41,021 nt of DNA from Alphaproteobacteria bacterium. GTDB taxonomy: Bacteria; Pseudomonadota; Alphaproteobacteria; Sphingomonadales; Kordiimonadaceae. The stretch's first letter is position 1; every line of letters begins with the position of its first letter. The stretch lies in assembly GCA_021774775.1 (NCBI GenBank), contig JAJFIT010000168.1:1-41021 (forward strand), written 5' to 3'. Below are positions 1-41,021 of this stretch, piece after piece. The translations under genes were made by a program, and so were the position numbers. Under the pieces are notes generated by a model, which was not told where the DNA came from, searched no databases, and saw nothing but the letters and a program-made list of their open reading frames with translations.

Positions 1-786
1 AAACTGGTAATAAAGGGCGGTGCCATCGTCTTTAAGGACGTATGTTTTGAATATAATCCTGATCGGCGGATATTGCACGGTATCAATTTTGAGGTTGCTG
101 CGGGAACAACAACAGCCATTGTCGGTGCAAGTGGTGCCGGCAAATCGACAATTTCACGTATTTTATTCCGCTTTTACGATATTGTTTCTGGTGAAGTGTT
201 AATCGACGGACAGGATACTGCGTCGGTAACACAGCAAAGTCTGCGCGAACAAATCGGCGTGGTGCCGCAAGACACCGTGCTTTTCAATGACACGCTTTTG
301 TACAATATTCGGTATGGTCGACCCGAAGCCACCGACGACGAAGTGAAAGCGGCCGCTGGTTTAGCACAAATTCATGATTTTGTTGCTAAATTACCGGACG
401 GCTACGAAACTCAGGTCGGCGAGCGCGGCTTGAAGCTGTCGGGCGGTGAGAAACAAAGAGTTGCCATTGCCCGTACCATACTCAAGAACCCCGCGATTTT
501 ACTGCTGGATGAGGCCACGTCTGCATTGGATAGCCAAACCGAACAGGAAATTCAGTCCGCCTTTGAGGAAATTTCAGCGGGCAGGACCACGCTTGTCATC
601 GCGCACCGGCTGTCAACGGTGGTGAAAGCAGACGAGATTTTGGTCATGGATGACGGTCATATTATCGAGCGCGGTATCCATGATGCATTGATTGCGATGG
701 GTGGGGCCTACCACGCTATGTGGCAGCGACAGCGGGAAGTTTCAGAAGCGGAGGAAAAGCTCGTCGAGCTGGTGGAAACATTGTAG
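1..786 (+). CDS. ATM1/HMT1-type ABC exporter, C-terminal nucleotide-binding domain (5' partial)
   Basis: The reading frame is open from the first base, so this is the 3' end of a larger gene whose membrane domain lies outside the window. The visible part is a complete ABC ATPase domain: Walker [11 protein letters not shown]-loop VVPQDTVLF, signature LSGGEKQR, Walker [13 protein letters not shown] and H-loop VIAHRLSTV. The stretches [25 protein letters not shown] and the end MWQRQ are typical of the mitochondrial ATM1/bacterial Atm1 branch, whose members export glutathione-linked thiols or metals across the inner membrane. The family assignment rests on these motifs; the substrate is inferred from the family. 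The stop is TAG at 784-786. The next gene starts about 100 bases later and need not be in the same operon. Confidence 0.9.
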
Positions 787-885
787 CAACAAACCAGTGC
801 GGGCAATGACTGTTGCACATAGGCGGCCAATTGGTGATAAACGTCACTTTTGTGTTTCAAGTGTAAGCGTGCCGGGGCAAATTAC

Positions 886-2899
886 GTGTTTTTTCATCAG
901 CTATCCCTGTCCAGGAACGCGTTTTTTACTGCCTGTTTGTTGGTGGTGCCGATCAGTGGGGTGCAAGCGGAAAATGAAACTGCCGATGGCCGCGAGTATC
1001 AGGATATCGAAACCGTTGTAGTCACCGCGGCGACGGGCGGTAACCCGCCGCAGCGCGGGACACCAGTCGCACTACCGCAGCGCCAAATTGAATTTTTACG
1101 CCCGACATCGCTTGCTGACATTTTTAAATTGGTGCCTGCGGCCAATGTGCGCGTAAATTCGCGGGGTGAAACCCTGGTGTCGCTACGTGGTTCAGGCGAG
1201 CGGCAACTGGCTGTATTTTTTGATGGTGCGCCGGTGAATGTGCCTTGGGACAACCGATTTGATTTGCGGTTGGTGCCTGCATTGGCAATTGGGAGCGCGG
1301 CAGTTGCAACCGGGCCAACCACATCCGGGTTCGGTGCCAACACAGCAGGCGGTGTCGTTGCCATTACCTCCAGGTCATCGATGGACAGTGAGGTTTTGCT
1401 TGAAGGCGGAGGCGGTGGGTTGTGGTCAGCGCAGGCAAGAACTGGTTTTGCCTCGGGGAAACTCCGCTCACTCATCGCTGTTGACCATATGGAGACCGAT
1501 GGTATTGACGCGCCGAATACCGCTTATACGGACGGTGCAGGCAGTCTGATAACCAATAGAGACCGCAAACAGACCAATGTTTTGGTGCGCACGACAGGCG
1601 AGGGCGACACCAGTAAAGTCGGGATTTCAGTTCTTTACTCAAACGCCTCATACGGCATAGCACCAGAGCAAGGCCCGCGAGTTGATCCCGCCAGCGCGCG
1701 CTACTGGCGGTTTCCCGATACCGAGCATTTGTTGGTTTTCGGGAATTACCAAACGGCGCTGTCGGATACCGTCGCATTGCAAGGCAATGCCTGGCATCAG
1801 TCATTCGATCAGCGGATCAATTCCTTCGAGGACGTAACTTATAGTGCTATTGAAGACATTCAGCAGGATGGAAACAACGCGTACGGCGCACGGATACAGC
1901 TCGGCTTTGAGGGCGAGCAGCAACAGCTGTCCCTGACGGCGACGTCCGGGTGGGCAAGCCACAAGCAGCAGGAGTTTGAGCCACAGGAAATAATACGGTC
2001 AACCGTCGATTTTTCTCAGCGTTCTGCCAGTTTTGGCGCTGACTATAGCTTGCAGATTAACCCGTCTACATCGTTTTCGCTTGGTGCAAGTTACGATGTT
2101 CTTGACCCTGGAAAAAACCGCGGGCCGGGGCAGCGACGCAAAATTTGATGGGGTGAACGCCTCCATGGAGCTGGGTGTTGCCGCGCCGGACGGGTGGATG
2201 TTTCGCTTGGCGGCGGCGCGGCGGGTCAGGCTGCTGACCCTGCGCGAACTGTTCGGCGAAGCCATTGGCAGGTTTGTGTTGAACCCCGACCTTCAGCCTG
2301 ATGTCAGCTGGCCGTTTGAGGCGGCAGCTGAATTCAGGGTGGCGTCTGGCAGTTTTGATATCACGCCGTTTTGGGTTGAGACACGGCGTACACTTGACCA
2401 AACCCGGGTTGTCGTCGACGAGCAAAGCTTGCGACAACGGATAAATTTGGCAGGCAGCAGAACCTACGGCGTTGAGATGCGTGCCCAGTGGCACCCCAGC
2501 GATCAGCTGTCATTCACCGGTGACGCTACCTGGAGCCGGAGCAGGGCAAGATCGGAATCAGTTGCCATTTCCGTTCGTCGTCTTTACCTTTCAGATCGTC
2601 CCAATTGGCTTGCGCAGGCTGCTGCGAAATATCAGGTAGGGGCACAAACAACTTTTGGGCTATCAGTTGTTTATAGAGGCACTGCAAAATCGGAGGATGA
2701 TGCAGGGTTTTTTCTTGATCTTTCGGCGGCAACCCAGGTCGACATGGTGCTGTCACATAAAATAATTTTAGCCCGCAGCGGTTTTGATATGGAGCTTTTT
2801 GCAAGGCTTGATAATCTTACCGATACATTCATTGAACCACAGTTGGGGCTGCCCAGTGCCGGGCGCTCGTTCAAATTGGGGTTAAAGGCGGTATTCTAA
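886..2899 (+). pseudogene. TonB-dependent outer-membrane receptor, split by a +1 frameshift
   Basis: The first part begins best at GTG 886, preceded by CGGGG, and gives a signal peptide ending ISGVQA before ENETADG. A plug domain follows (ETVVVTAATGG, then VSLRGSGERQLAVFFDGAPV and GVVAITSRS), then beta-barrel strands. An in-frame TTG at 850 is also open but would precede the signal peptide with a polar stretch. The frame terminates at 2148, but barrel sequence continues without a gap in the +1 frame from about 2112 to the stop at 2899, ending in the barrel-like LGLKAVF. Removing one base from the G2A6 run at 2110-2117 would rejoin the halves into about 670 residues, a normal size for the family. 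Such receptors import iron chelates, cobalamin or sugars; the ligand is not readable here. It is either a recent null allele, a phase-variable run, or a sequencing error. Confidence 0.85.
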
Positions 2900-2926
2900 T
2901 ATACCGCACATCAAGTGGAGGCCTGT

Positions 2927-3544
2927 TTGAAGCCGCAAATTTTATTCAGGAAAGTTCACCATTGGGGCTCCATTTTTGTGGCACTGCCGCTGATGCTTAT
3001 GATCGGTGCAGGCATTTTTCTAATGCTGAAAAAAGAAATTACCTGGATTCAGCCGCAGACAATTGAAGGCAGCCAGACCGGCGTGCCCTTGCTTACCGTT
3101 GCGCAGATGTTTGAAGCGGCGAAGAAGGCCTCTGAGGCTGGTTTTGCCAGTTGGGATGACTTGGACAGACTTGATTTCAAGCCTGGCAAAGGCGTGGCGA
3201 AATTTGTTGGCCACAACAACTGGGAAGTGCAGGTAGATACCCACACGGGTGAGCTATTGCAGGTGTCCTTCCGGCGTTCAGATATTATCGAAAGCCTTCA
3301 CGATGGCAGCTTTTTCAGCGATGGCATCAAATTATATTTGTTTTTACCGGCGGGAATTGGATTGTTCATTCTCTGGTGTACCGGTCTGTATCTGTTTTTT
3401 CTGCCGCACCTTAAAAATCGCCAAAAGGCCCACCAGAAAAACAATCAGAAAAACCAACAAAAAACTCTGACAACCCAAAAGAAAAAAAATCCGGGGACTG
3501 CCGCTGATGCAACGGTGAAGGGAGCCAGGCAACCAGCTGAATAA
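2927..3544 (+). CDS. PepSY-associated membrane protein
   Basis: This is a protein of about 205 aa with two membrane segments, one near residues 15-35 (IFVALPLMLMIGAGIFLML) and one near 135-160 (LPAGIGLFILWCTGLYLFF). The intervening periplasmic region includes VQVDTHTGELLQV, the usual PepSY signature. The tail is rich in Lys, Gln and Asn. TTG 2927 is preferred because GGAGG sits five bases upstream; GTG 2915 would place that site inside the gene. PepSY-TM proteins next to TonB receptors are often linked to iron-chelate reduction or handling. Here it follows the broken receptor by 27 bases and probably shared its transcript. The role in iron handling is inferred from context only. Confidence 0.7.
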   Translation: MKPQILFRKVHHWGSIFVALPLMLMIGAGIFLMLKKEITWIQPQTIEGSQTGVPLLTVAQMFEAAKKASEAGFASWDDLDRLDFKPGKGVAKFVGHNNWEVQVDTHTGELLQVSFRRSDIIESLHDGSFFSDGIKLYLFLPAGIGLFILWCTGLYLFFLPHLKNRQKAHQKNNQKNQQKTLTTQKKKNPGTAADATVKGARQPAE

Positions 3545-3614
3545 CGATTAAGCAACATTCAAGAGGGGCGCACAGTTTCGGGACAGAAACGGCGCACAAT
3601 TAAGGGGAATTACG

Positions 3615-6600
3615 ATGAAACTTGGTAAAAAAATCACAATTTTGCTCGCCTGTACCGCGCTTACTGGCGGCGCGCTTATCACACCCGCGTTCGCAGAAAC
3701 CAAAGAAAAAGATTATTATGTCGCGCCGGAGTATCTGGATGGTCTGCAATACCGCAACATCGGCCCGTGGCGCGGCGGCAGGGTAACGACGGTTGCCGGC
3801 ACCACCAGCGACAAGCGCATATACTATATGGGCGCAACTGGCGGCGGTGTGTGGAAAACCACCAACGCGGGCGGTGACTGGACCAATGTCAGTGACAAGT
3901 TCTTCAAAACCGGGTCTGTGGGGGCGTTGGCGGTAGCACCGTCTGACCCCAACATTGTCGTTGCGGGCATGGGCGAGTCGCCGTTTCGCGGTGTTGCATC
4001 GTCGCACGGTGACGGTGTTTATATCTCGCGTGACGCCGGTAAAACCTGGGCCAATGCTGGCCTTGCTGGCAGTCGTCAGATTTCAACGGTTCATATCCAC
4101 CCCACCGACCCTGACGTGATCTGGGTTGCAGTTCAGGGCTCGCCGTGGGCACCTACCGAAGAGCGGGGCGTTTATAAAACCACAGACGGCGGCAAAAGCT
4201 GGAACAAAACCCTGTTTGTAGACACAACGACAGGCATCATTGATTTGACGGTGGACGCCAATAACCCTCGCATCCTGTATGCGTCGTCTTGGGATGCCGA
4301 CCGGGAGCCGTGGCTCATTCGCTCTGGCGGGCCGGGCTCTGCCATTTGGAGGTCAGTTGACGGCGGCGAGACATGGGACAAAACCGGCAAGGGCCTGCCC
4401 GACGAAATGGGCAAAATCGGTGTGATTGCATCTGCGGCGCAATCTGATCTTGTTTGGGCGATTGTGGAGGCGAAAGAGAAGGGCGGGCTTTATAAGTCAA
4501 CAAACGGCGGCGAAAGCTGGAGTTTTGTTAACGGTGACAGGCGATTGCATGCAAGATCATGGTATTACATGCATATTTTCGCTGACCCGCAGGATGAAAA
4601 CACGGTTTATGTGCTCAACGCACCCTTTATGAAGTCTGTTGATGGCGGCAAAAGTTTCCAGCAGATTTCAGTGCCGCACGGCGACACTCATGATTTGTGG
4701 ATCAACCCGGAAAACACCGATGTGATGATCAATGCCAATGACGGCGGTGGCACAGTATCGCTGGATGGCACAAAGAGCTGGTCGACGATATATAACCAGC
4801 CAACCGCTCAGATATACCGGCTCAATGCCGACAATCGCTTCGCTTACCGTCTTTATGGCGGCCAGCAGGACAACAGCACTGTTGCCATCCTGAGCCGCGG
4901 GCCTGATGGTTCCATTGGTCTCGAAGATTTCCACGCTGTTGGCGGCTGTGAAAGCGGGTTTGTAGGCTTGGACCGGGACAATCCCCGTTACGCCTACTCA
5001 GGCTGCTACCTGGGTCAAATTGAAGAATATGATTTTGAGACCGAAACCGAACGCAGCGTTAGCGCCTATCCGGAAATATCCTTTGGTAACGCACCGAAAA
5101 ATCGCAAATACCGGTTCAACTGGAATGCGCCAATATTTGTGTCGCTGCATGACAAATCAGCGATTTACCATGCCGGCAACAAGCTGCTGAAATCAACCGA
5201 CCGCGGTGTTAGCTGGAGTGAAGTTAGCCCCGACCTCACCCGTAACGACGAGGCCACGCAGGGGCCGGGCGGCGCGCCGATTACTAACGAAGTGTCGGAA
5301 AACTATAATACCATCACCTATGTTGCCGAAAGCATGCACGAGGCCGGTACCATGTATGCTGGTTCCGATGATGGGCTCGTTCACGTCACACGCGACGGCG
5401 GCACCAATTGGGAAAATATCACCCCGCGCGGTATCGGCATTGCCCTTGTGAATGCCATTGATGTGTCACCGCATGACCCCGCGACCGCTTATGTTGCTGT
5501 AACGCGGTACAAGGAAAATGATCACACGCCGATGATCTTTAAAACCACCAATTACGGGAAGCGCTGGAAGCAAATTGCAAGTGGTATCCCGGACGGTGAT
5601 TTTGTCCGTGTCGTGCGCGAAGACACCAAACGCAAAGGCATGCTGTATGCCGGTACCGAAACCGGACTTTATGTTTCCTTTGACGACGGTGATAATTGGC
5701 AACCGATGCAGTCTAACCTGCCGCATTTGCCGGTGACAGACATCAAAGTGCACGGGAAAGATTTGCTGCTGTCTACCCAGGGCAGGGGTTTCTGGATACT
5801 TGATGACATTGCACCGCTTCGCCAGATGACCGGCGATATAGACGGTGCGTTGTTGTTTGCGCCGTCAACGGCTTTCCACGTCAATACTGCTGGTGGCAGA
5901 AACGGTGGACCGTCGAGCCCGAACCCGACGTCCGGTGCGGTTCTTTATTACAGCCTCGGCGATGTGCCAGACGCCGGCATTTCGCTGGAAATACTTAACG
6001 GCGACGGCGCAGTCATCAGAACGCTCAAGTCTGACCCCAAAAAAGGCGAAAAAGGCGGTGGTTCCGGCAGTGCCTATAACTTGCCAATGAAAACAGGGCT
6101 TAACCGCGCCCACTGGGACTTGCGGGTCGATGCCCTGAAAAAAATTGACGGCCTGTGGTCGATCGCAGGCGGCAGAGACCGCAAGGTTGATGGTTATATG
6201 GTTGCGCCCGGCACTTACACCGCACGGCTAAAAGCCGGTGACGCGGTTAGCGAGCAAAGTTTCACCGTGGAATGGGACCCGAGGGTTGATATTGACGCCG
6301 CCCTGATCGTTGAGCAAACCGATATGGCCAGGCAAAGCTTTCAGATGCTCGCAGAACTGCAGCAATCGGTAATTTCAATGCGCAAAGCGAAAATGCAGGC
6401 CAAAACGCAAACCGAAGCCAACAGTGATGTTGCGGCGCTGAAAGCGGCGGGTGACGCAGCTGTTAAAGCCATTGAGGCTTGGGAGAAAGGTCTGATCAAC
6501 ACCGAGCGTGAATTTTTCCAGGACGTATTGAACTGGCCCGACAAGTTGCATTCGGACCTACAGTTCATCATGGGCAATCTGGATGGTGGAATTCCACCGG

Positions 6601-6767
6601 TGAATGCAGGCACAAAGCAGCGCTTTGAGGATGTGGCCGCTATTTTCCGTGAAGCTATGACAGCTCGTGACGCGGTAGTTACCGGCGAAATTTCAGCCTT
6701 TAACACGGCTTTCGCTGACAGTGGGCGTAGTGCAGTAACAGTGCCCAGTTTCTCAGGCACTGAATAA
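3615..6767 (+). CDS. Secreted Asp-box (BNR/Vps10-like) beta-propeller protein, paralogue 1
   Basis: A protein of 1050 aa with a clear signal peptide (KKITILLACTALTGG to PAFA before ETKEKD), so it acts outside the cytoplasm. After the conserved NIGPWRGGRVTTVAG come about ten Asp-box motifs of the form S/T-x-D-x-G-x-x-W: KTTNAGGDW, SRDAGKTW, KTTDGGKSW, RSVDGGETW, KSTNGGESW, KSVDGGKSF, KSTDRGVSW, VTRDGGTNW, KTTNYGKRW and VSFDDGDNW. That number fits a ten-bladed sortilin/Vps10-like propeller or a double propeller as in GH74. The C-terminal 300 residues hold an Ig-like strand region (APGTYTARLKAG) and a helical segment. The start has AAGGGG upstream. Such proteins are often annotated as glycosyl hydrolases, but I see no proven catalytic residues; protein or ligand binding is equally possible. 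It is the first of three tandem paralogues. Confidence 0.85.
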   Translation: MKLGKKITILLACTALTGGALITPAFAETKEKDYYVAPEYLDGLQYRNIGPWRGGRVTTVAGTTSDKRIYYMGATGGGVWKTTNAGGDWTNVSDKFFKTGSVGALAVAPSDPNIVVAGMGESPFRGVASSHGDGVYISRDAGKTWANAGLAGSRQISTVHIHPTDPDVIWVAVQGSPWAPTEERGVYKTTDGGKSWNKTLFVDTTTGIIDLTVDANNPRILYASSWDADREPWLIRSGGPGSAIWRSVDGGETWDKTGKGLPDEMGKIGVIASAAQSDLVWAIVEAKEKGGLYKSTNGGESWSFVNGDRRLHARSWYYMHIFADPQDENTVYVLNAPFMKSVDGGKSFQQISVPHGDTHDLWINPENTDVMINANDGGGTVSLDGTKSWSTIYNQPTAQIYRLNADNRFAYRLYGGQQDNSTVAILSRGPDGSIGLEDFHAVGGCESGFVGLDRDNPRYAYSGCYLGQIEEYDFETETERSVSAYPEISFGNAPKNRKYRFNWNAPIFVSLHDKSAIYHAGNKLLKSTDRGVSWSEVSPDLTRNDEATQGPGGAPITNEVSENYNTITYVAESMHEAGTMYAGSDDGLVHVTRDGGTNWENITPRGIGIALVNAIDVSPHDPATAYVAVTRYKENDHTPMIFKTTNYGKRWKQIASGIPDGDFVRVVREDTKRKGMLYAGTETGLYVSFDDGDNWQPMQSNLPHLPVTDIKVHGKDLLLSTQGRGFWILDDIAPLRQMTGDIDGALLFAPSTAFHVNTAGGRNGGPSSPNPTSGAVLYYSLGDVPDAGISLEILNGDGAVIRTLKSDPKKGEKGGGSGSAYNLPMKTGLNRAHWDLRVDALKKIDGLWSIAGGRDRKVDGYMVAPGTYTARLKAGDAVSEQSFTVEWDPRVDIDAALIVEQTDMARQSFQMLAELQQSVISMRKAKMQAKTQTEANSDVAALKAAGDAAVKAIEAWEKGLINTEREFFQDVLNWPDKLHSDLQFIMGNLDGGIPPVNAGTKQRFEDVAAIFREAMTARDAVVTGEISAFNTAFADSGRSAVTVPSFSGTE

Positions 6768-6783
6768 GAAAATTAATGGGGAT

Positions 6784-6805
6784 GGGGAGGCCGTTGCGCC
6801 TCCTC
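6784..6805 (+). other. RNA hairpin between propeller genes 1 and 2
   Basis: An 8-bp stem (6784-6791 with 6798-6805, one G-U pair) and a 6-base loop lie in the short gap between paralogues 1 and 2. There is no U-run, so it is more likely a processing, stability or translation element than a terminator. Its right arm contains CTCCT, which could pair instead with the AGGAG ribosome site at 6813-6817. Confidence 0.5.
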
Positions 6806-6823
6806 ACGATACAGGAGTGGGTA

Positions 6824-9800
6824 ATGAATAACATATTTAAAACAATGACATGTGTCGGTGCATTAATGCTGGGCGCAGGTGCAGCTCAGGCTGAAATTGA
6901 TAGCGACCTGATAGCAGGTATCAAGGCACGGGTAATCGGCCCTGCGGCCATGAGCGGCCGGGTGGCGGCCATCGATGCGGTGGTCTCCGACCCCAATCAT
7001 ATTGTGGTGGGCGCGGCAACGGGCGGCGTGTGGATTTCATCTAACGGCGGCCTGAACTGGACACCTACTTTTGACGGCGAAGAATGTGCTTCTATCGGCT
7101 CTGTCGCGATCAATCAAAGCAATCCGGACATTGTCTGGGTTGGCACCGGCGAGGGCAACACCCGTAATTCCACTTCCATTGGCTGCGGCATGTTCAAGTC
7201 GCTGGACGGCGGGAAAACCTGGAACAAGGTTGGCTTAGAGAATAGCGAACGGATTAATCGCATTGCATTGCACCCAACCAACCCTGATGTGGCTTATGCG
7301 GCTGTGCTGGGCAAACTGTGGGGCGATAGCGACGAGCGCGGTCTGTATAAAACCATAGACGGTGGCAAAAGCTGGAACGTTGTTCTGGCGGGCGATGAAA
7401 CCACAGGCGCAACTGACGTGCAGATGGACCCAGGCAATCCCAACAAATTGTTTGCCTCCATGTGGCAGTTTCGCCGCTGGCCGTTTTTCTTCAAGTCGGG
7501 CGGTGAAGGTTCAGGCTTGTTTGTCTCTCATGATGGCGGCGACAATTGGAATGAACTAACAGAAGAAGACGGCTTGCCAAAAGGTATTCTTGGTAAGTCA
7601 GCCTTCACCATATCGCGCAGCGACCCGAACCGGGTTTACGCCCTCATCGAGGCCGAAAAAAGCGCGCTTGCGCGTTCTGACGATGGTGGCCGCTCATGGA
7701 AAATTGTCAACACGGACAATGACATTAATGACCGGCCCTTTTATTATAACGGTATTTCCGTCGATCCGCAGAACCCGGACCGGGTCTACCGGGTTGGCTC
7801 GCGGGTGAAAATGTCTATCGATGGCGGCAAGACCTTCTCGTTTATCGAAAAAATACGTTGCTGCGCCCCCAGAAACGATATCCATATCGACAATCATGCC
7901 TGGTGGATTAATCCCACCAATCCAAAGCATATCATCGACGGTAACGACGGCGGACTGGGCGTTACCCAGGACGGCGGTCAAACATGGCGATTTGTTGCCA
8001 ACCTGCCGTTGGCGCAGTTTTACCACATCGCGGTCGATAACGACCTGCCGTATAATGTATATGGTGGCCTTCAGGACAACGGTGCCTGGCGCGGGCCGTC
8101 TGCTGTTTTTGAAAACGGCGGCATTCGCAACCTGCATTGGCAGGAAGTGGCGTTCGGAGACGGTTTTGATACCATCCCGCACCCTGAAAACAGCCGCAAA
8201 GGCATTTCCATGAGCCAGGGCGGTTTTTTGGTTAGCTGGAACCTGGATACGGGCGAACAACGCCTGATACGCCCCAAGGGCCCCGATGATGGCACGGAAT
8301 TGCGGTTTAACTGGAATGCGGGTTTTGCGCAAAGCCCAACCGATGCGGATACCATGTATTACGGTAGCCAGTTTGTTCATAAATCGACCGACCGAGGTCT
8401 GACATGGCAAATTATCAGCGGAGACATGACAACCAATAATCCCGAGTTTCAAACATTCCGCGAAAGTGGTGGTATCACTCCTGATGTAACTGCAGCGGAG
8501 AATTACACCAGCATAACGTCTATTAACCCGTCCCCGGTTGACGACAGCGTAATTTGGGTAGGGACCGACGATGGCCGAGTGCATGTAACCCGCGATGGTG
8601 GTGCCACTTGGGACAGCGTCGAAGATAATATCAGGCGTGGCCCCGAGGGTGGCTGGATTCCGATGATTGAGCCATCACTTTATGATGCCTCAGTTGCTTT
8701 CATCGCCGTTGACGATCACAGGCGGGGTGACAACAAACCTTATGTTTACCGCATGGAAAATTACGGCAAGCGCTGGCGCTCGTTAGTGACCGATGACATC
8801 ACTGGCTATGCGCTGTCGGTTCGCCAGGACCATGTGGATGAAAATTTGCTGTTTGTTGGTACCGAATTTGGTCTTCATTTCAGCTCCAACGGCGGCAAGG
8901 ACTGGACCAAATGGGCGGATGATGTGCCGACGGTTTCGGTGATGGATATGGCAATCCAAAAGCGTGAAAATGACTTGGTTTTGGGCACGCACGGTCGGTC
9001 AGCTTATGTGATTGACGACTATAGTGCGTTGCGCGGCTTGAGCGACGACAGCTTCAAGGAGCCGCTTAAAATTCTGTCTGTAACCCGCGGCCAGCAATAT
9101 ACCGCAAGCCAAACACCGTCCACGCGTTTTCCGGGCGACGGTGAGTTTCGGTCAGCCAACCAGCCTTACGGTGCCATGATTACCTTCATGGCCTCAGGCG
9201 ACGACCTGAAACATCCTGACAGCGACGAACAAAAGGCCAGAATGGTCGCCAAGCGCGCGGCGCAAGGCGATGATGCGGAAAAAGACGACGACAAGAAAAA
9301 ACCGTCAGACAAGGCATCGGCGGGCAAAGCAACGATTAAAATTGCCGATGTATCAGGTGAAACCATTCGCACATTTAAGGCCGATGTTCATCAGGGTATC
9401 AACCGTGTGGTTTGGAATATGCGCCAGGACGGTTTTCAGGCCGCACCTCCGGCGCAGCCAAACAAAGATGGCACGCTGCCCGCTGGTTTGGAGGTTCTTC
9501 CGGGTTCCTACAGCGTAACGGTTGAGCTGGGCGACAATTCGTCCAGCCATGAAGTACAGGTTCTCGTTGATCCGCGGACTGAGTTTAGCGCTGAGGACCA
9601 GATGAAAAACTTTAGAATGCGCAGCCATATCGCCGGGTTGAACCAGCGTGTGCAACATGCCCTGACGCGCCTGATGCATACACGCCGGGACATTGACACC
9701 CTGACGGCGCTGGTCAAATCGTCTGATGCTGATGAAGACACGCAGAAACAGCTCTCCAAACAGGCAGGGGACGCCAGGAAAGCCCTTGAGGAAATGGAAA

Positions 9801-10081
9801 AACAATTCCGGGTGCCACGCGATACACGGGGTATTGTTTTCCGGGGCGGTAATGCCAGTGCAATCATTGGTTTGGCCGGTGCTTACGTGGGCAGTTCACG
9901 CGGCGCACCCAATGAAGCTGCGTTGCAGCAGGTTGGCAAGGCCGAAGCCGCAGTTGACAGCTCAGTTGCTGCGCTCAACAAGCTTCTCAGCGAAGATGTG
10001 GCGGCGCTGCGTGTTGCGGCAGGCGAGGCTGGCATTGGTCTTTTGAACCAAATGCCGCTTGAGCAAGCGGATACTGAATAG
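6824..10081 (+). CDS. Secreted Asp-box (BNR/Vps10-like) beta-propeller protein, paralogue 2
   Basis: ATG 6824 is chosen because AGGAG at 6813-6817 lies six bases upstream and a signal peptide follows directly (MNNIFKTMTCVGALMLGAG to AQA before EIDSD); the longer in-frame start at 6776 would hide it. The mature protein of about 1065 aa starts with VIGPAAMSGRVAAID, matching its paralogues, and has about eleven Asp-box motifs, for example KSLDGGKTW, KTIDGGKSW, VSHDGGDNW, RSDDGGRSW, VTQDGGQTW, KSTDRGLTW and VTRDGGATW. A charged Lys/Asp-rich linker near residues 815-840 precedes the C-terminal Ig-like (LPGSYSVTVELG) and helical regions. Function is unknown beyond a secreted propeller; it is probably co-transcribed with its neighbours, 56 bases after paralogue 1. 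Confidence 0.85.
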   Translation: MNNIFKTMTCVGALMLGAGAAQAEIDSDLIAGIKARVIGPAAMSGRVAAIDAVVSDPNHIVVGAATGGVWISSNGGLNWTPTFDGEECASIGSVAINQSNPDIVWVGTGEGNTRNSTSIGCGMFKSLDGGKTWNKVGLENSERINRIALHPTNPDVAYAAVLGKLWGDSDERGLYKTIDGGKSWNVVLAGDETTGATDVQMDPGNPNKLFASMWQFRRWPFFFKSGGEGSGLFVSHDGGDNWNELTEEDGLPKGILGKSAFTISRSDPNRVYALIEAEKSALARSDDGGRSWKIVNTDNDINDRPFYYNGISVDPQNPDRVYRVGSRVKMSIDGGKTFSFIEKIRCCAPRNDIHIDNHAWWINPTNPKHIIDGNDGGLGVTQDGGQTWRFVANLPLAQFYHIAVDNDLPYNVYGGLQDNGAWRGPSAVFENGGIRNLHWQEVAFGDGFDTIPHPENSRKGISMSQGGFLVSWNLDTGEQRLIRPKGPDDGTELRFNWNAGFAQSPTDADTMYYGSQFVHKSTDRGLTWQIISGDMTTNNPEFQTFRESGGITPDVTAAENYTSITSINPSPVDDSVIWVGTDDGRVHVTRDGGATWDSVEDNIRRGPEGGWIPMIEPSLYDASVAFIAVDDHRRGDNKPYVYRMENYGKRWRSLVTDDITGYALSVRQDHVDENLLFVGTEFGLHFSSNGGKDWTKWADDVPTVSVMDMAIQKRENDLVLGTHGRSAYVIDDYSALRGLSDDSFKEPLKILSVTRGQQYTASQTPSTRFPGDGEFRSANQPYGAMITFMASGDDLKHPDSDEQKARMVAKRAAQGDDAEKDDDKKKPSDKASAGKATIKIADVSGETIRTFKADVHQGINRVVWNMRQDGFQAAPPAQPNKDGTLPAGLEVLPGSYSVTVELGDNSSSHEVQVLVDPRTEFSAEDQMKNFRMRSHIAGLNQRVQHALTRLMHTRRDIDTLTALVKSSDADEDTQKQLSKQAGDARKALEEMEKQFRVPRDTRGIVFRGGNASAIIGLAGAYVGSSRGAPNEAALQQVGKAEAAVDSSVAALNKLLSEDVAALRVAAGEAGIGLLNQMPLEQADTE

Positions 10082-10086
10082 ACAAT

Positions 10087-10116
10087 ACGGCTTCGGCTCT
10101 GATGGGCCGAAGCCGT
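10087..10116 (+). other. Perfect 11-bp hairpin between propeller genes 2 and 3
   Basis: The arms at 10087-10097 and 10106-10116 (ACGGCTTCGGC and its exact complement) enclose an 8-base loop, immediately after the stop of paralogue 2. It is GC-rich but lacks a following U-run, so a 3'-end protector, attenuator or Rho-linked terminator is more likely than a classical intrinsic terminator. Confidence 0.6.
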
Positions 10117-10146
10117 CTCAATAAACAGGGCACAAAGGGCGAAATT

Positions 10147-13100
10147 ATGAAGCACACAAAATTATTGGACGCGGCAAAGATCGCGGGACTGAGCGCAGTT
10201 ATGGCTATTGGCATGCTGGGGCATCCAGCAACCGCAGCCGACGAAAACCCGTTTGCGGCGCTGAAACTTCGCACAATCGGCCCGGCGCTTACATCCGGCC
10301 GAGTGTCGGATTTCGCCTTCCACAAGGGGTCCCCGCAGTCGTTCTATTTGGCGACAGCTTCCGGGAATTTGTGGAAAACCAGCAACAACGGTACCACTTG
10401 GCAGGCTCTTTTTGAAAAAGAAGGCTCTTTCGCCATCGGTTCGGTGGTTATTGACCCAAGTAACCCCGAAACCGTTTGGGTTGGTACCGGCGAGAATAAC
10501 GCCCAGCGCTCGGTCGCAAATGGCGATGGGATATACAAGTCCGTTGACGGCGGAACGAGCTGGACCAACATGGGCCTGAAGGATTCGGGCCATATTAGCC
10601 AGATTTGGGTCGACCCAAAAGATAGCAATACTGTGCTTGTTGCATCACAAGGGCCGCTTTGGAATGCGGGCGGCGATCGCGGGCTTTATAAAACCACCGA
10701 CGGCGGCAAAAGCTGGAACCGTATTCTGAAGATCGACGAACATACCGGCGTTAACGAATTTGTTGTTGACCCGCGCGACAGCAATAATGTTGTTGTATCG
10801 ACATATCAGCGCCGCCGGCATGTTTGGGTGTTGATTAACGGTGGTCCCGGCAGCGGCATTCAACGTACAACCGACGGCGGTGCCAGCTGGCAAAAGGTGA
10901 CGACCGGCCTGCCATCGAAAGATGATATGGGCCGCATTGGCCTTGCGGGTGCACCGTCTGCACCGGAAACCATTTATGCGATTATTGAGGCCAGCAATGC
11001 CGAGCGCGGCGTATACCGGTCGGATAACTTCGGTATTTCATGGGGCAAGCAATCGGGTCACATGACCACCAGCCCGCAATATTACAACGAGCTTATGGTT
11101 GACCCCAACAACGCCGAACGTGTCTATTCGATGGATACTTTCACCAATGTGTCTGATGACGGCGGCAAAAACTGGCAGCGATTGTCTTCAAAGTTCCGGC
11201 ATGTGGATGACCACGCCATGTGGATCGACCCCGGCAACAGCAAGCATATGTATATCGGCGGTGACGGTGGTGCCTATGAAAGCTGGGACATGGGCACAAC
11301 ATGGAGGCAAATTAGAAACTTGCCGATCACACAGTTTTACCGCATTCAGCCCGACAATGCAGAGCCGTTTTATAACGTTTGCGGTGGAACCCAGGACAAT
11401 AATTCACTGTGTGCCCCGTCGCGTACCCTGGATATGCACGGTGTGGGCAACGAAGACTGGACAATTATTCTGGGCGGTGACGGTTACGAGCCGCAAATCG
11501 ACCCGACCGATCCCAATATAATCTATACCCAATACCAGTATGGTGGCCTGGCCCGCTATGATCGCCGCACGGGCGAGCGGGTTTATATCGCACCGCAAAC
11601 AGGTTCTGGCGAAAACGCGCCAAAGTGGAACTGGAACACACCGCTGGTTATCAGTCCGCATAATTCAAAACGCATTTATTATGCGTCCGAGCGGGTGTAC
11701 CGTTCAGATGACCGCGGCGATAACTGGACTACGATCAGCCCCGATCTGACCCAGAAAATAGACCGCAATACGCTTGAAGTTATGGGGCGTGTCTGGAGCG
11801 TAGATGCAATTGCGAAAAACGATTCAACCTCTAAATACGGCAGCATCATTGGCTTTAGCGAAAGTACCATCACGCCGGGTCTGTTGTATGTAGGCTCTGA
11901 TGATGGATTGATCAGTGTGTCTGAGGACGGCGGAGACAACTGGCGCTCGGTGAACAGCTTCCGCGGCGTGCCGGACATGTCATTGGTGGAGGATGTACAG
12001 GCATCCATGCACGACGAAAATGTCGCTTATGCTGCAATCGACAACCACAAGCGCGGCGATTACAAGCCCTATCTGCTTAAAACTACCAACAAGGGCAAAA
12101 GCTGGCGTTTGATCAGTGGTAACCTGCCGGAAAGAGGTTCGGTTCATACAGTCGTTGAAGACCATGTGGACCCGAACCTGTTGTTCGTAGGCACGGAATA
12201 CGGCCTGTTTTTTACCCAGGACGGCGGCGAGAACTGGCACCAGATGAAAGCCGGTTTCCCGACAATAGCGGTTCGTGATGTTGAAATTCAGCGCCGCGAG
12301 AATGATCTGGTGGTCGGCACATTTGGCCGCGGTGTCTATATTTTGGATGACTATTCACCGCTCAGAAGTGCTGCTGCAGACGTTGCGGCTGCTCGCGCCA
12401 CATTGTTCCCGGTTAAAAACGCATGGCTGTATATTGAAGGCGACCAATACGGCAATGAACTGAAAGGAAGCCAGGGAGACGCATATTACGCCGCTGAAAA
12501 CCCGCCGTTTGGTGCTGTGTTTACCTATTATTTGAACCAGTCTTACCTGCCGCAGTCAGATACGCGCCGTAAGGTCGAACGTGAAACTGAAAAGACTGGC
12601 GGCGATACGCCTTATCCGTCATGGGATGTGCTGCGCGCCGAAGACAACGAAGAAGCGCCGAAGGTGTTCATGACCATCAGTGATCGTGCCGGGAGTGTTG
12701 TGCGCCGCCTTGGGGTTAACCATACAGAAGGCCTGCATCGGGCTGCATGGGACCTGCGCCTGGACGCGCCGCAAAAGATAAGTTTGGCAAGTTCGTCAGG
12801 CTATAGCCCACCGTGGGTACGTGCACCATACGGTCCACTGGCTTTGCCTGGTGACTATACGGCATCGTTGTCTGTACGCCAAAACGGGCAGGTTACCCAA
12901 TTGGGAACAGTACAGTCTTTCACCGTCAAGCCGCTGAACAACAGTCCCGAGATCACGGGTGACCGGGAAGCATTGCTAGCGTTCCAGCAGAAAACCGCCG
13001 ACTTGCGGCGTGCTGTTGACGGGGCCAATGGTGTTATCGGCGAAATGCGGTCGCGCATCAGTCACCTGAATGCGGCATTGGTTCGTACCAGTGCATCAAC

Positions 13101-13434
13101 AGAAGTACAGAAACAAACACTGAACGCAATCAACACTGAGCTTCGCATCGTCAAAACGATGATGAACGGTGACCGGACCGTTGGGTCGCGCAACGAAGCC
13201 ACGCCTATGTCTATTTCGGGCAGGGTTGGCTCTATCATGTTCAGTCATTGGCGGTCACAGGCACCGGTTACCGGCGGTAACCAGAATGCATACGAGATTG
13301 CGGCCAACGAGTTTGCCGTTGCACTGGATCGGTTGCGCAGCATTGATCAGCGCTTGCATGCGTTTGAGCAGGAACTTGATCAGGCCGGGGCACCGTGGAC
13401 ACCGGGCCGGGTGCCAACCTGGAAGCCCGAATAG
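10147..13434 (+). CDS. Secreted Asp-box (BNR/Vps10-like) beta-propeller protein, paralogue 3
   Basis: ATG 10147 follows an AAAGGGCG ribosome site and opens a signal peptide (MKHTKLLDAAKIAGLSAVM to PATA before ADENP); the upstream ATG at 10102 falls inside a hairpin and is unlikely. The protein is 1095 aa. After TIGPALTSGRVSDF there are about eleven Asp boxes, including KTSNNGTTW, KSVDGGTSW, KTTDGGKSW, RTTDGGASW, VSDDGGKNW, RSDDRGDNW, VSEDGGDNW, KTTNKGKSW and FTQDGGENW. The C-terminus again has an Ig-like strand region (LPGDYTASLSVRQNG) and a helical part. The three paralogues keep the same architecture but are clearly diverged, so the triplication is old. Binding or hydrolysis of a polysaccharide or protein is possible; nothing in the sequence decides. 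Confidence 0.85.
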   Translation: MKHTKLLDAAKIAGLSAVMAIGMLGHPATAADENPFAALKLRTIGPALTSGRVSDFAFHKGSPQSFYLATASGNLWKTSNNGTTWQALFEKEGSFAIGSVVIDPSNPETVWVGTGENNAQRSVANGDGIYKSVDGGTSWTNMGLKDSGHISQIWVDPKDSNTVLVASQGPLWNAGGDRGLYKTTDGGKSWNRILKIDEHTGVNEFVVDPRDSNNVVVSTYQRRRHVWVLINGGPGSGIQRTTDGGASWQKVTTGLPSKDDMGRIGLAGAPSAPETIYAIIEASNAERGVYRSDNFGISWGKQSGHMTTSPQYYNELMVDPNNAERVYSMDTFTNVSDDGGKNWQRLSSKFRHVDDHAMWIDPGNSKHMYIGGDGGAYESWDMGTTWRQIRNLPITQFYRIQPDNAEPFYNVCGGTQDNNSLCAPSRTLDMHGVGNEDWTIILGGDGYEPQIDPTDPNIIYTQYQYGGLARYDRRTGERVYIAPQTGSGENAPKWNWNTPLVISPHNSKRIYYASERVYRSDDRGDNWTTISPDLTQKIDRNTLEVMGRVWSVDAIAKNDSTSKYGSIIGFSESTITPGLLYVGSDDGLISVSEDGGDNWRSVNSFRGVPDMSLVEDVQASMHDENVAYAAIDNHKRGDYKPYLLKTTNKGKSWRLISGNLPERGSVHTVVEDHVDPNLLFVGTEYGLFFTQDGGENWHQMKAGFPTIAVRDVEIQRRENDLVVGTFGRGVYILDDYSPLRSAAADVAAARATLFPVKNAWLYIEGDQYGNELKGSQGDAYYAAENPPFGAVFTYYLNQSYLPQSDTRRKVERETEKTGGDTPYPSWDVLRAEDNEEAPKVFMTISDRAGSVVRRLGVNHTEGLHRAAWDLRLDAPQKISLASSSGYSPPWVRAPYGPLALPGDYTASLSVRQNGQVTQLGTVQSFTVKPLNNSPEITGDREALLAFQQKTADLRRAVDGANGVIGEMRSRISHLNAALVRTSASTEVQKQTLNAINTELRIVKTMMNGDRTVGSRNEATPMSISGRVGSIMFSHWRSQAPVTGGNQNAYEIAANEFAVALDRLRSIDQRLHAFEQELDQAGAPWTPGRVPTWKPE

Positions 13435-13451
13435 AATGTAGGAATAATGGG

Positions 13452-13469
13452 AAGGGCGTTCGCGCCCTT
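13452..13469 (+). terminator. UUCG-loop hairpin between convergent genes
   Basis: A 7-bp stem (13452-13458 with 13463-13469) closes a UUCG tetraloop between the end of propeller gene 3 and the end of the convergent LysR gene. There is no clear U-run on either side. Its position suggests a bidirectional transcription end. Confidence 0.45.
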
Positions 13470-13476
13470 GCCAAGC

Positions 13477-14358
13477 CTATCGGTGAGCGCTTTCCCCGCT
13501 GAGTTTTTGTGCAAGCTCACGAGCATTGCTGAAAATAAAATCCCGAAACACCTTTAGCCGCTCGGTTGAGCGTAAATCTCTATGGGTTAATATCCAGAAG
13601 TCCGCGGCAGGTTGCGGGTCTGATAGCCGAACGAAACTTTTGTCCCCGTCCATAATCGCACAGGGCAAAAAACCAAGCCCCATCTGTTGGCGAACGCCCT
13701 CCCGCTGGATAAGCGGATTGTTGAAGTGTCCCGCCAATTTAAGATGTGGAAAGGGTGTAGATTCAATCCAAGCGGGGTGATTCTCAGGGGAACCCCATCC
13801 TAACCACCGAGCTTTGCAGAGTGGGTCGGAGAAATCGTGTTTTTCTGCATAATCCTTGTGAGCATATGCCGCTTGATGTGCTTTGCCGATGCGGCGACCG
13901 ATCAAATGGTTAGCCGGTTCATTTGTGAACCGAAGAGCTATGTCGGCCTCTCGTCGATTTAGATCGTAAACCTCGAGAGAATCGTCAATTTTGAGTGTGA
14001 TGTCAGGATAGAGAGTTTGAAACTCCGCGAAATAAGGCATGAGAACTGCGACCGCTACCGCGTCGGGCATGGTTACATTGATTTGCCCTTCCAGCTCGGT
14101 GTCGCGGCCAAGAACCTTCAAGCCGTATGCGTCGACCTTCTCTCTAAGCTCCTGGGATATAGGTAATAAGTCCTTACCTGCCGGAGTTAGGCGGTAACCT
14201 TCAGGTGTTCGGTCAAACAAACGGGCGGCCAGTTGCTTCTCAAGTGCTTCAATGCGTCGGGACACGGTGCTGTGGCTGACGCGCAGGCTTTTTGCGGCCG
14301 TCCGCATCGAAGGCGCTTCAGCAACGGCTAAGAATATTTTCAAATCATCCCAATTCAT
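13477..14358 (-). CDS. LysR-family transcriptional regulator
   Basis: A 293-aa LysR protein. The N-terminal winged helix reads WDDLKIFLAVAEAPSMRTAA, with the recognition part SHSTVSRRIEALEKQLAARL, followed by the effector-binding domain. ATG 14358 is preferred; an upstream TTG extension to 14379 would start inside a 16-bp palindrome that is probably the operator. It is divergent from a MAPEG protein gene, the usual arrangement for a LysR regulator and its target, and convergent with the propeller cluster. The ligand is not readable. Members starting with NWDDLKIFL are common in proteobacteria and control diverse small-molecule responses. Confidence 0.88.
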   Translation of the reverse strand: MNWDDLKIFLAVAEAPSMRTAAKSLRVSHSTVSRRIEALEKQLAARLFDRTPEGYRLTPAGKDLLPISQELREKVDAYGLKVLGRDTELEGQINVTMPDAVAVAVLMPYFAEFQTLYPDITLKIDDSLEVYDLNRREADIALRFTNEPANHLIGRRIGKAHQAAYAHKDYAEKHDFSDPLCKARWLGWGSPENHPAWIESTPFPHLKLAGHFNNPLIQREGVRQQMGLGFLPCAIMDGDKSFVRLSDPQPAADFWILTHRDLRSTERLKVFRDFIFSNARELAQKLSGESAHR

Positions 14359-14361
14359 GAC

Positions 14362-14377
14362 GGTGCATATATGCACC
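14362..14377. promoter_or_regulatory. 16-bp perfect palindrome, probable LysR operator
   Basis: GGTGCATATATGCACC is a perfect palindrome three bases upstream of the LysR start codon and about 105 bases before the divergent MAPEG gene. A site so close to its own start suggests autoregulation. The binding protein is inferred from position. Confidence 0.55.
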
Positions 14378-14481
14378 AACGCGGTTGAAATTCAATGGCT
14401 GTGAATAAATAAATTCATTGCCAAGTTAGCAGCGAACCGAAGTATCCGGTCAATTAAAACACTTAAACGAGGGGATAATCT

Positions 14482-14880
14482 ATGACACTTCCAATTATCG
14501 CGGCACTTGCTGCCGCTTTTCTCGCTGTAATGCAGGTAATTTTGATGTTGGGTGTTGGTTTGAAAAGAGGATCGACCGGCATATCATTGGGGGATGGCGG
14601 CGATGAAGACATGCTGCGTCGTATCCGCCGTCACGGTAACTTCATTGAAAACGCGCCCATGGTTTTGATCTTGTTATCGCTACTGGGAATACTGGGTGGC
14701 GGTCAAAATATTGTGTTTGGTTTTGCCGTGCTGTTTATCGTAACGCGAATATCGCATGCTATCGCGCTGTCCAGCGCATCCGCGCCAACTGCATTCAGAG
14801 CAGTGGGCGCATTTGGCACCCTAATCAGCTTGGTCGGCACCGCTGGTGTTCTGGTGTGGCAGGTTTCCACCATGATGTAA
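14482..14880 (+). CDS. MAPEG family membrane protein
   Basis: A 132-aa integral membrane protein with about four hydrophobic segments. It carries the family signature around residues 46-60 (RRIRRHGNFIENAPM). MAPEG proteins include microsomal glutathione transferases and related enzymes of eicosanoid or glutathione chemistry; bacterial members are usually poorly characterised and could act in detoxification of lipophilic electrophiles. GAGGGG at 14469-14474 is a good ribosome site for this start. It is divergent from a LysR gene and is followed by an intrinsic terminator, so it is a single-gene unit. Confidence 0.85.
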   Translation: MTLPIIAALAAAFLAVMQVILMLGVGLKRGSTGISLGDGGDEDMLRRIRRHGNFIENAPMVLILLSLLGILGGGQNIVFGFAVLFIVTRISHAIALSSASAPTAFRAVGAFGTLISLVGTAGVLVWQVSTMM

Positions 14881-14943
14881 TCGACGTTCAGTGTGACCAA
14901 GTGGGCCATATGAAGTATCTCATCAATGAAAATGGCCATCAGG

Positions 14944-14976
14944 AAGGTTGGCGATCTCCACTCGCCAGCCTTTTTT
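14944..14976 (+). terminator. Intrinsic terminator after the MAPEG gene
   Basis: An 11-bp stem with one G-U pair (14944-14954 with 14962-14972), a 7-base loop and a run of six T at 14971-14976. It lies 64 bases past the MAPEG stop. Confidence 0.85.
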
Positions 14977-15096
14977 CATATTTGTTAATCGGCTTGATCG
15001 ATAATATGTTTCGATTAAATCAATTAGAGTAATGGCAATCGATACTCTAGACTTACTTTGAATTGAAAACGTCACGTATTTTAAAGGATAAATTAA

Positions 15097-15621
15097 ATGA
15101 TTTCGAATGTTCCACAGGTCACCTTCAAGACCCGGATGCGCAACGACGCTCTTGAAGGCCCTAACCCGTTTGAATGGAAAGGCGTCACGTCGGCGGATAT
15201 TTTTGACGGCAAGAAGGTTGTTGTGTTTTCCTTGCCCGGGGCCTTTACGCCAACTTGTTCAACCAGCCATTTGCCGCGCTTTGAAGAACTGTACACAGAC
15301 TTCAAGTCGCTCGGCGTGGATGCGGTAGTATGTATTTCCGTAAATGATGCATTCGTAATGTACCAATGGGGGCTTCAACAAGGAGCCAGGAATGTCTTTT
15401 TACTGCCCGATGGCAGCGGCGAGTTCACCAGAAAAATGGGGATGCTGGTCTGTAAGGATAACCTTGGATTTGGTATGCGTAGCTGGCGCTATTCGATGCT
15501 GGTCAATGACGGAAAGATTGAGAAGATGTTCATTGAAGATGGCTTTGAGGACAATTGCGCCACAGACCCATTTGAAGTATCCGATGCAGATACCATGTTG
15601 AACTATCTGAAATCACTATAG
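15097..15621 (+). CDS. Prx5-like peroxiredoxin
   Basis: A 174-aa thiol peroxidase of the AhpC/TSA superfamily, Prx5 (PMP20) branch, which reduces peroxides using glutathione or thioredoxin. The active-site loop is PGAFTPTCS with the peroxidatic Cys at residue 54; Cys79 lies in VVCISVND, and [12 protein letters not shown] is a typical late motif. There is no glutaredoxin fusion of the kind seen in some relatives. AAAGGA at 15083-15088 fixes the start. The gene stands alone between the MAPEG terminator and a convergent Lrp gene, next to other thiol- and sulfur-related genes. Confidence 0.92.
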
Positions 15622-15677
15622 TTGAGCACGCTATGGCCAGCTGACCCTTCTTTGCAGGGGGGATGGTTGTCCGTTGA

Positions 15678-16130
15678 TTACTGCGGCAACTGGAACGACC
15701 TTTTAACAGTCCCGTAGGCGATGTGAGATTCGATTGAGGCTATGCCCGGTATTTTGTGAAGATGCAGTTTCACGAACTGTTCGTAGTCTTCCAGGCTTTT
15801 GCCGACTATATGCACAAGATAGTCGGCAGAACCAGCCATCAGAAAACACTCTAAAATCATATCCAGATCACCCACATGTTTTTCAAAAATCTGGACGGTG
15901 GATTCGTCGTGCTGTTGCAGGCGTATCATGGCAAATACACTGATCGGCCAACCACATTTATTGTGGTCAACGACAGCGGTATAGTCCTGGATTATGCCTT
16001 CGCGCTCCAGTTTGCGAACCCGGCGCAGGCAGGGTGACGGTGAAAGGTTTACATTTGCAGCCAGATCATTGTTTGTGATTCGGCCATCTTTCTGCAATTC
16101 GAAGACTATTTTTCTATCAATTGTGTCCAT
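15678..16130 (-). CDS. Lrp/AsnC-family regulator, probable regulator of methionine gamma-lyase
   Basis: A 150-aa protein starting MDTIDRKIVFELQKDGRITN. It has the helix-turn-helix LAANVNLSPSPCLRRVRKLE and a C-terminal RAM ligand-sensing domain (GSADYLVHIVGKSLEDYEQF). ATG 16130 has AAAGGTG upstream; the longer start at 16160 would place coding sequence across an inverted repeat and leave no ribosome site. It is divergent from methionine gamma-lyase, the same pairing as the mdeR-mdeA genes of Pseudomonas putida, so I infer it senses methionine or a related amino acid and activates the lyase gene. Confidence 0.88.
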   Translation of the reverse strand: MDTIDRKIVFELQKDGRITNNDLAANVNLSPSPCLRRVRKLEREGIIQDYTAVVDHNKCGWPISVFAMIRLQQHDESTVQIFEKHVGDLDMILECFLMAGSADYLVHIVGKSLEDYEQFVKLHLHKIPGIASIESHIAYGTVKRSFQLPQ

Positions 16131-16140
16131 AGTTGCACCT

Positions 16141-16160
16141 TTTTTGGCATATATTGCCAA
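16141..16160. promoter_or_regulatory. Lrp-type box near the regulator start
   Basis: Contains an inverted repeat TTGGCA-N5-TGCCAA at 16144-16160 directly upstream of the Lrp gene. The first 15 bases, TTTTTGGCATATATT, recur with one change at 16280-16294 near the lyase start. Probable regulator-binding site by position and symmetry. Confidence 0.55.
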
Positions 16161-16212
16161 TATAGCTACTCAATAAGTCGAATAATGCAAGCAAATTGCG
16201 CCCAAAATTTGT

Positions 16213-16218
16213 TATAAT
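16213..16218 (+). promoter_or_regulatory. Consensus -10 hexamer upstream of methionine gamma-lyase
   Basis: TATAAT lies 109 bases before the lyase start. No good -35 hexamer is spaced 16-18 bases upstream, which fits an activator-dependent promoter. Confidence 0.4.
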
Positions 16219-16279
16219 TGGAACCAGTTCGAATAGTGCCGCGCGAACGACTTAGAGCCGGTAAACGAGCTTGCATTTA

Positions 16280-16300
16280 TTTTTGGCACATATTCTTGGT
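16280..16300. promoter_or_regulatory. Lrp-type box near the lyase start
   Basis: TTTTTGGCACATATT repeats the box at 16141 in the same orientation with one mismatch, followed by GGTGC, which is partly symmetrical with GGCAC. It ends 26 bases before the lyase ATG. Confidence 0.5.
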
Positions 16301-16326
16301 GCATTCCTTGGGTGAGAGATTTAACG

Positions 16327-17562
16327 ATGGGCAAAAGTGGGAAACTAGATAAAGAAGCCGGGTTCGCGACGCGTGCGATACATCAAGGGCACCGGGCTGC
16401 AGACCATCACGGGGCGCTCAATCCGCCTGTCTATATGTCGTCAACCTTTGCTTTTGAAACAGCAGAAGAGGGTGGCGATATTTTTGCCGGTGAAAAAGAA
16501 GGGTATTTTTACTCTCGAATTTCCAATCCAACCCTCGCGCTGCTTGAAACGCGCCTGGCAGACCTTGAAGGCGGTGAAGCGGCGGTTTCAGCGTCGTCGG
16601 GCATGGGGGCCATATGCTCCACGATTTGGACATTGGTTGCCCCCGGAGACGAGATAATCACAGACGGTACCCTTTATGGCTGTACATTCTCTTTCTTTCG
16701 GGAATCGCTGCGCAAATTTGGTATCATCGTCACCCATGTGGACTTAACCGAACCAGCTAACCTGGTTGAGGCGATCAGCGACAAAACCAAAGTGGTCTAC
16801 TTCGAAACACCGGCCAATCCGAATATGCGGATTGTTGATATTAAAGAAATCAGCAAAATTGCCCACACCACCGGTGCAACTGTTGTGGTTGATAACACCT
16901 ACAGCACGCCCTATTTGCAGCAACCGTTGTCGCTCGGGGCGGATTTGGTGGTTCATTCCGCAACAAAATATCTGGGTGGCCACGGAGACCTGGTTGCTGG
17001 CGCGGTAGTTGGTTCAGCCGACATAATCCAGCAAATTCGCCTTGTTGGCCTTAAGGACATGACAGGTGCCGTGCTGTCAGCCCAGGACGCAAACCTGATC
17101 CTGCGCGGCATCAAGACGCTGGAGTTGCGGATGGAGCGCCACTGTGACAGCGCAGAGAAAGTGGCAGCCTACCTTGAAAGCCACCCACGGGTCACCAAAG
17201 TTTATTATCCCGGGTTGGAAAGTTTCCCTCAGCATGCAGTTGCCAAGAAGCAGATGGCGCGATTTGGCGGTATGGTGCCGTTCGAAATTGAAGGTGGTAT
17301 TCTTGCTGCAAAGAAACTGTTGAATGCACTGGATTTGATAACCATCGCAGTCAGTTTAGGCGATGCAGAAACGCTTATTCAACACCCGGCTAGTATGACA
17401 CATTCAACCTACAGCCCGGAAGAATTGGCCAAATATCATATCAGCGAAGGCCTGGTTCGCCTGTCGGTCGGCCTGGAGCAAGTGGATGATATTTTGGCGG
17501 ATTTGGAGCATGCCTTTGAAGCCGCTTACGGTCCACGTTCTGGAGCCATCGCAGCGGAGTAA
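16327..17562 (+). CDS. megL: Methionine gamma-lyase
   Basis: A PLP-dependent Cys/Met-metabolism enzyme of about 411 aa. It splits L-methionine to methanethiol, ammonia and 2-oxobutyrate in the cytoplasm. The PLP lysine is K214 in SATKYLGGH and the phosphate-binding part is SSGMGAI. Cys119 in LYGCTF matches the Cys116 that marks true methionine gamma-lyases and is absent in cystathionine enzymes, with the same three-residue offset seen at the PLP lysine (K211 in P. putida). ATG 16327 gives a normal N-terminus; an in-frame GTG 16312 overlaps the likely ribosome site GGTGAGAG. It is divergent from the Lrp regulator. The family assignment is firm; the choice of lyase over gamma-synthase rests on the Cys. 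Confidence 0.92.
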   Translation: MGKSGKLDKEAGFATRAIHQGHRAADHHGALNPPVYMSSTFAFETAEEGGDIFAGEKEGYFYSRISNPTLALLETRLADLEGGEAAVSASSGMGAICSTIWTLVAPGDEIITDGTLYGCTFSFFRESLRKFGIIVTHVDLTEPANLVEAISDKTKVVYFETPANPNMRIVDIKEISKIAHTTGATVVVDNTYSTPYLQQPLSLGADLVVHSATKYLGGHGDLVAGAVVGSADIIQQIRLVGLKDMTGAVLSAQDANLILRGIKTLELRMERHCDSAEKVAAYLESHPRVTKVYYPGLESFPQHAVAKKQMARFGGMVPFEIEGGILAAKKLLNALDLITIAVSLGDAETLIQHPASMTHSTYSPEELAKYHISEGLVRLSVGLEQVDDILADLEHAFEAAYGPRSGAIAAE

Positions 17563-17598
17563 GCGCAAAGTCAGCTTAGGGGTGGAAAGCCCGTGCGG

Positions 17599-18228
17599 TT
17601 ACGGTGTGAGAAACTTGGTTTTTTCTTCGTCGCGCAGAAGAAATTTAAGCCATTCCAGCAGGTTAGCATTTCGGGCGTAAGCGCGCAGTGCGCTCCGGTT
17701 TTGGCGGTAGGCCCGCTCAATGTCTGCAAGAAGGGCCTCGCGGTCGTCGGGTTCCATAACCCGGTACACAAGCGTCCCAACACGAATGCGGTCGTAAAAC
17801 AGGAATGTGTCGTATTCTGCCAGGCTTCTGGCTGTGCGCCATGCATTCAATGCCTCAATCTCATTGCCCGGCACAAAACCCGCCAGTCCTGCCAATCGCT
17901 GCCACGCAAACGCGTTCATTGGCGCAAGTTCAATACCCGAGCGAAGTGATGCCAGAGCCTTGTTGAGATTTTCCGGGTTTGCTTCCAAAGCAACATAGGC
18001 CGCACCCAAGTCCGTCATGGCTTTGGCGCTGTTGGTTAGCATTACCGCCTGTTCGCGGCTTTCAATCAGCGTTTCGATTTCGGTGCTCGCAAGCTGTTTT
18101 CCTGCGCTAATATCCCGGTAGACCGGCTCGCCGGTGGCCATCCAGACGGCGGCCAGGAAATTGGGAACCCCGAACCACAGCAGGGTCAAGGCCGCAGCAG
18201 CGAGAATGATATTGCGGATGTTCAACAT
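17599..18228 (-). CDS. TPR-like protein with an N-terminal membrane anchor
   Basis: I do not recognise a named family. The 209-aa product starts with a hydrophobic segment (NIILAAAALTLLWFGVPNFLAAVW) that should anchor it in the inner membrane. The helical body has TPR-like periodicity: LGAAYVALEANPENLNKALA, then GIELAPMNAFAWQRLA, then EIEALNAWRTARSLAEYD. This pattern suggests a periplasmic scaffold. It is convergent with methionine gamma-lyase (36-base gap) and divergent from the BCCT transporter. The ribosome site is weak (GGAACC). Confidence 0.6.
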   Translation of the reverse strand: MLNIRNIILAAAALTLLWFGVPNFLAAVWMATGEPVYRDISAGKQLASTEIETLIESREQAVMLTNSAKAMTDLGAAYVALEANPENLNKALASLRSGIELAPMNAFAWQRLAGLAGFVPGNEIEALNAWRTARSLAEYDTFLFYDRIRVGTLVYRVMEPDDREALLADIERAYRQNRSALRAYARNANLLEWLKFLLRDEEKTKFLTP

Positions 18229-18338
18229 ACGGTTCCGATCAGATTGTCAGCCGAGAAAATGTTTTTTTGGCTTAACCACTATAAGAATGGGCTGTTAGTC
18301 ATCCAAAAATCAAGACTTCAGTGCTATTTTCTGCAACT

Positions 18339-18373
18339 CAAAATGGATTTTGGGATGTAAACTATCCATTTTG
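18339..18373. promoter_or_regulatory. 10-bp inverted repeat upstream of the BCCT gene
   Basis: CAAAATGGAT (18339-18348) and its exact complement (18364-18373) are separated by 15 bases, about 110 bases before the BCCT start. It could be an operator or a leader hairpin. Confidence 0.4.
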
Positions 18374-18484
18374 CAAAGATTTTTGTGGAACTTGACGACA
18401 TAACTCAGTGATTTCAATGCATGCCAAAGTGGATTAGGCTGGTTTTCCTTAGCAACACAGGCTCGTATCAAAGCAGGAATTTTT

Positions 18485-20041
18485 GTGTTTTCCCAAATAA
18501 GCTCCCGGATAGGCTCCCAGGTCAGATTGCCAGTTCTTTTGGCCCCAATGATGGTTCTGCTTTCCGGTGTTTTGGCCAGCCTGACAGACCCAGTTGGTTT
18601 TCTGGCTAGCGTCACCGCAGCAAACAACTGGATTTTGAAATATTTCTCAATCGGTTTTAATTTGGGCAGCTTCGCTTTTGTGCTCACGCTGGTGTGGGTT
18701 TGGTTCTCCCCGCTTGGCAAAGTCAGGATTGGCGGCGCGGATGCAATACCCATTTTGGCAAAATGGAATTGGTTCGCGGTAACCCTGTGTACAACGATCG
18801 CAATTGGCATCCTGTTTTGGGCAACGGCAGAACCGCTGTATCATTTTCATGAACCACCCGGCCTGGGCGACATTGAGCCCGCGTCTGACGTGGCGCGGCG
18901 CTTTGCCATGTCGTCGTTGTTCATGCATTGGTCGATTACGCCTTATGCAATATATACGGTACCCAGTCTGGCCTTCGCCTTGGCCTATTATAACCTGAAC
19001 AAAAGCTATTCACTTTCCGGCCCCATATCGGTGGTTTTTTCTGGTATTGAGAACAACAGAACCAAAGACATTATTGATGCAGTGGCACTATTTTCGCTGG
19101 TTGCGGGTATTTCGGCCAGCCTGGGTGTGGGTATCCTTTCCATATCCAGCGGGCTGGCTCCCTATCTGGGCGTTTCCGCCAAAGGGTTTCTGCTGGCGTT
19201 TGTTGCCTTTTCCATCGTTGCTGCCTTTATGATCTCGTCCATTTCCGGCTTGATGCATGGTATTCGGATATTGTCGGACTGGAACGTGCGTTTCTTTTTC
19301 GTCTTATGTGCATTTCTGATAGTTGTCGGGCCGACCGGCGACATCTTTGCATTCGGCCTTCAGGGGCTCGGCGACTACGCGGTCGAGTTTCTTCCCCGGT
19401 CTGTGGGGGCAGGGGCGACGGCTGACAAAGCATGGTCCAGTTCCTGGACAACCTTCTATTGGGCCAACTGGTTGGCGTGGGCACCGGTCACTGCCATGTT
19501 TTTGGGGCGTATCGCGCGCGGCTATACGGTGCGTCAGTTCATTCTGTTTAATTTAATTTTACCGTCGTCCTTTGCAGTGGTCTGGATGTCCATTTTCGGG
19601 GCCAGCGCTATCGGAATTGACCAGCCAAGCGGTGAATTATATGCCGTGTTGCAATCGCAAGGGCCGGAAGCAGTTATATACCAACTGTTTGCCAATCTGC
19701 CACTGTCTGCCTTCTGGTCGATTGGGTTTGTTCTTTTGTCGTTTATTTGTTTTGTCACCGCCGCGGACAGCAACACCGAGGCGATAGCCAGTATTTGCAG
19801 CAAGTCAGATGATCACCCCACTATCGAGCAGGAAGAACACAGACCTGCAACCTTTCGCCTGAAGGTTTTATGGGCCAGCCTTATCGGCTTTACTTCTTGG
19901 GTAATGGTTACTTTTTCGGGCGTTGACGGTGTGCGTATGTTGTCGAATTTGGGTGGTTTGCCCGCACTGTTTATCGTATTAGCGATGAATGCGGCGCTCA
20001 TTCGCATGGGGACCAAACATATCCAGCGCATCGGAGGATAG
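18485..20041 (+). CDS. BCCT-family transporter (atypical)
   Basis: A 518-aa protein with about twelve membrane segments. BCCT features include FWATAEPLYHFHEPP near residue 115, the tryptophan-rich TTFYWANWLAWAP of the eighth transmembrane helix, and the following GRIARGYTVRQFI. The family carries betaines, choline, carnitine or DMSP, many members with sodium. Here the usual glycine-rich GMGIG stretch reads TIAIG, so sodium coupling and substrate may be unusual. GTG 18485 is the first plausible start in the open frame; ATG 18548 lies inside the first membrane segment, and no strong ribosome site is visible. Nearby methionine gamma-lyase makes a sulfur-compound substrate conceivable, but that is speculation. 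Confidence 0.88.
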   Translation: MFSQISSRIGSQVRLPVLLAPMMVLLSGVLASLTDPVGFLASVTAANNWILKYFSIGFNLGSFAFVLTLVWVWFSPLGKVRIGGADAIPILAKWNWFAVTLCTTIAIGILFWATAEPLYHFHEPPGLGDIEPASDVARRFAMSSLFMHWSITPYAIYTVPSLAFALAYYNLNKSYSLSGPISVVFSGIENNRTKDIIDAVALFSLVAGISASLGVGILSISSGLAPYLGVSAKGFLLAFVAFSIVAAFMISSISGLMHGIRILSDWNVRFFFVLCAFLIVVGPTGDIFAFGLQGLGDYAVEFLPRSVGAGATADKAWSSSWTTFYWANWLAWAPVTAMFLGRIARGYTVRQFILFNLILPSSFAVVWMSIFGASAIGIDQPSGELYAVLQSQGPEAVIYQLFANLPLSAFWSIGFVLLSFICFVTAADSNTEAIASICSKSDDHPTIEQEEHRPATFRLKVLWASLIGFTSWVMVTFSGVDGVRMLSNLGGLPALFIVLAMNAALIRMGTKHIQRIGG

Positions 20042-20258
20042 CGAACGGGTGATCAGCGCCCCGGTGGACAGAATGAAGGCTCTGGTTAACGACCCTACGC
20101 GAAACGCTTGGGGTAAATGGCACCAATTCATCAGTGTCCTTGCCGCAACTTCCAACTCGGGGCAGGGCTTGTGGTTCCAGTTTTGAGTTTGGTGTGGATT
20201 TGATCCTATCTTGATAAAGCGACGTGTCTGCAAACAGAGCGGGAGCCTGGCAGGCAGT

Positions 20259-20303
20259 CAACCAGGTTGAGTGCGGTTTGATCTGTGTCCCTGGTTGGTT
20301 TTT
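20259..20303 (+). terminator. Possible terminator after the BCCT gene
   Basis: CAACCAGG (20259-20266) pairs with CCTGGTTG (20290-20297), with two further G-U pairs possible, across a 23-base loop, followed by GTTTTTG. It lies more than 200 bases past the stop and the loop is long, so confidence is low. Confidence 0.3.
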
Positions 20304-20370
20304 GCCTGTTAATGCAAACATCACCACTTATCTATTTGAAAATAAATAATAAAAATTTAAACTCCGCTCT

Positions 20371-20402
20371 AGTATGCGCTTTCTAACTTTCCTCTGTAGA
20401 GT
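20371..20402 (+). promoter_or_regulatory. Phasin promoter-like box, copy 1
   Basis: TAGTATGCGCTTTCTAA at 20371-20387 is identical to 20756-20772 upstream of the second phasin, and the similarity continues into CTTTCCTCTGTAG. It is about 110 bases before the start codon. Being conserved at both copies while the flanks differ suggests a functional promoter or operator. Confidence 0.6.
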
Positions 20403-20495
20403 TCAAATCATGGTTACACAGCCACCGGCAAACAGGCCTCAGGTTGAGGCAGCCGATTGGTCAAATTTAAAACGCTACATTGAAAGGAAATTATT

Positions 20496-20720
20496 ATGTC
20501 TATCTTGGAAAACATTCAAAATTCAACTGCCGTTCGCAACTACCGTCAGGGTTACCTGGTATGGCTCGGCGCTCACAAAGCAGCTTTCGAACTTGCTCAG
20601 GGTGGTTTCGAGAAATTGGTAAACAGCCGTGAAGACCTGGTTGAAGACCTGGTTCAAAAAGGCGCTGCGATGGAAGAAACTGTTCAGAGCAACGTTAACA
20701 GCTTTTTCGGCCGTTCATAA
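20496..20720 (+). CDS. Short phasin-like protein
   Basis: A 74-aa protein homologous to the first 74 residues of the next gene: both contain RQGY/W-L-WLGAHK-AF, KLVN-RE-LVE-LVQKG and IQNS. It corresponds to the N-terminal, granule-associating part of PhaI/PhaF phasins and lacks the coiled-coil middle and Lys-rich tail, ending SFFGRS. Phasins coat PHA granules and control their size and number. GAAAGGAAA is a strong ribosome site and the start is certain. It has its own promoter-like box, so it may be made independently at high level. It could bind granules alone or pair with its longer neighbour. Confidence 0.75.
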   Translation: MSILENIQNSTAVRNYRQGYLVWLGAHKAAFELAQGGFEKLVNSREDLVEDLVQKGAAMEETVQSNVNSFFGRS

Positions 20721-20755
20721 AGACCTGGCCCGGTTGGGAGAGAAATTTCAGCGAT

Positions 20756-20787
20756 TAGTATGCGCTTTCTAATTTTTCTCCCTACAT
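20756..20787 (+). promoter_or_regulatory. Phasin promoter-like box, copy 2
   Basis: The second copy of the 17-base identical box (20756-20772), followed by TTTTTCTCCCTAC, lies about 130 bases before the long phasin start. It sits in the gap after the short phasin, so the duplication included the promoter. Confidence 0.6.
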
Positions 20788-20889
20788 TCCAATTCAAGGT
20801 TAACGAGCAAACGATAATCCCCCCGAGAAATCGGTGTCGCTAGCTCAAAAAATTACACCGCAAACGCGGCAAATATGAAGGTATTTAAC

Positions 20890-21495
20890 ATGGCTATCAT
20901 GACTGAAATTCAGAATTCACAAGTTGTTCGCGCTTACCGTCAGGGCTGGCTCGCATGGCTCGGTGCTCACAAAACTGCTTTTGATTACGCTCAGGATGGT
21001 GTTAGCAAGCTGGTAAATGGCCGCGAAGAATTGGTTGAAGAACTTGTTCAAAAAGGCGAAGAAGTTGAAGGCATGGCGCAGGGTAACATCGACAAGGTTC
21101 GCGGTTACGTAGAGCCTCGCATCAACGAAGCAACGGCTCGTTTCAACGAAGTTAGCGAAAAAGTTTCCGACGTTCGCAACAAAGTAATCAGCCGCGTATC
21201 TGCTGAATCAACTGACCGCGTTGAAGAGCTGTCTGCTGAAGTTGCCAAGCTTGCTAAATCAGTGACTGCACTGAGCCGCAAAGTTAACACTGTTGCAAAG
21301 CCAGCTGCAAAAAAGGCTGCTGTTAAGCGCCCGGTCGTAAAAACAACAGGCGCAAAAACAACAGTTGCAAAAAAAGTAGTCGCAAAGAAGCCAGTAGCTA
21401 AGAAAGCTGCACCTAAGGTTGCTGCGAAAACTGCCGCTAAAGCTGCTCCAGTTGTTGAAGCTCCTAAAGCTTCAGACACAAAAGCAGCAGCATAA
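20890..21495 (+). CDS. PhaF-like phasin with histone-like tail
   Basis: A 201-aa protein in three parts: a phasin domain (residues 1-75), a coiled-coil-like helix (about 75-135, with VSEKVSDVRNKV and VEELSAEVAKLAKSVTALS), and a tail (137-201) made of Ala-Lys-Pro-Val repeats such as KPAAKKAAVK and KKVVAKKPVAKKAA. In Pseudomonas putida, PhaF uses such a tail to bind DNA and tether PHA granules to the nucleoid; the same role is inferred here. ATG 20890 has AAGG eight bases upstream; the in-frame ATG 20875 would overlap that site. Three hairpins follow, the last an intrinsic terminator. Confidence 0.85.
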   Translation: MAIMTEIQNSQVVRAYRQGWLAWLGAHKTAFDYAQDGVSKLVNGREELVEELVQKGEEVEGMAQGNIDKVRGYVEPRINEATARFNEVSEKVSDVRNKVISRVSAESTDRVEELSAEVAKLAKSVTALSRKVNTVAKPAAKKAAVKRPVVKTTGAKTTVAKKVVAKKPVAKKAAPKVAAKTAAKAAPVVEAPKASDTKAAA

Positions 21496-21500
21496 AGAAT

Positions 21501-21522
21501 TATTAGTCCTTCGGGTCTAATA
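21501..21522 (+). other. cUUCGg hairpin after the phasin gene
   Basis: A 9-bp stem with one T-T mismatch (21501-21509 with 21514-21522) closes on a C-UUCG-G tetraloop six bases past the stop. There is no U-run directly after it. It may protect the 3' end of a highly expressed mRNA. Confidence 0.5.
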
Positions 21523-21523
21523 C

Positions 21524-21574
21524 GGCTGACAGGCTTGGTCCCTCCCTTTCCCCCTTGAGTCTGGCCTGTCAGCC
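21524..21574 (+). other. Long-loop 11-bp hairpin after the phasin gene
   Basis: GGCTGACAGGC (21524-21534) and its exact complement (21564-21574) enclose 29 pyrimidine-rich bases. There is no U-run. It lies between the UUCG hairpin and the intrinsic terminator. Confidence 0.5.
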
Positions 21575-21611
21575 ATTTCCCTCCAAAAAGCAATAATGGC
21601 TTTTTCACTAC

Positions 21612-21637
21612 AAGCGGCTTCGGCCGCTTTGTTTTTT
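21612..21637 (+). terminator. Intrinsic terminator of the phasin unit
   Basis: A 7-bp stem (21612-21618 with 21623-21629) with a UUCG loop, followed by a T-rich run at 21630-21637. It separates the phasins from phaC. Confidence 0.9.
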
Positions 21638-21757
21638 GACACTGTTTTTTCTGGCACTTCGACCCGAACTTCTTCACAATGATCGACGTGTTGACCGCCC
21701 TGAGCTTTGTGAAGTCTCAAAAAGGCCGGTGACAGCAAGTTTTTAAGGGGAACTGGT

Positions 21758-23440
21758 ATGGCGCGCTCAAAGAAGTCCATCGGCGAAACGGCCGCTGAAA
21801 CAACCACCGCATTTAGCCCTATTGTCGGGGTACATCGCTCTGAATTGGTGAAGTCGCTTGGCGTTGTCTTGAAGCAAGCCGCACTCAACCCGGCCACTTT
21901 CGGGCAACATTTTCTCAGTTACGGCAAAGACATGGTCGATATCGTTAAAGGCGATTCCGAATATGCTCCCCACGCGAAAGACCGCCGCTTTCAAGACAAA
22001 GCCTGGACCTATAATCCTTTGTACCGTCGGGGCATGCAGTCGTGGATGGCAATGAAGGAAAACCTTAATAACTGGCTCGAAGACACCGAAATTGATGATG
22101 GTGATCGCGCGCGAGCGCATTTTATCCTTGAGACCGTTACTGATACCCTTGCGCCAACAAATACACTTGTTGGCAATCCTGCAGCGATGAAGCGCTTGTA
22201 TGAAACGGGCGGCAAATCGATCGTTGCTGGATTAAAAAATGCCTATGACGACATGGTTAACGGCATCGGTATCCCATCTCAAGTGGACGCGCGGCCTTTT
22301 AAAGTTGGCGAAAATCTGGCGACAACGCCGGGCTCAGTGGTTTTCAGGAACGAAGTTCTTGAAGTTATTCAGTACAAACCGTCAACCGACACGGTGTATG
22401 AAATACCGCTTATGGTGATCCCGCCGCAGATCAATAAATTTTATGCCTCTGACCTTACCCCAGACAAAAGCCTGTTCCGTTTTCTTGTGTCTCAAGGCAT
22501 TCAGCTATTCGCTATCAGCTGGCGCAACCCGGGTGTTGAACAAGCTCATTGGCACCTGGAGACATATATTGACGCGGCGATTGAGGCGATGGACGCGGTG
22601 ATGAAGGTCACGCGCTCCAAAAAAATCAATGTGTCTGGTGCATGCTCCGGCGGCATCACAACAGCAACTATTTTGAGCCACCTTGCGGCAATGGGCGATG
22701 ACCGTGTCAACAGCTCAACCTTTCAGGTTTGTGTGCTGGACCCGCGGCAGGAAGACAGTGAAGTTGGCGCGCTGGTGTCGGAACAGACATTGGAGATGGC
22801 GCGGACCAGATCAGCTCAAAAGGGAATTCTTTCGGGCGATGATCTTTCGAGAACTTTCGCATGGATGCGGCCAAATGATCTGATCTGGAATTACGTAGTA
22901 AATAATTACTTGCTGGGTGATGCGCCGCCAGCGTTTGACATTTTATTCTGGAACAATGACACAACAAACCTGCCCGCAGGGCTGCATTCGGATTTCCTGG
23001 ACAGCTATCTAACCGCGCCTTTTGCTAATCCTGGAACAGTTGACTTTAAAGGTAAAAAACTGGATTTGAGTAAAGTAGACCATGACAGCTACATTGTTGC
23101 CGGTGTGACCGATCACATTACGCCCTGGCGCGCCTGCTACAGGACCACAAAGCTGCTAGGCGGAAATAATGAGTTTGTCGTTTCAAACAGCGGCCATATT
23201 CAATCGCTGCTAAACCCACCCGGCAACCCCAAGGCTAAATATTTTTACAATCCGGCTAGTATGGATGGTAGCGCCGACGACTGGATGGCGGCAGCGGAAC
23301 TACGTGACGGTTCCTGGTGGACACCGTGGGCAGGATGGCTGAAGTCGCGTTCGGGTAAGGAAAAAGCCGCTCCGAGCCGGATGGGCAACACAAAATACAA
23401 GCCGCTGGCTGACGCGCCCGGCGAATATGTATTTGGATAA
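21758..23440 (+). CDS. phaC: Class II (medium-chain-length) PHA synthase
   Basis: A 560-aa enzyme that polymerises (R)-3-hydroxyacyl-CoA into polyhydroxyalkanoate on granules. The catalytic residues fall at the same positions as in Pseudomonas PhaC1: C296 in GACSGG, D452 in DHITPW and H480 in NSGHIQSLLNPP. The ACSGG box and the length mark class II rather than class I (G-x-C-x-G of another form, often longer) or the two-subunit classes III/IV. AAGGGG at 21745-21750 precedes the start. It heads a phaC-phaZ-phasin-phaD series, and only one synthase gene is present where Pseudomonas has two. Preference for C6-C14 monomers is inferred from the class. Confidence 0.96.
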   Translation: MARSKKSIGETAAETTTAFSPIVGVHRSELVKSLGVVLKQAALNPATFGQHFLSYGKDMVDIVKGDSEYAPHAKDRRFQDKAWTYNPLYRRGMQSWMAMKENLNNWLEDTEIDDGDRARAHFILETVTDTLAPTNTLVGNPAAMKRLYETGGKSIVAGLKNAYDDMVNGIGIPSQVDARPFKVGENLATTPGSVVFRNEVLEVIQYKPSTDTVYEIPLMVIPPQINKFYASDLTPDKSLFRFLVSQGIQLFAISWRNPGVEQAHWHLETYIDAAIEAMDAVMKVTRSKKINVSGACSGGITTATILSHLAAMGDDRVNSSTFQVCVLDPRQEDSEVGALVSEQTLEMARTRSAQKGILSGDDLSRTFAWMRPNDLIWNYVVNNYLLGDAPPAFDILFWNNDTTNLPAGLHSDFLDSYLTAPFANPGTVDFKGKKLDLSKVDHDSYIVAGVTDHITPWRACYRTTKLLGGNNEFVVSNSGHIQSLLNPPGNPKAKYFYNPASMDGSADDWMAAAELRDGSWWTPWAGWLKSRSGKEKAAPSRMGNTKYKPLADAPGEYVFG

Positions 23441-23556
23441 GTGTCAATCAGCCTTATCTGAATACAATGGGACGATATCCTCGTATGAGTGTGGGACTCA
23501 GGGGAGGACTCTGCAGGCGGATGTAACGCGCCAGTTGATTACGGGAGAGAGTGAAA

Positions 23557-24399
23557 ATGGCGACTATTCAGCCAGATATCCAATTGCTCGACGTTGGTGG
23601 GCAAAAGCTGCGTACCGCGGTATGGCGCGGTAAGGGCACGGCGCGCCCGCTGTTGTTTTTCAACGGTATCGGCGCAAACCTGGAAATGGTTGCACCGCTG
23701 GGCGAGATGATGAGCGCGCGCTCAGACGTGATAGTCTTTGATATGCCAGGAACCGGTGGTTCACCTGCGGCAACAATACCCTATCGTCCGGGCAAAATTG
23801 GCAAATGGACGATGAACATACTGGACCAATTGGGATACGCCGACATTGATGTGATGGGTGTTTCATGGGGCGGCGCGGTAGCGCAGCAATTTGCACGTGA
23901 TTATCCTGATCGTGTTCGCTCGCTGGTGCTGCTGGCGACAAGTGCGGGTATGGTTATGGTGCCTGGCAATTTTAGCGCGCTTAGGCGTATGGCCAACCCC
24001 AAACGTTATACTGATCCAAGTTATATGTTGAAGAATTTCGAGACCCTATACGGCGACGCGGCTGACCAACATGCGGTTAAGCACAAGAACCGGATCAAAG
24101 CGCCTTCAAAGCAGGGTTATGCCTATCAGTTGTTGGCAATGCTTGGCTGGACCAGCATATATTTCCTGCCGTTCTTGAAACAGCCCACGCTGATCATGTC
24201 CGGTGACCGCGATCATATCGTTCCGCTGGCCAATGCAAGAATATTAAAGGCGGCGATTCCCCGATCAGATTTAAAAATTGTCAAAGGCGGCGGCCATCTG
24301 TTTGCTGTTTCCAGGGCGCACCAAGTTGTTCCCATTATTTCGCGGTTCCTTGACGACCACGCCGACGATTATTTGGTGGGCGCGGCCTACTCCACGTGA
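23557..24399 (+). CDS. phaZ: Intracellular medium-chain-length PHA depolymerase
   Basis: A 280-aa alpha/beta hydrolase very like Pseudomonas PhaZ, which releases hydroxyacids from stored polymer. Motifs: LLFFNGIGANLEMV, the nucleophile S103 in GVSWGGAVAQQFARDYPDR, D219 in SGDRDHIVP and H247 in GGGHLFAV. The segments GMVMVPG and LGWTSIYFLPFLKQPTL also match that family. ATG 23557 is taken as the start with GGAGAG upstream; GTG 23551 is in frame and also possible. It lies 116 bases after phaC, as in Pseudomonas, so synthesis and mobilisation are encoded together. Confidence 0.94.
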   Translation: MATIQPDIQLLDVGGQKLRTAVWRGKGTARPLLFFNGIGANLEMVAPLGEMMSARSDVIVFDMPGTGGSPAATIPYRPGKIGKWTMNILDQLGYADIDVMGVSWGGAVAQQFARDYPDRVRSLVLLATSAGMVMVPGNFSALRRMANPKRYTDPSYMLKNFETLYGDAADQHAVKHKNRIKAPSKQGYAYQLLAMLGWTSIYFLPFLKQPTLIMSGDRDHIVPLANARILKAAIPRSDLKIVKGGGHLFAVSRAHQVVPIISRFLDDHADDYLVGAAYST

Positions 24400-24436
24400 G
24401 CCCCCGGCACAAGAACACGACTAAAAGGAGCATGAT

Positions 24437-24865
24437 ATGAGTGATAAATCGAAAAAAGACATGGATATTGCCCGGAAGATCTGGCTGGCGGGCATCGGTG
24501 CTTATGGCCGTGCTGTCGACGATGCAACAGAGGCATACGCCAAAGTAGGTAAGGAAACGACGAAGATATTCGAAGATTTGGTTGGCAAGGGCGCTGAACT
24601 TGAGGGAGCCGTGGCAACGGTTGCTAAAAGTGTAGTTCCTGAAATGACACAAAAGCACCGGGCCCAGGTGGAAGACCGCATGGAGCGCATGAAAGCAGCA
24701 CTTGGTATGGGTGAAGTTGCTGCAGACCAGCAGGAACATATTGAAAGTATCGAAGCTCGGTTGGACGTAATTGAGGAAAAAATCGACGCCGTTTTGGCGG
24801 CAGTTGTAAAACCAAAAGCCGCGCCGCGACGAGCCCGCGCCAAAAAACCCGCTGCAAAAAAATAA
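24437..24865 (+). CDS. PhaI/PhaF-family phasin with short basic tail
   Basis: A 142-aa protein with the phasin start IARKIWLAGIGAYGRAVDDA, typical of Pseudomonas PhaI/PhaF, then EDLVGKGAELEGAV. A helical segment (IESIEARLDVIEEKIDAVLAAV) should form a coiled coil, and the last 20 or so residues are basic (KPKAAPRRARAKKPAAKK). It should coat granules and may bind DNA weakly. AAAAGGAG gives a strong ribosome site. It lies 37 bases after phaZ, in the same operon. It is diverged from the tandem phasins at 20496-21495 and is not part of that duplication. Confidence 0.88.
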   Translation: MSDKSKKDMDIARKIWLAGIGAYGRAVDDATEAYAKVGKETTKIFEDLVGKGAELEGAVATVAKSVVPEMTQKHRAQVEDRMERMKAALGMGEVAADQQEHIESIEARLDVIEEKIDAVLAAVVKPKAAPRRARAKKPAAKK

Positions 24866-24871
24866 AACGAA

Positions 24872-24891
24872 GGGCGGTAAACCCGCCGCCC
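24872..24891 (+). other. GC-rich hairpin between phasin and phaD
   Basis: GGGCGG (24872-24877) can pair with CCGCCC (24886-24891), or GGCGG with CCGCC at 24883-24887. With no U-run it may act as a partial attenuator, lowering phaD relative to the phasin. Confidence 0.35.
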
Positions 24892-24930
24892 GCCGCACCG
24901 CATTCATTGTAATAACGGTGGGATTGCGAC

Positions 24931-25572
24931 ATGAAAACCAAAGACAGGATTCTCCAGTATAGTCTGCAGCTCTTCAACGAGGAGGGCGAGCAAAATGTGA
25001 CACCTGTTGATATCGCCAATGTTCTGGAGATAAGCCCGGGCAATCTCTACTATCATTTTAAGGGCAAGGACCCGATCATCCACCAGCTGTTTGTGGATTT
25101 TGAAGAAGAATTCAAAATGGTGTTGAGCGCACCGATTACCAAACCACTGGAGCTGTCTGATAACTGGGTTTATTTTTACATTCTGTTCGAGGAAATTGCC
25201 GATTTTCGGTTTTTTTACCGTAACCTGCAGTCAATTCTGGAACGGTATCCTGATCTTGAGGGGCGCTTCAGGCGGCTGGTGAAACTCAAAATCAAGGCAA
25301 TGGCATCTATAATCAAAACTCTCAACGACACCGGGTTTATCGACATTTCAAACATTGAAGCAGGGCAAATGGCGGAACGTTTCGCGCTGCAACTGACTTA
25401 TTGGCCAACGTACCAAACCCTGCTGGATGCTGGTGTTTCAACGCCGGTTTCCATTCACCGCGGTGTTTTTGGCCTTATCAGCCAGCTGACACCTTATGTA
25501 GTTGAGGGTGCAGATGAATTTTTGGCGCTACTGACCCAATTCCGCGATAAAATGTTGAAAAACAGCGGCTGA
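24931..25572 (+). CDS. phaD: PhaD, TetR-family activator of the pha operon
   Basis: A 213-aa TetR protein. The N-terminal helix-turn-helix reads DIANVLEISPGNLYYHFKGKD, and the ligand-binding part contains WVYFYILFEEIADFRFFYRNL, as in Pseudomonas PhaD. In Pseudomonas putida PhaD activates pha transcription and senses an acyl-CoA-type ligand; the same is inferred from family and position at the end of the phaC-phaZ-phasin series. The start ATG has GGTGGG upstream. A phaC1/phaI-style operator is not obvious to me. Confidence 0.88.
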   Translation: MKTKDRILQYSLQLFNEEGEQNVTPVDIANVLEISPGNLYYHFKGKDPIIHQLFVDFEEEFKMVLSAPITKPLELSDNWVYFYILFEEIADFRFFYRNLQSILERYPDLEGRFRRLVKLKIKAMASIIKTLNDTGFIDISNIEAGQMAERFALQLTYWPTYQTLLDAGVSTPVSIHRGVFGLISQLTPYVVEGADEFLALLTQFRDKMLKNSG

Positions 25573-25640
25573 ACGCTATTGATTTCGGCTACTTTTGGGC
25601 GGTTTGAACCCAATATTTAGTTGTTTCAGTAATAATATTA

Positions 25641-25658
25641 CCTAAATGTGCCTAAATG
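25641..25658. promoter_or_regulatory. Two direct repeats of CCTAAATG, one helical turn apart
   Basis: CCTAAATG occurs at 25641-25648 and 25651-25658, a spacing of 10 bases, about 130 bases before the lipase-like gene. The tandem, in-phase arrangement is typical of a regulator site. Confidence 0.35.
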
Positions 25659-25785
25659 ATGGGCAATAGTGTCTTTTTTAGTCATTTTTGAGAATGTTTG
25701 TTTGACGCCCACCAGAGGGGCTGCCATTCTGTTGCAGAAATGTGACCGGGGAGGGTCCGTTGACTGAAATGGCTAGGAGAAATAT

Positions 25786-26586
25786 GTGTTGAATTTGTCT
25801 GGAAGGGTAAAAGCGCCTTCACCAATCTTAATGATGATGGAAGGTAGAGCCCTTTTTGAATTAGGTGCTTTCGCAGCATCGTCAGCATTGTTTAAGCGAA
25901 TGCCACGGGGTGATGGTCATCCCGTTCTTGTGCTTCCCGGACTTGGTGCCTCTGATGGGTCAACTAAACCACTTCGGTCGTTTCTGGATGATCGTGGTTA
26001 TGCGCCGTACGGCTGGAACCAGGGCCGAAATTTGGGCCTGCGCGATGATACTCTGCAGGGCATGCTCGACCGAATTGACGAAATTTGGGGTATGCACCAA
26101 CAGAAAATCAGCCTGGTCGGCTGGAGCCTTGGCGGCATATATGCTCGCGAGCTGGCTAAAATGAGACCAGAGCAAGTCCGCTCGGTTATTACGCTCGGCA
26201 GTCCGCATTCGGGAAGTCCCAAGAACTCTAACGCCTGGCGCTTTTATGAGTTTGTTGCAGGTCACTCGGTAGAAAAGCCACCGATTGAAACCAGAATGCA
26301 CAAAGCGCCGCCGGTGCCGACCACATCAATCTACACAAAAACGGACGGTGTTGTTGCCTGGCAAAATTGTCACCAGGAGAAACCTGTTTGCAAGGTGAAA
26401 GCCAAGCAGACCGAAAATATCCGGGTTGCGGGCAGTCATTGTGGATTGGGCTTTAATCCAAGTGTTCTATATGTGGTTGCGGACCGCTTGGCGCAACGTG
26501 AAGGGAACTGGCGGCCATTTAGCAATGTTGGCTCAAGAAAAGCATTTTTCCGCACACCGGGCCTTGATGCGGTTGTGCCTTCCTAA
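25786..26586 (+). CDS. Alpha/beta hydrolase (lipase/esterase-like)
   Basis: A 266-aa hydrolase without a signal peptide. After HPVLVLPGLGASDGST come the nucleophile box GWSLGG, then TLGSPHSGSP, a likely acid in KTDGVV and the histidine in GSHCGLGFNP. Similar proteins are found beside wax ester synthase/DGAT genes in several bacteria, which matches the next gene, so action on neutral lipids or acyl esters is inferred. GTG 25786 has AGGAGA five bases upstream; ATG 25784 is out of frame and stops at once. An intrinsic terminator follows, so this and the acyltransferase are separate units. Confidence 0.82.
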   Translation: MLNLSGRVKAPSPILMMMEGRALFELGAFAASSALFKRMPRGDGHPVLVLPGLGASDGSTKPLRSFLDDRGYAPYGWNQGRNLGLRDDTLQGMLDRIDEIWGMHQQKISLVGWSLGGIYARELAKMRPEQVRSVITLGSPHSGSPKNSNAWRFYEFVAGHSVEKPPIETRMHKAPPVPTTSIYTKTDGVVAWQNCHQEKPVCKVKAKQTENIRVAGSHCGLGFNPSVLYVVADRLAQREGNWRPFSNVGSRKAFFRTPGLDAVVPS

Positions 26587-26620
26587 CGGTATTTTAACGA
26601 AAAAATCGCAGATATTATGA

Positions 26621-26649
26621 AAAGAAGGCCTGTATGGGCCTTCTTTTTT
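26621..26649 (+). terminator. Intrinsic terminator after the lipase-like gene
   Basis: A 10-bp perfect stem (26621-26630 with 26637-26646), a 6-base loop and a T-run to 26649. Confidence 0.92.
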
Positions 26650-26685
26650 GCTTTTTATTGATGCCGTTTCTTCTTTATGTCGGTT

Positions 26686-26724
26686 TAGGGCGAATTTTCT
26701 AATTTTCTCTGCATAATAGGGCGA
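26686..26724 (+). promoter_or_regulatory. Promoter-like box upstream of the wax ester synthase
   Basis: TTTCTAATTTTCTCTGCATA around 26695-26716 resembles the phasin boxes at 20371 and 20756. It is bracketed by two direct copies of TAGGGCGA (26686-26693 and 26717-26724) spaced 31 bases, about three helical turns. It suggests shared control with the phasins. Confidence 0.45.
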
Positions 26725-26828
26725 AGATAGGGAGACGCGGCAACCAGTCGCGGTTTAAATAGGAAAATGTAAGCATAATAGCTTGCTGTGGCATTGAAGG
26801 TTATGCCGCCGATGAATAGGGGACGATC

Positions 26829-28508
26829 ATGCATAAACTTACAGGAATGGACGCAACTTTTCTTTATATGGAGACTGATGAAACACCGATGCATGTTTCG
26901 GGCTTGCTGATCTGTGAACCTCCTGAAGAAGGTGTAAATCCCTATGAGGCGTTGAAGTCGCAGATCGCCGCGCGAGCGCATGAGATTCCTTCATTCCACC
27001 GCAAGCTGATGCCAACACCCTTTTATGTAGATCACCCCGTTTGGGTAACGGCAGAAACCGTTGATCTTGATTATCATATTAAACACGCCCGTTTGCCTGC
27101 CCCCGGAAACGTGGAGCAGCTGCGTGAAATTATTCAGGGCCTGCATTCGCTGACGCTCGACCGTGATCGCCCACTGTGGCAGTTTTATATCATCGAGGGC
27201 GTGGAGGATGCGGCCTTTGGCTTGAAAAAGGGCAGCTTCGCCCTCTATACCAAAAGCCACCATGCCAGCATTGATGGCGGTGCAGGCATTGCTGTGCTGG
27301 ATATTATATCTGACCGTGAGCCAACGCCGCGGCCACCACTGCCGAAAAACAAGATTCGCCTTTATGCAGAAAAACCGGGAGCGTTTGAACTTCTCGGCAG
27401 TTCATATGGGCGCTTCTTGCAGCAGCAGGTTGATTTTGTAAAATCCGTGCCTGATTTGGTTAAGGCCGCTGGCAGCTTCGCCAAAGTTGCGTCCGAAGAT
27501 ATAAGCGCGGTTATGAAAAACATGAAGCCTGCGCCCAAAACCCGGTTTAATGTTCGTATTCAGAAGCAGCGGGCGTACGGTGCCCAGTCATTGATGCTGG
27601 CAGACGTTATTGCGCTGGCAAAACGGACCAGCACAACGCTTAACGACGTTGTTTTGTCTATTTGCGGCGGAGCGCTCCGGCGGTATCTGGAAACCCACAA
27701 GGAACTACCTGAAGAATCGCTAGTTGCAGCGGTGCCGGTCTCTCTGCGGGAATTGGGCGACGCCTCCAATACCAACCAGGTTGCCGGTATGACCTGCGGT
27801 TTGGCGACCGATATTGCTGACCCGATTAAACGCTTGCGTGCAGTCAATGAGAACGCCAAGGGTGCGAAGAAGCAGCTGGCGACGGTTAAAGATATTTTCC
27901 CGACGGATTATTCTTTCTTTGGCGCGCCTATTCTTGTGTCTGCTATGGCACAGCTTACCAGTCGCACAGATATCGTGAATTACATGCCGTCGCCGATTAA
28001 TGTTACGATTTCCAATGTGCCCGGTCCGCGGCGCCATGTGTATTTCGCAGGCAGCAGGGTTGTGGCGAATTTCCCGGTGTCCATCGCGACCCATGGCTGC
28101 GCCCTGAATATTACGTTACAGAGTTATGTTGACCGCCTTGATTTTGGCTTGATTGCCTGCAAAATTGCTGTTCCGGATGTACAAGACATCGCAGACTATA
28201 TCGTTGAAGAGTTTGAAATTTTGCAAAAAGCCGCTGAAAAGCTTCCTATGCCAGCGGCGAAGGCAAAAACGTCATCCGTCAAGGCATCAACGGCAAAAGC
28301 AGCTGCCGCCCAAAAAGCAGCTGCGCCCAGCAAGCTGTCGCCTGCTACGACACCTGTAAAACCGGTGGCCGCAGCGCCCGCAAAATCACCCGTAAAGAAG
28401 GCAGTTGTTAAAAAGACAGCTGCAAGCAAAGCAAACGGCAAGAAACCCGCGGTTCGCAAAGCAACTATCCGCAAGGCAACATTGACCTCGCGCGGGCCTA
28501 AAGCCTAA
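26829..28508 (+). CDS. Wax ester synthase/diacylglycerol acyltransferase with a histone-like tail
   Basis: A 559-aa WS/DGAT enzyme, which makes wax esters or triacylglycerol from acyl-CoA and an alcohol or diacylglycerol at the membrane or lipid body. The catalytic motif is HHASIDG at residues 144-150. Other family motifs are MDATFLYMET at the start, LDRDRPLWQFYIIEG, and PSPINVTISNVPGP followed by NITLQSYVDRLDFG. Normal enzymes end near residue 470; here about 85 residues of Ala/Lys/Pro/Thr-rich sequence follow (SSVKASTAKAAAAQKAA, KSPVKKAVVKKTAA), like the tail of the PhaF phasin at 20890. AGGGGA precedes the start. The tail is unusual for the family and may bind DNA or granules. Confidence 0.93.
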   Translation: MHKLTGMDATFLYMETDETPMHVSGLLICEPPEEGVNPYEALKSQIAARAHEIPSFHRKLMPTPFYVDHPVWVTAETVDLDYHIKHARLPAPGNVEQLREIIQGLHSLTLDRDRPLWQFYIIEGVEDAAFGLKKGSFALYTKSHHASIDGGAGIAVLDIISDREPTPRPPLPKNKIRLYAEKPGAFELLGSSYGRFLQQQVDFVKSVPDLVKAAGSFAKVASEDISAVMKNMKPAPKTRFNVRIQKQRAYGAQSLMLADVIALAKRTSTTLNDVVLSICGGALRRYLETHKELPEESLVAAVPVSLRELGDASNTNQVAGMTCGLATDIADPIKRLRAVNENAKGAKKQLATVKDIFPTDYSFFGAPILVSAMAQLTSRTDIVNYMPSPINVTISNVPGPRRHVYFAGSRVVANFPVSIATHGCALNITLQSYVDRLDFGLIACKIAVPDVQDIADYIVEEFEILQKAAEKLPMPAAKAKTSSVKASTAKAAAAQKAAAPSKLSPATTPVKPVAAAPAKSPVKKAVVKKTAASKANGKKPAVRKATIRKATLTSRGPKA

Positions 28509-28519
28509 TCGAGTGATTT

Positions 28520-28543
28520 CGCCGCGAAGTAGCGGCGTTTTTT
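28520..28543 (+). terminator. Intrinsic terminator after the wax ester synthase
   Basis: CGCCGC (28520-28525), a 6-base loop, GCGGCG (28532-28537) and six T (28538-28543). Confidence 0.9.
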
Positions 28544-28600
28544 AAAATCAAAATGGGGGCAGGTTTGTCTCCATTTTTTGCGTGGCGACGGGCACCGGTT

Positions 28601-29347
28601 TCAGGAGTGTGTTTTTTCCTGAAGCAGGCCACTTAGATAATAACGTGTCGTTGTGGCAACCATTTCGTTGGTGTCGATGGTTGGCGTAAGATGCTCGAAT
28701 TTCTGGTCAATCAGCAAAAATGCCGTGCCGTGAACTATTGACCACATAGGCGTGGCGACGGCGAGGGTTTCTCCCACATCCAGGCCATGATTGTCGAGGA
28801 ATTTTGCCACACCCTTAAGCAGGATTGAAAAGCAGGCGATGCCTTGATTGGGAGGGTTTTCCGCCATTGTTTTGGGCATCACATCGGGACTATCAATATC
28901 GAGCAGATCAATTATGCCTGCCGAACCTGCGCCCGCCTGATGTTGTTGAAAGAGCGCCTCTACATTGAGGCCAGGGGGTGTCCCGTGATTGTCGCACATC
29001 AACCTAAAAAGCGCCGGGTTTTTGGCGGCGAACCGTACATATGCCTGACCCTGAGCAGTGATTGACTGTAATGTGCCAGGCTCCAGACCTTGGCTCGCCA
29101 CTTTCATGTCAGCGGCCATCATCTGAAAGGCTCTTTCCGTCACTTCATGAAGCAACTCAGACTTGTCAGTGAAATGCCGGTAAGGTGCGGCAACGCTTAC
29201 GCCTGCGATCCGGCTGGCGTCTTTCAACGTAAAAGCATCAGCGCCCACCTTTGCGACCAGATCAACCGACGCATCAATTAGCGCGGTTCGCAAGTCGCCG
29301 TGATGGTAGGGCGTTGTTTTTTGGTTTGTTGCAGGCTCAAGCGTCAT
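28601..29347 (-). CDS. TetR/AcrR-family repressor of the RND pump
   Basis: A 248-aa TetR regulator. The N-terminal HTH is TLKDASRIAGVSVAAPYRHFTDKSELL, preceded by YHHGDLRTALIDASVDLVA, a start typical of the WHG-type C-terminal subgroup. ATG 29347 is chosen: the longer starts at 29425 and 29467 would run through a 36-bp imperfect palindrome that looks like the operator. It is divergent from an RND adaptor and pump, the classic arrangement for a TetR repressor that responds to the pump's substrates. The ligand is unknown. Confidence 0.85.
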   Translation of the reverse strand: MTLEPATNQKTTPYHHGDLRTALIDASVDLVAKVGADAFTLKDASRIAGVSVAAPYRHFTDKSELLHEVTERAFQMMAADMKVASQGLEPGTLQSITAQGQAYVRFAAKNPALFRLMCDNHGTPPGLNVEALFQQHQAGAGSAGIIDLLDIDSPDVMPKTMAENPPNQGIACFSILLKGVAKFLDNHGLDVGETLAVATPMWSIVHGTAFLLIDQKFEHLTPTIDTNEMVATTTRYYLSGLLQEKTHS

Positions 29348-29412
29348 CAATGTCTGCTTCTTGGGTTTCTGTTCGACAATGAATAGTAAATATGTCGGTA
29401 CGTGGGTTGAAA

Positions 29413-29448
29413 TGTTAGTTGTCATAACATATGTAAGTTCGACTAACA
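29413..29448. promoter_or_regulatory. 36-bp imperfect palindrome, probable TetR operator
   Basis: TGTTAGT (29413-29419) pairs with ACTAACA (29442-29448), and the palindrome ACATATGT (29427-29434) sits at exactly the same centre. It lies between the divergent regulator and pump genes, 66 bases from the regulator start and 85 from the adaptor start. Confidence 0.6.
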
Positions 29449-29532
29449 TAAAGATCAAGGCTTGCATGCAAAAGTGCAGCTGTAAAAAAGAACAAAGCTG
29501 GCGAATATCAGCGAGGCAATGCGGATACTAAA

Positions 29533-30666
29533 ATGGAAAAAGACACAGCAGTTGTTATTTCAAAAGCAAGCCTAAGGCGAGCGTTATACCTGTTAGGCAT
29601 ATTTGGTTTTGTAATTTTGGCGACATACGGCCTTTATATGCGGGCTGCATCTGGCCAAATTACCAATGTTCGGTTGTTGCCGGTTGCAACTCAGGAAATT
29701 GGCCGTGCGGATAGCTATCAGGTTCGCGAATTTTATACCGGACGCGTTGAAGCGCGACAGATTGTCAATCTGGCTTTTGAGCGTGCAGGCAAGGTGGCTG
29801 AAATCCTCGTCGATGAAGGTGACGTGGTCAATCAAGGCGCTGTAATTGCCCGTTTGGACACCGCATTGTTGGAAGCGAGCCGCGATCAGACCGCCGCATC
29901 AGTTCAACGAATTTTGACTCAGGTAGAGCTGGCACAGCTGACAACAAAACGACAAAAGGGCCTTTTTGAACAAGGGCATAGCAGCGAGCAAAGATATGAT
30001 GACGCGCGTCTGAATTTACAGTCGTTGCAGGCACAATTGCTGGAAACGCAGGCGGTGCTGCAATCAATAAATATCAACATCGAAAAATCGACACTTGTCG
30101 CGCCCTTTGATGCACAAGTTGGTTCCAGAAACGCTGATACCGGTAGTGTACGCGACGCGGGAATGGCTATTGTGACGCTGCTGGAAACATCAAATCAGCA
30201 GGCGCGTATAAGCCTGCCCACAAAACGCATGGCGGTGTTAAAACAGCTGGAAACAGTTCAGCTTTCTTATCAGGGCCAACAGGTTGCTGCACAAATCGCT
30301 TCGGTTCGCGCAGATGTTAATCAAGCCACCCGAACTCAGGACGTGTTGCTGAATATACAGTCTGCTACGCCGATAGCCTTCGGAGAGTTGGTTGAGCTGG
30401 AGCTGGTGGATAATCGTTATCACACTGGCTACTGGGTTCCGGTGGAAGCATTGGTTGAGGGCAAAAAAGGCCTGTGGAATGTCTTTTCTGTTGTGCAGGA
30501 CAGCAATGGAAGTCTGGTTACACGGCGTTCGGTGGAGGTTATCCACGCAGAAACCAGCCGGGTTTACGTCACCGCTGATTTGGGTAACCTCGCTACGCTG
30601 GTTAGCGCTGGCACTCACCGGGTTGTTCCCGGTCAATATATTGCACCCGTGACAAGGGAAAACTGA
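29533..30666 (+). CDS. RND efflux periplasmic adaptor (HlyD/MFP family)
   Basis: A 377-aa membrane fusion protein that links an inner-membrane RND pump to an outer-membrane channel. It has one N-terminal membrane anchor (YLLGIFGFVILATYGLYM). The lipoyl half-motifs follow: AGKVAEILVDEGDVVNQGAVIARLD before, and STLVAPFDAQVGSRNADTGS after, a helical hairpin (residues about 120-185). Beta-barrel and membrane-proximal domains complete it. No lipobox is seen. The stop is two bases before the pump start, so the two are translated together. No outer-membrane factor gene is in the window. Confidence 0.93.
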   Translation: MEKDTAVVISKASLRRALYLLGIFGFVILATYGLYMRAASGQITNVRLLPVATQEIGRADSYQVREFYTGRVEARQIVNLAFERAGKVAEILVDEGDVVNQGAVIARLDTALLEASRDQTAASVQRILTQVELAQLTTKRQKGLFEQGHSSEQRYDDARLNLQSLQAQLLETQAVLQSININIEKSTLVAPFDAQVGSRNADTGSVRDAGMAIVTLLETSNQQARISLPTKRMAVLKQLETVQLSYQGQQVAAQIASVRADVNQATRTQDVLLNIQSATPIAFGELVELELVDNRYHTGYWVPVEALVEGKKGLWNVFSVVQDSNGSLVTRRSVEVIHAETSRVYVTADLGNLATLVSAGTHRVVPGQYIAPVTREN

Positions 30667-30668
30667 TC

Positions 30669-33600
30669 ATGTTGACCTTGTTTTATCGGGAGTGGCGGGT
30701 TTTTGCGCTAACGATTGGTATCATCGTTGTTACCGGTCTTACTGCAATCAGCACAATTGGCCGTCAGGAAGACCCGACAATTACCAATCTTTTCACCACG
30801 ATTACTACGCCGTTTCCGGGCGCTAGCCCGGCGCGGGTGGAAAGCCTGGTTACTGAAAAAATAGAAGAAGAGCTCAAAAAGATCGCGGAAATCGAGGAGA
30901 TCGTTTCGGTTTCACGTGAAGGCTTTTCGCTGGTTTTCGTCGAACTATCACAGTTTTTGGACGATGAGCAGCTCGAGGCGACTTGGTCAGAGATACGCGA
31001 TGCTTTGTCAGATGCTGGCCGTAATTTCCCCGCCGGTGTGCCGGATCCCAAGTTTGATAATGACAAATTCGGTGCCTACACCACTATCAGTGTGCTCAAA
31101 CCCCGTGATTCCGGATATGTGGAATCGTCCCAGTTGCAGCGCTATGCAGAATTGCTGCGTGACCAGTTAAGGCAGCTGCCGGGCGCGCGGCTGGTGCGCC
31201 TGTTCGGCGAGCAAGTGGAAGAAGTGCTTGTCACGGTTGACGCGCGCCGGCTGACCAATCTGGGGCTAACACCCACAGCGGTTGTTAACAGCATCCAGCG
31301 CGCAGACGCAAAGGTGCGAGCGGGGCAGCTTCGCGGTGATGAGAATAATTATTTGCTGGAAGTAGCGGGCGAGATCAAGTCGGTTGAGCGCATCCGGCGT
31401 ATTCCACTGGTTACAGAGGCGGGCGGTGCGGTTGTACGTGTCGGCGATGTTGCAACCGTGGAACGCGCGGTTGTTCAGCCGGTCAACAGCGTGGGTTACA
31501 TTGACGGAAAACCTGCAATATTGGTTGGTGCGACGATGGAGGAGGGCCTGCAGGTTGATACCTGGGTCGATACTATTCGCCAGGAAACCAGTGAGTTTGA
31601 ACAGACTTTGCCCGCTGATATTGAGCACAGCATTCTGTTTGACCAAAGCCAATATACCATTGACCGCTTGAGCGGTTTGGCAGTGAATATTCTGATTGGG
31701 TCAGGGCTGGTTATACTGGTGCTGTTTTTCACCCTGGGTTGGCGCGGTGCATTCATTGTTGCGTGTATCCTGCCGCTGACCACCATGCTTTCGATCACCG
31801 TTCTTCAGTATGCAGGCGTGCCTATTCACCAGATGTCCGTCACCGGCCTTATCGTTGCGCTCGGGTTACTGGTAGATGCAGCTATTGTCATGACAGATGA
31901 TATTCGCAGGCGTTTGATTAACGCAGTGCCGCGGCTGCAGTCGGTTGAACAGGCCGTTAAACGGCTGGCAGGGCCGCTGCTGGCATCGACAGTTACGACC
32001 GTATTGGCCTTTATGCCGATGGCATTGCTACCCGGGCCTGCGGGTGATTTTGTCGGATCGATTGCTATTGCGGTGATTGTAATGCTGATTGCATCTTTTT
32101 TGCTGGCGTTGACGGTTACGCCGGCGCTTGCGGGCTGGTTGCTTCCTGCAAAAGGCGAGGGCAAATCCCATGCGTGGTATGCGCGCGGCATGCAGTCGGG
32201 CAGGGTGGGCGAAATGTTTAACCGCTCGGTCGGTTGGGCAATTTCCAATCGCAGTGTCGCGCTGTTTGGGGTGCTGGCGCTGCCTATTATTGGTTTGTTG
32301 TCTTTTCCAACCCTGACGTCGCAGTTTTTCCCCGGTGTTGAACGGGATCAGTTTCATATCCAAATGAAGCTGGATGGCAATGCCGCGATTTCAGAAACTC
32401 AGTCCGTTACCAGACGAGCCGATGTCCTGATCAAGTCAAGGCCAGAGATTACATCGGTTACCTGGCTTGTCGGTGAGAGCGCCCCTAGTTTTTATTACAA
32501 TATGACCAGTAATCAGGACAGGGTTGCCAGTTTTGCTGAGGCTTTGGTGACAACATCGTCCGAGCAAGCGACGCGCGACGTTATACCGGAATTACAGACC
32601 CTGCTAGACCGGGAACTCCCTGAATCGCAAACGCTAGTCAAAGGTTTAATTCAAGGACCGCCGGTTAATGCGCCTGTGGAAATATTGGTGGTAGGACCAG
32701 ATGTGCAGGTGCTGCGTGATATCGGCGAACAGGTGCGTGCTCGCATGAGCAGGGTACCGTTTGTGGAACATACCCGCGCCACTTTTATGGGCGGCAGTCC
32801 CAAGCTAGTTTTCACCGCCAATGAAGATCAGGTCAATATGTCCGGTTTAACGCTGACAGCCGTGTCTCAGCACCTTGAGGCAGCCCTTGAAGGGGTTTCA
32901 GGCGGTTCGCTGCTGGAGGACACTGAAGAGCTTCCTGTGCGCGTGCGTTATGAAGATGACTGGCGACAGTCGCTTGATCGCCTTCGGTCAATCGACATTC
33001 CAGTCGGGGCTCCGGGGTCTGGTCAATATAGCGCTGTTCCACTAACAGCACTTGGCACCATCACGGTTCAACCGTCTGAAAGCCAGATAAACCGTGAAAA
33101 CGGTGAGCGTACCAACACCATCCAGGCCTTTACCCCTAACGGAATTTTACCTGCGGTGGCATTGAAGGCGGTGCAGGAAGAATTGGTGCGCGACCCGGTG
33201 ATTGTGCCAGCAGGATATAATTTTGACGTGGGCGGCGATTCAGACGAACGGGATAGCACGGTCAATAACCTGATGGCACCTATCGGGCTGATAATTGTGT
33301 TGACCATTGCGACAATCGTTTTGACGTTCAATCGGTTTAAACTCTCAATGATCACGGGACTGGTCGCGGTCCTGTCCATGTGTATGAGCCTGTTGGCGCT
33401 TGAGATCTTTGCCTATCCTTTTGGTATCAATGCGTTGATCGGTGTGATTGGCTCTATCGGTGTTTCGATTAATGCTGCGATCATTATTTTGACTGCGCTT
33501 CAGCAAGACAGTGAGGCGATGGCTGGTAATCTGGCGCGTATTCAGGAAATTGTTATGGAATCCAGCCGTCACATTATCTCGACGACGACCACGACATTTG

Positions 33601-33782
33601 GAGGATTCCTGCCGTTGATTATCGAAGGCGGCGGGTTTTGGCCCCCGTTCGCTATGTCAATTGCAGGCGGCGTTTTGTTATCCACAACTATTTCGCTGTA
33701 TTTTACACCTGTTGTGTTCACGATGACAGTTGCAGGCAGGGAAGAGAAAAAGCGCGTAGCAAAGCTGGCCGTGGCGGTATAA
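30669..33782 (+). CDS. RND-family efflux pump, inner-membrane permease
   Basis: A 1037-aa RND transporter with the usual plan of one membrane helix, a large periplasmic porter domain, six helices, and the whole repeated. Landmarks are FPGASPARVESLVTEKIE near the N-terminus and GLIVALGLLVDAAIVMTDD in the fourth helix. The proton-relay residues differ from AcrB: of the Asp407-Asp408 pair only D403 remains, followed by A404, and the Lys940 position reads N935 in GVSINAAIII. The single-Asp VDAAIVM pattern recalls metal-exporting CusA, but the rest does not allow a substrate call. It is co-transcribed with its adaptor. Confidence 0.93.
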   Translation: MLTLFYREWRVFALTIGIIVVTGLTAISTIGRQEDPTITNLFTTITTPFPGASPARVESLVTEKIEEELKKIAEIEEIVSVSREGFSLVFVELSQFLDDEQLEATWSEIRDALSDAGRNFPAGVPDPKFDNDKFGAYTTISVLKPRDSGYVESSQLQRYAELLRDQLRQLPGARLVRLFGEQVEEVLVTVDARRLTNLGLTPTAVVNSIQRADAKVRAGQLRGDENNYLLEVAGEIKSVERIRRIPLVTEAGGAVVRVGDVATVERAVVQPVNSVGYIDGKPAILVGATMEEGLQVDTWVDTIRQETSEFEQTLPADIEHSILFDQSQYTIDRLSGLAVNILIGSGLVILVLFFTLGWRGAFIVACILPLTTMLSITVLQYAGVPIHQMSVTGLIVALGLLVDAAIVMTDDIRRRLINAVPRLQSVEQAVKRLAGPLLASTVTTVLAFMPMALLPGPAGDFVGSIAIAVIVMLIASFLLALTVTPALAGWLLPAKGEGKSHAWYARGMQSGRVGEMFNRSVGWAISNRSVALFGVLALPIIGLLSFPTLTSQFFPGVERDQFHIQMKLDGNAAISETQSVTRRADVLIKSRPEITSVTWLVGESAPSFYYNMTSNQDRVASFAEALVTTSSEQATRDVIPELQTLLDRELPESQTLVKGLIQGPPVNAPVEILVVGPDVQVLRDIGEQVRARMSRVPFVEHTRATFMGGSPKLVFTANEDQVNMSGLTLTAVSQHLEAALEGVSGGSLLEDTEELPVRVRYEDDWRQSLDRLRSIDIPVGAPGSGQYSAVPLTALGTITVQPSESQINRENGERTNTIQAFTPNGILPAVALKAVQEELVRDPVIVPAGYNFDVGGDSDERDSTVNNLMAPIGLIIVLTIATIVLTFNRFKLSMITGLVAVLSMCMSLLALEIFAYPFGINALIGVIGSIGVSINAAIIILTALQQDSEAMAGNLARIQEIVMESSRHIISTTTTTFGGFLPLIIEGGGFWPPFAMSIAGGVLLSTTISLYFTPVVFTMTVAGREEKKRVAKLAVAV

Positions 33783-33819
33783 AAATCGCCTTGCAAAACA
33801 GGTGTTTGTCGTCGTTGTT

Positions 33820-35133
33820 TTACTTTGCTTCTGCCGTCTTCATAGTCAAACCCAGCGCAAAGCGCCGTTGAAAACCTTTCCAGTACGCTTTTCCGTCATG
33901 CTCGCCGGTGCTATAGGTGTCGCCAACATATCCGCCTGGTCGCAGGGGCCATTCTCCGTCATTTGACCGTTCGGGCATAACATTCATATAGGTTGCCGCG
34001 CTGTTGTTGGCTTTCAGATGCAGGTTAAAAAATGCCGTTATGAAGTGTTGGTTAATGCCAACTACACGGTCGCGCCGCCATACAGGCTCATTGAACCAAT
34101 CGGTCAGGTCAAAATAGTCGTCTGCAATCGGTGGTTCGGGGTTTCCGCCAACACTGTGGCGGCCATTCTGGTACACCAGCATGTAGCGGTCTGCCGAGGT
34201 GGCATTGTCAAATGCCCAGCGAATGCCGTCGTCAAACCCCGAGACATCGTCCTGATCGCCGGCAATGACAAACAGCGGTATTTTTATTTGTGCAAGCGAT
34301 CCTTGGGTCCAGGCGCGGTTGGCTGGAGCGCCGCCCCAGGGCGCAATGGCAACGACAGCTTTAAGGTTGGGGTGCGGACCAGTAAACTGTTCGCCTTCCA
34401 AAATGCCTTTCATCATAGAAGCGGGGATTTGAGTGAAGCTCGGGCTTTTTGGGTCATATCCAGCGCCTGCTGTCGCCAATGCACCAAAGCCGCCCATTGA
34501 ATAGCCCAAAAGGCCGATGGCATCGGCGTCAATTGCAGCAGCCAGTTTATGTTCGCCGAATTGGGTCATGTCAGAAAAAGCGTCGATGACAAAACGTTGA
34601 TCACGTGCGCGGTTTAAAATTGTGTCACCGAACGAAAGGTCGAAACTTTGCAAATCGGTGTAGGGCAGATCACCGTGGTCGATAGACACGACAATATATC
34701 CTTTTGAAGCCAGGTTTTCTGCCAGATAACTTAGGAATGTCGCCCAGTTTCCGTAACCATGGGACAATATTACCAGTGGGAATCTTTGTCCTGGAACAAT
34801 CTCGGCTTCCCGGTGGGCTATGCCTTTAAATTCATATGATTCTGGTACTTCAGATGGCCGTGCGCCGGGGCGGAACGGCAGTTTGCCAGTGTAAATTGCA
34901 GGCTCGCTTTTGGTGTCGGCATTGGAGGGGTACCAAATGTGGACGGTAATCTCGCGAGGTGCGATAGGCGATTTGCCTGCCAGTGCTTGCGAAATATCAG
35001 GGCGCGAGGGATCGGTTAGCAACATACTGGAAACACCAACCGGGTAGGGGCCTAAAGCCGCCAATTCGGGGGCATCGGCGGTTGGAATACTGTAGGCGCG
35101 AGATTTGGATGCATCATAAGCTTTTTGAGCCAT
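33820..35133 (-). CDS. Alpha/beta hydrolase, dienelactone hydrolase/PAF-acetylhydrolase-like
   Basis: A 437-aa hydrolase. The oxyanion region is LVILSHGYGNWATFLSYLAE, the nucleophile is S212 in GYSMGGFGA, the likely acid is in VIAGDQDDVSG and the histidine in QNGRHSVGG. This arrangement is like chlorophyllase- or PAF-acetylhydrolase-like esterases. There is no signal peptide from ATG 35133, which has GGAG six bases upstream; the longer start at 35166 is less likely. It is convergent with the RND operon and divergent from SapC. The substrate is unknown. Confidence 0.8.
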   Translation of the reverse strand: MAQKAYDASKSRAYSIPTADAPELAALGPYPVGVSSMLLTDPSRPDISQALAGKSPIAPREITVHIWYPSNADTKSEPAIYTGKLPFRPGARPSEVPESYEFKGIAHREAEIVPGQRFPLVILSHGYGNWATFLSYLAENLASKGYIVVSIDHGDLPYTDLQSFDLSFGDTILNRARDQRFVIDAFSDMTQFGEHKLAAAIDADAIGLLGYSMGGFGALATAGAGYDPKSPSFTQIPASMMKGILEGEQFTGPHPNLKAVVAIAPWGGAPANRAWTQGSLAQIKIPLFVIAGDQDDVSGFDDGIRWAFDNATSADRYMLVYQNGRHSVGGNPEPPIADDYFDLTDWFNEPVWRRDRVVGINQHFITAFFNLHLKANNSAATYMNVMPERSNDGEWPLRPGGYVGDTYSTGEHDGKAYWKGFQRRFALGLTMKTAEAK

Positions 35134-35388
35134 CGAGGTCTCCGTTGCAGTTGTTACCGTCACCAATGCGATGATGAATTGAATTATATTTATATGCTGG
35201 TGTCGCTTCTATGTGGTGGCCGAGGCATTAGTGGTCTATTTGGGCCGATAAAACGTGCTTATCACTTGCATTGCCTACAAATAAAGTGTTGTTTGAGCGC
35301 CAGCCAGCTTTATTGCGCGTTTTACCCCGTTTCGACGAGGGTCGCAGCGAAAGCTGGAATGGAAAAAACCAAATATATCGAGAGAAAA

Positions 35389-36156
35389 ATGACCCCAAAC
35401 ATTGTTGCCGTTTCGGCGGAAGAACATAAGAATCTTAAGATTAAGACGGACACCGGAATTTCCTTTTCGGAAAATATTCACATTATTCCAGTCGTTGTTT
35501 CTGAATTTGCCGATGTCGCGGCGAATTGCCCGATAATATTTGTTAAAGATGAAAACTCGGACCGGATGCGGGTTGCAGCAATGCTTGGCATTGAAGTGGA
35601 GAAAAATCTGTTTTTCGAGGATGACGCCTGGCAGGCGACCCATGTGCCGCTGAATATTGGGCGTGTGCCATTTTCATTCGCGCCTATCGATGAGAATAAG
35701 ACCTTGGGGGCAGCTATTGACCTTAACCACAAGCTTGTTAGTGAAGAAGAGGGCACGCCGCTTTTCGATGAAAAAGGCGAGCCAACTGAATACTTTCAAT
35801 GGGTTAACAGTTTTTTGAATAACCTGTTTCAAGGCGAAGTGATCACTCAAAAATTTATTGACGAGCTGGCAAAGCATGATTTGCTGCGCGAGTTTCACCT
35901 TCAAATTGAAGACGAATCCGGTACGAAAAGTGAACTGGTGGGTTTGTTTACGCCTTCTGCTAATTTGATACAAAAACTAAGTGACAAAGCCATTCTTGAA
36001 TTGAGTAAGACCGGTTACCTGGCCGCGCTTCATGTTGCTGTTCAATCGATGGCACAGGTTAAGCGGTTGGTTCAATTGCATAATAAACGTGAAGGCACCA
36101 AAATCCGTGGCGTTAACATCAAAATGATAGGCGACGAGCAGCCCATCGTACAGTAA
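35389..36156 (+). CDS. SapC family protein
   Basis: A 255-aa protein of the SapC family. Features are the start TPNIVAVSAEEHKNLKIK, VVVSEFADVAANCPIIFVKD, and the later YFQWVNSFLNNLF. The family name comes from S-layer work, but in many proteobacteria these genes sit by TonB receptors or metabolic genes and the function is unclear. ATG 35389 is chosen since it gives the usual N-terminus; ATG 35359 would add ten residues. It ends nine bases before glycerol kinase, so the two are very probably co-transcribed, perhaps translationally coupled because glpK has no strong ribosome site. Confidence 0.8.
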   Translation: MTPNIVAVSAEEHKNLKIKTDTGISFSENIHIIPVVVSEFADVAANCPIIFVKDENSDRMRVAAMLGIEVEKNLFFEDDAWQATHVPLNIGRVPFSFAPIDENKTLGAAIDLNHKLVSEEEGTPLFDEKGEPTEYFQWVNSFLNNLFQGEVITQKFIDELAKHDLLREFHLQIEDESGTKSELVGLFTPSANLIQKLSDKAILELSKTGYLAALHVAVQSMAQVKRLVQLHNKREGTKIRGVNIKMIGDEQPIVQ

Positions 36157-36165
36157 ACCATAATC

Positions 36166-37662
36166 ATGACAGATAAGCGTTGCATTTTGGCAATTGATCA
36201 AGGCACGACGAGCAGTCGGGCTATTTTGTTTGATCGGCAAGGCAATGCGGTTGCGTCCAGCCAATATGAATTTACTCAGTATTTTCCAGACGATGGCTGG
36301 GTAGAGCATGATCCCGAGGAAATTTGGGATACCACACTGCGCGCGGTTAAGGATGTTTTGGCGTCTGACGAAGCGAGTGGCCGAACCGTCGCCGGGATAG
36401 GCATCACTAACCAGCGCGAAACCAGCATTGTATGGGACAAGGCAACCGGGAAGCCGGTTTATAACGCGATTGTCTGGCAGGATCGGCGGACCGCAGCTGT
36501 TTGCCGCGACCTTGAAGCAGCCGGGAATTTGGAGCAGGTTCGGTCCAGGACGGGCCTTTTGTTGGATCCATATTTTTCAGCAACCAAAGTTGCCTGGATA
36601 TTGGATAATGTAACCGGGGCTCGCCGCGCAGCGGAAGACGGAAAGCTTGCTTTCGGTACCGTCGATAGTTTCCTGATTTGGCGGCTGACTGGCGGTACGG
36701 TACATGCAACCGATGCGACTAACGCCAGTAGAACCAGTTTATTCAACATAGAAAAACAATGTTGGGACAATCAATTATTAAATTTATTTAATGTGCCACA
36801 TTCAATACTGCCTGCCGTTAAAGACTGCGCTGACGACTATGGCTTTATCGACCCCGTATTGTTTGGATCCGCGATTCCAATCTGCGGCGTTGCCGGAGAT
36901 CAACAAGCCGCAGCGCTTGGCCAATGTTGTTTTCAGGAAGGCTCGTTAAAAAGTACATATGGTACCGGTTGCTTCGCTCTTGTGAACACTGGCGACAAGA
37001 TTGTTCGGTCAAACAATCGTCTGTTGACCACCGTGGGCTACCGGCTTGGCGGAAAAGTTACCTATGCCCTTGAAGGGTCCATTTTTGTTGCAGGTGCGGC
37101 GGTGCAGTGGCTGCGAGACGGTATTGGTATAATTGAAGATGCTGCGCAGTCAGGTACACATGCGCAAGCCGCAGATCCGAATGACGGCGTGGTTGTCGTA
37201 CCCGCATTTACCGGGCTGGGTGCCCCACACTGGGACCCCGATGCGCGGGGGGCAATTCTTGGGATGACACGCGCCACCGGCCGCGAGGAGCTGGTTAGGG
37301 CAACGCTTCAATCTGTATGTTTTCAAACATATGATCTTCTTGAGGCAATGCGCCAGGACGGGGTGACAATAAACCAGCTAAAGGTTGATGGTGGTATGAT
37401 TGCCAACAATTGGATGAGCCAGTTTTTAGCAGATTTACTCGACCTGACAGTAGAACGCCCAAAAGTTATGGAAACGACAGCGTTGGGGGCAGCTTATCTG
37501 GCAGGTTTGCAGGCCGGATTATATAGCTCTCTCGACGATGTTGCAGGAAACTGGCGGCTTGATAAAAGTTTCAAGCCCCTGCCTTTGGATCGCGAAAAAT
37601 TGTTGTCTCGTTGGCATCGGGCCGTTGATAGTGTTCGTCGTTTCGCTCACCAGGGCCAATAA
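36166..37662 (+). CDS. glpK: Glycerol kinase
   Basis: A 498-aa FGGY-family kinase of standard length that makes sn-glycerol-3-phosphate from glycerol and ATP. Motifs: [13 protein letters not shown] (phosphate loop), [35 protein letters not shown] (written [12 protein letters not shown] here), KSTYGTGCF, and the C-terminal [20 protein letters not shown]. No glpF or glpD is next to it; instead SapC precedes it. Glycerol-3-phosphate could feed phospholipid and, through the wax ester synthase/DGAT at 26829, triacylglycerol. It is convergent with a LysR gene (21-base gap). Confidence 0.96.
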
Positions 37663-37683
37663 ACTTCAGGACTAGTACAAAGC

Positions 37684-38640
37684 CTACAAACGTCCACCGT
37701 CATAACCAGTGGTTTGCATATTAAGCGTGATATGATCGGAAAGCGTGTCGTGGCTGACCGTGCGCATAATCTGGGCGATTTGCTTGTATAACTCTGCGCG
37801 CCGCGACCCTGGCCGCCACGCCAATGCGACGCCGCGTGCAAACGTAGGGCCGTCAAAATTTATCGATATCACGTCCTTGCGCGGGGTAATTTCAGATTTC
37901 ACATACAAGGCGGGTAAAAAAGCAATACCAAGACCGGTTCCAATCATGTGGCGGAGCGTATCAAGGCTTGTACCTTCATAGTCGCGTAGCAAGCGCGCAC
38001 TGAACTGCAGGGCAATTGTCTGCATCAAATCGAACAGCCGGTGTTTTTCTTCGATCGCCAGCAGGTTTTCACCGTGTAAGTCATCTGGTTTAACCGCGTC
38101 CTGCTCGGCAAACGCATGGTCTGGCGCACATACAAGCACAAGTGGCTCGTTAAAAAGCGGCTCGATACTCAAGTTGGGAATTTCCATTGGTAGGGTCGTA
38201 ATGATGAAATCATACTCGCTGTGAAGAAGGCCTACTTCCAGATCGCGCGGTGCATTTTCGCGGACGAATATCTTGAGACCGGGGAATGACTGGTGAATTG
38301 TCGGGATAACCTCAGGCAAAAAATACGGCCCAAGCGTTGGGGGCACACCCAGCCGATAGGTACCGATTAAACTGCCGTCAGCTTCCTTCGCCAACCGCCC
38401 GATCGAAGCAACCTGTTCCAGGATAGTCTCGATGAAGGGTATGAATGACCGTCCTGCAGGCGTGAGCTGCGCGCCCTGCCGCGAGCGCTCGAGCAAGGTG
38501 ACCCCCAATTTGCTTTCAAGTGTATTGATTTGGGCGGTGAGGGTGGGTTGAGCGATGTCCAGGCGCTCTGCAGCACCGCGAAAGCTTCCGGCCTGACTAA
38601 CTGACAATAGGTATCTGAGTTGTTTGATCGTTGGTTCCAT
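37684..38640 (-). CDS. OxyR-like LysR regulator without the redox cysteines
   Basis: A 318-aa LysR protein. The N-terminus (TIKQLRYLLSVSQAGSFRGAAERLDIAQPTLTA) and domain layout resemble OxyR, including LLAIEEKHRLFDLMQ where OxyR has its first redox cysteine. The two cysteines of Escherichia coli OxyR (C199, C208) are here R201 and A210, and the only nearby Cys is C171, so disulfide sensing of peroxide by that pair is not possible. AAGGA precedes the ATG. It is divergent from the carbonic anhydrase-SulP pair and probably controls it; a bicarbonate- or metabolite-linked signal, as with CbbR/CmpR, is a guess. Confidence 0.85.
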   Translation of the reverse strand: MEPTIKQLRYLLSVSQAGSFRGAAERLDIAQPTLTAQINTLESKLGVTLLERSRQGAQLTPAGRSFIPFIETILEQVASIGRLAKEADGSLIGTYRLGVPPTLGPYFLPEVIPTIHQSFPGLKIFVRENAPRDLEVGLLHSEYDFIITTLPMEIPNLSIEPLFNEPLVLVCAPDHAFAEQDAVKPDDLHGENLLAIEEKHRLFDLMQTIALQFSARLLRDYEGTSLDTLRHMIGTGLGIAFLPALYVKSEITPRKDVISINFDGPTFARGVALAWRPGSRRAELYKQIAQIMRTVSHDTLSDHITLNMQTTGYDGGRL

Positions 38641-38664
38641 TTGTCCCGGTCCTTCGTTTCATAG

Positions 38665-38679
38665 ATAGATAAATACTAT
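38665..38679. promoter_or_regulatory. ATAG-N7-CTAT site, probable LysR/OxyR-type operator
   Basis: ATAGATAAATACTAT matches the ATAG-N7-CTAT half-site pattern known for OxyR. It lies 25 bases upstream of the LysR start and about 130 before the carbonic anhydrase start. A clear second half-site at the standard spacing is not visible. Confidence 0.5.
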
Positions 38680-38808
38680 CACATAAAAGATAAAACCATA
38701 GATTTATTTTTTGGAAAAAATCGTTATCTAGAAGCAGTCAGCAGGTTGGAAGGGTATAAAACTCTCCTCTGCTGCGCGGGTAAAATTCAACATAATGCAG
38801 GACAAAAA

Positions 38809-39462
38809 ATGAAAAAAATACTCGACGGCGTCGCTCGCTTTAGAAACGACGTATATCCAAAACACCGGGATTTGTTTGAAAAGCTTTCCACTGGACAATC
38901 GCCAGAGGTGTTGTTTATCACATGCGCAGACAGTCGGATTGATGCGAATTTAATCACCCAAACCGTTCCGGGCGACCTGTTTCTGGTCCGCAATGCGGGC
39001 AACATCGTTCCGCCGCATGGCCCGGGCGCTGGGGGTACAGTAGCGTCAATCGAGTTCGCAGTGGGCGCACTTGGAACAACTGAACTTGTCGTTTGCGGCC
39101 ACACAGATTGCGGTGCAATGAAGGGCGCGCTGGCACCGGAAGGCCTGACCGAGTTTCCTCATATTTGCAATTGGCTAAAACATTCTGATGCTGCTGTACG
39201 CGTGGTCAAGGATAACCACGGGGATTTGGATGGCCCGGAAAAGCTGCAATGTATGATCGAAGAGAATGTTGCCGCCCAGCTCCAGAATTTGCGCACGCAT
39301 CCATTTGTTGCATCTCGATTGGCAGCTGGAAAAATACGGCTGCATGGCTGGGTTTATGACATAAAAAAGGGTGTGATCAGCTCATACAGTGAGACAGAGC
39401 GTAGCTGGGCACCACTTTCCGATGCCGAAATGGCCCAATTACCAAATGTTTCAGCGGCATAA
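38809..39462 (+). CDS. Beta-carbonic anhydrase
   Basis: A 217-aa beta-class carbonic anhydrase, which interconverts CO2 and bicarbonate in the cytoplasm. The zinc ligands are C39 in CADSRID, H98 and C101 in GHTDCG, with the D41-R43 pair present and RNAGNIVPP after. ATG 38809 is used, with AGGA six bases upstream; the open frame extends to 38746 but the added residues do not look conserved. The gene ends 12 bases before a SulP transporter, so together they form a likely operon for bicarbonate supply, divergent from an OxyR-like regulator. Confidence 0.93.
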   Translation: MKKILDGVARFRNDVYPKHRDLFEKLSTGQSPEVLFITCADSRIDANLITQTVPGDLFLVRNAGNIVPPHGPGAGGTVASIEFAVGALGTTELVVCGHTDCGAMKGALAPEGLTEFPHICNWLKHSDAAVRVVKDNHGDLDGPEKLQCMIEENVAAQLQNLRTHPFVASRLAAGKIRLHGWVYDIKKGVISSYSETERSWAPLSDAEMAQLPNVSAA

Positions 39463-39474
39463 CGGGAACCAAAG

Positions 39475-41021
39475 ATGGCATTTTTTGACACGAGTAATCT
39501 GCGCGGCGATATCATGGGCGGTGTCACCGCTGGTGTGGTTGCGCTTCCTTTAGCGCTCGCATTTGGAGAGGCGTCAGGCGCCGGCCCGATTGCCGGGCTG
39601 TACGGTGCAATAATCGTTGGCTTTTTTGCGTCACTGTTTGGCGGTACAGGTGCCCAGATTTCGGGCCCCACAGGGCCAATGATCGTTGTTTTTGCCGGTG
39701 TTTTTGCAGGTTTGGCTGGCGATCCAAAGCTGGTATTTTTGGCTGTTGTCCTAGCGGGCATTATACAGATACTGCTTGGGATTATGAAGTTCGGGCAATA
39801 TATTAAACTGGTTCCCTATCCCGTGGTTTCAGGTTTTATGAGCGGCATCGGCTGTATCATAATAGCGTTGCAGACTGCGCGCCTGTTTGGGCACGAGCCC
39901 GAGGGTAAGGGCACCATTCCCGCATTGATTTCCATACCGGACGCTGTTGCTGACCCGAATCTTATCGCGCTCGGGTTGGGCGTGCTGACGCTGGTAATCG
40001 TTTTCACATGGCCCAAGTCGCTTGGTAAATTCATTCCCGGCGCGCTGGCGGCGTTGGTTATTGGTACGTTGATAAGCGTCGCTTTCCCAGGTGCCCCTAT
40101 CCTTGGAGACATTCCCACAGGGCTGCCATCGTTGATTGTCCCGACATTCACGTCTAGCGCAATGTTCCTGGTTTTGGAGGCCGCAATTCTGCTTGCCTTG
40201 CTCGGCGCGATTGACAGCCTTCTGACGTCACTTGTTGCGGACAATATGACCCGTACCCGGCATAATTCAGATAGGGAACTTGTCGGGCAGGGAATTGGCA
40301 ACGCTGTTGCGGGTTTCTTCGGAGGTATTCCCGGCGCTGGCGCGACCATGCGCACAGTTGTCAACATTAGGTCCGGCGGCGGAACCAAAATATCAGGAAT
40401 GATCCACGGTGCCTTGTTGTTTGCTGTTGCCGTAAGCTTGGCACCGCTTGCTGAACAAATTCCGCACGCCGTGCTTGCAGGTATTTTGGTTAAGGTTGGC
40501 TACGACATTGTCGATGTGGCTTACTTGAAGCGTGCTCACAAGGGTCCCCGTTGGGACTTGGCGCTGATGGTTTTGGTGCTGGTTCTTACGGTGTTTGTCG
40601 ATTTGATTACTGCGGTTGCCGCGGGCGTTGTTTTGGCGGCTCTGGCTTTTGTTAAGCAGACCGCTGATCTTCAGCTCAAAGCACTGAGCAGTGTTGAGCC
40701 GCGTACCGATCACCCTGAAGAGCTTGCGTTGTTGCGCGAAACAGGTGGACGGGTGACACTATTCGACTTCGGAGGCCCTTTGAGCTTTGGTGCCGCCGCA
40801 GATCTGGGACACCAGGTAAGAGACAAGTGGAAAGACGGCCAGGCCGCTCTGATCTTGGACTTCTCGCGGGTGCAGGATGTAGATCTGTCGGCGATCAAAG
40901 CGGTGGAAACAATTGCTGAGGACGCAACTCTGGCTGGCAAACAGTTGTTGATTTCCGGTGCATCAAAAAAGATCGATGACCTATTGCATGGCTTGGACGT
41001 TGGTCAAAAAATCCCGCAAGA
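39475..41021 (+). CDS. SulP-family anion transporter with STAS domain (3' partial)
   Basis: The frame is open from ATG 39475 to the end of the window (515 codons), so the C-terminus is missing. The membrane part begins RGDIMGGVTAGVVALPLALA, with SGPTGPMIVVFAG, VVSGFMSGIGC and LLALLGAIDSLLTSLVADNM, all SulP marks. A STAS domain starts near residue 420 (GGRVTLFDFGGPLSFGAA, then ILDFSRVQDVDLSAIKAVE). SulP proteins move sulfate, bicarbonate or other anions. Coupling to a carbonic anhydrase gene 12 bases upstream favours bicarbonate, as with BicA, but this is inference. Regulation by the divergent LysR is likely. Confidence 0.92.
   Translation, partial: MAFFDTSNLRGDIMGGVTAGVVALPLALAFGEASGAGPIAGLYGAIIVGFFASLFGGTGAQISGPTGPMIVVFAGVFAGLAGDPKLVFLAVVLAGIIQILLGIMKFGQYIKLVPYPVVSGFMSGIGCIIIALQTARLFGHEPEGKGTIPALISIPDAVADPNLIALGLGVLTLVIVFTWPKSLGKFIPGALAALVIGTLISVAFPGAPILGDIPTGLPSLIVPTFTSSAMFLVLEAAILLALLGAIDSLLTSLVADNMTRTRHNSDRELVGQGIGNAVAGFFGGIPGAGATMRTVVNIRSGGGTKISGMIHGALLFAVAVSLAPLAEQIPHAVLAGILVKVGYDIVDVAYLKRAHKGPRWDLALMVLVLVLTVFVDLITAVAAGVVLAALAFVKQTADLQLKALSSVEPRTDHPEELALLRETGGRVTLFDFGGPLSFGAAADLGHQVRDKWKDGQAALILDFSRVQDVDLSAIKAVETIAEDATLAGKQLLISGASKKIDDLLHGLDVGQKIPQ

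Follow-up and report, generated by a model that had tools for sequence, protein, structure and literature searches.

A predicted disordered, lysine-rich tail recurs on alphaproteobacterial wax ester synthase/diacylglycerol acyltransferases and may tether nascent lipid bodies to the nucleoid

The window analysed here is a whole 41,021-nucleotide stretch of alphaproteobacterial DNA from a Kordiimonas-like genome, in which the gene order phasin, phaC, phaZ, second phasin, TetR, alpha/beta hydrolase leads up to the gene of a wax ester synthase / diacylglycerol acyltransferase (WS/DGAT). Downstream of the latter lie a TetR gene on the opposite strand and then an HlyD/AcrB-type efflux pair. The features that concern us are the following.

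20875..21495, + strand: PhaF-like phasin with a 66-residue Ala-Lys-Pro tail (18 K+R, 2 D/E); phasin domain match below the curated cut-off
21758..23440, + strand: PHA synthase PhaC; PhaC_N match passes its cut-off, the highest-scoring subfamily model (class II) stays under its own
23551..24399, + strand: PHA depolymerase PhaZ; TIGR02240 above cut-off
24437..24865, + strand: second, small phasin of 142 aa with a short basic end; PF05597 at 46.5 bits versus a cut-off of 28.8
24931..25572, + strand: TetR-family regulator in place of PhaD, the PhaD assignment coming from position only
25786..26586, + strand: alpha/beta hydrolase (PGAP1/LCAT/lipase-like), the constant upstream neighbour of WS/DGAT
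26619..26648, + strand: terminator-like hairpin between the hydrolase and WS/DGAT genes (consensus scan)
26829..28238, + strand: WS/DGAT catalytic core, residues 1-470 (TIGR02946, PF03007, PF06974, active-site motif, PDB relatives)
28239..28505, + strand: basic Ala-Lys-Pro tail, WS/DGAT residues 471-559, predicted disordered (composition; pLDDT; basic tails in the orthologues L033-L037)
28520..28537, + strand: terminator-like hairpin and T run, starting 12 bases past the WS/DGAT stop (consensus scan)

Both phasins of the cluster end in basic stretches and so provide a local parallel to the WS/DGAT tail; a longer ORF on the opposite strand, probably spurious, overlaps the gene of the second. 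The alpha/beta hydrolase accompanies WS/DGAT more constantly than the pha genes do: it lies directly upstream in 20 of the 22 Kordiimonas-type loci (the other two begin at a contig edge) and directly downstream in L054 and L055. Elsewhere in the window (3615-13434), three consecutive ORFs of 1050, 1101 and 1110 aa all match Sortilin-Vps10 and BNR-repeat families and are, by these matches, a tandem set of beta-propeller-type proteins. The consensus scan returned 12 terminator-like sites in the stretch scanned, against 4.6 expected, and the hairpins on both sides of the WS/DGAT gene suggest that it is a separate transcription unit; the same stretch gave no sigma-70-type promoter.

The WS/DGAT ORF (26829-28508, + strand) starts with ATG and encodes 559 aa. 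Residues 4-469 match TIGR02946 over the full model (1-453 of 453) with 438.1 bits, well above the cut-off of 309.95, and the Pfam domains WS_DGAT_cat (PF03007) and WS_DGAT_C (PF06974) cover residues 4-275 and 316-465. The HHASIDG sequence at residues 144-150 corresponds to HHxxxDG, which we take to be the catalytic motif of the family, and H144, H145, D149 and G150 are invariant in 21 aligned sequences. By its full-length model match and its motif the protein is thus assigned to the WS/DGAT family, with triacylglycerol or wax ester synthesis as the predicted activity. It is not a phasin, since a Pfam search of the protein gave no match to the PF05597 phasin domain. The core carries a net charge of -3 (pI 6.5). 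Its PDB relatives 6chj and 7nxg, with chains of 455 and 463 residues, align to query residues 4-461 and 4-467, and because these chains end near query 461 and 467, the fold does not need the tail.

The tail differs sharply from this core. Its 89 residues include 19 K, 3 R, 25 A and 10 P with no D/E and no F/W/Y, which gives a net charge of +22 and a pI of 12; at the core's own residue frequencies, the probability of finding no D/E is 2.7e-5 and that of at least 22 K+R is 1.1e-4. In an AlphaFold2 model built with 19 aligned relatives, which is moderately confident as a whole (mean pLDDT 59.3), the last core helix ends at residue 470 and this C-terminal helix passes directly into the tail, which is coil with pLDDT below 50 over residues 478-520 and 522-559. 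The PAKKA motif has no exact copy in the window tail and is present in one of 20 Kordiimonas-type tails. Judged by its composition, dominated by A, K and P, and by the model, the tail is a PhaF/H1-like basic extension that is predicted to be disordered. The original prediction had described a PhaF-like basic tail of about 85 residues past the normal end of the enzyme, and we can confirm it at 89 residues past the TIGR02946 match.

The closest intact orthologue, L033, shares 92% core identity with the window protein and has a shorter but clearly homologous tail in which 30 of the 37 last residues are identical to those of the window; the window tail is therefore not a local sequencing error. 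These two proteins and L034-L037 form a six-member clade (support 100 on the tree) with 58-99 residues after position 466 and a net charge of +11 to +22 in this region, and an NGKK motif stands at the matching place in the tails of the window and L034-L037. Over all orthologues the tails span 20-99 residues after position 466. All 20 of the Kordiimonas-type proteins whose C-terminus could be used have a net positive tail (+3 to +22), and in ten of them it is also lysine-rich by the strict criterion given below; several of the tails that fail it are just 20-33 residues long. In L044 (96% core identity) the tail breaks near 1130-1292 into poly-glycine and a stretch of unknown residues, probably an assembly fault in repetitive tail DNA.

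Sequence and length of the tail change fast. In the closest pair the proportion of nonsynonymous differences (pN) is 0.16 in the tail versus 0.05 in the core, and many-residue indels alter the length of the tail between close orthologues. The two closest pairs, window/L033 and L034/L035, differ in their tails by 30 replacements, of which only 3 alter charge; for single-base nonsynonymous changes placed at random in the window tail the expectation is 38% (P = 0.0007, with replacements treated as independent and two pairs only). Replacements altering charge in the cores of the same pairs (8/36 and 11/54) likewise fall below 38%, so that the test indicates charge conservation and not a tail-specific effect. 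The other pairs of the clade differ by 9-27 charge-altering tail replacements each, as letters and length of the tail drift with distance. We dropped dN/dS because, with pS at 0.67-0.88 in every comparison except one, synonymous sites have nearly saturated. An origin of the tail by copying from the tail of the neighbouring phasin was also rejected: the DNA similarity between the two is weak (best 34 bases at 76%, E = 0.002), and therefore like composition suffices as an explanation.

To score the tail across the family, we called it strictly lysine-rich when a 30-residue stretch after position 466 held 6 or more K, 8 or more K+R, no more than 2 D/E and no more than 3 F/W/Y/L/I/M/C. Loci came from two overlapping searches, with identical proteins merged first and several WS/DGATs per genome possible, and the 12 plasmid records were hand-picked from 40 listed. 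From the 157 alignment rows we left out 10 that are fragments, run off a contig, have a broken frame or are misassembled (L044, L048, L049, L053, two of L175, L032, L110 and two of L180); L027, L156 and L158 have no match to the window core and enter no count. In two Caballeronia plasmid records, L179 (1914-4075) and L175 (6001-7609), the gene before WS/DGAT is annotated as a phasin family or hypothetical protein, and the WS/DGAT match of L175 is split in two pieces with only the second part annotated.

The original prediction had proposed a search of homologues for basic tails; such tails are present on the close orthologues L033-L037, and a strict tail is carried by 47 of 147 distinct WS/DGATs. 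These comprise 43 of the 105 alphaproteobacterial enzymes and 4 of the 35 gamma/beta ones, with none among the seven actinobacterial enzymes, which are from plasmid records. Within the Alphaproteobacteria the strict tail is present in 10/20 Kordiimonas-type proteins, 13/17 others of the order and 20/68 of the remainder, and F+W+Y make up no more than 0.7% of the basic tails in the three groups. With 100 of the 147 enzymes having no strict tail and the solved chains being short, the tail is probably dispensable for catalysis.

As background we scored the last 60 residues of mechanically called ORFs (longest non-overlapping ORFs, without a gene finder) in samples of 220-400 kb taken from three related genomes. 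Five of 791 ORFs have a strict tail: two WS/DGATs, a phasin, a DEAD-box helicase and topoisomerase I, which leaves 3 of 789 outside the WS/DGAT family. A Fisher test of 47/147 WS/DGATs against the 3 positive and 786 negative ORFs gives P = 2e-37, relatedness not being allowed for; in the WS/DGATs the whole tail was scanned, and 43 of 147 still have a strict tail when only its first 60 residues are considered.

A first criterion based on K+R, with no lysine minimum, had given 50 positive WS/DGATs out of 147. With it, 1/179 background ORFs were positive in G027, 3/316 in G018 (whose phasin and WS/DGAT account for two of the three), 20/296 in G068 and 6/191 among ORFs flanking WS/DGAT genes; it was replaced by the minimum of six lysines in 30 residues because many of the G068 positives look like shadow ORFs of a GC-rich genome. 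Five of the six flanking ORFs also look, in our judgement, like shadow ORFs. The sixth, L135 1-1041, is a patatin-like lipase that lies near the WS/DGAT gene of the alphaproteobacterium G337 and also has an Ala-Lys-Pro tail; a lipid-body lipase with a tail like that of WS/DGAT would fit the idea of a tether. An earlier criterion applied to the last 50 residues was positive for 1/179 ORFs in G027, 3/29 in the window and 13/229 in Kordiimonas-type loci, and all of the last 13 are either WS/DGATs or proteins at phasin positions. One of the window positives is a PepSY-TM protein (2915-3544) with a Gln/Lys-rich end and no evident granule role.

Sixty-nine WS/DGATs have a tail of 30 residues or more. 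Of these tails, 47 are strictly lysine-rich and 10 carry a net negative charge, which reaches -14, so that such extensions may in part be drift; acidic instead of basic C-terminal extensions are seen in L127 (net -14), L082 (-9) and L113 (-8). On a FastTree tree of the cores, with tail state scored by the first, looser criterion, the tail changes about 20 times, many of the branches being long. Enzymes with tails occur in two or more well-supported WS/DGAT groups that lie far apart on it, which argues for repeated gain or loss of tails. Collectively, these comparisons of sequence indicate that the basic tail is a recurrent feature of WS/DGAT and not a one-off fusion.

What might such a tail do? 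We propose that WS/DGAT would sit at the membrane and the surface of the nascent lipid body while making triacylglycerol or wax ester, and that its free tail would bind whichever polyanion is abundant and nearest in the cytoplasm. Chromosomal DNA is the most likely one, and it would be bound irrespective of sequence. As it grows, the lipid body would then be held and spread over the nucleoid, prevented from coalescing and shared between daughter cells. Because the tether would be part of the synthase polypeptide, every lipid body would be tethered from birth; PhaF and PhaM for PHA granules, AlgP for polyphosphate and MLDS for Rhodococcus lipid droplets would be analogues. By analogy with these systems, we tentatively favour the tail as a polyanion-binding tether, chiefly to the nucleoid, that positions nascent neutral-lipid bodies, and we put this at a little short of even. 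That DNA is what the tail binds, that positioning results from it and, indeed, that this organism makes lipid bodies is our inference. The other bearers of a strict tail speak for a tether, as they are a granule protein (the phasin) and two enzymes that act on nucleic acid, and together with the lack of aromatic residues they make us lean toward nucleic acid without deciding the matter; among the papers listed by literature searches of open-licence papers there were no DNA-binding data for any WS/DGAT tail. Also in favour of a tether are the H1/PhaF-like composition, the enrichment over background, the repeated changes on the tree, the charge kept in close pairs, the basic ends of both phasins of the cluster and the tailed enzymes of genomes with no PhaC match (see below). 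Against it stand the fast divergence of the tail, the many WS/DGATs with no strict tail, the net negative tails, the lack of an exact PAKKA and the positives of the early criterion in the window; anionic phospholipid, RNA and polyphosphate, moreover, are further possible ligands of basic tails.

Binding of anionic phospholipid is the main and a serious rival to a nucleoid tether. Here the tail would be an electrostatic anchor to the anionic inner membrane or to the phospholipid monolayer of the lipid body, keeping the active site on its lipid substrates with DNA uninvolved. WS/DGAT is an interfacial enzyme, and a tail of +22 on a core of -3 would strongly change its surface behaviour. Membrane effectors of the basic-aromatic type, however, contain aromatic residues, unlike the window tail, and the alphaproteobacterial basic tails as a group are similarly poor in them. 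The mycobacterial protein HBHA offers a precedent, as its Ala/Lys/Pro C-terminal domain is required for phosphoinositide binding and for lipid-inclusion formation (PMC6176652), but in the same protein positive charge alone is insufficient and the proper lysine-methylation pattern is required (PMC6176652). Furthermore, none of the seven actinobacterial enzymes in the comparison has a strict tail, and 31 of the 35 gamma/beta ones lack it too. On balance we consider a membrane anchor somewhat unlikely.

The tail could also bind RNA, ribosomes or polyphosphate, or only aid solubility or phase behaviour at the droplet, with no dedicated positioning role. Its fast divergence in sequence and length would agree with this reading, as would the basic tails on a DEAD-box helicase and topoisomerase I and the net negative charge of 10 of the 69 longer WS/DGAT tails. 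The strong enrichment on WS/DGAT (47/147 versus 3/789) and the charge kept in close pairs argue against it, and we judge this reading to be rather improbable.

We also considered whether the tail is tied to PHA, either by coupling neutral-lipid bodies to PHA granules or by placing WS/DGAT on the granule beside the AKP-tailed phasin. In the window's clade the enzyme adjoins the phasin-phaC-phaZ-phasin-TetR cluster, and among Kordiimonas-type loci the longer tails are found mostly where pha genes adjoin (window, L033-L037, L039); alphaproteobacterial WS/DGATs near PHA genes have been reported before, according to the available text of PMC10351704. A link of tail length to the PHA cluster was nevertheless rejected, as it is confounded with phylogeny and has exceptions: the PHA-linked orthologues L038 and G027/L009 have tails of 22 and 21 aa, the latter with phaC about 4.6 kb upstream, and the WS/DGATs L054 and L055 (Aestuariivita and a Sulfitobacter bin) adjoin phaC and phaZ yet have no basic tail. 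We then searched 45 genomes, a hand-chosen part of the WS/DGAT-bearing genomes found, for PhaC_N, taking absence as no PF07167 match at E <= 0.001. Six genomes, listed as 92-100% complete, gave no match (G022, G026, G106, G148, G150, G239), and all of these but G148 carry a strict-tailed WS/DGAT (L023, L030; L026; L065, L128; L076; L064, L131). With five of the six PhaC-less genomes tailed, it is the neutral-lipid enzyme and not PHA that the tail follows, and the PhaC-less genomes largely refute PHA coupling as a general explanation. Two tails of like charge would moreover repel, not bind. The suggestion in the original prediction that the tail might hold lipid bodies near PHA granules thus loses ground, and we regard it as very improbable.

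That the tail is a neutral, non-functional low-complexity extension from codon expansion near the stop is hardly credible: many-residue indels between close orthologues would fit, but the lack of any D/E in 89 residues (P = 2.7e-5), the charge-keeping replacements in close pairs, the 30 of 37 last residues shared with L033 and the recurrence in distant WS/DGAT clades all stand against it.

Returning to the nucleoid tether, a broader form of it, that Alphaproteobacteria repeatedly evolved self-tethering neutral-lipid synthases whose H1-like tail binds the lipid body to the nucleoid from nucleation, appears to us possible, if doubtful. The original prediction knew of no described WS/DGAT with this role, in agreement with our literature searches of open-licence papers (titles and abstract openings of the papers listed), in which no description of a lysine-rich tail on WS/DGAT was found. 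In the available parts of PMC10351704 the words "lysine" and "disordered" do not occur, and a term search of the available text of PMC4520822 was likewise without a match. The parts are each known, and their combination, the recurrence and the independence from PHA appear to be new. Placement and sharing-out of neutral-lipid bodies in bacteria seems to be little studied: the available text of a 2025 review of bacterial organelle positioning (PMC13052382) does not contain "lipid droplet", "triacylglycerol" or "wax". If the tether is real, a single polypeptide would join lipid synthesis to chromosome-guided inheritance. In Rhodococcus the tethering is left to a protein of its own, MLDS, and PHA producers use PhaF or PhaM for it. 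The tail would also be a simple, portable part with which engineered oil producers could keep their lipid bodies spread. Long- and short-tailed orthologues occur naturally in one clade, which makes the pattern directly testable.

Compared with known systems, the window protein shares its core, the HHxxxDG motif and the N- and C-terminal domains with the WS/DGAT family (TIGR02946; 6chj, 7nxg), and adds the 89-residue tail past the end of the model. In composition and predicted disorder this tail resembles the Ala/Lys/Pro-rich basic C-terminus of PhaF, and the cluster, with phasins, PhaC, PhaZ and a TetR gene in place of PhaD, resembles the PhaF system when set against the Pseudomonas pha gene order. 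The front halves differ: that of PhaF is a PHA-binding helix and that of the window protein is a lipid-synthesising enzyme with no phasin domain. In Pseudomonas putida the C-terminal region of PhaF is reported as disordered and lysine-rich with short repeats (PMC3574117), and the histone-like C-termini of PhaF and PhaM bind DNA or the nucleoid for PHA granules (PMC13052382). PhaM of Ralstonia eutropha comes close in having a nucleoid-binding C-terminus physically linked to a storage synthase (PMC13052382), and by analogy the window tail may bind DNA in the same way; PhaM, however, is a separate protein that complexes with PhaC, whereas the window tail is part of the synthase polypeptide. HBHA has a comparable Ala/Lys/Pro domain with a part in lipid-inclusion formation, but it is an adhesin and not an enzyme, and its phosphoinositide binding depends on methylation (PMC6176652). 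MLDS of Rhodococcus jostii RHA1 is not the synthase either, and it has four PAKKA motifs (PMC5504291) versus no exact one in the window tail; the actinobacterial WS/DGATs compared have no strict tail (0/7). Like the window enzyme, if the latter resides on lipid bodies as we infer, MLDS is a neutral-lipid-body protein with a lysine-rich C-terminus, which binds DNA sequence-nonspecifically and loses this binding when its lysines are changed to glutamate (PMC5504291), and by analogy it is the best precedent for DNA binding by the WS/DGAT tail.
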